A DNA stretch of 64,000 nt. Source: Coriobacteriia bacterium. Lineage in GTDB: Bacteria > Actinomycetota > Coriobacteriia > WRKU01. Position 1 is the stretch's first letter; every line of letters begins with the position of its first letter. The notes under the pieces are model-generated. The model saw only the letters and a program-made list of their open reading frames with translations, was not told where the DNA came from and searched no databases. The stretch is taken from assembly GCA_009777935.1 (NCBI GenBank), contig WRKU01000001.1:1-64000 (forward strand). Reading direction: 5' to 3'. Shown here piece by piece: positions 1 to 64,000 of the stretch. The position numbers and the translations under genes are program-made.

Positions 1-2113
1 TCAGGCCACCCCATGACCCGTACACATCACCACCGTTGTTCACAGAGCCGGCCGTAGCGGCAGCGCCACCACGCGAACGCGACCACCAACTGCGGGTCGT
101 CGTCGACCCTGCGTGATTGGCAGCAATGCCGTAAGCTCGTGGTGCAAGTACGCTCTCTTCGGTAAACGTATTTGTCCCAATATTGGTGAAGTAGCTCAGT
201 ATCTCTTTGCCTGACAGCGGGAAGGCGACAACGCCTTGACCCGTGCTTGGCGATGACGACGTGGGATTCGCTGCTGCTCTGCTCGAAGGCATCGAGATTG
301 CATCCGGATAGTTTTCCGGATTTTGCATGAATGCAATGTTTGCGGCTACGTCAGCGTTCGTGGTGCCTGCCAGTGCTGTCACGCTGGGATGTCCGGTCAA
401 GCCTTCGGTACCAAAGGTACGTGTGCTACCAGCACCTGCGTTGCTGCCGGTGAAATCGGCCTGTACCGCAAGAGACTTGAGATTGTCAGTACCTGAATCA
501 AGACCTGCACCGGTAAGGCCGTTATACCAGCTGTCCATGCCCGCAATAACGGTAGACTGGCCCGTGCCTGCTTCGTTAGTCAGCCAGAAGTTACCCTGGC
601 CCGATGCGTTAAACAATACATTAGCCCAGGCAGCCGTCGGGGTGGCGCCATATACGTAGCGTGTTACCAGCAGGTCATAGGTAACTCCACCGACCGTTGC
701 CTCAGCTATCCTAAAGAACTGTACCGGACCAAAGTCACGCCTTGTCGGGATGACAGGGGTGGGTACCGGCGGAGTCGGCAACGCCTCGACCTCTACCGTG
801 ATAACGGCAGAGACAGTCGTGTTGCTTGCGTCGCGCTCTGCCGGGTCGCTTTCAGTTGAGACCAGTACGCGATAGTTCTCAGAGCCTACTGTAGTCGTCG
901 GCGGGCTGTAGGTCACGTTGGTAGCACCGGAGATGTCGGTCCAAGAATTCTCTAGCTGCCACTGGTAGTAGAGCGGATCGCCCGTTGAGATGGCGTTGAC
1001 CTCAAAGGTCACGGTGTCGTTTTGGATGACCTCGACGAGGCGGTCTGTGTTGCTAAAGTCTTCAGAGATGCCGTTGATGGTGATGCTAAAGCCACCGATA
1101 GGCGGGCCTTCCAGAGGCCAGATGTGGTTGATGACTTCGCGGCCGTTAGGGCCTGCAGCTTGCATCGTCCACGGGCTCTCGCCGCCCTCAAAGGGGTCGG
1201 CACCGTAGCGCATCGCATCAGCATCTTCTTGGCTGACGACTTCCATGGTCAGATCAATTGCGTAGTAAAACGCCTCGCTGCGCAGGCGTGCGTTGTTGTA
1301 GCTGACCGTATTCATAAGAAGGGCGGTGTCAGTATCTGGATCTACGGCAGACGAATAGTAGAAGAATCCGTCTTCGCACAGTACCCACGTGTCAGCAGGA
1401 CGCGATGCATCCCACTGGGCGAAGGTCATGACGCTCACGCTCAAGTCGGTGCGGGTAGGACCGGCTCCACTGCTTCCCCACTCCCAGTACTTGCCAAAAG
1501 GATCGGGCGTTGCTGGTGCTGGCGGCGGATCGTCCCAGGTCGTGCCGTGATTGGTCCAAGAAGTGCTCGGGATAACAAACCAGGGGTTTGCCGTGTCGGT
1601 ATCGATCAGCGAGTTTGTGCCCCAGCCGCTCTCAAGGAGGGTAGCGGCCATCGCATCCATCGCATCGGTGTTAGACGTGTTCAGAGGGGCAAACGGAATG
1701 GGAATGCGAGAGTCTTGGGCTGTCGTAAGGTACTCATTGAGCATGTTGGAGCCGTCGGTGCCTCCATCTTGGAGCCACTGCATGAATTCTTTGGCTTGAA
1801 TACGTGCGATGAACGGCACGTTGCCGGTGTTTTGTACCCAGACTTCCTTGTGCCAGGTATCCTCAGCTTCGCGCGTAAAGACATCGTGCAGTCTCGCTTC
1901 GGGCAGTGCGGCGCGCGCAAACTGGTTGACGGCACGCTGTATCGTACCCCACGCAAATGCTCCAAACAGGAGCAGGAGGAGCGCGATAATGACTGCTATC
2001 GTGGTGTTTTGACGCTTGCGGCTGCGCGGTGCGTCGGTATCCGGGGTGGCACCGGACGAGGCGTCGGAGGTGACGCCAGCGCCAGCGCTTCCCGTAAGTT
2101 TCTCAGGTTTCAT
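1..2113 (-). CDS. Large surface/secreted protein (3' end beyond window): N-terminal TM segment, TasA/camelysin-like 'VQNTGNVPFIARIQ' region, Ig-like region, DUF6273-like C-terminal part
   Basis: Hand translation from ATG at 2113 (-): MKPEKLTGSAGAGVTSD...TIAVIIALLLLLFGAFAWG... with no stop to the window edge; ends ..WWSRSRGGAAATAGSVNNGGDVYGSWGGL. Not in the ORF track because it has no stop in the window. Confidence 0.75.
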   Translation of the reverse strand, partial: MKPEKLTGSAGAGVTSDASSGATPDTDAPRSRKRQNTTIAVIIALLLLLFGAFAWGTIQRAVNQFARAALPEARLHDVFTREAEDTWHKEVWVQNTGNVPFIARIQAKEFMQWLQDGGTDGSNMLNEYLTTAQDSRIPIPFAPLNTSNTDAMDAMAATLLESGWGTNSLIDTDTANPWFVIPSTSWTNHGTTWDDPPPAPATPDPFGKYWEWGSSGAGPTRTDLSVSVMTFAQWDASRPADTWVLCEDGFFYYSSAVDPDTDTALLMNTVSYNNARLRSEAFYYAIDLTMEVVSQEDADAMRYGADPFEGGESPWTMQAAGPNGREVINHIWPLEGPPIGGFSITINGISEDFSNTDRLVEVIQNDTVTFEVNAISTGDPLYYQWQLENSWTDISGATNVTYSPPTTTVGSENYRVLVSTESDPAERDASNTTVSAVITVEVEALPTPPVPTPVIPTRRDFGPVQFFRIAEATVGGVTYDLLVTRYVYGATPTAAWANVLFNASGQGNFWLTNEAGTGQSTVIAGMDSWYNGLTGAGLDSGTDNLKSLAVQADFTGSNAGAGSTRTFGTEGLTGHPSVTALAGTTNADVAANIAFMQNPENYPDAISMPSSRAAANPTSSSPSTGQGVVAFPLSGKEILSYFTNIGTNTFTEESVLAPRAYGIAANHAGSTTTRSWWSRSRGGAAATAGSVNNGGDVYGSWGGL

Positions 2114-2439
2114 GCTGCCCTCATTTCCTCAAGCACCCTAGCTGCCCGTCTCCGTGCGTCGCATGCGCTCCGGCTTACGCGACATCCAGAGTACTCTCGT
2201 TCAAAGCACTCTCGTACTAACATGTTTACGTAATAACATCTATATCTAGTTTAACAGGTCCGGCAGCCGCGCGCTAGTGTTTTGGGGCGGTTTTCATGAT
2301 TGGACCGTAAGGACTCGTGCGGTTTGACAGAACCTTTCCAAAGCGGTAACGTGAGGAGCAAATCAAAGGGCTGCTCACCGAACTCAATGACCACTTGCGG
2401 GCAGATGAGGTTTACTAGAATTTACTAGAAGGTGGATAC

Positions 2440-3036
2440 ATGCATATTGCAATTACCGGTAGCTTGGGAAGCGGGAAAACTACAATCTGCACGTATCTTG
2501 AGCGGAGATACGGCTTTTCGCGGTATTCGACGGGCAGCATACAGAGAAGTTTGGCTGCTGAGCGCAACATGACTACCCTCGAGATGAATGCCTATATGGG
2601 CGAGCATAGCGAGTTTGACAAAATGATCGACGAGGCCGTGGCTCAGATAAACAGAGAAAGAATCGATGAGAATATAGTCTTTGACTCGAGACTTGCCTGG
2701 CATTTTGCGAAAGACTCGTACAAGGTTTTCATCACGGTCGATATCGATGTGGCAGCTGAGAGAGTTTTCAGGGATGATCGCGGAGCCACAGAGAGTTACA
2801 CGTCCAAGGAAGAGGCAAAAGAGTTGCTTGTAGCGAGAGTCGAGGAAGAGCAATCTCGCTACGAACGAATGTATGGCATAGATTATTCGGACTGGAAAAA
2901 TTATGACCTCGTTCTCGATAGTACCCATTGCGACGCAGAGACTTTGGGAGACCTTATCTATCAATTGGCGTTAAGCTCGGCATCAAACTCCTCTGAGCAC
3001 AAGGGTACCCTCCTCATCTCTCCTCGCCGCTTGTAG
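2440..3036 (+). CDS. P-loop (cytidylate/nucleoside) kinase-like protein
   Basis: MHIAITGSLGSGKTTICTYLERRYG: Walker A GSLGSGKTT near N-terminus, LID-like basic region; 198 aa. Confidence 0.7.
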   Translation: MHIAITGSLGSGKTTICTYLERRYGFSRYSTGSIQRSLAAERNMTTLEMNAYMGEHSEFDKMIDEAVAQINRERIDENIVFDSRLAWHFAKDSYKVFITVDIDVAAERVFRDDRGATESYTSKEEAKELLVARVEEEQSRYERMYGIDYSDWKNYDLVLDSTHCDAETLGDLIYQLALSSASNSSEHKGTLLISPRRL

Positions 3037-3562
3037 CCGGCACCCCGAAACTTGTTGCATGGTCAAGCAATGCCACCATAGCACGAGCGTTACTCACACT
3101 CATCGCTCCCAGCTCACCTTTACCGAGAAACGCAAACATGTTGCCTTGATTGAGCCCAAGTTCTTTGGCCATTTGATATTTTGACATCTGCCCGGCATGT
3201 AAACCTTTGAGTACTTTTTCTCGCATAACGCTCTTGAGATGTTTTTCTGCGCTCCTGTCTCTTACCGAAACATAGCTCGCCATAAGCTTTGCGTATCTTG
3301 GCCCAAGAAGTGCCACATCGCCGTCGTGGGCCTCGTAGCGCCTCTCAAACTGCTCATACTCGCCAGCGAATACGGAATCTGCGAGAAGGGCTCTCAAGCG
3401 GCCACCTTGCGCGGTGAGTTTGGCGTAGACGAACAACGGCTCTTTAAGCCGGCCGTTGCCGGCAAGCAAATCATCGACAAGGTTTGTCATACGCAAATCA
3501 GGCGAGTCACTCAGTTCTGTAAGATAGCGCTTGAGAAATCCGCGCAATGTTAATACTCTCAT
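3014..3562 (-). CDS. HTH-containing partner of nucleotidyltransferase (putative toxin-antitoxin component)
   Basis: 182 aa with C-terminal HTH-like 'MSKYQMAKELGLNQGNMFAFLGKGE'; start overlaps stop of upstream NTase gene. Confidence 0.6.
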   Translation of the reverse strand: MRVLTLRGFLKRYLTELSDSPDLRMTNLVDDLLAGNGRLKEPLFVYAKLTAQGGRLRALLADSVFAGEYEQFERRYEAHDGDVALLGPRYAKLMASYVSVRDRSAEKHLKSVMREKVLKGLHAGQMSKYQMAKELGLNQGNMFAFLGKGELGAMSVSNARAMVALLDHATSFGVPATSGEER

Positions 3563-4083
3563 GGCCGATACTCCCGTACATAGTTTCCATAAGCGTGCAA
3601 AAAATTCTTGTGAGATGTCGAGTTTTCACTCAACGCACTCATCCTTGCTTCCTTTTTAAGTTGTTCTAAAAGCGTCCAATTAATCGATCCGAGAATCTTG
3701 TCGCTGGTAAGATCTTGCGTGTCGTTATCTCCCATGCGATGCAGTTTTGAGATAATGCTATCCTCAAGCGACATACAGTAGTAGTAAAGCCGACGACCAC
3801 CCACGCCTTCGAGCAAAACAAGGCGATCCTCATAGTTGTAAGGGAAGCTGTCGCAATATGCTCTCGATTGCATATTGATGTCGTATTCTTGCATCATCGA
3901 ATGTAGCTCACGCGGGGCTTCGAGTGCGTCTATATCGTGGGTAGAACGGATAGTATATTCCATCAATACCAAAGCCGCGCCGCCAACAAGAACCATGCGA
4001 AAGTGTTGACCTTTGTCAAAGACAAGCGAAGCAGCTTCGTCTAAGCGGTCGAGACGATCAAGCAAATCATCACGTAATAACAT
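3559..4083 (-). CDS. Nucleotidyltransferase-like protein (DUF6036-like)
   Basis: FRMVLVGGAALVLMEYTIRSTHDIDAL: NTase GG..D.D motif; 4-bp overlap with downstream gene. Confidence 0.65.
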   Translation of the reverse strand: MLLRDDLLDRLDRLDEAASLVFDKGQHFRMVLVGGAALVLMEYTIRSTHDIDALEAPRELHSMMQEYDINMQSRAYCDSFPYNYEDRLVLLEGVGGRRLYYYCMSLEDSIISKLHRMGDNDTQDLTSDKILGSINWTLLEQLKKEARMSALSENSTSHKNFLHAYGNYVREYRP

Positions 4084-4251
4084 ATTCTCTCATTTCATTA
4101 ATAGTATTATTCAAAAAATAGTTTAGCACACGCTCTGATGACTTGCAAGGATGTGTATCGCCATACCTTGACGATATCAGACGATACTTACCGATTTGTT
4201 ACCCCCCGAGACACTTCATCCTTAACGCACGATGTCCATTTTCTTACTTTT

Positions 4252-4321
4252 AGTATGAGCTGTGATAAAACCGGTTTTGCGATAAAGGTTCTGAATCTCT
4301 TGAGCGAGGTGTTCTCGAAAC
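4252..4321. repeat. Left copy of perfect 70-bp inverted repeat
   Basis: agtatgagctgtgataaaaccggttttgcgataaaggttctgaatctcttgagcgaggtgttctcgaaac; reverse complement found at 5402-5471. Confidence 0.95.
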
Positions 4322-4350
4322 TTGTTACACGGTCATGATTGCTCATATAC

Positions 4351-4380
4351 TTGACAGAAATAATACTAATAGATAGTATT
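4351..4380 (+). promoter_or_regulatory. Promoter/operator of abiEi-like gene
   Basis: TTGACA (4351-4356), 17 nt spacer, TAGTAT (4374-4379); perfect inverted repeat AATACTA(4362-4368)/TAGTATT(4374-4380) over the -10. Confidence 0.6.
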
Positions 4381-4416
4381 TACGTATACCATAAAAAGGA
4401 AAGTACACGGTATTAC

Positions 4417-4977
4417 ATGAACACTATTGAGGCAGTCAAGACATTAACGACGTGGGATCAGCAAGGCCGATACGTCTATTCGACCAGCGATCTTGCAAAG
4501 ATTGTCGATGACCCTACGCCTGCCGCATTTCGCAAAACTATTGAACGGCTCGTGACGCAGGATGTGCTCGTGCGCGCTGCGCGTGGGGTCTACGTATTTG
4601 CGTACAGTAGGCACCTTGGCCCTACCACCATCGAGGATGTCGCGCTCACGTTGCGGCGTGGCGAGTACGTGTTCGAGAGTCTTGAGTCTGCACTTTCCCA
4701 GTGGGGCCGCATCTCACAGATTCCTCTTGACCGTATTACGCTGATGACGACAGGGCGACGGGGCGAATATCGTACTCCCTACGGGGTCATCGAGTTTACC
4801 CACACCGGCGCAAGTCCTACCGAAATCCAGCAAAATATTATTGACCGGCGCGATATTGGCCATCCCATCCCCATCGCAAACGAGGAATACGCCTTACGTA
4901 ACCTCCGTCGAGTCGGACGCAATAGGGCTTTAGTAACCGAGACGGACCGGAAGGAGTCCCGATATGTTGAGGGCTAA
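4417..4977 (+). CDS. AbiEi-type antitoxin-like transcriptional regulator (DUF6088-like)
   Basis: MNTIEAVKTLTTWDQQGRYVYSTSDLAKIVDDPTPAAFRKTIERLVTQDVLVRAARGVYVF: winged-HTH AbiEi-like N-terminus; ATG chosen inside ORF 4339-4977. Confidence 0.7.
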   Translation: MNTIEAVKTLTTWDQQGRYVYSTSDLAKIVDDPTPAAFRKTIERLVTQDVLVRAARGVYVFAYSRHLGPTTIEDVALTLRRGEYVFESLESALSQWGRISQIPLDRITLMTTGRRGEYRTPYGVIEFTHTGASPTEIQQNIIDRRDIGHPIPIANEEYALRNLRRVGRNRALVTETDRKESRYVEG

Positions 4978-5477
4978 TTTTCGTGAAGCAGCTCATGAGA
5001 TTGCTCGTTCTCGAGGGCAGATCTGAGTGGTATTCAAGATGAACTCGAACGCATGCTGATGCGCCACTACGATGTGGAGGTAAAACTTCAGACGCTAAAC
5101 CCCACCGATTCAGACACTGGTGCGCTGGTGTCAAGGTGGCGTTTGCAGCGTCATCCCATATTCGCCATCGTGATATATGGGATTTGCGGTGGATTACACG
5201 CAATCCGGGCATAGACTATCACAATCTTCGAGAACTCGTTGAGCAAAAGATTATTGATTACGGTGCCGAGAAGGTATTCGCTGACGGCCTCGCGCGTGTC
5301 ACAGAAAAGATGCCCGCCCTTGTCGAAGATGCCGAATTCCTTAACCAGATGAAGCGCTTTCTTCCTATTGATGTGCTTGAACAGACGCTTGAACGTGACC
5401 TGTTTCGAGAACACCTCGCTCAAGAGATTCAGAACCTTTATCGCAAAACCGGTTTTATCACAGCTCATACTGTTTGA
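4964..5477 (+). pseudogene. Decayed AbiEii-type nucleotidyltransferase toxin (frameshifted, truncated)
   Basis: ATG at 4964 gives MLRANFREAAHEIARSRGQI*; downstream another frame reads LSGIQDELERMLMRHYDVEV..., then MAFAASSHIRHRDIWDLRWITRNPGIDYHNLRELVEQKI... in a third stretch. Confidence 0.65.
5402..5471. repeat. Right copy of perfect 70-bp inverted repeat
   Basis: Reverse complement of 4252-4321; overlaps the 3' end of the AbiEii remnant. Confidence 0.95.
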
Positions 5478-5502
5478 CAAATGTCAATTTACACCTTACA
5501 AT
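5474..5502 (+). promoter_or_regulatory. higBA promoter/operator
   Basis: TTGACA (5474-5479), 17 nt, TACAAT (5497-5502); TTGACA-AA-TGTCAA palindrome over the -35. Confidence 0.7.
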
Positions 5503-5508
5503 AGTTTC

Positions 5509-5790
5509 ATGATACGCACCTTCGCCAATAAGCAGACTCGTGAGCTCTGGCTCGATGGGCGAGCGCGCAAGGTGCCATCAGAGGTGGTGAAACGCGCGCG
5601 TCGCAAGTTGGCACTCATCAATGAAGCGACTGCGGTTGAACAACTCGTTGAGCCACCGGGCAATCGCCTGCATGCCTTGGCCGGAAATCGCAAAGGACAG
5701 CACGCAATCGCCGTTAATAATCAGTGGCGGATTTGCTTTCGTTTTGAGGGCAAAGATGCCTACGATGTGGAGTTTTGTGATTATCACTAG
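5509..5790 (+). CDS. higB: HigB/RelE-family toxin
   Basis: MIRTFANKQTRELWLDGRARKVPSEVVKRARRKLALINEA...NQWRICFRFEGKDAYDVEFCDYH: HigB signature. Confidence 0.9.
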   Translation: MIRTFANKQTRELWLDGRARKVPSEVVKRARRKLALINEATAVEQLVEPPGNRLHALAGNRKGQHAIAVNNQWRICFRFEGKDAYDVEFCDYH

Positions 5791-5799
5791 AGGGGAGCT

Positions 5800-6117
5800 G
5801 TGATGAGCGTTGCAAACACTGGCATCATGACGTGCCGTCCTGTACATCCTGGTGAGATTTTGCGCGAAGAGTTCATGATGGACTATGGCCTTACCGTAGC
5901 GACGCTCGCCACAAAGCTGGGGCTATCACGCCAAACCGTCAATGAAATAGTGCGCGAGCGCGCGGCCGTTACTCCCGCGATGGCATTACGGCTTTCACGC
6001 CTGTTTGGTACGACCCCTGAACTGTGGGTTGGTTTGCAGCGCAAGGTCGATCTTTGGGATGCCGAGCGCGAACTGAAGCCGACACTTGAACATATCGCTC
6101 CACTCGCCTATGCGTAA
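5800..6117 (+). CDS. higA: HigA-family antitoxin (XRE HTH)
   Basis: RPVHPGEILREEFMMDYGLTVATLATKLGLSRQTVNEIVRERAAVTPAMALRLSRLFGTTPELWVGLQ. Confidence 0.92.
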   Translation: MMSVANTGIMTCRPVHPGEILREEFMMDYGLTVATLATKLGLSRQTVNEIVRERAAVTPAMALRLSRLFGTTPELWVGLQRKVDLWDAERELKPTLEHIAPLAYA

Positions 6118-6271
6118 CGACACACAGCACAAAGAGCGACTCATCACTATGATGGAGCGTGCTCAAAAAGAGATTGCGGATGGTGCCGGTTATAGCGTCG
6201 AAGAAGTCCGGGTTGAGGCCAGAAAGATTATTGAGACTCCAATGCAACACACTCAACCACGCAAGAAATGA
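6110..6271 (+). CDS. Small hypothetical protein, third gene of the higBA operon
   Basis: ATG overlaps the higA stop (ATGCGTAA); 53 aa MRNDTQHKERLITMMERAQKEIADGAGYSVEEVRVEARKIIETPMQHTQPRKK. Confidence 0.5.
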   Translation: MRNDTQHKERLITMMERAQKEIADGAGYSVEEVRVEARKIIETPMQHTQPRKK

Positions 6272-6529
6272 TTGCGCATTATCGTGCGCTCATTCCACTC
6301 GTTATTTTTATAGTGTAATGAAATAGTAATCAAAAAATACCTGCGAGGGTGTTTTGAGTGTGCCTGCTTTTCCGGACTTGAAAGATGCGATGCACCTTCT
6401 CTGGTCGGTTCTGGGGCACGCCCCCACAAGCACACCTACGAGTATACCTACTTTTTTGCGTAAAAGCAATTCAATTTTCTGCTTGACCTTGAGCCTAGGG
6501 CTCGAACGTCTTCGATGATGTAACCGGTG

Positions 6530-7039
6530 TCATCTGCAATCGCTGGTGAATTTGTTGAGGGCTGCGAGCGATTCGGGGCTGAGGCGATCGTCGAGCGTTG
6601 AGGCTGCGTGCTGCGCTTCGTGATCGCGCTGCCACTCTGCGGCGTCTCCACGCAACTCTTCGCCGAACTCGCGCGTGCTCCTACGCATAACGCTTGAGCT
6701 CATGACGGTCCACTGGATGGTGGCGTCACTCGTCACGACCTCGACCGTCTCCCCCTTTTTCCGATAGGTGTGCGAGAGCTTTTCGATGACGCTGTCGGCC
6801 GTTTGCCCGTGGCGCGAGTAGATGACGGTGACGTCGAGATGGCTTTTTGCCGCGCCTGTCGAGGTCGGGTTGTTCGTGCCGTCAAAGACGACGGTGACCG
6901 TTGTAGTCTTCGTTGCGAGCGGTGCTACATCCCCTATGAGGGCATCACGCGCCTGGGCGTATTCGTTGCGCTCGGCGAGTTCACGATAGGGCGAGACCTG
7001 CCGAATCACGTTGTAGCCGTCTATGATGAGATGGTGCAT
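6530..7039 (-). CDS. NYN (PIN-like) domain ribonuclease, YacP/Rae1 family
   Basis: MHHLIIDGYNVIRQVSPYRELAERN...VTVVFDGTNN...VIYSRHGQTADSVIEKL. Confidence 0.85.
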   Translation of the reverse strand: MHHLIIDGYNVIRQVSPYRELAERNEYAQARDALIGDVAPLATKTTTVTVVFDGTNNPTSTGAAKSHLDVTVIYSRHGQTADSVIEKLSHTYRKKGETVEVVTSDATIQWTVMSSSVMRRSTREFGEELRGDAAEWQRDHEAQHAASTLDDRLSPESLAALNKFTSDCR

Positions 7040-7071
7040 ACGATTACCGGAGCCTTCGACCTGGAGCCTGT

Positions 7072-7647
7072 CTACAGTCTTCGGGAGCCGGGAGATGTGA
7101 GTGGCATGGCGTCAGCGCAAAAGCGACACTCATCGGGCTCCCACGAAGCGGCCTCAAGCGTCAAGAGCGGGTAGAACGGGGCATCGAAGGCGCGCTCCCC
7201 TCCACGATCGATGAGCGCAACGACCCCACAGACCTCGCCGCCGCATGCTTCGACGACCGCGCAGACTTCGGCGACGCTCCCCCCCGTCGTCACCACGTCC
7301 TCGACGACGAGCGCACGCGTGCCGGGCGCGACCTCAAAGGCACGGCGTAGCGTCATCGCGCCGCCCTCGCGTTCGGTGAAGATAAAGCGCACATCGAGCG
7401 CCTGAGCAACGGCGAACCCAAAGACAAGCCCGCCGACGGCCGGCGCGATGACGAGGTCGGGCGCGACCTCGGCAGGCAGGCGACGTACCGCCTCCGTGGC
7501 AAGCTTGCTCACCACAGCCGGATACTCACAGACGCGCGCGCACTGCACATAGGTGTCGCTGTGACGCCCGCTCGTCAGCTGAAAGTGTCCACGTCGTATG
7601 GCGTCGGTCTCCTCTAAGATGCCACGGATATCGGTATCGGTCAGCAT
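7072..7647 (-). CDS. pyrE: Orotate phosphoribosyltransferase
   Basis: FQLTSGRHSDTYVQCARV, PRPP motif ALVVEDVVTTGGS; within pyr operon. Confidence 0.95.
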   Translation of the reverse strand: MLTDTDIRGILEETDAIRRGHFQLTSGRHSDTYVQCARVCEYPAVVSKLATEAVRRLPAEVAPDLVIAPAVGGLVFGFAVAQALDVRFIFTEREGGAMTLRRAFEVAPGTRALVVEDVVTTGGSVAEVCAVVEACGGEVCGVVALIDRGGERAFDAPFYPLLTLEAASWEPDECRFCADAMPLTSPGSRRL

Positions 7648-7703
7648 TGCGAACTCCCCTGTTCTTCTCGGTCGCCGGTCATCACTCACCCTCACGCACC
7701 CTT

Positions 7704-8924
7704 TCACCTGCGTACGAGCTCTTCGCGCAACGGAAAGAGCGCGGTGTAACTCGCCAGAATATAGAGTCGCTCGTTGTCGTACGCAAGAGTTTTTCGTAGC
7801 GCGTCGTGCAGATTAGCCTCGATCTGTACCGCGCCATCATGCACTCCGGCAGCACCCACAAATGTCGCCATCTCGCCGGCACACGATCCGCTCACTACGA
7901 TATGTTGAGGCGGCCTTTGACGAAGCGTCGCGTACTCGATGTCAGCGTACCAGTCAATCGACTCACCGTCTGCAGGCGTGTTATTCGTGGCGACCAGCAG
8001 GCTGTATGAGCCCTCGCCCTCGCGCTCCTGTGCGGCGATAAACGCGAGACTCTGGTTGAATCCGGCCGGGTTCTTAGCCATGTTGAGAACGACCGTTTTG
8101 TCGGCGACCGATAGCCGCTCCATGCGGCCCGGCTGTGTCCGATAGTACGCAAGTGTCGTGCGAATCTGCTCGAACTCCACACCCTCACGACGCGCGACGG
8201 CGAGTGCGGCCATGATATTCGAGAGGTTATACGTCCCTGATAGATCGGTAGCCATCTCGACATCGTCGACCTTAAAGACACCCTCGGCGACGTGTGTGGC
8301 ACGATAGTCGGCCTCGTTTTCAATGCCAAACTCGATGCCAAACGTCACCACCGCGCGTGGACCAACGGCTGCGCGCAGTGCGAGCGAGTCGGGGTTGTCG
8401 GCGTTAAGTACGACCGTCGCATTCTCAGGCGTATGAGCGATGGCGCGCTCCAACGCTTCGCGCACGGCCTCAACGGAGCCGAATCGGTCGAGCTGATCGG
8501 GGAAGAGATTCGTGACGACTACGTAGGTAGGCCGCGCCTCTGTGCCCACCTGCGCACATATCTGCGTCGCGTAGAGCTCATCGACCTCGATGACGGCGTA
8601 GTCGGCCTGCAGGCGCCCCACAAGAGGGACCTGGCGCAAAAAGGCCGCGAGCACTCCTTGCGGCATATTCGCACCGGCCGCGTTGCAGACGACTGTATAT
8701 CCTGCGTCACGCAGCATCTGGGCGCAGAGATTCGTGACGGTCGTCTTGCCGTTGGTACCAGTCACGACGATAGTCCCGCGCGAGACTTCAGCAGCGAGCT
8801 TCGTCAACAGCTGAGGGTCTATCGCACGCGCCCAGAGGCCGGGAAGCGAGGTGCCGCCGGCGCCAACAAGGTGCGTGATTGCGTACGCAAGGCGCGCCGC
8901 CACTAAAGCAAAAAAGCGCCTCAT
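7704..8924 (-). CDS. MurT-like Mur ligase
   Basis: IVVTGTNGKTTVTNLCAQ P-loop, VIEVDE, NLFPDQLDRFG, LNMAKNPAGFNQ (DUF1727 signature); no Cys4 ribbon visible. Confidence 0.85.
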   Translation of the reverse strand: MRRFFALVAARLAYAITHLVGAGGTSLPGLWARAIDPQLLTKLAAEVSRGTIVVTGTNGKTTVTNLCAQMLRDAGYTVVCNAAGANMPQGVLAAFLRQVPLVGRLQADYAVIEVDELYATQICAQVGTEARPTYVVVTNLFPDQLDRFGSVEAVREALERAIAHTPENATVVLNADNPDSLALRAAVGPRAVVTFGIEFGIENEADYRATHVAEGVFKVDDVEMATDLSGTYNLSNIMAALAVARREGVEFEQIRTTLAYYRTQPGRMERLSVADKTVVLNMAKNPAGFNQSLAFIAAQEREGEGSYSLLVATNNTPADGESIDWYADIEYATLRQRPPQHIVVSGSCAGEMATFVGAAGVHDGAVQIEANLHDALRKTLAYDNERLYILASYTALFPLREELVRR

Positions 8925-9664
8925 ACCTGCTCAATCTCGTCGACGAGCAAACGTGCGGCCGCCATCGGGTCGATGTGCTGGGTAATCGGACGCCCCACCA
9001 CGAGGTGGGTTGCGCCGGCCTCAAGTGCCGCGGCCGGAGTCGTGATGCGCGCCTGATCGTCGGGCTCATCGCTGCCTGCCCAGCTCGGACGAATGCCGGG
9101 TGTGACGATAGCGTACCCCTCACCGATGACTTCACGCACCAGACGCGCTTCTTGAGGCGAACAGACGATACCATCGGCGCCGTTCTCAACGGCAAGGTAC
9201 GCGAGCCGCCCGACCTCATCGTTCGTCGTGCCCCCGATGCCAACCTGATGAAGCGTCTCGTCGGCCATCGAGGTCAGTACCGTAACGGCTACCATCATGG
9301 GAGCTGGCCTGCCGACCTCGGCCGCCCCGCGCTCTGCCGCTCGTTTGGCCGCATTCATCATCTCAGGGCCACCGAGTGCATGCACGGTAAACATATCCAC
9401 ACCGAGCTTGCCGAGCACGTACGCCGCACCCTCAACCTGATGCGGAATGTCGTGGAGCTTGAGGTCAACGAAGATGCGATAGCCCATCGCCAAAAAATCC
9501 TCAACGGCGACAGGACCGTAGTGATAGTACAGCGTCATGCCGACCTTCATCCAGCCGGCGATACCCTCACACGCGGCGGCCCAGTTACGCGCTTCGCTTA
9601 TGTCTCGCCCATCGAGTGCGACGATAAGCGTATCGGCAGCACTTTGAGTGCTCGTGTTCGTCAT
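8921..9664 (-). CDS. pyrF: Orotidine-5'-phosphate decarboxylase
   Basis: [50 protein letters not shown]. Confidence 0.96.
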
Positions 9665-10641
9665 GGTATATCCCTTCGTTCGAGCGCTCCAATCATGTCT
9701 TCTACCGCTGAAAAACCCTGCTCAGCAGCGTATTCCTCTATGCGTTCGATGCAGCGCACCGTGAGCGTCGGGTCGATAAAGTTACCGGTGCCGACCGCCA
9801 CAGCCGTCGCCCCGGCGAGCAAGAACTCAATCGCGTCGTCGGGCGTTGCGATACCGCCCATGCCCACGAGAGGTATCGAGACAGCACGGGCCACCTGCCA
9901 GACCATGCGCAGTGCAACCGGCTTGATGGCCGGGCCGGACAGACCGGCGACGGTACGCTCGAAGACCATCGTGCGCTTCTGTATGTTGATGGCGGTGCCG
10001 AGTATCGTGTTAATGAGCGCGAGTGCATCGGCACCGGCGTCCTCACAGGCACGGGCAATCTCGGCAATGTCGGTCACGTTCGGGCTGAGCTTTACGATGA
10101 CAGGACGCTTCGCACGCGCCGCTGTGCTCGCGCCATCGCCACGTGCAGCAGCCTCCTTGCATGCGCGCGTGATGGCGGCCGCACTGTCGGGGTCGGTGCC
10201 AAAGGCAAGGCCTCCCCTATCGACGTTCGGACACGAGATGTTGACCTCGTAGGCCGCGATGCCATCTTCCTGCGCAAGCCGCTCGATGACCTGCACGTAC
10301 TCGTCACGGGTATGCCCCGACACGTTGACGATAACCGTGGCATCGGGCGCGTGTTCGCGCAGCCATGCAAGGTCATCGGCGATAAAGGCCTCGACGCCCG
10401 GATTCTGCAGCCCAATCGAGTTGAGCATGCCGCTCGGCGTCTCGTACACGCGCACGCCACTGTTGCCGCTCCAGGGCTCAAGCGACACCCCTTTGGTGAC
10501 GAGAGCACCAAGCGCGGATAGATCTATAAAGTCGGCGTATTGCTTGCCGGAGCCAAAGGTACCCGAGGCCGTCATAACCGGATTTTTGAGGGTGAGTGAG
10601 CCAAGGTGTACGCTAGTGGACACGGCTGGCGATGGCGTCAT
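9661..10641 (-). CDS. pyrD: Dihydroorotate dehydrogenase B catalytic subunit
   Basis: [63 protein letters not shown]. Confidence 0.96.
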
Positions 10642-11455
10642 CGAAACACACCTCCTCGGCGGCAAAGACAGGGCCGTCGGCGCACGCACGCTTGAGCCCG
10701 TCAATGGTCGGTACGGTGCAGCCCAAACACGCCCCTACCCCACACGCCATACGACGCTCAAACGAGACGTACGTGCGCACGCCGGCCTGCAGCAGTACCT
10801 CGCTGACAGCCTTCTGCATCGGCTCGGGACCACAGACGTAGGCAACGTCAAACATGGTGGCCGCCTCGGCGGTGTCGCCTGTGCGTTCGGCGCCCTCCGC
10901 GCGCTCGGCGAGGGCTTCACGTACGAGGTCGGTCACAATTCCATGATAGCCGCAGGTCCCGTCATCGGTCGCAAACACGATATCGCGCTTTACCCGCTCA
11001 TGCGCCTCACGCACGATAAGCCGCTCGGCGGTCTGCGCCGCTTGAATAATCTTTACGTTGATACCACGGTCACGAAACGCGTGGGCCAGCATGCCGAGTG
11101 GCGCGATACCGAGGCCCCCGCCCACGATAAGCGGCGTGCGCACATCCTCCTCTATCGGCCAGCACGAGCCGAGCGGCCCGATAATGTCCATCGAGGTATC
11201 ACCGACGGCCTTGCCGGCCAAAACTTCGGTTCCGGTACCGACGACCGCGTACATAATGAGTAGCTCGTCGCCGTAGACCTGGCAGACCGAGAGCGGACGC
11301 CGCAGCAACGGGGTGTGTGCGGCGTGTCGATTGAGGCGCAGGTGTACGAACTGACCTCCGCGTACCAGCGGTGCCGTCTGCGGTGCACGCAATCGCAGCC
11401 GGTAGACGTCGGCGGCAACGGCCTCGTTACTCACGACCTCAACGGGCTCATACAT
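10613..11455 (-). CDS. pyrK: Dihydroorotate dehydrogenase electron transfer subunit
   Basis: FAD/NAD-binding architecture; [2Fe-2S] motif [13 protein letters not shown]. Confidence 0.95.
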
Positions 11456-14400
11456 TAGAAATCCTGTAGCGCGCAGACGTCGAGCCGTCCGTCACGCACG
11501 GCTTCAATCGCGGCGACGACGGCAGAGGCGGCCGGAATCGTCGTCACGTTCGTGATGCACTCGCGCACGGCAGCGCTGCGAATATGGTAGCCGTCGCTTC
11601 GTGCCTCGGAGCCAAACGGTGTATTGATGACGAGCGATATCTCACCATCGGTAATTGCATCAATAACGTTCGGACGCCCCTCGCGCTTCTTGAGCATGAC
11701 CTCACACGGGATACCGGCGGCACCGAGCACCCGTGCCGTTCCTTTCGTCGCGGTAATCGCAAAGCCCATGTCGTGGAGCTGTTTGACGAGCGGTACGATA
11801 GCACGTTTTTCCTTATCGGCCACGCTGATGAACGCCGTGCCTGACGTCGGCAATGAGTAATCGATAGCGAGCTGCGACTTTGCAAACGCCGTCGGGAAGT
11901 CAGCGGCACTTCCCATGACCTCGCCGGTCGATTTCATCTCGGGACCGAGCACGGTATCGGCACCGGGGAACCGCCCAAACGGAAGCACGGCCTCCTTGAC
12001 GCAGTAGCGCGTGGGCATCTGTGTATCGCTGGGTAAATCGAGGTCGGCGAGTTTGCGCCCCGCCATGACCTGCGCGGCAATCTTTGCCAGCTGCACCCCG
12101 GTCGCCTTCGAGACGAACGGCACCGTCCGGCTCGCACGTGGGTTGACCTCGATGACGTAGACGACCTCGTCTTTGACGGCGTACTGTACGTTCATGAGCC
12201 CGCGCACGCCGAGGCGCAACGCGAGCTTGCGGGTGTACTCAGCGATGGTTTCGAGCACCGTGTGTGAAAGCGAAAACGCCGGAATACAGCATGCGCTGTC
12301 GCCGCTATGGATACCGGCCTCCTCGATGTGCTCCATAATGCCACCGATGTAGACGTCCTCGCCGTCACAGACCGCATCGGCATCGACCTCGATGGCTCCT
12401 TCCAGGAACCGGTCGAGCAACACGGGATAGTCCGGCGTTATCTTAGCAGCCTCAATCATGTATTTTTCAAGGTACGTTTCATCGTAGGCAATGACCATGC
12501 CGCGTCCGCCGAGCACGTAGCTAGGACGCACGAGCAGCGGGAAGCCAATCTCGCGGGCAACGGTCTTGGCCTCCTCAACGCTAAAAGCAGTGCCCGCAGC
12601 CGGATACGGAATCTCTAGCTCGTCGAGCACGGCACTGAACCGTTTGCGGTCCTCGGCTAAATCGATGGCCTCGGGCTGCGTGCCGAGTATCGGGACCCCG
12701 GCCTCTTCGAGCGCATTGGCCAGCTTGAGCGGCGTCTGCCCCCCGAAGGTAACGACGACGCCGATGGGCTGCTCAACATCGAGTACGTCCATGACATCTT
12801 CGAAGGTCAGCGGCTCAAAGTAGAGGCGGTCTGACGTGTCGTAGTCGGTCGAGACGGTCTCTGGGTTGCAGTTGACCATGACGACCTCGTAGCCCATGTC
12901 GCGCAGCGCGTAGGCCGCATGCACACAGCAGTAATCGAACTCGATACCCTGCCCGATACGGTTCGGGCCGGCACCGAGGATGACGATGCGCTCGCGCTCA
13001 GCCGGTGTGAACTCGGTGTGCGCCTCGTACGTCTTGTAGAAGTAGCGCGCGCCGACCGGATGAGTACCGGAGCACGAGTCAACCTTGCGAAAGACCGGCA
13101 CAATCTCGCGTGCCTTGCGCACTGCGCGTACCTCGGGCTCGGTCGCATCGCACAGATGCGCGATCTGTGCATCGCTCAGCCCCTGTCTCTTGGCTTCGCG
13201 CAGCTCATCAAGGCTTAAGCTTGCAAGGTCGCGTCCCTTGATGACGGTCTCGATAGCGATCGCCTCGGCGAGCCGCCCCAAAAACCACGGGTCAACGTGG
13301 GTCAGCTCGAAGAGTTGCTCGATTGAGTAGCCGCGACGCAAGGCCTCGGCGATGTAGAAGATACGCTGCTCGTTGGGTAGCGAGAGCATTTCGTCGAACT
13401 TGTGCTCGATGAAGACATCCTTGCCGTCGGCACCGAGCCCACCGCGCCCATTTTCGAGCGCACGCATAGCCTTACCGAGGCTTTCGGCAAACGTGGCACC
13501 AATCGCCATGACCTCGCCCACACTTTTCATGCGCGTCGTCAAGCCTTCGTCGGTCCCCTTAAACTTCTCAAAGGCCCAGCGCGGCACCTTCACAACGGTG
13601 TAGTCTATCGTGGGCCCCTCGGCGGCCGAGGGTAGCTTCGTCATGTCGTTGGGCAGCTCATCGAGCGTATAGCCGACAGCCAGCATCGCACTAATCTTAG
13701 CAATCGGCACGCCGGTCGCCTTCGAGGCCAACGCACTTGAGCGCGAGACGCGTGGATTCATTTCGATGACGATAAGACGCCCGTCTTTCGGGTTGATGGC
13801 GAACTGAATGTTGGCCCCGCCGCTGCGCACCCCAATCTCGCGCAGTACGGCAATCGATGCTTCGCACATCTGCTCATACTCAGGCGTGCTCAACGTCTGA
13901 GCCGGTGCAACGGTAATCGAGTCGCCGGTATGTACGCCCATCGCGTCGAAGTTCTCAATCGAGCACACGATGACGCAGTTGTCCTTCGCATCGCGCATCG
14001 CCTCAATCTCGAGTTCCTTCCAGCCGATGATGCTCTCTTCGAGTAGAACCTCGGTCGCCGGTGAGAGCGAGAGGCCCAGCCCCACGATATCGACGAGCTC
14101 TTCTTTGTTGTACGCGATACCGCCGCCGGCACCGCCCATCGTAAACGACGGCCGACACACGATGGGAAAGCCGATCTCTTCTTGAAAACTGAGCGCGTCC
14201 TCGACGCTATACGCGTAGCGCGCCTTAGGCATATCGAGCCCGATACGCTCCATCGCCTCGGCAAAGAGCTTGCGGTCCTCACCGCGACGAATCGCTGCCG
14301 TATCGACGCCGATGAGCTCGACGCCGTACTCCTTGAGGATGCCCTGATCTTCGCAGGCGATCGCGTTATTGAGCCCTGTCTGCGCGCCAAGCGTGGCGAG

Positions 14401-14658
14401 CAGCGCGTCGGGGCGCTCGGCCTTGATGACGCGCTCGATGAACTCAGGTGTGATGGGCTCAACATAGGTGCGCGCGGCCATCTCAGGGTCGGTCATAATG
14501 GTGGCCGGGTTGCTATTGATGAGCACCACCTCGTAGCCCTCCTCACGCAGGACTTTACACGCCTGCGCACCGGAGTAGTCGAACTCACACGCCTGCCCGA
14601 CGACGATAGGGCCGGAGCCGATAACGAGGATTTTCTTGATATCGTCGCGTCTCGGCAT
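11455..14658 (-). CDS. carB: Carbamoyl-phosphate synthase large subunit
   Basis: 1067 aa, [61 protein letters not shown]; two ATP-grasp halves. Confidence 0.98.
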
Positions 14659-15506
14659 TAGGGCACCACCATCACCGGGACGGGGGTGTTTTTCATGATT
14701 TTGAGCGTCGTTGAGCCGGCGATAATCTCGGTAAAGGCGCCGCTATCTTTGGTGCCCATCACGATGCCGGTCGCCCCGCTGGCCTGCACCTCTTTGAGTA
14801 CAGCATCGCCGACACTGTCGCTCTCTACGACAAGAGACACCGTCTCAATGCCAAGCTTTTCGAGCATCGCCGCAAAGGCGCTGAGCCGGAACTTATCCTC
14901 GATGATGTACTGTTCGAGGTCATCGCCGGCCTCAACCTTCGTGATAACGTGGAGCAGACGTACCTCGCCGACGGCCTCGGAATCAAACTTCGCGCACTGC
15001 ATGATGGCACGAATCGAGGGGGCGCTGTAGTCGGCCGGTACCACGAGTCGCTTCGACCAGTTGAGCGAGGCCTCACGCGGGTCATTGAACGCGTCGAGCA
15101 GATCGTCACGGATGAGTAGCGTCGGTGCCTTTTGGCCAAACGCAAGCTCCTCGGAAAGCGATCCTTCGAAGAGACGCGCGAGCGGCTGCTTAGCGCTCGA
15201 CTCGCAGAGGATAACGTCAACGTTTTCGCGCTGCGCGATTGAGAGAGCCTCGTGGGTGAGGTTGCCGGTCGAGACGCGCGTCGTCACGACCATGCCAACG
15301 TCGCGTAGAATCTGGGCATAGATTTCGAGTTTAGTCCGCGCATCGGCGAGGTTTTTCTCGATAATCGGACCTTCCTGGCCCGAGGTGTCGATAACGTGTA
15401 CGAGAATTGCGTGTGCGATGCCGCGCTCGCGCGTTCCGGCAGCGAATTCAATAATGTTGTGTGCGTCGGTTACGAGATCTATCGGAACCATTACCGTTCG
15501 TTTCAT
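14658..15506 (-). CDS. Tandem universal stress protein (two Usp domains)
   Basis: [40 protein letters not shown]...[40 protein letters not shown]; overlaps carA stop (ATGA) and carB start (TAATG). Confidence 0.9.
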
Positions 15507-16024
15507 GCTACTCCCCTTTCGATGTTCGCCTTTTGACCAGGATTTTCACGAAGATATATCGTTACGGCGCGCGTATCGACTCCATCGAGCGCAGGCACAC
15601 CGGCAGCGCCAAGATAGTCTGGAAGCGTGCCGGTCGCACGAAAGTTCGACGGCTCGTAGCACATCTCGCGCACGACAAGCGCGGCGACGGTCGGCTGGGA
15701 TGAGGGTGCTTTCGCGTGGATGTCTTCTTCGTTGACCCCGTAGTTGCCAATCTGTGGCATCGCCATTACGACGATTTTGCCGGCGTTGGCAGGATCGGTA
15801 ATGATTTCCTGATAACCGACAAGTGCGGTTTCGACGATGACCTCGGCCGGTGTGGTGGTGGCGCGTGGCAAGGAGGTGCCATCGCCGACGTCTGCCGTGC
15901 CAACGGTGCCGACAAAGACGCCTTCGAAACGCGTGCCGTCCTCAAAGACGAGTGCCCCTTTGAGTATCCTTTTGAGCGCCCCTTTGAGCGCCCCTTTACT
16001 AATTTCTGCCACAGATCTCTCCAT
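15503..16024 (-). CDS. carA: Carbamoyl-phosphate synthase small-chain N-terminal domain only (no GATase domain)
   Basis: [93 protein letters not shown]; stops where the class-I GATase would begin. Confidence 0.88.
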   Translation of the reverse strand: MERSVAEISKGALKGALKRILKGALVFEDGTRFEGVFVGTVGTADVGDGTSLPRATTTPAEVIVETALVGYQEIITDPANAGKIVVMAMPQIGNYGVNEEDIHAKAPSSQPTVAALVVREMCYEPSNFRATGTLPDYLGAAGVPALDGVDTRAVTIYLRENPGQKANIERGVA

Positions 16025-17318
16025 TCCTCATCGTGAATCGACCGTTTTGGATGACGTCGGTTGCGCACCCCGTGAAGGTGCGGCCGAGAAACGCGCTGTT
16101 CTTCGAGATGCCTTGCAGGTATTCAGGCGTAACGGTAACCTCATGCGCGAGATCGAGAACGGTGAGATCAGCCGGTGTGCCGGGCGTGAAGGTAACCGGC
16201 TCAAGGCCGAGGATAGCGCGTGGCCGGTGTGCAAGGGCATCGACGAAGCGCGCGAGGTCGAGCATGCCGGGAGTAACGAGGTCATTGAGGAGGGCCGGTA
16301 CGGTTGTTTCCAGACCGATCGTCCCGAAGGCGGCGAGGTCAAACTCGCAGTCTTTTTCGTGTGGTGCATGCGGAGCATGGTCGCTCGCAAGGGCGTCGAT
16401 GGTACCGTCACGAAGCGCATCGATGAGCGCAACGCGGTCTTCCTCCGTGCGTAGTGGTGGGTTCATCTTGAGCGCCGTATTATAGGTTTCGTCGAGTGCT
16501 TCCTCGGTAAGAAGCAGATGGTGTGGTGTGACCTCGGCAGTCACCGCAACACCTGCGGCCTTTGCGCGCGCGATTGCTTCGACGCTCAAGCGGGTCGACA
16601 CATGGCATATGTGTACCCGTGCGCCCACGAGTTTCGCCAGCTCAAGCGCGGTCGTCACCGCCAATGCTTCGCCGAGTGCCGGTGAACCTTTCATGCCGAG
16701 ACGTGTCGAGATACGCCCCTCATTGACACACGCCGAGCCCACGAGCGACTCGTCTTCGCAGTGGAGCACGAGCGGCACATCGAGCATTTTGACGTACTCA
16801 AGTGCGGTGCGCAACATCTTAGATGACTGAACGCCCCGTCCGTCGTCGGAGAACGCAACGGCACCTGCCGTACGCATATCGCCCATCTCGGCGAGACGCT
16901 CGCCGGCAAGCCCCTTCGTCACCGCGCCGTAAGGGTAGACGGTACAGTACGCCGTCTCGGCGGCACGCGCGTGGACGAACTCGATGGCGGCTCCGTCGTC
17001 GGCAACAGGGTTTGTGTTGGCCATCGCGCAGACGCCGACGAAGCCGCCGTGCACGGCCGCGCGCGTGCCGCTCGCAATCGTCTCCTTGTACTCGTAGCCG
17101 GGCTCGCGCAGATGAACGTGTAGGTCGATGAAGCCGGGGACTATGACGCGCCCGGTCATATCGATGACCTCGACGTCAGCTGACGTCGTGATGTTGGTGT
17201 CGGTGCCGGTGCTGAGGGCGACTTCGACGATACGGCCCTCTTGGATGAGGAGATCACCTTTCGTATCGAGGCCGACGGCCGGGTCAACAAGGCGCGCGCC
17301 TTTAAGTAGCAGCGACAT
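15999..17318 (-). CDS. pyrC: Dihydroorotase
   Basis: MSLLLKGARLVDPAVGLDTKGDLLIQ, VIVPGFIDLHVHLREPGYEYKET, ASDHAPHAPHEK. Confidence 0.96.
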   Translation of the reverse strand: MSLLLKGARLVDPAVGLDTKGDLLIQEGRIVEVALSTGTDTNITTSADVEVIDMTGRVIVPGFIDLHVHLREPGYEYKETIASGTRAAVHGGFVGVCAMANTNPVADDGAAIEFVHARAAETAYCTVYPYGAVTKGLAGERLAEMGDMRTAGAVAFSDDGRGVQSSKMLRTALEYVKMLDVPLVLHCEDESLVGSACVNEGRISTRLGMKGSPALGEALAVTTALELAKLVGARVHICHVSTRLSVEAIARAKAAGVAVTAEVTPHHLLLTEEALDETYNTALKMNPPLRTEEDRVALIDALRDGTIDALASDHAPHAPHEKDCEFDLAAFGTIGLETTVPALLNDLVTPGMLDLARFVDALAHRPRAILGLEPVTFTPGTPADLTVLDLAHEVTVTPEYLQGISKNSAFLGRTFTGCATDVIQNGRFTMRNGEICGRN

Positions 17319-18236
17319 CGGTACCCCCTCCCACCATGAGATACATAAGCGCCATGCGCACCGCCACCCCGGCAGTAACCTGGTCGAGCACGACACAACG
17401 CGCGTCGTCGGCAACGTCGGCCGAAATCTCAACGCCACGATTCATCGGCCCGGGATGCATCACGATGGCGCCTGCGCCCAGACGTTCCATGCGCAGACGA
17501 TTCATACCAAAGTGGGTAGCGTACTCGCGCAGTGACGGCACGGCGCGACCATCGGCACGCTCGCCTTGAATGCGCAGGAGGTAGACGACGTCGAGGTCGG
17601 CAAGGATGTCATCGAGGGCATATGCCACCTCTGCGCCAAGCTCCTCAGGCACGGCAGGAAGATACGTGGGCGGCGCAATAAACACCGGGGTCGCGCCGAG
17701 ACGCTTGAGCGCAGGCGCAAGCGAGCCGGCAACGCGCGAATGAGCGATATCACCGACGATACCGATCGTCTTTCCTTTGACGGTGCCAATATGCTCCTGC
17801 ATGGTGAACAGGTCGAGTAACGTCTGCGTCGGGTGCTGGTGCATACCGTCGCCCCCGTTAATGATGTGGCCTCGCATGCGTCCGGCAAGCAGCGCGGGAG
17901 CTCCGCTGTACCGATGGCGGACGACGACGATATCACACGCCATCGCATCGAGCGTCGCAGCCGTATCGGCAAGCGACTCCCCTTTTGCCGTTGCGCTCCC
18001 GCTCGACGAGAAGTTGATGACGTCGGCGCCGAGACGCTTCCCCGCAATCTCGAAGCTTGTGCGCGTACGTGTTGATGGCTCAAAGAACGCGTTGATGACG
18101 GTCAAGCCGCGTAGTGTCGGCAACTTTTTTATCTCGCGTTCGTTGATTTCCTTAAACGACTGTGCGGTGCTCAGTGTCTGTTCGATCTCAGCATTAGTGA
18201 GGTCATCGATAGTCAGAAGGTTATGGCGTGCGAACA

Positions 18237-18237
<1 letters not shown>
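17302..18237 (-). CDS. pyrB: Aspartate carbamoyltransferase catalytic subunit
   Basis: VINAFFEPSTRTRTSFEIAGKRLGADVINF, GGDGMHQHPTQTLLDLFTM. Confidence 0.97.
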
Positions 18238-18848
<611 letters not shown>

Positions 18849-18877
18849 TTAAAGGTACGTCTCGCGTCAGTATAACA

Positions 18878-20281
18878 CTATTCAAGATAGTCGCGCAAGC
18901 GGCTGGATTGGCCGGGATGACGTAGCTTGTTGAGCGTCTTCGACTCGATTTGGCGAATACGCTCGCGCGTGACGCCGAACTCGCGTCCGACCTCCTCAAG
19001 CGTACGCGGATGCCCATCGGTAAGGCCAAAGCGCAGCTCAATGACTTTGCGTTCACGGTCGGAGAGCTCGGCCAGCACCGTGTTGACCTGTTCTTGCAGC
19101 AAGGTGATACCGGCGGCTTCGGCCGGGCCGAGCACCGCTTCGTCCTCAAGAAAGTCGCCGAGCTGGCTGTCTTCTTCTTCACCAATCGGTGTTTCGAGCG
19201 AGACTGGCTCTTGGCTAATCTTGAGTATCTCGCGTACGCGGTCCTCGTCGAGCTCCATGCGCTCGCCAATCTGAGCCGGCGTCGGATCCTCGCCGAGCTC
19301 TTGGACGAGCTGACGCTGAATGCGAATAAGCTTATTGATGGTCTCGACCATATGCACGGGAATACGAATCGTGCGTGCTTGGTCGGCGATTGCTCGGGTA
19401 ATCGCCTGACGAATCCACCACGTCGCATACGTCGAGAACTTGAAGCCTTTCGTGTAGTCGAACTTTTCGACGGCGCGAATCAGGCCAAGGTTACCTTCTT
19501 GAATGAGGTCGAGGAAAGACATGCCGCGTCCGATGTATTTCTTGGCAATCGAGACGACAAGGCGCAAGTTCGCCTCAACGAGCTGTGACTTCGACTGCAG
19601 GCCAATCTGTTCTTGGCGCACCAGACGGCGCATCTGCACGCGAGAGAGTTCGACGCCATCGTCTTCGGCCTGTTCGATCTCGGCCGTCGCTTCAAGGCCC
19701 TTCTCAATCTTTTTTGCGAGATCGACCTCTTGTGCAGCCGTCAACAGATCGACCTTGCCGATCTCCTTGAGATACATACGCACACTGTCGGCCGTCAGCC
19801 CCGGTGCCGCCGTCGCCTCAGCACGAGTCTTAGCACGACGGCTCTTCGAAGCGGCACGCGCCTCCTCACGCAAGAGTGCATCGACCTCCTTGACGTCGAT
19901 GTCGGTTACGCTCTCCTCTTCGGCTTCGACCTCGGCCAGCGCAGCGGCGTCTGGCTCGGCTATTTCGAGGTCAACGAGTCCTTCGGCCGCGATATCGGCG
20001 TCACCGGGCTCCATGTCTTCGAGCCCGAGAGGGGCCTCTTCATCGACTGCCTCGACCGTCACTGCTACAACCTTCTTAGCCGTCGCAGCTTTTGTAGTTT
20101 TCGTAGTTCTCGTAGCTTTTTTAGCTTTGGTAGCTTTCGTAGCCTTTGTAGCCTTCGTGGCTTTTGTAGCTCTTGTGGCCTTTGTAGCTTTGGTAGCCTT
20201 TGTGGCTTTGGTGGTAGCTGTCTTCTTTGTTGCCGGTTTTTTGCTCTGCGCCATGCCGCCCGCCTTCTCGTTTTTTACCAA
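18878..20281 (-). CDS. rpoD: RNA polymerase primary sigma factor RpoD/SigA
   Basis: [60 protein letters not shown]; region 4 [22 protein letters not shown]. Confidence 0.98.
20072..20221 (-). repeat. Tandem 9-bp-period repeat encoding K-A-T tripeptides in the sigma factor N-terminus
   Basis: [42 protein letters not shown]. Confidence 0.9.
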
Positions 20282-20334
20282 CCTATCTTAACATATGCGA
20301 GTGGGCGTTTTGTACTCGTGCCCAGAGACTGAAG

Positions 20335-21024
20335 CTACGCGCTCCGAACCTGCTCTACTTGCTCGACGATAAGATTTGTTACGTATTCGATCGTCATAAT
20401 CGTCGAATCAACGATGAGTGCATCGTCGGCAGGACGCAGTGGCGAGAGTTCGCGCTGCGAGTCGTATTCGTCGCGTCGTACGATGTCGGCAAGCGTCGCT
20501 TCATAGTCCACCTCAAGCCCACGCTCAAGATTCTGTGCAGCTCGACGACGCGCGCGCTCTTCAGCGCTTGCGGTCAAAAAAACTTTGACGGCTGCGTCGG
20601 GAAACACAACCGTACCAATGTCTCGACCCTCGACAACGTAGCCGATGCCCTCATCGGCAGCTCCCTCAGCGAGCATACGCTGCTGTGCGACGAGCGCCTC
20701 GCGCACCTCGCGCAACGCAGAGACAGGGCTGACGGCCACATCAATCTCAGGCGTGCGAATTGCATCGGTCACCTCGGTGCCTGCAATGAACACGCGTGAG
20801 GGTAGCACGTCACCGTCGGTGTAGCCGAACTCGATAGGATCGGTCTCGGCGATAGCACGCAGAGCGGCTGCATTATCGAGCGCCACGCCCTGTGCACGTG
20901 CTTGCACCGCAATCGCGCGATACATCGCACCGGTGTCCAGATAGTGGAACCCGAGCGCCTCGGCAGCGCGTTTTGCTATCGTTGACTTGCCTGAGCCGGC
21001 CGGCCCATCGATCGCTACGACCAC
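20335..21024 (-). CDS. cmk: Cytidylate kinase
   Basis: GTG start at 21024: VVVAIDGPAGSGKSTIAKRAAEALGFHYLDTGAMYRAIA; VVEGRDIGTVVFPDA. Confidence 0.95.
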   Translation of the reverse strand: MVVAIDGPAGSGKSTIAKRAAEALGFHYLDTGAMYRAIAVQARAQGVALDNAAALRAIAETDPIEFGYTDGDVLPSRVFIAGTEVTDAIRTPEIDVAVSPVSALREVREALVAQQRMLAEGAADEGIGYVVEGRDIGTVVFPDAAVKVFLTASAEERARRRAAQNLERGLEVDYEATLADIVRRDEYDSQRELSPLRPADDALIVDSTIMTIEYVTNLIVEQVEQVRSA

Positions 21025-22142
21025 GTTCCCTCCTCTACCAGCGCTTCCAGCGCGGCGATGGTGCGCGTCACCTCGTCGGGTGAGCCCACACCGATACGCA
21101 GCGCAGGGGTGTCGCCGAAGTCGCGCACGATGATGCCTTTCTTGAGCAGCGCCTGAAAGGCCCCCTGTGGTCGCGGCGCATGGACCCATACGAAGTTCGC
21201 CTGCGAAGCAGCGTATGTGATGCCGAGCTGCTCGCACGCCTCTTCGATGCGGCGGCGTCCCTCGGCGTTCACCGTAGTGCGTCGAGCGAGCTCGGCGTTG
21301 TCGGCCAGCGCTGCGGTCGCCATCGCCTGCGCTGCGACATTGACGTTGAACGGCGCGCGTATCTTGCCAAGCGCTTCGGCGAGCGCGACCGGCATGACGC
21401 CGTAGCCACATCGCATCCCGGCCATCGCGTATGCCTTCGAGAAGGTCCGCAGCACGACGAGGGGGCGCTCGCCATCGAACCATTCGAGTGCGTTCGTCTC
21501 GGCGTCGGCGGCAACGAACTCGAAGTAGGCTTCATCGACGACGACAAGCACATCGCGCGGCACCGTATCCATGAACGCCGCAAACGCCTCACGCGTGTAG
21601 ATGGTGCCGGTCGGGTTGTTAGGATTGCAGAGCACCACAATTTTGGTGCGCTCAGTGATGGCTTCGCGCATTGCGTCAAGATCGTACTCTTCGCGCTCGT
21701 TAAGTGCGACCGGCACCGCGGTGGCCCCAGTCAGCTCGCACATAAGCGGATAGACGATAAAGCTCGGCCAGCCATAGACGACCTCATCGCCAACGCCAAG
21801 CGTCGCATACGCGAGCAGCATCAGCAACTCGTTTGAGCCGTTGCCCACGACGATATATGCTTCATCGACATCGAGGCGCGCGCTCAGTGCCGTCTTGAGC
21901 TCATGTGCGCCACCGTCGGGATAGCGATTCGCCGTACGAAGCGCCCGCTCCCCTGCCGCAAGCGCGGTGGTAAACGGCGGGAAGGGGCTTTCGTTACTCG
22001 AAATCTTTACGAGCTCACACGCATCGGTGATGTCACGCACCTGCTCCTCACGCAAGCCCGGCTTATAGGGACGCATGGGATGTACGCGTGCGTTTATGAA
22101 GGTGGCCCAGTTTATGTTTCTCGCTGTGTTCTTCGTTTCCAT
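21015..22142 (-). CDS. hisC: Histidinol-phosphate aminotransferase
   Basis: KISSNESPFPP, LCNPNNPTGTIYTREAF, VVDEAYFEF, RTFSKAYAMAGMRCGY. Confidence 0.94.
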   Translation of the reverse strand: METKNTARNINWATFINARVHPMRPYKPGLREEQVRDITDACELVKISSNESPFPPFTTALAAGERALRTANRYPDGGAHELKTALSARLDVDEAYIVVGNGSNELLMLLAYATLGVGDEVVYGWPSFIVYPLMCELTGATAVPVALNEREEYDLDAMREAITERTKIVVLCNPNNPTGTIYTREAFAAFMDTVPRDVLVVVDEAYFEFVAADAETNALEWFDGERPLVVLRTFSKAYAMAGMRCGYGVMPVALAEALGKIRAPFNVNVAAQAMATAALADNAELARRTTVNAEGRRRIEEACEQLGITYAASQANFVWVHAPRPQGAFQALLKKGIIVRDFGDTPALRIGVGSPDEVTRTIAALEALVEEGTWS

Positions 22143-22157
22143 GCTCTCATTATAAGC

Positions 22158-22184
22158 GAAAGGCGGCCTCTGAGACCGCCTTTC
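22158..22184 (-). terminator. Hairpin downstream of the FKBP gene
   Basis: gaaaggcgg-cctctgaga-ccgcctttc. Confidence 0.7.
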
Positions 22185-22206
22185 ATCTACTCGTTTCTCG
22201 CCACGC

Positions 22207-22659
22207 CTACTGAACGTCGAGAAGTTCTACCTCAAAGATGAGCGTTGCGCCGGGTGGGATAACGTTGCCGCTACCACTATCACCATACGCCATATGAGCC
22301 GGAATAGTGAGCTGGCGCACGCCGCCAACCTTCATGCCGACGAGACCAACATCCCAACCTTCGATGACCCGTCCGGCACCAAGCACAAAGGTGAATGGAG
22401 CACGACCGACCGAGCTGTCGAACTCGGTACCATCGACGAGTGTGCCGGTGTAGTGCACCTCGAGTGTCTTGCCATCCACGGCCTCTTCGCCGTCACCAAC
22501 TACGATGTCTTCAATCTGCAACTCGCTCACCTGTCCTTCCGGCATGTTAAAAATCTGTGTCGTGTCGTCCGGTACATCTGCATCGGCGGCACCTCCTGCA
22601 CAGCCAATGAGTGCAAAAACACACATCGCCATGAGCATACCTAGTAGCAACTTTTTCAT
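22207..22659 (-). CDS. FKBP-type peptidyl-prolyl isomerase lipoprotein
   Basis: Lipobox FALIGCAGG; LEVHYTGTLVDGTEFDSSVGRAPFTFVLGAGRVIEGWDVGLVGMKVGGVRQLTIPAHMAYG. Confidence 0.96.
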   Translation of the reverse strand: MKKLLLGMLMAMCVFALIGCAGGAADADVPDDTTQIFNMPEGQVSELQIEDIVVGDGEEAVDGKTLEVHYTGTLVDGTEFDSSVGRAPFTFVLGAGRVIEGWDVGLVGMKVGGVRQLTIPAHMAYGDSGSGNVIPPGATLIFEVELLDVQ

Positions 22660-22695
22660 GTCCTACGCCTCCTCTAAATGTCGCACGAGATAAGC

Positions 22696-22718
22696 TGGGG
22701 CGAGCAACGGGATTCGAA
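22696..22718 (-). repeat. Direct copy of tRNA-His 3' end (island att-like site)
   Basis: tggggcgagcaacgggattcgaa, identical to 38653-38675. Confidence 0.92.
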
Positions 22719-22827
22719 TTCAGATTATCCCGCATATTTAAGCACAAAACTCGCCGTTAATCGGACTAAATTGTACCATACCGTATCACGTGGCGTGACA
22801 AAAATGTGACAGAGCCGTGCGTTCTTC

Positions 22828-25800
22828 TCATGTATGTAATCCCACACGAGAAGCGCGTTCCTTGATTGCTAATGCTGCAGCCCTCTCCTCCTCGGAACCA
22901 GCAAGTCTCTTGTCCCAGTTATCGGTGGCAGCATCCATAAATCCCTCCCCAAGAAGAATATTGTCTAAATAATCAGGTGAGATTGCATCTACGACTTGAA
23001 TAAAGTCAGAAAGATCTTCACATAGATATCTGTGTCGATCATCTAGCTTTAATGAGTTGCGTATATTTGATTCATTATCTTGTAGAACCCTAAGAGCTGC
23101 TTGATGGTCGATAGCTTCTATGACCCGCAATGCTTCAGCACATTCATCGAAGCAACCTGGACACCGAAGTTTGACACGCCCACTTTCAGCCAACCTTACT
23201 GCAAGTTCCGGCACTAAATCTACCGCACGAGAATCAATTGCCACCCACTCACTCTCATACTTCTCAAAAAGCATACGACCTGGCTGGCTGTCACTTGCAT
23301 AACAAAAGGCAATTAGGATCTGCTGAAGACTTTCATTATCAAAGGGACCTGCAGATACTGTCTCCTCTAGGGCGGTAGCATCGACGTGTTGCATCATTTC
23401 GTCAATTGCGTTTTGAGAAACTGCCCCAATCGAATAAGTGAGCATACCAAAGCTTTCCAGCTCGACACGATTTGCCTTCCGCACATTCTTTCCTACTTTT
23501 GACCAATCAACTTCCTCAATCCATTTTCTTATGGCTGCTCCATAGGTAGCGTAATCATCGCCAAAACCTTCCTTGTACGCAAAGCTATAGCAGGTAACGA
23601 GCCAAGAGAACATGGCGCGAGCTGTACTGGCAGGATTATCTTCCATGCTCTCTTTCAAAACAGGACTGACAACCCCAAAAGCAACTGTGCCAAGAAAGGG
23701 ATCTAGAAAAACTAATCTTTGGATTAGTTCGCAAATCCCATAAATTGAATCCGAGACACTAGCTTTACTAAACCAATCAAAGCATTGTTCTTTGCTCACC
23801 TTATGACAAAGTAGTTTTTCTTGATCAGGTTCAGCCTCATGGTCAATTTGGGAATATTCGCAAATAAGTCTTTCCCATGCCCCTGCGTTTTGCACTGAGC
23901 CATGCTCGAACATGCGACCAAGAGTATCTGAGAAAGATACTGTCGTCAAAACATCGGTATGTCGCTCTGTACTGCCTCTTCCCCTGAAAGAAGATATCAA
24001 GGTTCCGAGACCGAAGGCATCTTCATCAGTGCAAACCGCCAGCCATACCTTAGCCCTGTCTGCAATTAAATCAAGAAGATCGTCAGGGACAAGACTGTCT
24101 CGAATGAGTTCACTTAATAACAAACTTGCCAAATGCACATCATCCGGATTCTCTCGGGAAAGACAACTGCTTACGACTAGATTTACAGTATCCGCATCAA
24201 ACACGAGTCTTCCGGAAGGATATATCTCACGAGCCCAACAGAGTTCACTGACAAGCCAATACTTACCTTTCAGGGCAATTTCGTCAGATGCTAAACGTTG
24301 ACGGATATAATCGACTATTCCGCTTTCCGTACTCCTGGTGTCATCATAAATAACCCTATTGATAACTGCACCCGTAAAACGTATGTGGGGGCATCTATAA
24401 TACCCACCTTGTTCAGAAATAAGTCTGGAACCTTCAATATCTGTTAGTGCGGACTCGCAATCTATGTCAACAAAATTCAACCTTAGGAGATTTTTGAGTT
24501 CCGCTCGCCTAATGCCTCCATCGAGACTTAGCAATTGTTCAGTAGCAATAACCACATACGCAACCCAAGCAGAGTCACTCAGTCCTGCCATGCGACTTTT
24601 GATTTCACGATCACCGCCACGCATGATACTCATGAATTCCCACGGAGATCTAGCAGAGGAGGCGTCGCTTATCCTCCTGTGTATGCTTTCTCGTGCCGCT
24701 CCAATTCCAACTCTATTGTCAAGTTCAGAAACAACCTCGACCAATTCATTTGCTCTTGAATCACAAAAGGTCTTAATAGTCTTTACAGATTGCGCATCAT
24801 GAAGACTTGTTGATTCTTCTCTGATTGTGCCCCACTCAGTTGTACAGGCGATAATTTTGCAGTTCGCAGAGACCGATCTTTCAAGTGCTAAGCGAATGTC
24901 TGGTGCTACTGCCTGGCAGTCGTCCACTACCGCGACAACCAGCGATTCAATAGTACGAAGCTCACGGACAGCATCCATTGTTACATTTCCGGGATTTGCC
25001 GACTCAATAACATTCCAGCCATCCCTACCCATATCACGCGCAACCTGAAAAGCAGTCAGAGATTTCCCTGATCCACTACCACCGGCTACTATGGCAAATC
25101 CTCCGCCCTTTAAGTCCGCTAGGATTTTTTCCGCACCTGGTAATCTCGGAGCAGAATCAACATCTTGCGGACCAAGACGCATACCCGAAAGGACAGCGGA
25201 CAATCCTCGCTGTCGATCATAATTGACCCACTGCCAATGAAGCAACTCTCCCGTAGCACTTAATTGTTCAGCCATTATTGGCAAAATAGTATCAGCTGTA
25301 CCAGCAAGACCGTTGTGTCCGGTAGCACTTGGACTTACTCGATAATAACCATACTTCTCCCTAAGCGGAATTGCCAAGTGCTTCTCAACAATTTCGTCAC
25401 TGCCCGAGTAGCCTATTTCAATCAGAGTAGCAGTATGTTGCTCTAATAGCGCATCAAGTCTATCGACAATCTCTTCTGGCACCACGCCACCCTCGTAAGG
25501 AAAAACCCAATGCCCTTGAATGTCTCTAGCATCTCCATGCGGCTTAATCAAAATGTCCTGCGGTATCTCGGCCCCAAAAAGCGACCTATAGGCTCTTTCT
25601 AGTAAAGTATCCCAGTTCAAAGAGACGGCGTATTTGACGTGTTCATGCTTAATCATTTTCGCTAAGGCAAGATGGGCGGCTGTCGGATTTTTTTCAAGAT
25701 CAAGAACTGCGAAAAGCTCTTTGAAGGTCACTGCAAGAGTCCTTGAATTGGCAAGTGCAATCCAAGCCATCTCAATGCGCTTAGAATCGCTGTCAATTAT

Positions 25801-26025
25801 CTGCTTAGCCGGACCATCGGAAACAGCAAGTGCTGTCGCAAGTTGCTTTCGTTCTTCAGGATTTTTATCAAAAGTTTTCCAAAGCAATGCCGTAAGTTCA
25901 TTTGCCATCGGATGAGATGACGCCGACATGCCGGCCCCTACTATGACAATAGCGCCGTAGGAATTGACCATTCTTGTAGCGTTTTGCAGGTTTTCCTCTA
26001 CTGGCATTGACCCTCCATACATCAA
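22828..26025 (-). CDS. SIR2-like N-terminal domain plus STAND/P-loop NTPase and large C-terminal region (Avs5-like architecture)
   Basis: GAIVIVGAGMSASSHPMANELTALLW, VKYAVSLNWDTLLERAYRSLFG, KPHGD, LIEIGYSGSDEIVEKHL; Walker A AIVAGGSGSGKSLTA, Walker B LVVAVVDDCQ. Confidence 0.8.
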   Translation of the reverse strand: MMYGGSMPVEENLQNATRMVNSYGAIVIVGAGMSASSHPMANELTALLWKTFDKNPEERKQLATALAVSDGPAKQIIDSDSKRIEMAWIALANSRTLAVTFKELFAVLDLEKNPTAAHLALAKMIKHEHVKYAVSLNWDTLLERAYRSLFGAEIPQDILIKPHGDARDIQGHWVFPYEGGVVPEEIVDRLDALLEQHTATLIEIGYSGSDEIVEKHLAIPLREKYGYYRVSPSATGHNGLAGTADTILPIMAEQLSATGELLHWQWVNYDRQRGLSAVLSGMRLGPQDVDSAPRLPGAEKILADLKGGGFAIVAGGSGSGKSLTAFQVARDMGRDGWNVIESANPGNVTMDAVRELRTIESLVVAVVDDCQAVAPDIRLALERSVSANCKIIACTTEWGTIREESTSLHDAQSVKTIKTFCDSRANELVEVVSELDNRVGIGAARESIHRRISDASSARSPWEFMSIMRGGDREIKSRMAGLSDSAWVAYVVIATEQLLSLDGGIRRAELKNLLRLNFVDIDCESALTDIEGSRLISEQGGYYRCPHIRFTGAVINRVIYDDTRSTESGIVDYIRQRLASDEIALKGKYWLVSELCWAREIYPSGRLVFDADTVNLVVSSCLSRENPDDVHLASLLLSELIRDSLVPDDLLDLIADRAKVWLAVCTDEDAFGLGTLISSFRGRGSTERHTDVLTTVSFSDTLGRMFEHGSVQNAGAWERLICEYSQIDHEAEPDQEKLLCHKVSKEQCFDWFSKASVSDSIYGICELIQRLVFLDPFLGTVAFGVVSPVLKESMEDNPASTARAMFSWLVTCYSFAYKEGFGDDYATYGAAIRKWIEEVDWSKVGKNVRKANRVELESFGMLTYSIGAVSQNAIDEMMQHVDATALEETVSAGPFDNESLQQILIAFCYASDSQPGRMLFEKYESEWVAIDSRAVDLVPELAVRLAESGRVKLRCPGCFDECAEALRVIEAIDHQAALRVLQDNESNIRNSLKLDDRHRYLCEDLSDFIQVVDAISPDYLDNILLGEGFMDAATDNWDKRLAGSEEERAAALAIKERASRVGLHT

Positions 26026-26248
26026 AACTAATTAGTTGTGGCACCCTCATATTATATGCGCTCGCGACAATCATGGGTCCAATCCAAAATTGGTTGGTAG
26101 AATTCAAGAGCCTTCATGGTCAACACTTGCTAAAGATGGATTTTGTTGGATTAACTGAAGGATCGGAAACTTCGTCCCAGTCGATCAAAATTTAACCGGA
26201 GTGATGCGACATAAAATCTTGACACGAAAATGGTACAGAAGTGTGTCA

Positions 26249-26971
26249 TTATTCCGGGATTAAGTCAATGCTTGCCAGTAGCATTTTTCCAAGTCTAGTA
26301 ATGCCTATGGATTTCCGTTCAGGCTTTCCTATGGAATCGACGTTTGCCACCTTTGTCCTATCATCAATCTTGAAAGTTCTAATTTTTTCCTCTAAAAGAT
26401 TGAGCTGCAGAAGATGCTCTCTATAACTATCCTGAAGTGCTTTTTTGTCACGCGTCCTATCACTGGGCGGCATAGACTTATCTGCGGACACCAATACATT
26501 TTCGTGTTTGGTTTGAAACTCCTTGTCGCCTCCAATAGAAAGACCGAAATAGTATCTAAGCCAAAGTATCTCAATATCATTCAATTCATTTAGGATTCGG
26601 AGAAGATGCTTTGATTCGACATACGATATATCTTCAGAAGTAAGACTGTTTGCGACAAGTGATGCCAAATACGAACGTCGTTCCTCAGTTACTGCTCGTG
26701 CAGCAGCAATTACGGCATCTTCGAGCAAATCCGTAAAGTCTGCATCCTGCATGATGTCGTTTGCATTGCTCCATTCAAGAGCATCTATTCGCTCCTCTAA
26801 CTTGACTGAAAAATCAGCAATCCGGTCTATGCGCTGATTGGGAATAATAGTAGTGATTAGCTCACCCAGAAGCCCACCAGCAATCGGAATAGCACTTAGG
26901 GCTGCGCGGGATATCGCAGCCAAATAATCCATCTTATTTTCTGCCAGTTGTTTCTCAGCGCTGCTTTTCAT
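26249..26971 (-). CDS. Defence-island-type small protein with hydrophobic N-terminal segment
   Basis: 240 aa ...ALSAIPIAGGLLGELITTIIPNQRIDRIADFSVKLEERID...; 11 bp after upstream kinase gene. Confidence 0.6.
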   Translation of the reverse strand: MKSSAEKQLAENKMDYLAAISRAALSAIPIAGGLLGELITTIIPNQRIDRIADFSVKLEERIDALEWSNANDIMQDADFTDLLEDAVIAAARAVTEERRSYLASLVANSLTSEDISYVESKHLLRILNELNDIEILWLRYYFGLSIGGDKEFQTKHENVLVSADKSMPPSDRTRDKKALQDSYREHLLQLNLLEEKIRTFKIDDRTKVANVDSIGKPERKSIGITRLGKMLLASIDLIPE

Positions 26972-26982
26972 GGGATGGAAGA

Positions 26983-27567
26983 TTAAAAAGGAAACCCACG
27001 CGACTTCATTTCACCACGAACGGTTTCCACTCTTTGCTCAAGAGAGCCATTCACAGTGATGAAGTCCACATCGTTTTCCATCAGCAGAGAATAGATCATG
27101 GTATCCACTCTGCTTCGGTAATCCTCATCGCCAGGACGTACGTCATCCATAGTTAAGGGAAATTCAATCGGAAAATACACGTAGAAGTCGTACTTTTCTT
27201 TTTCCATCAACCAGATATTGCGCATCATCTCAATCAACGAATCTGGCACATAGGGTCTAGGAAGTTCCTTATTAACAAGTGCATAAGCAAGTGGATCAAG
27301 TATTGTCCTGTCACTGACAAAAACATCATACGCAAACATAGCCTGTTCGGCTGTAAGTTGATCGTTCACGTAATGAATATAGGACTCCATATTCGCGTCC
27401 TGATTTAGGGGATACCCTTTTGCTATTATCTTTCGAGCTACCTCCGTAATATGCTTGAGGTCAAACTCAGGAGACAAATCGTGCTTCAATTGGTCAAACA
27501 AGGTTGTTTTGCCAGTACAATGCGAACCAGCCAAAGCGATACTTATTGAGTTGTGCTTAGTCCCCAT
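26983..27567 (-). CDS. P-loop NTPase/kinase, NadR-like (AAA_28-type)
   Basis: ISIALAGSHCTGKTTLFDQLKHDL...ITEVARKIIAKGYPLN...FVSDRTILDPLAYALV. Confidence 0.8.
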   Translation of the reverse strand: MGTKHNSISIALAGSHCTGKTTLFDQLKHDLSPEFDLKHITEVARKIIAKGYPLNQDANMESYIHYVNDQLTAEQAMFAYDVFVSDRTILDPLAYALVNKELPRPYVPDSLIEMMRNIWLMEKEKYDFYVYFPIEFPLTMDDVRPGDEDYRSRVDTMIYSLLMENDVDFITVNGSLEQRVETVRGEMKSRGFPF

Positions 27568-28471
27568 GGAATAATCCTTTCATTGCTAGTGCTCCTTCAT
27601 CCTGAGTATCACGAGCTTCACACACAACAACTGGCGATATTTTCTTTCTTTGTATTGCCTCTATGAAATTCTCTGCACGGGGATAATACTTATCGAGCAG
27701 GGATTCATCCTCAAGCAAACTTACTTGATAGTTCTCGATCCTATCATCAAATGCTTTATGTTTCTTCTCGCCATTATGGTCAACCTCGACAGGATACATA
27801 TGAAAGTGTGTCTCTTCAAGCATTTCTCTACCCAACTGATTTTCAATCATATCTAGAATCTCCACGATAGATTCAGTCGATACCAGCGAACCGCCTCTGA
27901 AAGCATGAACATGCGCTACATCAACACAGGGCCTTGCGAAAGAAACTTTGGAGCATATGTAAATTATTTCCTCAATGCTACCGACCTGATTTCTCTTTCC
28001 TGCGGTTTCCGGATACAAAAAGATATCATCAGCAGGAAGAGATTGCTTGATACCATTGAGTCCTTCAATTATTTTTTCTACAGCATTTGCGCGATCATCG
28101 GCACTCTTCCCTGGATAGTGGCCCGGATGAAAAATGATACGACTTGATCCTATTTTTTTCGCCAAATCATAGCACTGTAGAATTCTCTCTTTGGATCGTT
28201 TGACAACTTCCTCATCAGCACTTGCAAGCGTCACATAATACGGTGCGTGTAGTGAAATGCCAATATTATACTCGTCAGCCAATTCCCTGTATCGGTGAGC
28301 TTGCTCGCTCTTCATTTTCACACCATATGTATTTTGTAGCTCAACCCAATCAAGCTGCAAACAATTGAGCCACTGAAATATATTATCCCGGTTTTTTCGG
28401 AACTCACTCTTGTGAAATGCTGGGGGAAAGCCAGCAACACCGAAAAGTACACTATCGCTTAAGTTTGTCAT
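27557..28471 (-). CDS. Endonuclease IV / xylose-isomerase-like TIM-barrel protein
   Basis: GVAGFPPAFHKSEF, ISLHAPYYVTLAS, RIIFHPGHYPGKS, YPETAGKRNQVGSIEEI, CVDVAHVHAFRGG. Confidence 0.8.
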   Translation of the reverse strand: MTNLSDSVLFGVAGFPPAFHKSEFRKNRDNIFQWLNCLQLDWVELQNTYGVKMKSEQAHRYRELADEYNIGISLHAPYYVTLASADEEVVKRSKERILQCYDLAKKIGSSRIIFHPGHYPGKSADDRANAVEKIIEGLNGIKQSLPADDIFLYPETAGKRNQVGSIEEIIYICSKVSFARPCVDVAHVHAFRGGSLVSTESIVEILDMIENQLGREMLEETHFHMYPVEVDHNGEKKHKAFDDRIENYQVSLLEDESLLDKYYPRAENFIEAIQRKKISPVVVCEARDTQDEGALAMKGLFHGD

Positions 28472-29763
28472 ACCGCAATCCGGTATGCTACCGGAGAGCT
28501 TGTATAAACCTCTTCAGAAAGTCGATGAAGCACACCTTCGCTCGCGCAATACGCCGACCACAACGACTGCACAAAACCACGTGAGATGCCTGCTGCGTCA
28601 CCAATGACAAAAAGATTGCTGACATTCGTCTCAAAATGAGAGTCAGTCATTACATATGAGTTGAGTCGATCAACTGAAGGTAGCCACATGGGATACTCAT
28701 CAAGATTTCCTTCGATAGCACCTGTTGCACTTAGCGCCTTCACAAACGTAGACAATGCACCCAAAAGTTCATCATACACATGAGTATCACTTATTAGTTT
28801 GTGATGATACTTAACGAAATCTTTGAGTGTTAGGTCTGCTGAGAGATATTTCTCCAAATGACGACAGAAGTCATATGCCATTTCATTTCCAACAATTTTT
28901 GGGGAGCGGGCTAACACGCCGACATTTGCCAAATCTGATATTTCATCAACAAAGTGACCATCGTAATACCGTGTTCCATGCAGATCGACAATCGTTTTGT
29001 CGCCGCCAGAACATACACAGAAAGTTCTTATTCCAATTCCACTAATTTGCGCTTTTAGTTTAACGTCTTTTCCGATAGAACCAAAAGTGGAATCTTCTTG
29101 CAATTGCATAGAAAAACGGAAACCCAAATCTGGGCTCTGCTTGCGCAGCAAGACATCCTTTCCTAGTAGATTCTCCATGCGCCCAGCCGAAAAACGTCCC
29201 GTTGCCATTATCAGAACGTCATACACACTATATGCCACTAAGGTATTGCTTTCACTATAGTTTGCAAGAAATTTCTGGCCACTTTTTCGATAACCCAAGA
29301 AACGACAGTTTGTTTTTATCTTAACCCCATGAGCATCCAAGGTAGTCAGCAATTGCTTAACGTAAGCATTCATTTTTTCTTTCTTAACCAAAACGGAATG
29401 ATAGGATTTTTCACCCACTCCATGTTGCATGTAATCTTTCCGCAATGTTGTCTCTTGAGCAGTATCGCTGCATTCAAGTCCAAAAGAATTGAGGCACTTT
29501 TGCTCAAACTGAAAAAAACGTTCATGAGAGTAGTCGGTATGCCTCCAAACTCCTCCACTTGCAGGCGGAAGACAGAGCTTGCCACCAAAGACCGTACCTG
29601 CACCGCCGACGCCAGAAACAAGGTTTGGTTTCGTACTGCGAAGTCTACTGTCATAAGTATTACCACACTCAAGCACAGTAACGTCTACATCTGCATTTCG
29701 TGCCAACAAGTAGGCCGTCATCAGACCGCTTAATCCTGCGCCAACGATTAATACTTTCTGCAT
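28468..29763 (-). CDS. FAD-dependent oxidoreductase (COG2509-like)
   Basis: KVLIVGAGLSGLMTAYLLARNADVDVTVLE, GVGGAGTVFGGKLCL, FVIGDAAGISRGFVQSLWSA. Confidence 0.85.
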   Translation of the reverse strand: MQKVLIVGAGLSGLMTAYLLARNADVDVTVLECGNTYDSRLRSTKPNLVSGVGGAGTVFGGKLCLPPASGGVWRHTDYSHERFFQFEQKCLNSFGLECSDTAQETTLRKDYMQHGVGEKSYHSVLVKKEKMNAYVKQLLTTLDAHGVKIKTNCRFLGYRKSGQKFLANYSESNTLVAYSVYDVLIMATGRFSAGRMENLLGKDVLLRKQSPDLGFRFSMQLQEDSTFGSIGKDVKLKAQISGIGIRTFCVCSGGDKTIVDLHGTRYYDGHFVDEISDLANVGVLARSPKIVGNEMAYDFCRHLEKYLSADLTLKDFVKYHHKLISDTHVYDELLGALSTFVKALSATGAIEGNLDEYPMWLPSVDRLNSYVMTDSHFETNVSNLFVIGDAAGISRGFVQSLWSAYCASEGVLHRLSEEVYTSSPVAYRIAV

Positions 29764-29774
29764 AATTGACCCCC

Positions 29775-31043
29775 CTATTCTTTCGCTGGAAAGCTCTCAT
29801 CATAAGCAGACGAGTTTCTGATTGATATAACTTCATCAGATGTATCTCCTGCATCAACGGTCTGATCTTCAGATGTTCTTTCGCGCTCGATAGATTCAAC
29901 CTCAACTGCATCAATCCTTTTTTCAATATCGGCAATTCGTTCATTCACGCCCGTGAGACCCGGCAGCCAAATACTCAAGAGAACGCTCAGGGCAGCTGAG
30001 GCAAGTGCTGCGACAAGAGCGATAACAGCAGCTGTCCATCTAAGTCGCAGCTCTGCCCTTTTCTCGACCTGCAAAGCAATTTTCCTTATTGTGTCATCAG
30101 AATTGATTTCGTTGATTACCTCATGTTTCAATCCCAATAGACCACAATCACCTGGAAGTCGCCCCTCTTTCCAGAAGTATCGTACTTCCTGGATGCCCTT
30201 ATCGTCACAAAAAAGTTTCTTTTCGTATTTTTCTGCATTGTCTTTGCAAATCTTTTTTATGATTTCACTTCTTTTATCAGCTTCACAAAAACAAGATACA
30301 TAAGAAAATTCAGCGGTTGCGATTCGCTCACCCAGAGACAGATACACAGGTTCATTGCTGAAGTTGTGAATGAAACAAAACAACCTGCCTTTATAGCATG
30401 GACCAATTTGGGTGCCCTGTTGGCTCACTAAGCCTTGCTGAACTTTCTCCAACCTCAAATCGAATCTTCCAACAACTAGGTATCCTTTATTCGGATCGGT
30501 AGCAACAGTGTGTGTATCTACGATTTCATGTAACTGGATAAGTGCCGATCCATATGGCGGGATCTTGATCTTATTTGGATTGGCACGATTCTGATAGCGA
30601 TATTGTGGAGCTGCCTCAGAGTATTTTTTATTCAAGTCTTCTAAGAGTTCTGGATCTCCAACAAATGCTGGACTCCATTTTTGGTCATCCCCTTCATCAT
30701 TGCCGTTCGCAGAAGCCCGTCTCCATAACTTCCACTTCTGATTGCCGGAATTGCCATCATCGCTATTTTTCTTATTGCCATCGTATATGTAGTGACAGTT
30801 GCCAAGCGTTAAATCAACTGTTGCAGACTTATAATTGTTAGACTTGCTACCATCTTCCAAAACGATTAGCCCATGAGCCTGTATTTCTTCTCTGGTTAGT
30901 GTTCCTGCAATTTTCTTAAAGCAGCTGATGATATGATCGCATGGCTCTTCGATTGGCTGAGATTCGCTTTGTGCAACTTTGCTATCTGCTGCGTCAGAAT
31001 CATCTCGTCTTGTCTCATCGTTCATGATGCTGCAATCCTCCAT
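29775..31043 (-). CDS. dCTP deaminase/dUTPase-fold protein with C-terminal TM helix
   Basis: YKSATVDLTLGNCHYI, QIGPCYKGRLFCFIHNFSNEPVYLSLGERIATAEF; TM WTAAVIALVAALASAALSVLLSIWLPG. Confidence 0.75.
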   Translation of the reverse strand: MEDCSIMNDETRRDDSDAADSKVAQSESQPIEEPCDHIISCFKKIAGTLTREEIQAHGLIVLEDGSKSNNYKSATVDLTLGNCHYIYDGNKKNSDDGNSGNQKWKLWRRASANGNDEGDDQKWSPAFVGDPELLEDLNKKYSEAAPQYRYQNRANPNKIKIPPYGSALIQLHEIVDTHTVATDPNKGYLVVGRFDLRLEKVQQGLVSQQGTQIGPCYKGRLFCFIHNFSNEPVYLSLGERIATAEFSYVSCFCEADKRSEIIKKICKDNAEKYEKKLFCDDKGIQEVRYFWKEGRLPGDCGLLGLKHEVINEINSDDTIRKIALQVEKRAELRLRWTAAVIALVAALASAALSVLLSIWLPGLTGVNERIADIEKRIDAVEVESIERERTSEDQTVDAGDTSDEVISIRNSSAYDESFPAKE

Positions 31044-31281
31044 CCTACTAGGCCTATGTGTGATGCTGTCCCTATACCGACAGCACTTCCAAGTCCTGCA
31101 CGTAAAGTTTCACGCTATCATCATACATGATGTCTTGACAAGACTCGAACCTCCAACTATTGCCTTCGTGAAATCCTAAAGAACCCATACATCTGTGATG
31201 GTCGAAAATGTCTCCTGCTGCGATAAAAGATGCTGCGGTTCGAGCGACGGATATTGCGCCACCCATGCTACACTTATAGAC

Positions 31282-31413
31282 GCAACGAAAGGGTTTTATA
31301 TAAACAGCGATATGCTGCGCTCTCAAGAGCGGGCTGTCGTTCGAATTCATGCAGAGGTGTCCGGCCTCTGAAATGAGTTTGAGCGGCATTGCTGTTTGAA
31401 ACTCTTTCGTTGC
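31282..31413. other. 132-nt extended imperfect palindrome (structured RNA or MITE-like element)
   Basis: GCAACGAAAGGGTTTT pairs with GAAACTCTTTCGTTGC; AAACAGC/GCTGTTT; internal CGCTCT-ca-AGAGCG and CAGAGG-tgtccgg-CCTCTG. Confidence 0.75.
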
Positions 31414-31482
31414 AAGGGGCCGGCACCTCTACATCTTTTCAAGTGCTTTCCCCAATAATGCAAACGAGGGAAAGGGCAGACA

Positions 31483-31896
31483 ATGTACGGTGAAGACATC
31501 AGCATCAAACAACTCTATGACGCAATTAGCGAACTACCCGCCGATCCCGTAAAACCCATAGAGGAATACGGCTGCGGCTGCCAGACAAGCTACAGGAGCC
31601 AATGGCTCGCGTGGTTAGGTTGCCCTCACTCCAAGAGAAAGCGAAAAACCGGGCGTACCGCCGAAGATGTCTACGACAGAATTGAGAATCCCGGTATGCT
31701 CCTGTGGCTCATCGAGGAAGCACACAGGCAAGAGAGCTTCATCGATCTAATAGGAGCACGTGAGGAAGCGCATCGCGAGAGCACCAATTACATGAAGTGC
31801 ATGGCCATCAGAGATGCGGTGCCGTGGGAAGAGGTAGCTAACGTCCTTGGCGTTGTAGAATACCTCTCTGAGCCCGATACCCCTCCCACTGCGTGA
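31483..31896 (+). CDS. Hypothetical protein
   Basis: 137-aa ORF MYGEDISIKQLYDAISELPADPVKPIEEYGCGCQ...; SD-like gaggg/agggc upstream. Confidence 0.55.
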   Translation: MYGEDISIKQLYDAISELPADPVKPIEEYGCGCQTSYRSQWLAWLGCPHSKRKRKTGRTAEDVYDRIENPGMLLWLIEEAHRQESFIDLIGAREEAHRESTNYMKCMAIRDAVPWEEVANVLGVVEYLSEPDTPPTA

Positions 31897-31900
31897 GCTT

Positions 31901-32572
31901 CTATAGGGATTCCAATCGCTCCATCTCTCTTTTGTGAATTTCGTCTTGGCGATCAAAGTCTGGTTCCCAGAACGCATCTTGCACTGTACCCCAGATCAAG
32001 CCGAATAGCTCAAAGGGTACTTTGAGAAAATACCAGATTCCTTGCGCCCAAAATCCAAATGCTTTGTCTGGAGCTACGAAGCCAGCCTTATCTTTATCTT
32101 CGCCTTTTTCGGGCACGAGAACTCGTCTGCGTTTCCTGCGAAGTGTCCAAAGCAATATGCCGGCAATCAGTACCATAAGAAGCCCGGCTACCATCAAGAC
32201 AAACGCCCAATACCCTATCCCGATGAAAGCGATGATTATGATAGGCCACGCCCAATAAACACCAGCACCGTATTTAAGGATTCCTCCTCGGTAACTTACC
32301 CCTACCACCGCACCAGCAAGAATCGATAGCGCTCCTAGGAAAACGTCTCCTGTCCCAGACTGTAGCCAAAAGATAGCGTCTTCGACAATCTTCGGATTAT
32401 CGACAGAAAAGTATTCCAGCAATTGATAATACGCCTCAAGCGGCAGAAAGCGTAGTGAATGATAAGCGCTGTAAGCAAGCACCCAGAAAATAAGACCTCC
32501 AACGATTGTTCTAAGTAGCAGTCGCCATCCTCGATCACCCAAAACCGAACGTGCCTCATCAGAAATTGCCAT
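31901..32572 (-). CDS. Multi-pass membrane protein, hypothetical
   Basis: 223 aa with several hydrophobic helices (RTIVGGLIFWVLAYSAYH; WPIIIIAFIGIGYWAFVLMVAGLLMVLIAGILLW). Confidence 0.65.
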   Translation of the reverse strand: MAISDEARSVLGDRGWRLLLRTIVGGLIFWVLAYSAYHSLRFLPLEAYYQLLEYFSVDNPKIVEDAIFWLQSGTGDVFLGALSILAGAVVGVSYRGGILKYGAGVYWAWPIIIIAFIGIGYWAFVLMVAGLLMVLIAGILLWTLRRKRRRVLVPEKGEDKDKAGFVAPDKAFGFWAQGIWYFLKVPFELFGLIWGTVQDAFWEPDFDRQDEIHKREMERLESL

Positions 32573-32715
32573 CCTTTGTCCCCTCTTCTCATAGTGCTAC
32601 AACTCTTTCGTTCAGTATATCCGAGGGGTGGGACACATTCCGATTCGCGCAACACCGAAAGCATGTGTGCCCGCAACGCCTCTATCTAAAATGGCTTTAT
32701 TCCATCTCGCGGGTA

Positions 32716-32750
32716 TTGTCAAAAAGTTACTATGGTGGTAACCTTTTGAC
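32716..32750 (+). promoter_or_regulatory. Promoter with 13-bp-arm operator directly upstream of the abiEi ATG
   Basis: GTCAAAAAGTTAC (32718-32730) / GTAACCTTTTGAC (32738-32750), 12/13 complementary; possible -35 TTGTCA, -10 TAACCT or TACTAT. Confidence 0.75.
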
Positions 32751-33320
32751 ATGAACGAAATCGTTGGAAATATAGACAAACTACGTGAGATCGCTCTGAC
32801 CCAACACGGGTATGCCACGACTCAACAAGCATTAGATGCAGGCGTAACCAAACGAGCATTGGCAGATCTCACGAAACGCAATCGTCTTGAACGTGTAGTC
32901 TTTGGCGTATATCGTGTACCTCAGGTGCCCTACACGCAATACGATGCGTTCATGTTAGCTGTGTTGTGGACAGGAGTGCCAGAAGCTGTCATAAGCCACG
33001 AGACTGCCCTAGATATGTACGATGTGAGCGATATCAACCCAACAAAGATTTTTGTGACAGTCGCAACAAATCGCAGGATACGGCGTAAAGGTGGCGAGCA
33101 CTATGTTGTGTATCATCAAGATCTGCGACCAGATCAAATAGGGTGGCAAGAAGAGATCCCTTCGGTCAAGTTACCGACAGCCATTGAGCAGTGTATTGAG
33201 AGCGGTGTGCCCACATACTTGCTCGATCAGGCAATTGAACGTGGTCGCGCAAAAGGACTTCTGACTATTGATGACGAAAAAACCTTAACGCAAAAACTTG
33301 AGGAGCGTAGTGGACGATAA
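32751..33320 (+). CDS. abiEi: Type IV TA antitoxin, AbiEi family
   Basis: MNEIVGNIDKLREIALTQHGYATTQQALDAGVTKRALADLTKRNRLERVVFGVYRV...AVISHETALDMYDVSDINP. Confidence 0.9.
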   Translation: MNEIVGNIDKLREIALTQHGYATTQQALDAGVTKRALADLTKRNRLERVVFGVYRVPQVPYTQYDAFMLAVLWTGVPEAVISHETALDMYDVSDINPTKIFVTVATNRRIRRKGGEHYVVYHQDLRPDQIGWQEEIPSVKLPTAIEQCIESGVPTYLLDQAIERGRAKGLLTIDDEKTLTQKLEERSGR

Positions 33321-34260
33321 AACCAAAACCGTTTCTGCTGATGACCTGGAAAGATTGTCGTCAAAAACCAAGGATCCGCATTCAGTAAGTGTGCTTGATA
33401 AGTGGATCGCACTTGCTGAAAACGAGATGGGACTTGGGCAAAGCGGAAGATTATCGTGGCTTATTGCCTCTACTGTCGTTACTGCCAAACTTCAACAGGT
33501 GGTCGATGATGCTGGAAACGGCAGATTCTTGCTTAAGGGTGGCACGTTACTCCAGCACAGGCTTAGTCCGGTATCAAGAGCTACGAGGGATCTTGATGGC
33601 ATGGTACGTGGCGAAATCGAAGATTTCTTCGTGTGCCTCGATAGGCAACTAGATGAGTCCTGGGGGCCAATCGAGTTTAGGCGCAGTGAGGCAATACCTA
33701 TCAATATGCCCACTAAGATCATAAAGCCGCAGCGATTTGACATGATTCTTTTGCTGCGTGGTCGAGTATGGCGAAAAATCACCGTGGAGGTATCCCCCGA
33801 TGAGGGACACGCTACCACCATACATGAAGAGTTTCCCGCTCCATCACTTGCGGGGTTTGGCTTGCCAACTCCAGAGCGTCTTATCGGACTTTCAATGGGC
33901 TATCAAACGGCTCAGAAAGTGCATGCGGCGAGCGATCCACATGACCCACCTACATTCATCAATAATCGTGCGAGAGATGTGGTGGACTTGCTGCTCATCA
34001 AAGAATTAGCAGATGCTACCGGCAGTCCAAGCGAAAGTGAGATTTCCTCTGCCATCATCGACATCTTTGAGGCACGAGGGCGCGAAGCTGACGAACTCGG
34101 CAGACCAGTGCGGATATGGCCTGCCCATATTAGCATTCATCCGCATTGGGATGAGGACTATGCGGTCGCGGCAGGATCAGTTGGGATTGATACGGAGCTT
34201 GCTGATGCGGTAGAACAACTCAATGAATGGCTGGATATTCTAAGTATCAAGTCGGCCTAG
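33298..34260 (+). CDS. abiEii: Type IV TA nucleotidyltransferase toxin, AbiEii family
   Basis: GRFLLKGGTLLQHRLSPVSRATRDLDG NTase motif; overlaps abiEi 3' end. Confidence 0.9.
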   Translation: MRSVVDDKTKTVSADDLERLSSKTKDPHSVSVLDKWIALAENEMGLGQSGRLSWLIASTVVTAKLQQVVDDAGNGRFLLKGGTLLQHRLSPVSRATRDLDGMVRGEIEDFFVCLDRQLDESWGPIEFRRSEAIPINMPTKIIKPQRFDMILLLRGRVWRKITVEVSPDEGHATTIHEEFPAPSLAGFGLPTPERLIGLSMGYQTAQKVHAASDPHDPPTFINNRARDVVDLLLIKELADATGSPSESEISSAIIDIFEARGREADELGRPVRIWPAHISIHPHWDEDYAVAAGSVGIDTELADAVEQLNEWLDILSIKSA

Positions 34261-34278
34261 GTCCTTGGCGATCTAACC

Positions 34279-35190
34279 ATGAAACAAGTATCACCTTTCT
34301 CAGCTAAACTCATCCGCATACTAATCGTCCTGCTTCTGGTCGGGCTCATTGCGGGCGCGGCAGTCGGTTGTGCAGATACAAGCGTACCTGTGAGCAATGC
34401 GAATGAAACAACCAGCAAGCCTGTTGATGGACTTCTCAAAGTGCACTATATCGATGTCGGACAGGGCGACAGCGCATTCAGAGAGCTACCGGATGGCAAA
34501 ACGATACTTATAGATGCCGGACCAAAAGGCCAAGGAGCTACTGTTGTTTTATATATCAAATCTCTCGGTCACTCCAGCATCGATTACCTTGTTGCCACAC
34601 ACCCTGACGCAGATCACATTGGTGGAATGTCTCTTGTTATTGAGTCATTTGCTATCGGCGAGGTTTGGGAACCGAGCAGGACGAGCAATTCAAATACATA
34701 CAGGGATCTGCAAGTACTGATTACCGCAAGGAATATACCGAGGCGCATAGCACAGGCGGGAGACCTGATACATGCAGCAGATAATCTTACTGCTACTGTT
34801 TTATCGCCTGCTGCCGACAAAACCTATCGCAACGACAATAACGATTGGTCGATAATCATCGAGCTTGTCTTTGGCAGCGATATCTTCCTATTTACAGGAG
34901 ACGCGAGCACTGCAGTCATTCTCGATGCAAAAAACGACAAGATCGATGTGCTCAAAGTGGGACACCATGGTAGCAACACAAGCACTGATGAGCGATTGGT
35001 ATCTGCACTTTCTCCTGATTACGCGGTCTTTTCAGTTGGAAAAAATGGATTCGGTCATCCCCATCTTGAGGTACTCAATTTCCTCAGCACAGCAGATATA
35101 TTTCGCACAGACAAACAAGGTACCATTATTATAGTCTCTGACGGCACCAGCATTACCGTCAACACAGCCCCTTGGGTGTTTGGACAATAG
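34279..35190 (+). CDS. Secreted/lipoprotein ComEC-like metallo-beta-lactamase-fold protein
   Basis: Signal/lipobox-like GAAVGCAD; VHYIDVGQGDSAFRELPDGKTILIDAG, THPDADHIGG, LFTGDAS, VLKVGHHGSNTSTDERL. Confidence 0.88.
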   Translation: MKQVSPFSAKLIRILIVLLLVGLIAGAAVGCADTSVPVSNANETTSKPVDGLLKVHYIDVGQGDSAFRELPDGKTILIDAGPKGQGATVVLYIKSLGHSSIDYLVATHPDADHIGGMSLVIESFAIGEVWEPSRTSNSNTYRDLQVLITARNIPRRIAQAGDLIHAADNLTATVLSPAADKTYRNDNNDWSIIIELVFGSDIFLFTGDASTAVILDAKNDKIDVLKVGHHGSNTSTDERLVSALSPDYAVFSVGKNGFGHPHLEVLNFLSTADIFRTDKQGTIIIVSDGTSITVNTAPWVFGQ

Positions 35191-35226
35191 GTGCTTACTG
35201 CATGCGGTAGTACTATCCAGCCAAAC

Positions 35227-35532
35227 CTATCGTTCTAAGTAATATCCAAAGGCGGAATTGATCTTTATCATACCATCATCAAGAGTGGTGAAATTCACTG
35301 TCGTGAGAACAAGTCTGCCACCATCAATATCAAACTCATAGGGATCCCATTCATCTCGAACCCAATCCGTGCTACGGGGTATCGGCCTAACCAAAGAGTC
35401 GATAAAACCGCATGAACACATCATGAGCAAGGCGCCAATCACAAAAGTGACTACCGCTATTGTGGCTGCCCACTTCTTCGATATTGCATTTTCGGGCATT
35501 GTCGTTGTTGGGGATTCTTCTTGTGTGTTCAT
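35227..35532 (-). CDS. Hypothetical membrane-anchored protein
   Basis: 101 aa; TM AATIAVVTFVIGALLMMCSCG. Confidence 0.5.
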   Translation of the reverse strand: MNTQEESPTTTMPENAISKKWAATIAVVTFVIGALLMMCSCGFIDSLVRPIPRSTDWVRDEWDPYEFDIDGGRLVLTTVNFTTLDDGMIKINSAFGYYLER

Positions 35533-35538
35533 AACACC

Positions 35539-36225
35539 TCAGCCCAGCGCCCTCATAAGACCAGAGCGGAAATTGCTTTCATAAACAGCAGGCACATTGG
35601 CACGCGCTTCGATCTCTCTTATCACTTTAATCAAAGAGACCTCATTCAAGACATCCCGACACGCATCAACATCCTCAAGGTTACGCACGATATAATGACC
35701 GACGATTTTATTTCCGATGGCGCCGGCATGGCTGGTAAGCAAATCTCCACTTTCCTTCGGCGCTACGTTGATTCGTACTATCTCGTCATGAGTGGAAATC
35801 CTTACCTGCACAATCGCAGCTCGATATCCACCACCTTGTTTGCGAGGATTATTGACTACCGCAAGCCCCAGAGATTGTATTGAGCTGTAGGAAATAATCT
35901 CATCTCGCTTGCCATACTGCAGGGTGACGGCTTCTTCTCCAAATACAGCTTCGCCATTCTGCTCACCCCATTTCGCAAAAAACTTAATCAACGACACTAT
36001 TATGATGAAGATGGGAGCCATCATCATTATCAGATATAACGGTATGCCTAGTCCCATCTGAACATTGTCATCAAGACTTTGCCACCACCGAGAAGATGCA
36101 AGCAGCATAGCAACAATCCATACAGGAACCAAACCTGCCGACAACGCTGCGATGAGAATCAGAATCGCGGTAGTCTTATTGGAGATAACTGAGTATCTGA
36201 AAGGAATGGCTTTAATTTCTGTCAT
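35539..36225 (-). CDS. Hypothetical membrane protein
   Basis: ATG at 36225; two TM segments then soluble C-terminus. Confidence 0.6.
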   Translation of the reverse strand: MTEIKAIPFRYSVISNKTTAILILIAALSAGLVPVWIVAMLLASSRWWQSLDDNVQMGLGIPLYLIMMMAPIFIIIVSLIKFFAKWGEQNGEAVFGEEAVTLQYGKRDEIISYSSIQSLGLAVVNNPRKQGGGYRAAIVQVRISTHDEIVRINVAPKESGDLLTSHAGAIGNKIVGHYIVRNLEDVDACRDVLNEVSLIKVIREIEARANVPAVYESNFRSGLMRALG

Positions 36226-36287
36226 GGATTTATTGTAGCCCAGTTTTGCTAGAATGAAGTTGCCTGACCTGAGCCAAGGGAGTACAG

Positions 36288-36827
36288 TTGCCGAATCTTC
36301 GCTCATCTTTTATGCGCAATGTTTTGTGCTCATTCGCAATCTATGTGGCTGCTGTTGTGTGTTCGGTTCTTGCCTACGTGTTAACTCTTATGCTGGTAAT
36401 CGTTGCTAGCATATTTTCCGAAATCATATTCCTCGTTGCAACTGTGGCACTTGTTTGCACCGGTCCAATCTTATGTGTCTTGTTAGGCTACAAATTCTTG
36501 GTTCCTCTACCCAAAAGAAACATGCTATCAGTCTTGTCTCCAGCCTTCTTTCTGCTTGTCATTACGGTGCTAATAAGTACAATGCTCTCGTCAGCAGGCA
36601 GCCTAGAAGCATACGAAGAAGTAGCGTTTCTTTTGTATCCGGGCAACTATGCTTTGCTCACTTTATTGACATGGCTAGTTGGTTGGAAATTCTGGAGCGA
36701 TGGGCTTGGTTTTTTCGTGGTGCTTGCCTCATCGTTTCTGCCGTCATTTCTTATGTATCTTGGGTTGAGGCTTAAGATACGTGCGCAAAACACATCGGTA
36801 TTGATCGAGGAGAATAATAATGAATAA
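36288..36827 (+). CDS. Hypothetical multi-pass membrane protein (paralog A)
   Basis: 179 aa ending SFLPSFLMYLGLRLKIRAQNT... Confidence 0.6.
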   Translation: MPNLRSSFMRNVLCSFAIYVAAVVCSVLAYVLTLMLVIVASIFSEIIFLVATVALVCTGPILCVLLGYKFLVPLPKRNMLSVLSPAFFLLVITVLISTMLSSAGSLEAYEEVAFLLYPGNYALLTLLTWLVGWKFWSDGLGFFVVLASSFLPSFLMYLGLRLKIRAQNTSVLIEENNNE

Positions 36828-37397
36828 CCTTCGTCCGCTTCTGAGAAACAATCTGGTCGCACTCGGGATTTTTGGAATTATTCTCGTATATGGATTTATG
36901 GCTATGCGTTTTCATGGGCTACGCCATTCAATGATCCTGTATCGCTTAGTATACTTCCGCTAGCTCTGGGTGTCATCGCTTTGGTCGGGTACATTCTACT
37001 CGGCTACGTGTTTCTAAGGCCTTTGCCACGACGAAATCTTTTGTCAGCATCGGCTCCCACCATTCTATTGGCGCTCGTTCTCATCGCAGAGTTCGTGCAT
37101 CGAATCTTCTTTCTTAGCACGCCCTCGAAATACTATGTGTTCGGGACGGTTTCCATCTTTTTAAACGTCGGTGTGACGTTTGTAACTGTGGGGATGGATG
37201 CCATACTTCAACTACTATTTCCGGGCAATGGATACTTCTTCGGATTTTATGACCTCACGCAACAAGGGCAGTGGATGACCGTCTTTGTCATGCTACTCAT
37301 CATGGCACTGTTGCCTTCATTTCTAATGTATCTCGGCCTGAGGCTTAAGACGCGCAGTCAGCGCAAAGGGCGAATACTAATCAACGAGAAAATATGA
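36820..37397 (+). pseudogene. Frameshifted paralog B of the preceding membrane protein
   Basis: ATG 36820 gives MNNLRPLLRNNLVALGIFGIILVYGFMAMRFHG... stopping at 36963; another frame continues YAFSWATPFNDPVSLSILPLALGVIALVGYILLGYVFLRPLP...LLPSFLMYLGLRLKTRSQ. Confidence 0.65.
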
Positions 37398-37405
37398 AAA
37401 GAGTA

Positions 37406-37711
37406 TTAGGAAATTCGACAAACAAAATAGACCGGAAGAACGATAGCTGTTCGATCGAGCTTCTTTCTCGTAGCAACAAAAGCGCATGCACCGAAAAGTA
37501 TAGAAACAAGAAGGGCACTTGCAATGATGTAGAGCAGCTTATTGGGAATTGAGATCAAACCGAGAATTCCTCCGTATGAAGTTACAAAAAACAACGCGAG
37601 GGAAATTCCGTTCAGTACCCATAAGATAGCAGGAAACCTTGCATTCATCGATTGTTCACCTAACTCCTTCTCTGTCTGCTGCACGCCAGTCCATTCAACC
37701 TTCATGTTCAT
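37406..37711 (-). CDS. Hypothetical membrane protein
   Basis: Helices AILWVLNGISLALFFVTSYGGI, LLYIIASALLVSILFGACAFVA. Confidence 0.5.
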   Translation of the reverse strand: MNMKVEWTGVQQTEKELGEQSMNARFPAILWVLNGISLALFFVTSYGGILGLISIPNKLLYIIASALLVSILFGACAFVATRKKLDRTAIVLPVYFVCRIS

Positions 37712-38324
37712 CCTCAAATCTAAGGATGGGTTCCTCGATGGGCTCACGCCTTTGTCTACTCACAGTGGGCGGCGGAGGTATGAAAAGTGACCAATCTTCT
37801 ATAGCATTTGGATCTAGCCATGGTCCACCATAGGCATATCCATCAAGCAAATCTATCTTCCCATCCACAACAAAGAGAATGAATCCTGCGCCGTGCTCTA
37901 AATCTTTCACATTCGCGCTCTTCGCTCCAAGTTGAAGATTGGGCTCGCCTGGGATAGGTTTTGCATTGGGCGATACCGAAAAATGTGTAAAGAAGCCGTG
38001 TCCGGTAAACTCCCTGCCCATAACTTGAATTGATTTGTATTGTGGCGAAAGCCACTCTTTCAGCTCTTCATCTTCTGCAATGATATCTAGCATCACATCG
38101 CGCTCAAATTGGATGAATTTTTTGCTTATCTTGCGCTCATCCACATATAAGGCAACGGTCAACTCATGGTCGTATGACGCGTCATTGATATGCGCATGAT
38201 TGCCAGGACTATTATCCTCCAGTAGCCCATCAACATAATCACGAAGTTGCCTTGCTTCCATGATCGTCAAGTTCAGAGAAAGGCTTTTGATATCTGCGCC
38301 TGTGAGCATATCTCGCATTCTCAT
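37695..38324 (-). CDS. Hypothetical protein
   Basis: 209-aa ORF MRMRDMLTGADIKSLSLNLTIMEARQLRDYVDGLLEDN... Confidence 0.55.
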   Translation of the reverse strand: MRMRDMLTGADIKSLSLNLTIMEARQLRDYVDGLLEDNSPGNHAHINDASYDHELTVALYVDERKISKKFIQFERDVMLDIIAEDEELKEWLSPQYKSIQVMGREFTGHGFFTHFSVSPNAKPIPGEPNLQLGAKSANVKDLEHGAGFILFVVDGKIDLLDGYAYGGPWLDPNAIEDWSLFIPPPPTVSRQRREPIEEPILRFEDEHEG

Positions 38325-38348
38325 AAACTATTTCCTGTTTCTTCTTAA

Positions 38349-38463
38349 AATACCCTTTTACCTTTCGCGTGAGCAGCCCGAGCCTCTTTCAAAGACATCT
38401 TGTTCGCGCCACCCGTATAGCCGTGATCGTGATACTGCACATAATCATATGCGCAAATCAGGT
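38349..38463 (-). pseudogene. C-terminal remnant of an unidentified protein
   Basis: Hand translation MHLICAYDYVQYHDHGYTGGANKMSLKEARAAHAKGKRVF*; no ORF upstream. Confidence 0.4.
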
Positions 38464-38521
38464 GCATCACTCAACGCAGATAAGTAGCGTTTGAGAAACC
38501 CACGCAGTGTTAATGTCGCCA
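38445..38521 (-). pseudogene. 5' fragment of a paralog of the gene at 3014-3562
   Basis: MATLTLRGFLKRYLSALSDAPDLRI* versus MRVLTLRGFLKRYLTELSDSPDLRM. Confidence 0.8.
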
Positions 38522-38652
38522 TGATTGATGCTCCCCAACACAGCTTTCGTCTTTCTCGAATATGGCAGAAGTTGCCTGCATGACAAGATTGAGGTCTATC
38601 GTAGTCGTACCCCGAGACTGTGCCCACATAAGAATACGATTGCAGACACTAG

Positions 38653-38730
38653 TGGGGCGAGCAACGGGATTCGAACCCGCGGCCTCCTGAGCCACAGTCA
38701 GGCGCTCTAACCAACTGAGCTATGCCCGCC
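38653..38730 (-). tRNA. tRNA-His(GTG), CCA encoded
   Basis: GGCGGGCATAGCTCAGTTGGTTAGAGCGCCTGACTGTGGCTCAGGAGGCCGCGGGTTCGAATCCCGTTGCTCGCCCCA; G-1:C73 pair. Confidence 0.96.
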
Positions 38731-38789
38731 ACAAACCGCCTCGTCATTGTATCATATGTCTGTATGCAATCACGAGGTGGAGGGTACGC

Positions 38790-41414
38790 ATGCCGAAGGA
38801 CAACGCAAGAGACTACTATCAGATGTCGCCCGAAGAGGTACAGTTCGACCTTAACGGTCATACCGGCTCTCTCTCCACGAAAGAGGTTGCCGAGAAACAG
38901 GCGCTCCTTGGGCCCAACCAGCTCTCCGAGGGTCACAAGAAGACACCTCTGCGTATATTTCTGGAACAGTTTAAGGACTTTCTGGTAATCATTCTCATCG
39001 TCGCCGCAACCGTAAGCGCGATTCTCAATGACGTCAAAAGTGCCGTTGTTATCGTCATCGTTGTTATGATTAACGCAGTGTTAGGCCTCGTGCAGACGCT
39101 GAAGGCCGAGCAGTCACTCCGGGGCCTCAAGCAACTATCTGCACCGACCACCAAGGTCGTTCGCAACGGTGAGGTCGAGGTCGTTCCCACCACCGAAGTA
39201 ACCGTAGGCGATACTGTCCTCCTTGAAGCGGGAGACTATATTTCCGCAGATGGTCGCCTCATAGAGTGTGCCGCGCTCAAGGTCGATGAGAGCGCTCTGA
39301 CGGGCGAAAGCGTCGGCGTAGACAAAAGTCTCGCAGGTATCGACGGCGATGTGCCTTTGGGCGACCGGCTAAATATGGTGTATTCGGGCAGCTTTGTGAC
39401 GTACGGCAGAGGCTCATTTGTTGTCACGGCGATTGGCATGCAGACCGAGGTCGGCAAGATTGCGACACTGCTGAATACCGCCGCCGAAAAACGTACGCCA
39501 TTGCAAGTCAGCCTTGATGCCTTCGGACAGCGGCTCTCGATTGCGATTATAGGGCTGTGCGTCGTCTTATTTGGCCTCAATGTGCTACGTGGAGGCGACA
39601 TCGTTGACGCCTTCCTCTTTGCCGTCGCGCTGGCAGTTGCCGCTATCCCTGAGGCCTTGAGCTCGATCGTCACTATCGTGCTCTCTATCGGGACGCAAAA
39701 GATGGCAAAAGAGCATGCTATCATCCGCAAACTTCAGGCCGTCGAGGGCCTCGGCAGCGTCTCTATTATCTGCTCAGACAAGACGGGTACGTTGACCCAG
39801 AATAAGATGACGGTCGAGGATTATTATGTCGATGGGGCATGCGTTGCCGTTGATGATTTCGACGCAGACGATGAAGCCTCGCGCATGTTGATGACGTTTA
39901 GCGTGTTATGTAATGATTCGACGAACAAAGATGGCATCGAGATAGGCGACCCAACCGAAACGGCACTCATCAATCTGGCGTCTAAGGCCAGAATGAGCGT
40001 CGAGGATATCCGTGGCGCCTCTCCCCGCCTTGCAGAGGTTCCCTTCGACAGCGAGCGCAAACTCATGTCGACGCTAAACCGTATGACAGATGGGGCAACA
40101 CTCCTCATCGTCAAGGGCGCCATCGATGTTATTACGCAGCGAGTTGATAGGATATGGACGGCTGCAGGCGTTCGTGAGCTTACGGCAGATGACCGTGCGC
40201 GTATTGAGGCACAGAACCTCGTCTTTTCGCAAAACGGTCTTCGCGTGCTGGGCTTTGCCTACAAGGAAATGTCTACAGAGGGCGAGCTTACGACAGCCGA
40301 CGAACACGGCCTTATATTTATGGGACTCATCGCCATGATGGATCCTCCGCGCCCTGAGTCTGCTGCCGCCGTTGCAGAATGCAAGCGCGCAGGGATTCGG
40401 CCTATCATGATTACCGGCGACCACAAGATTACTGCCGCCGCAATCGCGCGGCGTATCGGTATTCTGGAAGATGACTCCGAAGCCTGTGAGGGTGCTGAGA
40501 TCGATGGCATGTCTGACTCAGAGCTGGAGGACTTCGTACCCCGCATCAGCGTCTATGCGCGCGTATCTCCCGAGCACAAGATTCGCATCGTGCGAGCCTG
40601 GCAGGACTTAGGCAACATCGTCGCCATGACCGGTGACGGCGTCAACGACGCACCGGCGCTCAAGCAGGCTGACATCGGTGTCGCCATGGGCATCACCGGC
40701 ACCGAGGTCTCAAAGGATGCGTCATCGATGGTGCTCACCGACGACAACTTTGCAACTATCGTAAAGGCCGTTGAAAACGGGCGCAATCTCTACCGCAACA
40801 TCAAACACGCTATCGAGTTTTTGCTCTCCGGTAACTTTGCGGCGATACTCACCGTGCTCTACGCTTCGCTTGTGAACCTACCCGTACCCTTTGCGCCGGT
40901 TCATTTGCTGTTTATCAACCTGCTCACCGACAGCCTTCCCGCGATTGCGCTCGGGGTCGAGCCTCACAGCAGCGATGTCATGGACATGCCGCCACGTGCG
41001 AAAAGCGAACCTGTGTTAACGAAAGACTCCCTGCTCCGCATCGGCTATCAGGGGCTCTCTATCGGTGCCACCACCCTTCTCGCCTTCTTCATTGGCCTTC
41101 ACCAGAGCGAGCTTCTTGCCATGACTCTTGCCTTCGGAACGCTCTGCACGGCTCGCCTCATCCATGGCTTTAACAGTAAATCCGATAAGCCTATCCTCTT
41201 CACGAGGAAGATGTGGAACAACACCGCGCTTATCGGGGCGTTTTTGCTGGGGTTGGTATTGATTACGGTCGTGTTGACGGTGCCGGTGTTGGAAAGTGTG
41301 TTTAGCGTACAGGCACTGACGTTCTCGCAGCTGCTTCTCGTCTACGGTCTTGCACTGTTAAACTTGCCCATCATCCAGGGAATTAAGTGGGTGGTGTGGC
41401 GCCTGCGAAGCTGA
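38790..41414 (+). CDS. Cation-translocating P-type ATPase (Ca2+-type)
   Basis: ICSDKTGTLTQNKM, MTGDGVNDAPALKQADIGVAMGITGTEVSKDAS; 874 aa. Confidence 0.96.
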   Translation: MPKDNARDYYQMSPEEVQFDLNGHTGSLSTKEVAEKQALLGPNQLSEGHKKTPLRIFLEQFKDFLVIILIVAATVSAILNDVKSAVVIVIVVMINAVLGLVQTLKAEQSLRGLKQLSAPTTKVVRNGEVEVVPTTEVTVGDTVLLEAGDYISADGRLIECAALKVDESALTGESVGVDKSLAGIDGDVPLGDRLNMVYSGSFVTYGRGSFVVTAIGMQTEVGKIATLLNTAAEKRTPLQVSLDAFGQRLSIAIIGLCVVLFGLNVLRGGDIVDAFLFAVALAVAAIPEALSSIVTIVLSIGTQKMAKEHAIIRKLQAVEGLGSVSIICSDKTGTLTQNKMTVEDYYVDGACVAVDDFDADDEASRMLMTFSVLCNDSTNKDGIEIGDPTETALINLASKARMSVEDIRGASPRLAEVPFDSERKLMSTLNRMTDGATLLIVKGAIDVITQRVDRIWTAAGVRELTADDRARIEAQNLVFSQNGLRVLGFAYKEMSTEGELTTADEHGLIFMGLIAMMDPPRPESAAAVAECKRAGIRPIMITGDHKITAAAIARRIGILEDDSEACEGAEIDGMSDSELEDFVPRISVYARVSPEHKIRIVRAWQDLGNIVAMTGDGVNDAPALKQADIGVAMGITGTEVSKDASSMVLTDDNFATIVKAVENGRNLYRNIKHAIEFLLSGNFAAILTVLYASLVNLPVPFAPVHLLFINLLTDSLPAIALGVEPHSSDVMDMPPRAKSEPVLTKDSLLRIGYQGLSIGATTLLAFFIGLHQSELLAMTLAFGTLCTARLIHGFNSKSDKPILFTRKMWNNTALIGAFLLGLVLITVVLTVPVLESVFSVQALTFSQLLLVYGLALLNLPIIQGIKWVVWRLRS

Positions 41415-41437
41415 TTTGTCTCTAAAGGAGAGAGCCG

Positions 41438-41944
41438 ATGCTGAAAAGAATGAAACGAGTAAATACCTACCTGCTCTATGAGATTGCGGGAGGTATTGTA
41501 TATGGACTTGTCCTATATGTTACCTTTACCTGGTTGGCCGGGTACTCTCTTCTCGGCGCATATCTGTGGAATCTTGCATTCATCGTTTTTGGTTTAGCAA
41601 TGGATTTTTATTCTCAAAAAATGCTTCAATCCACCAAACTCATCACGTGGCTAAAAGAAGCAGAAGACACGGAGGAAAGTTACCGCTTGGTTCAGCGCGC
41701 AATGAAAAACTCTCTTTCCTTTAAGACGATATTGTATGCGTTCTATATCCTCATCTTGATTGTCTCGCAGGTAATCGAATTTTACCCTGCGCTTGGAAAC
41801 GAAAACTTGAGGATCTTTATTCTCGCCAACAGCTACAACGTATTGTTTTTAGTCGCGGTCGATACACTCATCGGACAGCTTATAAAGGATAGAGAAAAGA
41901 TGGAGAGATTATCCAAACAGCTAGAAGAAGAGGTATTTGAGTAG
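41438..41944 (+). CDS. Hypothetical membrane protein
   Basis: 168 aa, four hydrophobic helices; 23 bp after ATPase gene. Confidence 0.65.
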   Translation: MLKRMKRVNTYLLYEIAGGIVYGLVLYVTFTWLAGYSLLGAYLWNLAFIVFGLAMDFYSQKMLQSTKLITWLKEAEDTEESYRLVQRAMKNSLSFKTILYAFYILILIVSQVIEFYPALGNENLRIFILANSYNVLFLVAVDTLIGQLIKDREKMERLSKQLEEEVFE

Positions 41945-41964
41945 CATGGTGCGTCCGGCAGTGC

Positions 41965-42041
<77 letters not shown>

Positions 42042-42046
42042 AAGAA

Positions 42047-42122
42047 TGGAGCGGACGACGAGACTCGAACTCGCAACAACCAGCTTGGAAGGCTGGTGCT
42101 CTACCAATTGAACTACGTCCGC
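42047..42122 (-). tRNA. tRNA-Gly(TCC)
   Basis: GCGGACGTAGTTCAATTGGTAGAGCACCAGCCTTCCAAGCTGGTTGTTGCGAGTTCGAGTCTCGTCGTCCGCTCCA. Confidence 0.96.
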
Positions 42123-42149
42123 ACCTGCTACATGCTGGCGTTCAGATGC

Positions 42150-42249
42150 CACCAAGGGTTCTGATGAGTGGCATCAGAAGTTTTGGTGAGTAGCTGGGTG
42201 TCGTTTTGCAAGGCGTGGCGTGGTAACCACGCGAGTCTTGCCAAACGAC
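42150..42249. other. Two strong intergenic hairpins between tRNA-Gly and tRNA-Pro
   Basis: CACCAA..TTCTGATG-agtgg-CATCAGAA..TTGGTG; GTCGTTTTGCAAG..CGTGG-taa-CCACG..CTTGCCAAACGAC. Confidence 0.75.
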
Positions 42250-42267
42250 GACCAGATACCACCAAAA

Positions 42268-42344
<77 letters not shown>

Positions 42345-42358
42345 CGCCAACCAGCTAG

Positions 42359-43648
42359 CTATTCTATCACAGGCACCTTCTGCGCGCACAGACGTGCAAT
42401 GCGGCGACGGCGCATCGCCACGATGGTGAAGAGATAGCCGTCTTTTTCGATAGACTCACCGATATGAGGAATATGTCCGAGCTGCTCGAGCATCCAGCCC
42501 GCTATCGTCTCGTATTCGTCCGACTCTTCAATGGGCAGGCCGATCTCCATGGCATCCTCGATGTCGCAGGTGCCGCTGATGAGCCATCTTCCATCTTCTA
42601 GTTTGCGAATATCATCGAGCTCTTGGTCGGTCTCATCGATGATCTCTCCGGTAATTTCTTCGAGGATGTCTTCCATGCTGACGATACCCGCCGTACCACC
42701 GTACTCATCGACAACGATAGCAAGCTGAATGCGCTCTTCCTGCATGGTGGTAAGCGTCGACAGCAAGTCCTTGGTCTCCGGTACGTAGACCGGCTCACGC
42801 AGATAGCCGGTGATGGGGCGATCGGCCTTCCCCTCCGTCAGCGGAACGATTAAGTCCTTAAGAATGAGTATGCCCAACAGGTGGTCGTGGTCTCCGCTGT
42901 AGACGGGAACGCGTGAAAAGCCGCGTGCATGCAGGCGTTTTGCCGCTTCGCCGACGGTTTCGGTGTCTTCGGCAAAGACGATATCGACACGGGGAACCAT
43001 GACTTCGCGCACCACGGTGTCGCCCAGCTCGAAGATCTCGGTAATCATGCGCTTTTCGTCTTCGTTAAGGTCCTCTTGTTCGTCAACGAGCAGCTTAATC
43101 TCTTCTTCGCTCACCTGCGCGTTGGTAACGTCTTTTCCTATGCCGAAAAGGCTCCCGACGAGCTCGGTAGATACCGAGAGCAAACTGACAGCAGGCCGCG
43201 TGATTTTCGCCACAAACGTCACGGGGCGTGCCGCGGCACTGGCAACTGCATCGGCCTTTTCCAGGCCGAGTTGCTTGGGAACCAGCTCGCCCAGCACCAG
43301 AGTGATATACGAGATAATGAGAGTAACCACGATGATAGAGATTGCGCCGGCAACGTGCGTGAGATACGGCACGCCTAGAGATCGCAACCACGCGGTCAGC
43401 GGCTCTTCGAAGGTAAGGGCGGTCAGCGCTGACGCCAACATACCTGCCATCGTAATAACGACTTGAATGGTCGCCAACAGACGTGGCGGATTCTCCCTCA
43501 GCTTTAAGGCTGCGCTCGCCCCTTTTGACCCCTCGTTCGCGCGTTGTTTGAGGGCCGATTTGCGCGCAGAGATAAGAGCTATCTCCGCAGCAGCGAAGCA
43601 ACCGTTTACCAGTATGAGAACCAATATAAAAAACGATCTCGTTAGCAT
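42359..43648 (-). CDS. Hemolysin/CorC (CNNM-CBS) family membrane protein
   Basis: 429 aa; N-terminal TM domain, CBS pair ([13 protein letters not shown]...), [22 protein letters not shown]. Confidence 0.93.
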
Positions 43649-43707
43649 CCTATCTTCATTATATCGTTATAGAGAGTTGCGTGCAGAGTTAATGCTACAA
43701 TGCTCGT

Positions 43708-44697
43708 ATGGACAGACGCTCTCCCGAACATACGCCGCCTCACACCAAAGCCACGCAGCCGGCGGTGGCCAACCGCGAATCTGCGCGACGCGGCGTCTTG
43801 CGTATCACCCTCTTCACGTTAATATCCAACATTTTTCTCACAGCTATCAAGGGCATCACCGGCGTGCTCGCAGGGTCGAGTGCGCTCATTTCTGATGCGG
43901 CAAACAGTGCCAGCGACGTCGTGTTTGGCATCGTGGTGATGATGGGCGTCAAGCTTGCAGGACGCGAAGCAGATGCCGATCACCCCTATGGACACGAGCG
44001 CTTCGAAAGCCTCGCCACGATGTTTTTAGGAGCAATCGTTACCTTTGCCGGTCTCTCAATCGGTTTTGCTGCTCTCCAAAAGATATATGTCGGCTGGTTG
44101 GGGCACGAGATGCTCGAAGCGCCCGACGCCGTGGCTCTGTGGGTGGCGGCCGGCGTTATCGTCTTCAAAGCGGGCATGTATACGTTTACGAGGGTCCGGG
44201 CACGACTCTATCAGAGCGACGTGCTGCGCGCGGCCGCCGCCGATCACGGCGCCGATGTTTTGGGGACCGCCGGTGTCTTTATTGGCATTGCGGCCGCACG
44301 TATGGGCATGCCGATTATGGACCCCGTGGCGTCGGTCGTTATCGCAGCGCTCATCATTAAGACGGGCATCGACATCCTGCGCGGCTCGATAGATCAGGTC
44401 ACCGATCACAGCGCCGGTGTGCAGATTGAGTCAGAGATTCGTGACATCATCGAGAGCCATAATGAGGTCGTCTCTATCGATAAGGTGCGAACGCGCGTCT
44501 TCGGCGACCGCGTTTTCTGTGACGTCGAGATCAGTTTGCCGGGCGACTATACGCTCACTACGGCACATGCAATAGCCGAGAGCATCCACGACGATATCGA
44601 ACACCGCCATGAACGCGTCAAACACTGTATGGTGCACGTAAATCCTGCAGAGCCAGAAGCAGACTCGGCCCCCGATTCAGATTTTTCCGCAGAGTAA
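43708..44697 (+). CDS. Cation diffusion facilitator transporter
   Basis: SSALISDAANSASDVVFGIVVMMGVKLAGREADADHPYGHERFE. Confidence 0.94.
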   Translation: MDRRSPEHTPPHTKATQPAVANRESARRGVLRITLFTLISNIFLTAIKGITGVLAGSSALISDAANSASDVVFGIVVMMGVKLAGREADADHPYGHERFESLATMFLGAIVTFAGLSIGFAALQKIYVGWLGHEMLEAPDAVALWVAAGVIVFKAGMYTFTRVRARLYQSDVLRAAAADHGADVLGTAGVFIGIAAARMGMPIMDPVASVVIAALIIKTGIDILRGSIDQVTDHSAGVQIESEIRDIIESHNEVVSIDKVRTRVFGDRVFCDVEISLPGDYTLTTAHAIAESIHDDIEHRHERVKHCMVHVNPAEPEADSAPDSDFSAE

Positions 44698-44701
44698 CAC
44701 T

Positions 44702-45328
44702 CTATCTTAAGACAGCGGCAAGTTCCCGCAGCGCGTTACCGCGATGTGAGAGGGCGTTTTTCTCGGCCATCGAAAGCTCGGCCATCGTTTTGTCCGGCAT
44801 CGCATCGGGCACAAACAAAGGGTCATAGCCGAAGCCGCCGTCGCCACGTGGTTCGTGGGTGATGTGCCCTTCGACGGCGCCGCTCACGCAGAGATATGTC
44901 GGGAGGTTCTCGACCATGCTCTCGGGATTTACGAGTACGAGCGTCGAGATAAAACGTGCGGTACGCGCAGCGGTGTCCGTAGCACCGACGCGCGCAAGCT
45001 CTTCGAGCAGTTTGGTATTGTTCGCCGCGTCACAGCGCTGCGCTTCATCACCGCCCGCGTAACAGCTACTGTACACACCGGGCGCACCGTCGAGTGCATC
45101 GACCACAAGGCCCGAGTCGTCGGCAAGTGCCGGCAGTCCCGTGGCCGTGGCAGCCGCACGTGCTTTAATCGCCGCATTCCCTTCAAAGGTATCGGCATCC
45201 TCAACCGGGCTTTCCCATCCCGCGATAATGTCACCGATGGGAACGACCTGCATACCGGGCACCGCACGTGCATCGCGCACCTCGGCGACCTTGCCAGGGT
45301 TATTGGTAGCAAGAACGAGAGTAGGCAT
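44702..45328 (-). CDS. rdgB: XTP/dITP diphosphatase (RdgB/HAM1)
   Basis: MPTLVLATNNPGKVAEVR, ALADDSGLVVDALDGAPGVYSSCYAG, GDGGFGYDPLFVP. Confidence 0.95.
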   Translation of the reverse strand: MPTLVLATNNPGKVAEVRDARAVPGMQVVPIGDIIAGWESPVEDADTFEGNAAIKARAAATATGLPALADDSGLVVDALDGAPGVYSSCYAGGDEAQRCDAANNTKLLEELARVGATDTAARTARFISTLVLVNPESMVENLPTYLCVSGAVEGHITHEPRGDGGFGYDPLFVPDAMPDKTMAELSMAEKNALSHRGNALRELAAVLR

Positions 45329-45332
45329 CGCG

Positions 45333-46016
45333 CTAGAGTTCCAGCGTTTCTTTTTGCAACGTGACGAGCGCTTCGATTTCGACACGTGCACTGTCGAGCA
45401 TCGCCTGCAGTTGCTCGGCGCTAAAGGGATGTCCTTCGGCTGTACCCTGCACCTCGATAAAGCGCCCCGCATCGTCCATCACAACGTTCATGTCGACCTC
45501 GGCACGTACGTCCTGGCTGAAATCGAGATCGGCGACAACCTCGCCATCGACGATGCCGACGCTCACCGCTGCAACCTGTCCTGAAAGTGGTAACGTGCGA
45601 ATCTTGGCCGCCGTCTTCCAAAAACGAAGCGCATCGACGAGCGCCACGTACGCGCCGGTAATCGCGGCCGTGCGTGTTCCGCCGTCGGCGACGATAACGT
45701 CGCAGTCAAGCGTCACGGTGACCTCACCGCCCAGTTCACCGAGGTCAACGATACTGCGCAGACTCCGTCCGATGAGGCGTTCGATCTCGCTTGTGCGTCC
45801 CTTCGCACCGCGACGCTCGCGCGGGGTACGGCCACGGGTCGAGCCGGGAAGCATCGCGTACTCGGCCGTTACCCAACCTTTGCCGGTGCCACGCAGCCAA
45901 CCGGGTACGTCCTCAGCGATCGTCGCCACACACAGCACGCGCGTGTTTCCGAACGCGACCTCGCAGCTGCCGGGTGCGTGCGAAAGCACATTGCGCATGA
46001 GGGTAACTTCTCTCAT
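45333..46016 (-). CDS. rph: Ribonuclease PH
   Basis: GWVTAEYAMLPGSTRGRTPRERRGAKGRTSEIERLIGRSLRSIVDL. Confidence 0.97.
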   Translation of the reverse strand: MREVTLMRNVLSHAPGSCEVAFGNTRVLCVATIAEDVPGWLRGTGKGWVTAEYAMLPGSTRGRTPRERRGAKGRTSEIERLIGRSLRSIVDLGELGGEVTVTLDCDVIVADGGTRTAAITGAYVALVDALRFWKTAAKIRTLPLSGQVAAVSVGIVDGEVVADLDFSQDVRAEVDMNVVMDDAGRFIEVQGTAEGHPFSAEQLQAMLDSARVEIEALVTLQKETLEL

Positions 46017-46894
46017 AGTGTGTCCTCTCCGTCGGCCTTTCCGTCGACCGCTTCGCCAAACTTCTTTAGTGCTGCGATATCGATCGTCTCGACTTCGCCG
46101 AGCGATGTGCCAAAGACGCGTGCGCCGAGCTCGGCAAAGCGTTCGGGGTTGCTCGTCGTCATAAAAGTATATGAGATCGGGTCTTGACCGCCCTCATTTT
46201 CCAATAACGCAGTCACTTCCCTTGCAGTTTCCTCCGCACTGGACACCAACACCACCTGCTCGCCCATTATCGTGCTAAGCGGCTGCATAAGCAGCGGGTA
46301 GTGTGTGCAGCCCAGTACGAGCGTATCGACCCCGTTGCGCTTGAGTACATCCAGATAGTTGCCGTCTCTCGAACCACGCGAGAGAATCGCGCGGCGTAAG
46401 AACTCCTCGTGATAGCCCTCCTCAAGCGTAAGCCCCTCCTCGACGTCTTCGACGTATTCGGGCGTCGCAACGCTGATGACGGTGCAGTCAGCGTCGAGGG
46501 CGCGGACAGCGTCACTATAGGAGCCGCTCTCGATAGTACCAATCGTACCGATGACCCCAATCTTTCGGTTGCGTGTCACCTGTACTGCGGCACGTGCACC
46601 CGGCTCAATAACCCCGATGACCGGCACGTCGAACTCACGCTGTGCCAGCTCAAGGCCGGCCGCCGTAGCGGTATTGCATGCAATAACGATGAGTTTTACG
46701 CCGCGCGATTGCAGGTAGCCGCCAATTTCGCGCACATAGCGCTGTACCTCATCGAACGTACGTGGCCCGTACGGACAGCGCGCGGTATCGCCCAGATAGA
46801 TGAGCGATTCATGCGGAAGTGCAGCTGCGATCTCACGCGCCACGGTCAGCCCGCCAAGGCCGCTATCGAATATCCCTATCGGAGCATCGCTCAT
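46013..46894 (-). CDS. murI: Glutamate racemase
   Basis: IGIFDSGLGGLTVAREI, YLGDTARCPYGPR, IACNTATAAGLE, LGCTHYPLLM. Confidence 0.96.
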   Translation of the reverse strand: MSDAPIGIFDSGLGGLTVAREIAAALPHESLIYLGDTARCPYGPRTFDEVQRYVREIGGYLQSRGVKLIVIACNTATAAGLELAQREFDVPVIGVIEPGARAAVQVTRNRKIGVIGTIGTIESGSYSDAVRALDADCTVISVATPEYVEDVEEGLTLEEGYHEEFLRRAILSRGSRDGNYLDVLKRNGVDTLVLGCTHYPLLMQPLSTIMGEQVVLVSSAEETAREVTALLENEGGQDPISYTFMTTSNPERFAELGARVFGTSLGEVETIDIAALKKFGEAVDGKADGEDTL

Positions 46895-46907
46895 CGTCGT
46901 GCGTCCT

Positions 46908-47657
46908 CTAACACAGAGCAATCTGATGAAGCGCTTCGAGATAGTGTTCAAGCTGGCGTTTCGTCGTCATACCGCCGTCGTCGCACACGATAAAGTTCGG
47001 GCGGCGTGCGAGGATGGCAATCTGCCGACACGTCTCGCTGGGGAGTTTACCTGCCTCAAGCGATTCGGCCGTGACCCCACCGCACGCCGTCAACCCTGAG
47101 GCACGCGCTTTATCGGCGAGCGAACTCACCGAAGACTGCGGCACACTCGCAAAGTGAACGGCCTCAAAACCGGCCATGGCGACAGCAGGATAGAGCGTCG
47201 AGATATCGCCATCAGAATGAAAGCCCCACGCAACGTTAAACTCATCGCGCGAAAACGGCAGATCATTGTGGACAGCCGTAATCATCTTGGCGTAGACCGT
47301 CATCAAGGCATCACGTACGATATCTTCGGCAACGACCCATCCAATCGAAGTCGATACATCATCGGCAATGATAATGTGGGTCGTCTGCCCGCCTCGCTTG
47401 CCGAGCTGACCGGCAGCGATATAGGTTTCGTTCATCTCGCGCATCATCGCTTCGCCATATGGGTTGATATATTTCATGAATGCGGACGGGGTCGTAACGA
47501 GTCGCATCGCTTCGGTAAAGCCCTTTTTGGCGCACAGGCGCGACCAGAGCCCATCTATCTTGATGAGCATCGTCACCTCACCGAGCGGAACCGAGGTAAC
47601 CTCAACGCCCTGTTTCTCGGCGATTTCGGCCGCAGCCCATGAAAGCGCAAACTGCAT
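46908..47657 (-). CDS. Uroporphyrinogen decarboxylase (URO-D)-family protein
   Basis: HIIIADDVSTSIGWVVAEDIVRD, VAWGFHSDGDISTLYPAVAMAGFEAVHF, LTACGGVTAE. Confidence 0.75.
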   Translation of the reverse strand: MQFALSWAAAEIAEKQGVEVTSVPLGEVTMLIKIDGLWSRLCAKKGFTEAMRLVTTPSAFMKYINPYGEAMMREMNETYIAAGQLGKRGGQTTHIIIADDVSTSIGWVVAEDIVRDALMTVYAKMITAVHNDLPFSRDEFNVAWGFHSDGDISTLYPAVAMAGFEAVHFASVPQSSVSSLADKARASGLTACGGVTAESLEAGKLPSETCRQIAILARRPNFIVCDDGGMTTKRQLEHYLEALHQIALC

Positions 47658-47660
47658 CGC

Positions 47661-48596
47661 CTATGCTCCCTCGGCGTCAGCAGCGATCTCCTTGCCGCAC
47701 TCGCTCATCAGCAGACGGCGATAGGCAGTGAGTCGATCGATATCCTCGACATCGAGCACGGGAAATTGCGGATTAAGTTCCTCGATGCGATCACGGATAA
47801 TCTGGCTTATCGCGGCACGTGCAAACCACTTGGTGTCGGCCGGGATAACGTACCAGGGCGACTCGGGCGTCGCTGTCGCGTTGAGAGCATCCTCGTACGC
47901 ACACTGATAATCGTCCCATCGCTCACGCTCAGCGATATCATCGCTTTCAAACTTCCAGTTTTTGTAGGGGTCATCGATACGGCTCAGAAGACGCTTTGCC
48001 TGCTCTTTTTTGCTGATATGGAGCATGAACTTCAGGACAACGATACCGTTTTCCCACAGATAGCGCTCGTAGTCGCAAATCTGACGATAGCGGCGCTCGA
48101 TAGTATCCGGCCCCTTACAGCGGTCGAGAATCGTGAGCTCCTCATAGAGCCGATGTACCCGCACAATGAGCACGTCCTCATAGTGTGAGCGGTTAAAGAC
48201 CGTGATGTAACCGCGTTGCGGCATGTGACGATGAAGGCGCCAGAGATAGTCGTGCGCAAGCTCCTCATGCGTCGGACGCTTGAACGAGACAACGTTGAGA
48301 CCTGATTGGCTGACCTGCGAAAACACCGTACGAATCGCACCATCTTTACCGCTCGCGTCCATACCTTGAAAGAGAACGAGCACACCGGCGCGCCCATCGG
48401 CGTTCAGGCGCGACTGATGCTCAGCGATGGCGGCGGCGTTGCTCTGCAGAAACTCGATGCCGTCCTGCCGGTCTCTGAACTGCTTATCGCGTGTCGTCGG
48501 ATGCACAGCAAGGTCGAAGTGCGTTGAGCCATCGACGATAAATTTTGTCGTCTTCACGATACCTTCTCTCGTTTGATACGGAAATGGTCGAGCCAA
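47661..48596 (-). CDS. ppk2: Polyphosphate kinase 2 family phosphotransferase
   Basis: VLVLFQGMDASGKDGAIRTVFSQV, FNRSHYEDVLIVRVH; probable GTG start near 48557. Confidence 0.92.
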   Translation of the reverse strand: MARPFPYQTREGIVKTTKFIVDGSTHFDLAVHPTTRDKQFRDRQDGIEFLQSNAAAIAEHQSRLNADGRAGVLVLFQGMDASGKDGAIRTVFSQVSQSGLNVVSFKRPTHEELAHDYLWRLHRHMPQRGYITVFNRSHYEDVLIVRVHRLYEELTILDRCKGPDTIERRYRQICDYERYLWENGIVVLKFMLHISKKEQAKRLLSRIDDPYKNWKFESDDIAERERWDDYQCAYEDALNATATPESPWYVIPADTKWFARAAISQIIRDRIEELNPQFPVLDVEDIDRLTAYRRLLMSECGKEIAADAEGA

Positions 48597-49276
48597 TCCT
48601 TTTGGTACTTCAGAGACAGATAACCAATCAATGAAATGGTACCGGCTCCGATCGTATCGACGATTACATCCTTCATAGTGTCAAAAAGTGCCGCCTGGCC
48701 AACGAGAGCCTCGCCGGTCTCAAGCGCGTATTTCTGCATATTGGTGCCAAAAAGATAGTCTGCCGCGAACTCGTATATCTCCCAAATTGCACCAAGCGTC
48801 ACCGCGAAGCAAAACGCAAAAAGAGCAACGAACGCGGGACTCAGCGAGACGAGCGAAGACCTTGAGTCGTTAAGGAGGCTGATAATCGAAAAGCCCAATG
48901 CCCCCAAGGCTGCTCCGCTAAAGGTATGCAGGAGCGTATCCCAGTACGGCACGTGATAGTAGAAGGACCTAACCTCACCCAGAAATATGGCGCAAAAGAG
49001 AAAGACTGCGTACATGACGAGCATGACCGATGGTATGTCGAGGCGAACTTTGCGCTTCAGAAATCTCAGGAGTGCTATGGCAAAAACGCCTACGATACAT
49101 TGCAGAAGCATGAGAACGTAGTCGCCTTTGACCCGCACGGTTACGTCTCCGGCTGGTGCTATTGTTGGCGCAAAGTACATCCGGATTAGGATGAAGACGA
49201 TTGAGACGATAAACGTGAATAACACAAACCAGAGTACGTTCTTAGTGGTGAATATCTTTTTCGCCGTCAGTTTCAT
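48554..49276 (-). CDS. Hypothetical multi-pass membrane protein
   Basis: ATG at 49276; FYYHVPYWDTLLHTFSGAALGALGFSI; GAIWEIYEFAADYLFG. Confidence 0.75.
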   Translation of the reverse strand: MKLTAKKIFTTKNVLWFVLFTFIVSIVFILIRMYFAPTIAPAGDVTVRVKGDYVLMLLQCIVGVFAIALLRFLKRKVRLDIPSVMLVMYAVFLFCAIFLGEVRSFYYHVPYWDTLLHTFSGAALGALGFSIISLLNDSRSSLVSLSPAFVALFAFCFAVTLGAIWEIYEFAADYLFGTNMQKYALETGEALVGQAALFDTMKDVIVDTIGAGTISLIGYLSLKYQKDWLDHFRIKREKVS

Positions 49277-49345
49277 GGATTCATTGTAACAAAGCTGAAC
49301 GCTCGTGGCGGCACGGTTGTCTATCGGTGGTCGCACTACATGAAA

Positions 49346-49369
49346 AGGCGCGCCCCTGAGAGCGCGCCT
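49346..49369 (-). terminator. Terminator-like hairpin downstream of ssrA
   Basis: AGGCGCGC-ccctgaga-GCGCGCCT followed on minus strand by TTTT. Confidence 0.65.
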
Positions 49370-49380
49370 CGTTGCGTTTC

Positions 49381-49401
49381 TGGTGGAGGTGGCGGGAATC
49401 G
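49381..49401 (-). repeat. Direct copy of the ssrA 3' end (att-like scar)
   Basis: tggtggaggtggcgggaatcg, identical to 49512-49532. Confidence 0.9.
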
Positions 49402-49511
49402 CAAATCCGCCTATGGCGTCTTTGAGACCTCGCTACGCTCGGACCAAACAGCTCCCCTAGGTCGCTATTTGCCCTCCCGGGTTCGATTCCCCGAGAGGGC
49501 TTCAATGCATT

Positions 49512-49866
49512 TGGTGGAGGTGGCGGGAATCGAACCCGCGTCCAAAACGCATTCTTAACCGGTTTCTCCAAGCTCAGTCATTTGAAAAGTCTCGGCTATG
49601 TAGGCGTGCAAATGACAACGAGCCTACATGCCATGGCGGTTCAATCTTAACTCCTGCTATACCGCCCACGTGCAGAAGAGCATCCTCCATTGTGGCGTCG
49701 TGCCGGCGCGGGAGGCGCGCCCCGGGTTGACGTCGCGGGGTTTAAGCCGCGAGAGCAAAACTTTCTTCGCCAGTTAAGGGAAGGTTACCCCTGTTTAGCC
49801 AGGCGAGGAGACCTGGGCTTGCTTATCCGATTTCGAACATCGTCCCGTCGAAACCTGGTCACCCCC
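49512..49866 (-). ncRNA. ssrA: tmRNA
   Basis: 5' GGGGGTGACCAGGTTTCGACGGG...; 3' GGTTCGATTCCCGCCACCTCCACCA; tag ORF ending ..EESFALAA*. Confidence 0.95.
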
Positions 49867-49924
49867 AGAAAGGGTGGTCATCCGTCCACCAACGGACAAC
49901 ACTTCATTATAGCATGTTTTGTGC

Positions 49925-50209
49925 CTAGTTATCACTCTGGTATCGGCGCGAAAGGTCAAGGAGTGTCGTAAAAAAGTCTGCGCGATAGGCGGCGAAATCG
50001 TTGGAATCGTCGTGTGCGACACCGTCAGCGGTCCCTACGCGTTCGAGTATCGCACGTTCGCGTGCCTCATCAAAGATAGGCTCCCCGGTCGCGGCCTTAT
50101 ATGCGGCAACCCGAGCAACGAGTGCCATACGTCGATCGAACAGCTCAGCAAGCTCGGTATCGACAGCGTCGATCTCATCACGTAGGCGCGTAAGGTTATC
50201 GCTTGTCAT
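49925..50209 (-). CDS. Chorismate mutase
   Basis: MTSDNLTRLRDEIDAVDTELAELFDRRMALVARVAAYKAATGEPIFDEARERAILERV. Confidence 0.92.
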   Translation of the reverse strand: MTSDNLTRLRDEIDAVDTELAELFDRRMALVARVAAYKAATGEPIFDEARERAILERVGTADGVAHDDSNDFAAYRADFFTTLLDLSRRYQSDN

Positions 50210-51273
50210 CGCACTCCCCCTTCGATACCACGTACGCTCTCTTCGGCATTCAGCAAATTCAGCAGGCCGACGGCAACAGCCGCTTCGGCGACCGGCACGC
50301 CACGTACTGCGATGCAAGGATCGTGGCGTCCCTTGATAGCCAGCGTCTCTGTGACGCCGGTCTCAACGTTGAGCGTCTGCTGGCCGCGTGCAATAGAGGC
50401 CGTCGGCTTAAACGCAATACGTACGACAAGCGCCTCACCGGTCGTCATGCCACCGATGACTCCCCCGGCATGGTTCGTCGCCGGCACCACACGGCCGTCT
50501 TCGTCGAGCTTCCACGGATCATTATGCTCGCTGCCGCGCATGCGTGCCGCTGCAAACCCCTCGCCGAACTCGACACCACGCACGCCCGGAATCGCAAAGA
50601 GGAGCGATGCGAGCACCGGCTCAACACCGCCATAGGGATGCTCGCCCACCCCCGGCGGGAGTCCGGTCGCCGCCACCTCGACGATGCCTCCGACGCTGTC
50701 ACCCTCATCACGCGTTTGTTCAATCGCCGCGTAGGGCGCCTCAGCGTTGCCGCCTGCTTCGACAAGCCGCCCACATACCGCCACGCCGCGTGCACGCAGA
50801 ATCTGCATACAGACCGCGCCGGCAAAGCAGAGCGGCAACGTCAGGCGTGCGGAAAACCGCCCGCCCCCAGCGATGTCATGCTCGTCACCGTATTTCTGAC
50901 GAGCAAGATAGTCCACGTGTGACGGACGCGGCAGCACCGCAAACTGCTCGTAGTCGGTGCCACGTGTATCGGCGTTGGTGAAGGTAGCGGTCAGCGGCTC
51001 GCCGGTCGTCACACCATCGACGACGCCGGAACGAATCTGTGGCTCATCGGTCTCGATACGTGCCGTGACGAGCCGGTCAATACCGCCCGGTCTACGTCGA
51101 GTCAATAACTCATCTATGGCGTCGTAATCCAGCGTTATGCCCGACGGCAGGTTCTCAATCGTGACACCAATCTCAGGGTCATGCGACTGCCCGAATATCG
51201 TCACACGAGGAGACGTGCCAAAACTATGTGGACTGCTCGAACTCAACACACCCTCCCAACCGTATGAACTCAT
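50206..51273 (-). CDS. aroC: Chorismate synthase
   Basis: HSFGTSPRVTIFGQSHDPEIGVTIENLPSGI, RPSHVDYLARQKYG, DIAGGGRFSARLT. Confidence 0.93.
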   Translation of the reverse strand: MSSYGWEGVLSSSSPHSFGTSPRVTIFGQSHDPEIGVTIENLPSGITLDYDAIDELLTRRRPGGIDRLVTARIETDEPQIRSGVVDGVTTGEPLTATFTNADTRGTDYEQFAVLPRPSHVDYLARQKYGDEHDIAGGGRFSARLTLPLCFAGAVCMQILRARGVAVCGRLVEAGGNAEAPYAAIEQTRDEGDSVGGIVEVAATGLPPGVGEHPYGGVEPVLASLLFAIPGVRGVEFGEGFAAARMRGSEHNDPWKLDEDGRVVPATNHAGGVIGGMTTGEALVVRIAFKPTASIARGQQTLNVETGVTETLAIKGRHDPCIAVRGVPVAEAAVAVGLLNLLNAEESVRGIEGGVR

Positions 51274-52276
51274 CGAAAAACGTCGGATACGACTTCGTAA
51301 CGGCCTCGGCGTCGGTAATCGTAACCGTATCTTGCGCATAGCAGCTTGCGACGGCCGCCGCCATCACGATACGATGGTCGCCGCAGCCTTCAACGGTACC
51401 GTCATTCAACACACCACCACGGCCGACAACGATGAGCTGCTCCTCACCGTCTGCGCCCACCGACAGATGTGTCTCGACGCCGAATGTCGTAAGCATCTGC
51501 ATAATACCGGCAACGCGATCACTCTCCTTGAAGCGCAGCCGCTCGATACCGGTGAAGGTGACGGCGCGCTCTCCGATGGCCGCCTGCACGGCAAGGCTCG
51601 GCGTCAGGTCGGGGGTATGGCGCACGTCGACGGTATCGGGAAGCTCGCTCTGTGCCATGTCGTCGGGCCACAGCAGCGCGTTCGACCAGTCGGCTTCGCA
51701 GGTCACCGTTCCCGGCGAGCGATAGCGCTGCCCACCGGGCACGCGGTAGACGCCCGGCGCAACTTCCGTGCTCACGACACCAAACTCCCGCAGCACCGCG
51801 CGCGTCATCTCGACATAGCCGCGCGACTCAAGCTCGCCCTCAACGATAATCGTGCTCTCACCTTCAAGAAGCGGCAGAGCATACAGGAGCCCCGACACAT
51901 ACTGCGAGCTCACCGTGCTCGGTACCCGAAATTCACCCGCGCGTGCCGTCACCGGCGTGAGATAGTGCTCCATCGGGCGGCGCGCGAGTTGATCGGATAA
52001 CACCAGCTCTACGTCGGGATAGCAAGCCGCCAGTATCGGCTGCAAAATACGTGCGGCCGTTGCGCTATCACCCACCGTCACGGCACGTTCGCCGGCGCGA
52101 ATCGACTCGATGGCTCGACGTGTCACCTCGATATCATCGCATGTGGTCGGCATTTCAATCGTGACCGGCTCATCGCACAAGAGCGAGGCGATCAACACAC
52201 GCTGTGCATACGACTTCGACGTCGGCGCAACGGCGGGCGACCCGCTTAGCGTGCGCGGTTCAATGAGCACGATCAT
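51224..52276 (-). CDS. aroA: Compact EPSP synthase (350 aa)
   Basis: APTSKSYAQRVLIASLLCDEPV, STVSSQYVSGLLYALPLL, RLRFKESDRVAGIMQML, GCGDHRIVMAAAVAS. Confidence 0.88.
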   Translation of the reverse strand: MIVLIEPRTLSGSPAVAPTSKSYAQRVLIASLLCDEPVTIEMPTTCDDIEVTRRAIESIRAGERAVTVGDSATAARILQPILAACYPDVELVLSDQLARRPMEHYLTPVTARAGEFRVPSTVSSQYVSGLLYALPLLEGESTIIVEGELESRGYVEMTRAVLREFGVVSTEVAPGVYRVPGGQRYRSPGTVTCEADWSNALLWPDDMAQSELPDTVDVRHTPDLTPSLAVQAAIGERAVTFTGIERLRFKESDRVAGIMQMLTTFGVETHLSVGADGEEQLIVVGRGGVLNDGTVEGCGDHRIVMAAAVASCYAQDTVTITDAEAVTKSYPTFFDEFIRLGGCVEFEQST

Positions 52277-53190
52277 GAGCCACTCCTGCCGTTGGCGTTG
52301 TCGCTCCCACCGTCGTTACCGTCATCCTCGTCATCGTGCCTACACAGGCTGGCGCGTACGCTCGCATCTTTTGCACATACGCCCGCTTCGAGAAGTTCAC
52401 GCAACACGTCAGCGTCTTCTGCCACCAGCGCCATACGATAGTCGGCAAGATGAGCAACGAGCGCATCGAGATGGCTCACCAGATTGTCTCGATTTGCCAG
52501 AAAAAGTTCGGTCCACATGTCGGCATCGAGCGTCGCCACACGTGTCATATCGTGAAAACTGCCGGCGCTAAAGCCATCGTACTGTATCGCGCGAGGATCC
52601 TTGATGTAGGCATTTGAGACAAGATGCGCAAGTTGCGAGGTAAAGGCTATGACCTCATCGTGATGCTCCGGCGTGGTGACGACAACCTGGCCAAAGCCGA
52701 GCGAACGCATCAGTTCGGCGACACATGTGCTTGCAGCCGGATCGGTATACTCGTCCTCACAGATGATCGCCGATGCCCCCTCAAAGAGCATATCTGACGA
52801 ATGCGCGAACCCACCTTTATGGTATCCCGCCATGGGGTGAAAGCCGACAAACCGGCATCCCGCATCCTCGCACAACGCACCGAGTGTCGCGCATACCTCG
52901 CGCTTGACTCCGGCCACATCCAAGACGAGGCAGTTGTCTCGAATATCATCGATATGTGCGCGCATCCACGCAATCGCATCCTCAGGGCGCAGGGCAAGAA
53001 TCAGGATGTCGCACGCGGCCAACCCCTCGCGTGTAAGTCGATCGTCGATGACGCCCTCAGCTTGAGCAGCAGCCTGAGTCTCGTCACAGATGTCACGCCC
53101 GAGGATGCGTGCATCGGTCCTCGCGCGAATCGTACGGGCAAACGAACCGCCAATCAACCCCAGCCCTACGATGCCAATCGTTTGCGTCAT
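52273..53190 (-). CDS. tyrA: Prephenate dehydrogenase
   Basis: [56 protein letters not shown]-like region. Confidence 0.92.
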
Positions 53191-54206
53191 CGCGCCGTCG
53201 TAGTGCCACGGACGATAGGCAGCATCGCGTTAACGGCCTCAGAGAGCTCGGCAAACGCTTCCGGTGTAATCGATTGGGCACCATCACACTGTGCGTTCGG
53301 GGGATCGTTGTGTACCTCCACAATGAGCCCGTCGGCACCCGCTGCAAGTGCTGCGAGCGAGAGCGATCTCACGTAGCGCGCCACGCCGGTTGCGTGGCTC
53401 GGGTCAACGACTATCGGCAAATGAGTAAGCTCTTTGAGCACCGGAATCGCACTCAGATCGAGGGTGTTGCGCGTAGCGGTTTCGAAGGTACGAATACCGC
53501 GTTCACACAAGATAATCTTTTCGTTACCGGCCGCCATGATGTACTCGGCACTCATAAGCAGCTCTTCAATCGTTGCCGAAAGTCCGCGTTTGAGCAATAC
53601 CGGCTTGCCGAGCGCACCGACCTCTTTGAGGAGTGCAAAGTTTTGCATATTGCGTGCACCGATTTGAACGACGTCAACTTCAGAAAATGCCGGCAAATCG
53701 CGTACATCCATCAACTCGGTCACGATGGGCAGGCCGGTCTCGGCACGTGCTTCAAGCAAAATTTCGATGCCCTCCTCGCGCATCCCTTGAAACGCATAGG
53801 GCGAGGTGCGTGGCTTATAGGCCCCACCACGCAACGCGGTGGCGCCAGCGCGCGCAACGTCAGCAGCGATCGAGAGCATCTGCTCACGTGATTCGACGCT
53901 GCACGGCCCGGCTATCAGCGCGAATTCGTCACCGCCAACGGTATGCTCCCCTATCGCAATCACGCTATCGCAGGGATGGAATTTGCGATTCGCCTTCTTG
54001 TATGGCTCTGACACACGCTTAACATCCTCGACGATATCGAGTATACGCAGCGATCCCATATCGACGCGCGACGTGTCCCCCACCAGCCCGAGAACGGTCG
54101 AGGTTTGACCTTCGCTTACGTCAACGTCGAGGCCAAGCGTAACAAGATGCTCACATAAATCGGCACGTTTTTGTGCATCGGCGTTCGGCTTAAGAATAAT
54201 AATCAT
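53187..54206 (-). CDS. aroF: 3-deoxy-7-phosphoheptulonate synthase (AroF type Ib)
   Basis: [54 protein letters not shown]. Confidence 0.96.
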
Positions 54207-54230
54207 GGCAGCTACTTCTCGTTTCTCCGG

Positions 54231-54989
54231 TTATGTCTCGACATCCATGGTAACGCAGGTGCGCAGCGCCGTCACTTCGTCCTCATTAAGCATGCGCCAA
54301 TGCCCCGGTGCAAGGTCACCGAGTTCAATAGGTCCGAACGCACCGCGCTCAAGCGTGCGTACGGGATGGCCTATCGCTTCACACATGCGTCGCACCTGTC
54401 GATTGCGTCCTTCGCGTAATGCTATTTCAAGCATGGTAGTGCCCGCATGAATGCCCGCATCCTCCGAGCCGTCCTCGCGCGCCATCCGTTCGATGTGCGC
54501 CGGCGCCGTCATACCGTCCTCAAGTTCGACACCGTCACGCAGCCGTTGTAAATCACAATCGTCCGGCAAGCCTTCCACACCGGCGATATAGCACTTAAAA
54601 ACATGCCACTTCGGGTGGAGCAAACGATGCGCGAGTTCACCATCGGTCGTAAAGAGCAGCAGGCCCGTCGTATCGGCATCGAGCCGCCCGACCGGAAAGA
54701 GCCCTGGGTACGTATCGACAGGCACCAACTCAGCGACGATATGGCGTGCATGAGGGTCGCTCATCGTCGAATAGTATCCGGCCGGCTTGTTCAATGCGAG
54801 ATAGACGGCCCCATGCTCAAGCGTTACCACTCGACCATCGACGGCAACCTCGTCAACGTCTCCGTCAACCTTCGTGCCGAGTTCGCGGACAATGACACCG
54901 TTGACGCTCACACGCCCTGCCGTCATAAGGTCTTCGCTTCCGCGCCGCGACGCAACACCGGCACGTGCCAGAAACCTATTGAGCCGCAT
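54231..54989 (-). CDS. rluB: 23S rRNA pseudouridine synthase, RluB family
   Basis: S4 domain MRLNRFLARAGVASRRGSEDLM; FPVGRLDADTTGLLLFTTDGELAHRLLHP. Confidence 0.94.
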   Translation of the reverse strand: MRLNRFLARAGVASRRGSEDLMTAGRVSVNGVIVRELGTKVDGDVDEVAVDGRVVTLEHGAVYLALNKPAGYYSTMSDPHARHIVAELVPVDTYPGLFPVGRLDADTTGLLLFTTDGELAHRLLHPKWHVFKCYIAGVEGLPDDCDLQRLRDGVELEDGMTAPAHIERMAREDGSEDAGIHAGTTMLEIALREGRNRQVRRMCEAIGHPVRTLERGAFGPIELGDLAPGHWRMLNEDEVTALRTCVTMDVET

Positions 54990-55578
54990 CCAGCCGCTCC
55001 GTAATCGCTTCCTGTTCGCTCACCGAAGGCATGAATTCCTCAATCGGCGGCAGATCTTTTGTGCTCTTAAGGCCGAACTTCTCAAGGAAGCTCTTCGTGG
55101 TGGCGTAGAGAATCGCGTTGCCGCTCGCCTTATCGCGCCCGGCCTCACGCACGAGTCCCTTCTCGACAAGCGAGCTGACAACGGCCTCGCTGTTCACCCC
55201 ACGCACCGCGTTAATGCCGCCGCGCGTAACCGGCTGACGATACGCGATGACGGCGAGCGTCTCGAGCGCCGCTTGGCTTAAGCGCCGCGTATCCCAACTG
55301 AGAACATAACGTTCGATAATCTCGTGATACGTCGGATTCGAGTAGAATCGCCATCCCCCGGCGACTTCACGCAGCTGAAAACCGCGCCTGTCGGTCTCGT
55401 ACTCGTCGCGCAAAGCTTTGAGTGTCCGCGTGACTTCGGTCGTCTCGACACCAAGCATCTCGGCAAACGTGGCTGCGCTCGTCGGCTCATCACTGACGAA
55501 CAGGAGCGCTTCGAGTGCCCCGGTGGTGTCGTTACCGCTCGTCACGTCTTCTACCGCCGTCTTGTTCTCACTGCTCAT
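54976..55578 (-). CDS. scpB: Segregation and condensation protein B
   Basis: LEALLFVSDEPTSAATFAEML, LSQAALETLAVIAYRQPVTRGGINAVRGVNSEAVVSSLVEKGLV. Confidence 0.94.
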   Translation of the reverse strand: MSSENKTAVEDVTSGNDTTGALEALLFVSDEPTSAATFAEMLGVETTEVTRTLKALRDEYETDRRGFQLREVAGGWRFYSNPTYHEIIERYVLSWDTRRLSQAALETLAVIAYRQPVTRGGINAVRGVNSEAVVSSLVEKGLVREAGRDKASGNAILYATTKSFLEKFGLKSTKDLPPIEEFMPSVSEQEAITERLDAAQ

Positions 55579-56374
55579 GACGTTCCTCCCCTGCTGCCGC
55601 GCGATCGATGTCGGCAGCGCGCTGCGCTGCATCTGCTTCGCTCAATCCCGTCAGTTCGATATCACGCGCACCAATCTCTTGACGCATCTCGACGAGTCCG
55701 CGCTTGTAGAGTTCAAGCACCGCAAGGAACGTCACGACGACCTCTTCACGCGAAGCTCCGTGTGCAATCAGTTCAGCGAAGGTCTTCGAGACACCGGCAC
55801 GCAGACGTTCACGTACCTTTTCCGTGTAACTTTCGAGCGATATCGGCATCGATGCAACGTGGTCGGCTTCGAGCAAAAATATCTCACATCGATGCTCCAG
55901 CTCGGCGTAGATAGTGGCGAGCTCCTCAAGCGTCACATTTTCGAGAAAGTCGGGCATGAGCGCAGCAAACTGTGGCTCGAGACCGGCTTGACGTGCATAT
56001 TGATGTGACTCGGCTATCATACGCCCCTCAAGATAAGCAGAAACGCTCTTGAACTGCTTGTACGCCAGCAGACGCGCCACGAGCACATCACGAATCTCAC
56101 GGGGAGTCATCGCTTCGAACTCGTCGTCATCGTACGCGCTTTCCTGCGGCAGAAGCGCGGCACCCTTTATCTCAAGGAGCTGTGCCGCAAGCACCAAAAA
56201 CTCACTTGCGACATCAAGATCGAGCTCACGCATCGCCTCGATATGTGCGATGTATTCATCGACAATCTGGGCCATCGAAAGCGCGTGGACGTCAAGCTTT
56301 TGACGCGAAACAAGGTGAAGCAGCAGGTCAAAAGGTCCTTGAAAGAGTTCGGTATTGACGGTATAGGTTGCCAT
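55568..56374 (-). CDS. scpA: Segregation and condensation protein A
   Basis: FQGPFDLLLHLVSRQKLDVHALSMAQIVDEYIAHIE. Confidence 0.95.
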   Translation of the reverse strand: MATYTVNTELFQGPFDLLLHLVSRQKLDVHALSMAQIVDEYIAHIEAMRELDLDVASEFLVLAAQLLEIKGAALLPQESAYDDDEFEAMTPREIRDVLVARLLAYKQFKSVSAYLEGRMIAESHQYARQAGLEPQFAALMPDFLENVTLEELATIYAELEHRCEIFLLEADHVASMPISLESYTEKVRERLRAGVSKTFAELIAHGASREEVVVTFLAVLELYKRGLVEMRQEIGARDIELTGLSEADAAQRAADIDRAAAGEERHEQ

Positions 56375-56389
56375 CTTCCTGCAGACTCT

Positions 56390-57373
56390 CTACAGGCCCA
56401 TAAGCTCACGCACGCGTCCGACCGTCTCATCGGCGATGGGCGTCACCTTTTCTTTTCCGGCTGCGAGCACGTCGCGTGCGAAATCCGGGGTCGCCGCGAG
56501 CGCGGCACGGCGCTCCTGAAACGGGGCGAGATATGCCGTGAGTTCCTCGGCGACGGCGCGCTTATGCGCCACGCAACCAACCTCGGCCGCACGGCATTCG
56601 CTCTCCCACCGCGCGATTTCGCTTTCGGGTGCAATCAGCTTGTGAATCTGGTGGAGTGGGCAGATATCCGGGTCGCCCGGATCGGTCTTGAGCTTGCGTG
56701 CCGGGTCGGTCACACATCCCATGACGGCCTTCGTAATCTCTTCGGGGGTATCGCTGATATAGATTGAGTTGCCGTAGCTCTTGCTCATCTTACGCCCGTC
56801 AAGGCCCGGCACGCGCGCGCCATCTTCGGGGATAATTGCCTTTGGTTCGATGAGGTATTCGCCGTACGTACCGTTAAGTCGACGGATAATTTCGCGCGTC
56901 AGCTCAAGATGGGGTGCCTGGTCCTCGCCGACCGGCACATAATCCGAGCGTACGATAGCAATGTCTGCTGCCTGAAGCGACGGGTAGAGGAAAAAACCGA
57001 CGTTGGAGAGGTCCTTGTCGGTAATCTGGGCGCGTTGTTCTTTGTAGCTGGGCGTGCGCTCAAGCCACGTCATTGGTAGCACCATGTTAAAGAGCAGGCT
57101 TAGCTCGGCGACCTGCGGCACATCGCTTTGCCGGTAGATGGTACAGCGCTCGGGGTCGAGCCCCGCCGCGACCCAATCGAGCACCATTTCGTCGGTAAAC
57201 CGCGCAATGTGCTGCGGGTTTTGCCAGTCGCTCGTCAACGCGTGGTAATCGGCGACGAAGTAATATGCGTCGTACTCGTCCTGCATGCGAAGCATATTCT
57301 GCAGATTGCCGAACCAGTGCCCCAGATGCAGCTTGCCCGTCGGGCGATATCCAGTCAAAGCACGCTTCTTCAT
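56390..57373 (-). CDS. trpS: Tryptophanyl-tRNA synthetase
   Basis: MKKRALTGYRPTGKLHLGHWFGNL; GLDGRKMSKSYGNSI. Confidence 0.97.
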   Translation of the reverse strand: MKKRALTGYRPTGKLHLGHWFGNLQNMLRMQDEYDAYYFVADYHALTSDWQNPQHIARFTDEMVLDWVAAGLDPERCTIYRQSDVPQVAELSLLFNMVLPMTWLERTPSYKEQRAQITDKDLSNVGFFLYPSLQAADIAIVRSDYVPVGEDQAPHLELTREIIRRLNGTYGEYLIEPKAIIPEDGARVPGLDGRKMSKSYGNSIYISDTPEEITKAVMGCVTDPARKLKTDPGDPDICPLHQIHKLIAPESEIARWESECRAAEVGCVAHKRAVAEELTAYLAPFQERRAALAATPDFARDVLAAGKEKVTPIADETVGRVRELMGL

Positions 57374-57464
57374 CGCTCCCCCTGTGTGAGATTCGGTATG
57401 AGATTTCTGTTCCTGCAAGTATGATACCACCGTCAGCGAAGACGAACGTCGGTTGTGAGGCTTG

Positions 57465-58118
57465 TTAAAGGCCTGTTAGCAAGCTGAGAATTGGGGTAAC
57501 GGTCCACGCAAAGTACGTGTTGAGCAACCACGGCGCAAGAATCATGATGCCGATAATGATGAAGAATCCGTAGCGCTCAAGCCGATGATACTGTACGCGC
57601 AGATGGGGCGGTAAAAAGCGCTGGACGACACGCGAGCCATCGAGCGGTGGAATCGGGATGAGATTGAAGAAGATGAGCACGAGGTTGATCTGACAAAAGA
57701 ACACGAGAATCTGCACCGCGATGAGACCACCTGAACCAAGCGCAATAAGTGGTGCCGCGAGAAGACGCACGAGAAGTCCGGCGATGATAGCGAGTGCGAG
57801 GTTGGCGGCAGGACCGGCGATGCCGGTAATCATCATACCTTTGCGCTCATCGTGAAAGTTGTACGGGTTGATAGGTACCGGCTTTGCGTAACCAAAGGCA
57901 AATCGTCCGCCCGAACCAAGGAGCAGCAGCGCCGGCAGAAGCACCGTCCCAAAGAGATCGATGTGCACGCGTGGATTGAGTGAAAGACGCCCGGCACGCT
58001 TGGCCGTATCGTCGCCACACCAGAGCGCCGCATATCCGTGCGCCATCTCGTGCAGCACGATCGCTGGCACGATGAGTAGAAAACGCAGCGCAAACATCAG
58101 TATCATCGAAGCATCCAT
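57465..58118 (-). CDS. Site-2 protease family (M50) membrane metalloprotease
   Basis: IVLHEMAHGYAALWCGDDTAK (HExxH); FFNLIPIPPLDGSRV. Confidence 0.94.
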   Translation of the reverse strand: MDASMILMFALRFLLIVPAIVLHEMAHGYAALWCGDDTAKRAGRLSLNPRVHIDLFGTVLLPALLLLGSGGRFAFGYAKPVPINPYNFHDERKGMMITGIAGPAANLALAIIAGLLVRLLAAPLIALGSGGLIAVQILVFFCQINLVLIFFNLIPIPPLDGSRVVQRFLPPHLRVQYHRLERYGFFIIIGIMILAPWLLNTYFAWTVTPILSLLTGL

Positions 58119-58198
58119 AGAGTATTAAGTGTAGCGCAAACACGCTGACCAGCCTAGACGCGTTCGTGGATAGTTTGTTATACTTATCCACTGCGCAT

Positions 58199-58273
58199 TC
58201 CCCGGTAGCTCAATGGTAGAGCATTCGGCTGTTAACCGAAGGGTTGTTGGTTCGAGTCCAACCCGGGGAGCCA
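58199..58273 (+). tRNA. tRNA-Asn(GTT)
   Basis: TCCCCGGTAGCTCAATGGTAGAGCATTCGGCTGTTAACCGAAGGGTTGTTGGTTCGAGTCCAACCCGGGGAGCCA. Confidence 0.97.
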
Positions 58274-58274
58274 A

Positions 58275-58350
58275 GGGCCCTTAGCGCAGCGGTTAGCGCA
58301 GGAGACTCATAATCTCTTGGTCGTAGGTTCGAATCCTACAGGGCCCACCA
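58275..58350 (+). tRNA. tRNA-Met(CAT)
   Basis: GGGCCCTTAGCGCAGCGGTTAGCGCAGGAGACTCATAATCTCTTGGTCGTAGGTTCGAATCCTACAGGGCCCACCA; elongator Met or Ile2 not distinguished. Confidence 0.93.
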
Positions 58351-58984
58351 GACCAAACAGCGCCCATCCGCATATAACGATAAGTCCGGCCCACACGAGA
58401 GCGATATACCGCCAGAATGGCTCCGGAAAGGTCTGGATGAGGAGCGTGCTTGTGGGAAATGTCCACGTGCCGGCTTCAAAAAGAACGCGATGGAACAGAT
58501 CGAAGACGGCGGTAAACGCAGCAACGATTATGACACCGAGCACGAGTGGTCCTCCGACACAGATACCGCCCGTAATGAGGAGCGCTCGTCGTTGCGCACG
58601 GTGCCAGCCTTTGCGCCACTGCCATGCAAACATAACAAACGCCACGCACGCTGCAACGATCCCAGCCGTCCACGTCGCCACAAAGACCGCTCGCACATCA
58701 CGTAGGTGTGCAATCTCATCGAGCCCGATCTCTCCATCGCTACGGTATGTCTCAATCATATGCTGTGCATCGATGCCCCAAATAACATAGCGCAACGTTA
58801 GAGTAGCAATCTCTTCACGCACTTCAAGCGGTGTGTTGCTCGCATGCTGCGACCCCCCGAGTGTCGAGTTAATTATAAACGGTGTACACGTCAGTGCCAG
58901 CGCAAAGATTACTATCGCTATACAGAGCGCCGTGGTCGCAACGACGACCGAGCCTATGCACAGCAGACGTTCGTAGCGCTTCAT
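58307..58984 (-). CDS. DUF1461-type integral membrane protein
   Basis: MKRYERLLCIGSVVVATTALCIAIVIFALALTCTPFIIN...; C-terminus reads through tRNA-Met antisense. Confidence 0.75.
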   Translation of the reverse strand: MKRYERLLCIGSVVVATTALCIAIVIFALALTCTPFIINSTLGGSQHASNTPLEVREEIATLTLRYVIWGIDAQHMIETYRSDGEIGLDEIAHLRDVRAVFVATWTAGIVAACVAFVMFAWQWRKGWHRAQRRALLITGGICVGGPLVLGVIIVAAFTAVFDLFHRVLFEAGTWTFPTSTLLIQTFPEPFWRYIALVWAGLIVICGWALFGLVGPVGFEPTTKRL

Positions 58985-59694
58985 GAGATGCCTCCTGCGC
59001 ACAGTGCCTGTCCGAGCGGTGTCTGCCATGTGCCATCTTCGTTCTCTGTCAGCACCTCCGTACGCACCGTACGCAGCGTCGGCGCCTGCGCGGCATAGAC
59101 AGCATCGCCCAGCAGATAGCGTACGAGCGTATCGGGGCGCAGCGTCGCCTGCGAGCTCGCACGAATCGTAAATCGCACGGTCTCACCCTCCTGCACGACG
59201 CCCTCGGGCAGCACGTCGGCGGTCACAAACTCGCGCATCTTGCCTTTTTGCTCGAGGATGAGGATCGGTTCAATCGAGATGGCGGCGGTCTGCGCATCGA
59301 TACGCGTGTACGCGAGTGGCATCCCGCTCACTTCATAGCGAAAGATCGTGCACGCCGCGTTAAGCGAAGGGTCCTTTGGTGGCACGTAGGCGCAGTCACG
59401 TACGGGCAGCACGTCGGTTGCGGCGTCTTGTAGGCGCGCGCGTGCTCTAGTCGGCTCGACGAACTCGGTGACGATGAGGTCAAAATATTCGCCTCGTGAC
59501 GCTACGCCTAAGCCAAGCGCCGGCCCAAATGCAATACGCATATGGGGGCTAAACCCCTGCGTTATCGCGTACGGCAATGTTGCGCGTCGGACGGTGCGTT
59601 CGAGTGCGCGAATAACCTCAAGATGTGAAAGATAGGCGCCACGCCCTTCTTTGGCGTATGCGACGCGCAGGCGAAACTCGAGCGGTGCTTTCAT
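58981..59694 (-). CDS. TIGR03936-type (DUF2344) radical SAM-associated protein
   Basis: RLRVAYAKEGRGAYLSHLEVIRALERTVRRATLPYAITQGFSPHMRIAFGPALGLGVASRGEYFDL. Confidence 0.92.
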   Translation of the reverse strand: MKAPLEFRLRVAYAKEGRGAYLSHLEVIRALERTVRRATLPYAITQGFSPHMRIAFGPALGLGVASRGEYFDLIVTEFVEPTRARARLQDAATDVLPVRDCAYVPPKDPSLNAACTIFRYEVSGMPLAYTRIDAQTAAISIEPILILEQKGKMREFVTADVLPEGVVQEGETVRFTIRASSQATLRPDTLVRYLLGDAVYAAQAPTLRTVRTEVLTENEDGTWQTPLGQALCAGGIS

Positions 59695-61448
59695 GAGCAC
59701 CCTCCGGCCTCGTCGCCGGTGCTTTCAGTACTCTCGGCACTCTCGCCGGTACGCTCGCAGCACGAAGCGCGCATCACGATGTGTTCCCAGGGCAGCCGGT
59801 CGCTGGGATTGCGCGTTGCTACGTAAGCGTCCGGATCGACGGCGCATGTGTCGAAGGCGTGCTCCCAATGAGCGATGTCAAACTGCTCGGCGTACGCCTC
59901 AAAAAGCGCGCCGCTGCGCCACGCTGCCTCAATAACCGGTGCCAGTGCACGATCACCCCGTGCGAGCACGCCTTCGATACACGAAGCGTGTGCGTTGCTC
60001 GTCGAGAGCACGATGCCCTTGCGCGGCAACGCCTCGCGCAGCAACGTCTGCTTGCGCTCTATTTCAGCGACGCTCGACTGCGCGAGGCGTTCAAACGGCG
60101 TATGTGCCTTCGGTACGAGCGCATTCACGCTCACCGCAATCTTGAGCGCTCCACGCTGATCTGGCTCGATAGTCTCGTGTGCAAGACGATAGACGCGGGC
60201 GACGAGCTCGGCGATACCGCGCACGTCCTCGTCGGTCTCGTCGGGCAGCCCTATCATAAAGTAAAGTTTGATGCGTCGGTAGCCCACGTCGAAGGCATAG
60301 CGAATCGTCTCAAGCAGCTGCTCTTCGGTGACGTCTTTATTGATGATGTCGCGCATGCGTTGCGTGCCGGCCTCGGGCGCCAACGTCAGCGCCGGTTTTT
60401 TGGCACCGGACGTCAAAACCTCAAGCAGATCGATCGACAGCGTGTCGATACGCACACTTGGAATCGAAACGCTCACGGCGCGCGGTGCAAGCTGCGTATT
60501 AAGACGACGTACGATCTCAAGAATCTGCGAATGGTCGGTCGAGGACAGTGAGGTGAGCGACACCTCTTCCATGCCGGTTGCGCGTATCGCCTTGATGGCC
60601 GCGCGTACGATGGTGTCGGCGCTTCGCTCACGCACCGGGCGATACATCGGTCCTGCCTGACAGAAGCGACAGCCACGCCCGCAGCCGCGCATGATCTCAA
60701 GTGCGACACGATCGTGCACGACGTTGGCGTACGGTACGATGTGGCAGCGAGGCGGTTCGAGCGAGGCGAAGTCGTCGACGATGCGACGCGTGATGCGTGC
60801 GTGCGCTGGGTCATGGATGGCGGGGACGTAGACCGACGCGACTTCGGCGAGTTCGATAAGCGCCGCCGCCCGCCAGCCGGTAGCGGCCATCTTCGCCTGG
60901 CGCACAACTTCGACGACCTCGTCGATGGCAGTATCGGCCTCACCGATGAAGAACGCGTCGAAGAACGGTGCCATGGGTTCGGGGTTGAATGCGCCCGGAC
61001 CACCACCGATGATAATCGGCTCGTCTTCGCCGCGCTCCGATGCGTGCAGCGTGATGCCGGACAGATCGATAACCTCAAGGATTGAGGTCATCGCAAGCTC
61101 GTGAGGCATCGTGATACCAAGAATATCGAGTGTGCGCACGGGTCGATGACCCTCAAGCGTAAAGAGCGGAATCGCGCGCGCCCTCATCTCGGCGATCATG
61201 TCGACCCCCGGCAAATAGACGCGCTCGACCGAGACCTGTGCGTCGGCCTGTGTGTCATGGGCGAGGCGGTCGTAGAGAATCTGGAGTGCTTGGTTTGCCT
61301 GTCCGACCTCGTAGGTATCGGGGTAGCACAGGCCGACGCGCACGTCTGCCTCTTCGACCGGTGCGCGCGCGCCGAACTCGTGGTTGAGGTAGCGCGCAGG
61401 TCGCTCGACCGAGGCCAGCAGTGGCTCTATTGTAGAAAACGTGCTCAC
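59691..61448 (-). CDS. TIGR03960-type B12-binding radical SAM protein
   Basis: YLNHEFGA, IIGGGPGAFNPEPMAPFFDAFFIGE, RGCGRGCRFCQAGPMYRPVRERS; GTG start at 61448. Confidence 0.92.
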   Translation of the reverse strand: MSTFSTIEPLLASVERPARYLNHEFGARAPVEEADVRVGLCYPDTYEVGQANQALQILYDRLAHDTQADAQVSVERVYLPGVDMIAEMRARAIPLFTLEGHRPVRTLDILGITMPHELAMTSILEVIDLSGITLHASERGEDEPIIIGGGPGAFNPEPMAPFFDAFFIGEADTAIDEVVEVVRQAKMAATGWRAAALIELAEVASVYVPAIHDPAHARITRRIVDDFASLEPPRCHIVPYANVVHDRVALEIMRGCGRGCRFCQAGPMYRPVRERSADTIVRAAIKAIRATGMEEVSLTSLSSTDHSQILEIVRRLNTQLAPRAVSVSIPSVRIDTLSIDLLEVLTSGAKKPALTLAPEAGTQRMRDIINKDVTEEQLLETIRYAFDVGYRRIKLYFMIGLPDETDEDVRGIAELVARVYRLAHETIEPDQRGALKIAVSVNALVPKAHTPFERLAQSSVAEIERKQTLLREALPRKGIVLSTSNAHASCIEGVLARGDRALAPVIEAAWRSGALFEAYAEQFDIAHWEHAFDTCAVDPDAYVATRNPSDRLPWEHIVMRASCCERTGESAESTESTGDEAGGCS

Positions 61449-62320
61449 GCAGGCAACGCCTCGGTATCGGCGGAGGACGTGATATCTGCGTGAGGAGAGT
61501 CGGCGGCAGCCGTCGGCAACGCGAGACGCACCGGGCCATGCTCGTAGTATCGCACCGTGAGATGACCGAGCGCGTAGGTTCCCGCCGCACCGACGGCCGC
61601 TTTTATGAGCCAGCGCGTGCCGCTCGGTGCCTTGCGTGTACACGCACGCGCCACAAAACGTAGCGAGAAGCCGGCTATCAGCACGACAATCAGCTCCTTG
61701 GCGCGATCGATATCAAGCGGCTTGTCATAGATAGTAGCAAGCTGAAAGACCATTTTGCCCTGGTTGAGTAACATCGCCGGAAGATCGGCGCCCGGCACGA
61801 AGAACATGAGACCAATTGCCGCGTTTTGCACCGTCGTACGCTGGATGACATCGGTCGTGAGATAGTGGCGCATCCACGCAAAGTTCGCGCCAAGCGCATA
61901 GCGGTAGTCGGGCAACAGGGTAATCAGCTGTGTCGCAAGCTGCCGAAATAACCTTGCGGCACCATGATCCGCGTAGACTACACAGACCGGCACCCCCTTG
62001 TGATGCGCCGCTGCCATCGCATTTTTGGCGGCGATAACACTCGGGTGCGACTCGCCACTATGGGTGCACGATACGATAACGAGGACGTTGAGCGTCTTGG
62101 GCAACGTTAATGTTTTCTCGGCGTCAAGGACATCGAGCGTTACCCTCCCCCGCTCGCTGGAGGGAATAAAACGCGTAGTCACCTCTTCTACGACGGTATC
62201 GTCAAGTGCGGGGTCGAGAAGAAGACCGACGTGAATGGCGGCCTTTTTCTGCTGTTCGAGTGCTTTGCGTACGTTGAAGAGCTGGCGTGCTTGGTTCGGC
62301 AAGCTGAGATCCATCATCAT
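61445..62320 (-). CDS. DUF697-like protein of unknown function
   Basis: NQGKMVFQLATIYDKPLDIDRAKELIVVLIAGFSLRFVAR...LIKAAVGAAGTYALGHL. Confidence 0.7.
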   Translation of the reverse strand: MMMDLSLPNQARQLFNVRKALEQQKKAAIHVGLLLDPALDDTVVEEVTTRFIPSSERGRVTLDVLDAEKTLTLPKTLNVLVIVSCTHSGESHPSVIAAKNAMAAAHHKGVPVCVVYADHGAARLFRQLATQLITLLPDYRYALGANFAWMRHYLTTDVIQRTTVQNAAIGLMFFVPGADLPAMLLNQGKMVFQLATIYDKPLDIDRAKELIVVLIAGFSLRFVARACTRKAPSGTRWLIKAAVGAAGTYALGHLTVRYYEHGPVRLALPTAAADSPHADITSSADTEALPA

Positions 62321-63497
62321 CGACTCCTTTGATCGGGCTCTGATAGGTGCGCTGACGCCAAATGGAAAGCAGCACTCCCACCGCAGCGAGATTGGTTACG
62401 AGAAATGACGACCCGTAACTCATAAACGGCAACGGAATGCCGGTGATCGGCATCAATCCCATATTCATGCCGACGTTCTCAAAAATCTGAAACACCCACA
62501 TACTCATGATACCGGCAGCGATAAGGCTCCCGTAAAGATCGACCGACGAGGCGCAGATACTGAGCGCAACAACAAGGAGCGCCAGATACAACCCCAGCAA
62601 GGTAACCGCACCAAGAAAGCCTGCCTCTTCGCCTAGTACGGCAAAGATGAAGTCGGTATGGCGTTCCGGCAAAAAGTTGAGGTTTGACTGCGTACCACTG
62701 CCCAACCCCTTGCCGGAGAACTCGCCGGAGCCAATCGAAATCTTGGCCTGGCTGAGGTTGTAGCCGGCGCCACGCGGATCGACCGTCGGATCGACGAAGA
62801 CCATGAGGCGATTGAGCTGGTACTCTTTCAAAATATGACCGTCTCCGTCATTTTCCTTTGCGTACTGCGACTCGATGTAGACGAAGCCAAACGCAAAGGT
62901 AATCCCAATGGCGAGAAGCACGGCGACGTAACGCAGGCGTGCACCTCCCACCCAGAGAATCCCTAAGGATATCGCTACAAAGACGAGTGCCGTTCCCAAA
63001 TCCGAGATGAATATCATCATCAACGCCGGAGGAATCAAGGAGAGAACGAGCACTTTGAGAAAGTCACGCAGTTCGTATATCTCGCCCTCATAGCGCGCCA
63101 CAATGGCAGCAAGCAGCAAGATGGTGACGAGCTTTGCTGGCTCGGACGGCTGCATAATGTTTGTGGTGCCGATGGCGAGCCAACGCTCGCTCCCGCCACC
63201 TGTCGAGCCAATCCCCGGAATGCGCGGCGAAATAATCAGAAACACATTGAGGATCCAAAGAGGGATGATAGCATCGGTAAAGTGTCGATAATCAAATATC
63301 CAGAACCCCACCATAAGTACGAGACCAAGCACAATCCCCACAACGTGACGAAGCATAAAACCGCTCGCACCGGGCATCGCTGAAGTCGCCGAAAAAATGA
63401 CCGTCGTGCCAAGTGCCAAAAGAAGAGCGACAACTGCAAGGAGGGGGAAATTGACGTTGCGCCGAATGTCGTAATTGATAATCTTCATGCTCGTCAT
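62202..63497 (-). CDS. rodA: Rod shape-determining protein RodA (SEDS family)
   Basis: MTSMKIINYDIRRNVNFPLLAVVALLLALGTTVIFSATS...GTALVFVAISLGILWVGG...GIPLPFMSYGSSFLVTNLAAVGVLLSI. Confidence 0.94.
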   Translation of the reverse strand: MTSMKIINYDIRRNVNFPLLAVVALLLALGTTVIFSATSAMPGASGFMLRHVVGIVLGLVLMVGFWIFDYRHFTDAIIPLWILNVFLIISPRIPGIGSTGGGSERWLAIGTTNIMQPSEPAKLVTILLLAAIVARYEGEIYELRDFLKVLVLSLIPPALMMIFISDLGTALVFVAISLGILWVGGARLRYVAVLLAIGITFAFGFVYIESQYAKENDGDGHILKEYQLNRLMVFVDPTVDPRGAGYNLSQAKISIGSGEFSGKGLGSGTQSNLNFLPERHTDFIFAVLGEEAGFLGAVTLLGLYLALLVVALSICASSVDLYGSLIAAGIMSMWVFQIFENVGMNMGLMPITGIPLPFMSYGSSFLVTNLAAVGVLLSIWRQRTYQSPIKGVDDDGSQLAEPSTPALQRTQSTRTAEKGRHSRRSSSRPRT

Positions 63498-63522
63498 ATT
63501 TGTCGTGTGGGATTCACGTGCG

Positions 63523-64000
63523 CTATCTCGACCGGTCGGTTCCGAGGCGATACGAGGTGTCGGCACCGAAGATGGCACCGATGATGGCGCGTGCGGCCGG
63601 ACTTGCCGTCACACCGCCGGCCCCGCCCTGTTCAACGAATACCGCTACGCAGTAGATCGGATCTTCGGCCGGTGCGTAACCCACAAACCACGCCGAGTCA
63701 TCTTTTGGCGGCATCTCAGCCGTACCGGTCTTGCCAGAAACGGGAATTGGGAAGCCTCTGAAGGCCGGGCGAGCGGTGCCGTCAGTCACAACATCGCGCA
63801 GATATTCGTTCATCCATGCCAAAGACTCGGGCGAGACGCTCGGCTCAAAGGCGACCTCGGTCGGTGTTGTGAGTACTTCAACCCCGCGTGCATCGAGCAC
63901 ACTTCTGAGGACGTGGGGACGCATGACGTGACCATGGTTGGCGATGCCCGCATACGTTGTGGCAACCTGAAGCGGCGTCGTAAGCACATCGCCTTGCCCA
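63523..64000 (-). CDS. mrdA: Penicillin-binding protein 2 C-terminus (5' end beyond window)
   Basis: GQGDVLTTPLQVATTYAGIANHGHVMRPHVL; KTGTAEMPPKDDSAWFVGYAP. Confidence 0.92.
   Translation of the reverse strand, partial: GQGDVLTTPLQVATTYAGIANHGHVMRPHVLRSVLDARGVEVLTTPTEVAFEPSVSPESLAWMNEYLRDVVTDGTARPAFRGFPIPVSGKTGTAEMPPKDDSAWFVGYAPAEDPIYCVAVFVEQGGAGGVTASPAARAIIGAIFGADTSYRLGTDRSR

Follow-up and report, generated by a model that had tools for sequence, protein, structure and literature searches.

A mobile four-gene module with a DCD-fold membrane protein as a candidate antiphage or inter-element conflict system

Introduction

Several described systems come close to parts of the locus reported here. 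CBASS and Pycsar couple a small nucleotide-like signal to a membrane-linked receptor, viperin combines radical SAM chemistry with a nucleotide kinase, and Qat brings together a KAP NTPase, a QueC-like protein and a TatD TIM-barrel nuclease. The dCTP deaminase (DCD) family, including the bifunctional DCD-DUT and antiphage dCTP deaminases, has a fold in which nucleotide is bound between the subunits of a trimer. Endonuclease IV (Nfo) is a metal-binding TIM barrel, and PurZ and DatZ are encoded among phage Z-genome genes.

The module described here encodes a DCD-fold membrane protein, an FAD-dependent oxidoreductase, a TIM barrel and a P-loop kinase. Its resemblance to CBASS and Pycsar lies only in the proposed logic, whereas its four proteins belong to other families and it lacks a known effector domain as well as a cyclase, no nucleotide cyclase being found among the core proteins or the scanned island genes. 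Like viperin with its kinase partner, it pairs a kinase with a redox or tailoring enzyme, and a modified nucleotide is a conceivable product; however, FAD enzyme and TIM barrel take the place of radical SAM, and the DCD-fold protein is added. Similarity in style to Qat extends to a TIM-barrel enzyme, nucleotide-type chemistry and a KAP NTPase beside one of the loci (L042), but KAP does not recur with the core, and the L042 protein scores far higher as the PADLOC candidate PDC-S20 than as QatA.

Gene layout and island boundaries

In the window, the whole 64,000-nucleotide stretch of Coriobacteriia DNA analysed, five minus-strand open reading frames of 422, 431, 304, 194 and 240 aa occupy positions 26249-31043 with spacings of +11, -4, -11 and +11 bp, exactly the layout given by an earlier sequence-only reading. 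They encode the DCD-fold membrane protein (29775-31043), the FAD-dependent oxidoreductase (28468-29763), an endonuclease-IV-like, xylose-isomerase-like TIM barrel (27557-28471), an AAA_28 P-loop kinase of nucleoside/nucleotide type (26983-27567) and an accessory protein with a hydrophobic N-terminal helix (26249-26971). The DCD gene has a second ATG at 31025, with GGAGG eight bases upstream, and its true start may lie there rather than at 31043.

These genes had been placed in a tRNA-bounded island, and its exact ends were found. The last 23 bp of tRNA-His (gene at 38653-38729, minus strand; att copy at 38653-38675, plus strand) are repeated directly at 22696-22718 (plus strand) and nowhere else in the window, delimiting a 15.9-kb island (22719-38652) at tRNA-His with a GC content of 45% as against 57%. 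Both defence-like neighbours that had been pointed out are present. The AbiEi-AbiEii type IV toxin-antitoxin pair (32751-34260, plus strand) matches the PADLOC models at 1e-65 and 3e-116, but the SIR2-like/STAND-like gene (22828-26025, minus strand) gives only weak domain matches below curated cut-offs (nSTAND_NTPase5 5e-6, SIR2_2 0.05, PDC-S65 9e-7); it is a neighbour within the island, not conserved with the core.

Recurrence of the four-gene core

The order DCD-FAD-TIM-kinase on one strand also occurs in three other genomes, those of two Lachnospiraceae (loci L042 and L052) and a Desulfoluna prophage (L043), so that the core is kept between unrelated flanks in four genomes, which belong to three phyla. 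Across these loci the genes overlap or are closely spaced. Identity to the window copy at L042, L043 and L052, respectively, is 62, 57 and 60% for the TIM barrel, 51, 51 and 47% for the kinase, 40, 32 and 39% for the DCD-fold protein and 46, 36 and 24% for the FAD protein. The window FAD protein falls into one clade with the L042 and L043 copies (support 100/100). The FAD partner is loosely conserved within the module, since the L052 gene is a distant homologue.

The 240-aa gene is missing from all three other loci and is therefore accessory. The sequence-only proposal of a unit consequently holds for the upstream four genes but not for five: neighbourhood searching placed the four together in three further genomes and the fifth in none, and the possibility it had allowed, that homologues never co-occur elsewhere, fails for the four. 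The same absence, together with relatives that occur apart from the core, speaks against the 240-aa protein as a built-in effector, and a five-gene unit was rejected. Weakly LPO_1073/Vpar_1526-like (NCBIfam LPO_1073_dom 2e-4, below the cut-off), this protein has relatives on Marinobacter and Methylobacterium plasmids, where the core genes are absent.

The DCD-fold membrane protein

The DCD domain is weak by sequence (Pfam 9e-4 in the window protein and 3e-8 in that of Desulfoluna), but fold searching makes a DCD/dUTPase fold clear: with the window model, which is of low confidence (pLDDT 45), the top 29 PDB matches were all dCTP deaminases or dUTPases. The window protein carries one transmembrane helix (residues 340-358) and a C-terminal coiled coil, both found in three of the four copies. 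At L042 the reading frame breaks near 7800, and the second-frame remainder has no transmembrane helix in the sequence read. The earlier assignment as a dCTP-deaminase/dUTPase-fold membrane protein thus stands in both fold and helix, with a weak sequence score.

The shared fold notwithstanding, the module's proteins differ from the dCTP deaminase family in these added membrane and coiled-coil elements and in their residues. Compared with E. coli Dcd, catalytic Glu138 is replaced by Phe, Phe, Tyr and Phe across the four copies (Phe in the window), and Ser111 by Leu and Arg126 by Gln in all four. On these residues we rejected a true deaminase. Because Glu138 is lost while a transmembrane helix and coiled coil are present, the protein is probably a receptor or effector, and, with deaminase chemistry apparently gone, it is the best candidate for a membrane-linked effector.

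The three soluble enzymes

The FAD protein contains FAD/NAD-binding domains (DAO 2.5e-10, Pyr_redox_2), and its closest PDB profile match is VP0956 (3nlc, 4e-12), in agreement with its description as a COG2509-like oxidoreductase. Its distant relatives elsewhere adjoin NUDIX, HAD and Hpt genes.

The TIM barrel (AP_endonuc_2 3.5e-25) was likewise correctly recognised as endonuclease-IV-like. Endonuclease IV is its best sequence match and, for the AF2 model (pLDDT 81, with a low-confidence insert at 229-261), also its best PDB fold match, followed by ketose 3-epimerases. The fold is shared, and most metal ligands appear to be kept: His69, His109, Asp179, His182, His216 and Asp229 align, and the equivalents of Glu145 and Glu261 are invariant, although shifted in the alignment and placed by eye. 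In contrast to Endonuclease IV, however, His231 is Asn, Arg37, used in DNA recognition, is Phe at the aligned position, and the insert is present; the score against the nfo model TIGR00587 (64.7 bits) stays below the curated NCBIfam cut-off of 129.65.

The kinase, with a Walker A motif GSHCTGKTT and an SDRT motif conserved across the four loci, had been called NadR-like. Its membership of the AAA_28 superfamily is sound (2e-20), but the curated NadR model is not reached (11.8 against 201 bits); PHROG 2107, 'thymidylate kinase', matches at 9.5e-28. A related AAA_28 kinase belongs to a cassette of radical SAM, exonuclease, kinase and HD genes that lies close to a DncV-like gene.

Mobility and defence context

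The module is mobile, as is evident from the att-flanked tRNA-His island, the P2-like prophage genes around the core at L043 and the recombinase and PemK genes beside it at L052. AbiE occurs at two of the four loci, in the window and directly upstream at L052; the window adds the SIR2/STAND gene, and at L042 the KAP NTPase (PDC-S20, 8e-158) stands directly upstream. L042 itself lies inside a polysaccharide cluster. At L043 the core is prophage cargo, and no named defence gene was seen around it. Locus context suggests a defence role; it comprises four loci only, and with so few instances defence enrichment lies beyond statistics.

Searches for further members

The module is rare and patchy. 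A gene-pattern scan of genome contigs gave at least two close loci, L052 not among them, and the module was found in none of the plasmids, phages, viral contigs or E. coli genomes searched. Specifically, tblastn against phages (TIM, DCD) and plasmids (DCD) and blastn against E. coli genomes did not detect the core. In viral contigs, single-protein and broad-alignment scans for TIM, FAD and DCD recovered distant FAD relatives only, and kinase relatives occurred without the other core genes. An FAD search in the window's phylum likewise yielded only distant homologues. Profile searches of whole genomes, 371 from the window's class, 358 from that of L042 and 396 from the Desulfoluna phylum, returned no strong member beyond the seeds; genome G896 has a stand-alone TIM barrel only (29%). 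Two further TIM matches, in Monoglobus and at L020 ('Klebsiella plasmid'), were rejected as stand-alone barrels with no FAD or kinase neighbours; L020 has Firmicute-like genes and resembles a contaminant.

The view that this combination is not a named system was upheld: PADLOC v2 models, NCBIfam, Pfam, PHROGs and the open-access literature contained no matching named system, and nothing was found in the literature on the gene combination. In PADLOC-DB v2 (2023, without later systems), DCD and TIM had no match, and kinase and FAD gave short, weak matches only, mostly at the nucleotide-binding N-terminus.

Proposed function and alternatives

What the loci directly show is the co-occurrence of four genes; for their role, the most likely interpretation, which we hold with about even confidence, is that the mobile module serves against phages or in some other inter-element conflict. 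We infer that the three soluble, intact-looking enzymes would act on a small nucleotide-like molecule, making, converting or salvaging it, the kinase phosphorylating, the FAD enzyme oxidising or reducing and the TIM barrel isomerising or cleaving. The DCD-fold protein, probably a trimer since known DCDs bind nucleotide between trimer subunits, would sense this molecule or a change that phages cause in the nucleotide pool; by way of the helix and coiled coil the signal could reach the membrane and harm the infected cell. The earlier suggestion of a sensor, three enzymes and a membrane effector acting as a unit thus survives as a recurring unit, but with the DCD-fold protein instead of the 240-aa protein as the effector candidate. 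The 240-aa gene, KAP NTPase and AbiE at individual loci may be exchangeable companions.

An unlikely alternative is that the module makes a nucleoside or nucleotide with antiviral or antibiotic activity, much as viperin does together with its kinase; the product would block phage polymerases, and the DCD-fold protein would serve for self-protection or dosing instead of as an effector. A kinase, a flavoenzyme and an isomerase-type TIM barrel suit nucleoside tailoring, and the company kept by the distant FAD and AAA_28 kinase relatives described above favours it; yet no radical SAM, glycosyltransferase or transporter gene goes with the core from locus to locus, and the DCD-fold protein, whose membrane helix is found in three copies out of four, is no less constant than the enzymes. 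Modification or repair of nucleic acids, in which the TIM barrel would cleave or edit DNA or tRNA while kinase and flavoenzyme hypermodify a base in phage style, appears improbable. The match to Endonuclease IV in sequence and fold and the kinase's similarity to phage 'thymidylate kinases' speak for it, but Arg37 and one metal ligand are changed, no methylase, transferase or DNA-binding domain accompanies the core, and DCD-fold domains bind free nucleotides, not DNA.

Equally improbable is an operon of ordinary metabolism, breaking down or salvaging a nucleoside, sugar or cofactor and carried for the fitness it confers. The four loci have no transporter, regulator or sugar kinase in common, the module is very rare and patchy, defence or mobile genes make up most of its flanks, and a deaminase-dead DCD bearing a membrane tail is out of place in catabolism, even though many sugar isomerases belong to the AP_endonuc_2 barrels, the next fold matches are ketose 3-epimerases and L042 lies in a polysaccharide cluster. 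That the genes came together merely by chance as unrelated cargo of the island is scarcely credible: non-conservation of the fifth gene fits it, but the four-gene order recurs in three further genomes, two of which belong to phyla differing from the window's and from each other's, and this refutes it for the core.

Distant relatives and a PurZ-type partner

A distant relative of the DCD-fold protein with a similar helical tail is encoded on a Sinorhizobium plasmid (hmmsearch 1e-6; hhalign 93%). Its gene overlaps that of a PurZ-type enzyme (PHROG 4e-68) in which Asp13 is replaced by Ser, the signature of phage PurZ (PMC12884076). The pair adjoins BilD (1e-165), and a YfbR-like HD gene lies divergent from it. 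This coupling recalls the phage Z-genome genes; however, the module in the window lacks PurZ, and the plasmid pair, seen in one plasmid lineage only, lies in a defence neighbourhood and not in a phage.

Within the conflict-system interpretation, a more specific and still doubtful idea is immune signalling of an undescribed class, with dedicated enzymes that would make an unusual (deoxy)nucleotide and a catalytically dead, membrane-anchored DCD-fold receptor that would read it; the Sinorhizobium pair would then form a second branch, with another enzyme making or changing the signal. If so, DCD-fold domains would have taken on the role of membrane receptors for special nucleotides in an enzyme-plus-receptor immune architecture unrelated to CBASS, Pycsar and Thoeris, possibly opening a route to a signalling or antiviral nucleotide. 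Regardless of this, the module represents a mobile four-gene unit in three phyla without a match in the system libraries searched. The hydrophobic segment of the Sinorhizobium DCD-fold protein is the weaker one, with a mean of 1.56 against a threshold of 1.6.

Conservation of a four-gene module

Five tightly packed minus-strand genes had been proposed from 31043 down to 26249, with gaps of +11, -4, -11 and +11 bp, and this arrangement was reproduced exactly, with a possible alternative start of the first gene at 31025. By Pfam, the kinase belongs to AAA_28, the TIM barrel to AP_endonuc_2 and the oxidoreductase (FAD enzyme) to FAD/NAD-binding domains; the first product weakly matches the dCTP-deaminase/dUTPase family (DCD), and the 240-aa protein of the fifth gene (26249-26971) has no Pfam domain. 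Scanning some 85,000 species genomes with a pattern derived from the FAD enzyme alignment yielded three loci, two of them close and one distant. The close loci, in a Lachnospiraceae MAG (L042) and Desulfoluna butyratoxydans (L043), carry the full DCD-FAD-TIM-kinase order on a single strand. A third module locus, L052, emerged when 396 genomes from the family of L042 were searched with a TIM profile. The four-gene order is thus found at all three, and the reservation of the sequence-only reading, that homologues might never co-occur, does not apply.

Identities to the window proteins at L042, L043 and L052 were 62, 57 and 60% for the TIM barrel, 51, 51 and 47% for the kinase, 40, 32 and 39% for DCD, and 46, 36 and 24% for the FAD enzyme. 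In the FAD tree, the window, L042 and L043 copies form a 100/100 clade, with the L052 copy outside on a long branch; the gene has thus been replaced or has strongly diverged at L052, where an FAD enzyme still occupies the same place. Of the proposed five-gene unit, the four-gene core recurs at three other loci, but the 240-aa gene is missing from all three. Relatives of this accessory gene lie on Marinobacter and Methylobacterium plasmids without core genes.

Genomic context and distribution

The anticipated tRNA-bounded island was confirmed: the 23-bp 3' end of tRNA-His (38653-38675) is repeated directly at 22696-22718, with no other copy in the window, and because this repeat stands at both ends, the operon is placed on a 15.9-kb integrated element (22719-38652). 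GC content is 45.4% in the island versus 57.5% outside, and 42.7% in the operon; the host genome is 1.1 Mb and 86% complete. No integrase was found by Pfam among the island ORFs scanned. The AbiE pair and SIR2-like/STAND-like gene do lie beside the module as described, and the remaining cargo includes small membrane proteins and a metallo-beta-lactamase-fold protein. The latter (34279-35190), lipoprotein-like and resembling a ComEC tail, immediately follows the AbiE pair.

At L052, an AbiEi-AbiEii pair ends only bases from the DCD start, and PemK and a serine recombinase lie downstream. At L042, inside a polysaccharide cluster, a KAP NTPase gene matching the PADLOC candidate PDC-S20 (8e-158) ends 9 bp upstream. 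L043 is flanked by a Toprim/primase-type gene on one side and by P2-like prophage portal, terminase and scaffold genes on the other, the portal and scaffold being named by reading their sequences. Altogether, a defence gene, or a candidate for one, neighbours the module at three of the four sites, a sample too small for statistics, and no fewer than three sites lie on mobile DNA or next to it.

The module is rare. The core locus was absent from 72,556 plasmids, from the viral contigs searched and, at the DNA level, from E. coli genomes, and neither the TIM nor the DCD core gene was found in 50,697 phages. Beyond the seeds, no strong TIM match occurred among the genomes searched from the window's class (371), the L042 class (358) or the Desulfoluna phylum (396). 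Separately, the genes of L020 (NZ_CP061967.1, 'Klebsiella pneumoniae' plasmid unnamed2) resemble a Firmicute contaminant more than a Klebsiella plasmid.

Predicted properties of the module proteins

Among solved folds, the predicted TIM model (pLDDT 81) is closest to EndoIV, then to ketose 3-epimerases. The EndoIV residues His69, Tyr72, His109, Asp179, His182, His216 and Asp229 are retained; equivalents of Glu145 and Glu261, read by eye, are invariant in the family but offset in the alignment, and His231 and Arg37 are replaced by Asn and Phe. The kinase has an intact Walker A motif and a full-length PHROG 2107 match, and the closest solved structure to the FAD enzyme is the uncharacterised VP0956.

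Related enzymes occur in other settings. By annotation, a cassette of radical SAM, 3'-5' exonuclease, AAA_28 kinase and HD genes recurs on rhizobial/Roseibium plasmids (L026:3284-7071; L027:267-3886); its HD protein weakly matches a dGTPase defence model, and the L026 copy directly follows a CBASS-like set of DncV-like and ThiF genes. Distant FAD relatives sit in an FAD-NUDIX-HAD cluster on a Bacillaceae plasmid (L022:5884-8484) and an Hpt-FAD-NUDIX-HAD-MFS cluster on a Streptomyces plasmid (L023:5355-9855), which represent another recurring nucleotide-type gene set.

The DCD assignment is supported by a Pfam match of the L043 copy (3e-8), by archaeal dUTPase/DCD matches in profile searches and by a fold search whose best 29 matches were all dCTP deaminases/dUTPases, obtained with a poor query model. 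Relative to E. coli Dcd, Glu138 is replaced by Phe, Phe, Tyr and Phe across the four copies, Ser111 by Leu and Arg126 by Gln, and Arg115 is retained in L043 only. The window, L043 and L052 proteins end in a strong transmembrane helix followed by a coiled coil. No such helix was found at L042, where the frame appears interrupted near 7800 (L042:7780-7960), either by an error in the metagenome assembly or by a real break; the rest of the protein, which is homologous to the window copy, continues in a different frame.

Possible mechanism and a Sinorhizobium relative

The module's co-occurrence, order, mobility, and motif losses and retentions are direct observations, and whether it is, overall, a conflict module is an evenly balanced question. 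Its enzymes may make or change a nucleotide-like molecule, which the DCD-fold protein would read at the membrane; the signal could be either module-made or a phage-altered dNTP pool. Signalling by a special nucleotide is a tentative and rather doubtful reading. The core combination appears in no PADLOC (v2, 2023), NCBIfam, Pfam or PHROGs model and in no open-access paper found, in agreement with the sequence-only reading, which did not recognise it as a named system; a later or subscription-only description is possible.

With the L052 DCD protein as query, a Sinorhizobium medicae plasmid protein with a DCD-fold domain was recovered (hmmsearch 1e-6 and hhalign 93% against the profile of the module's DCD-fold proteins). 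The catalytic Glu is again absent (Pro), and a moderately hydrophobic helix is accompanied by a coiled-coil-like end. Its gene overlaps one for a phage-PurZ-like product (PHROG 1211, 4e-68) in which Asp13 is replaced by Ser, the residue carried at this position by 147 of 147 phage PurZ sequences (2026 study, PMC12884076). A divergent YfbR-like HD gene lies upstream of the pair, with BilD nearby. Pairing of such DCD-fold proteins with enzymes for unusual nucleotides is thus supported, not proven, since the pair comes from a single plasmid lineage. On this plasmid (pMl5, L095:5851-8612), the HD, PurZ-type and DCD-fold genes adjoin BilD and a PemK pair, placing a PurZ-type gene outside phage, in a defence neighbourhood.
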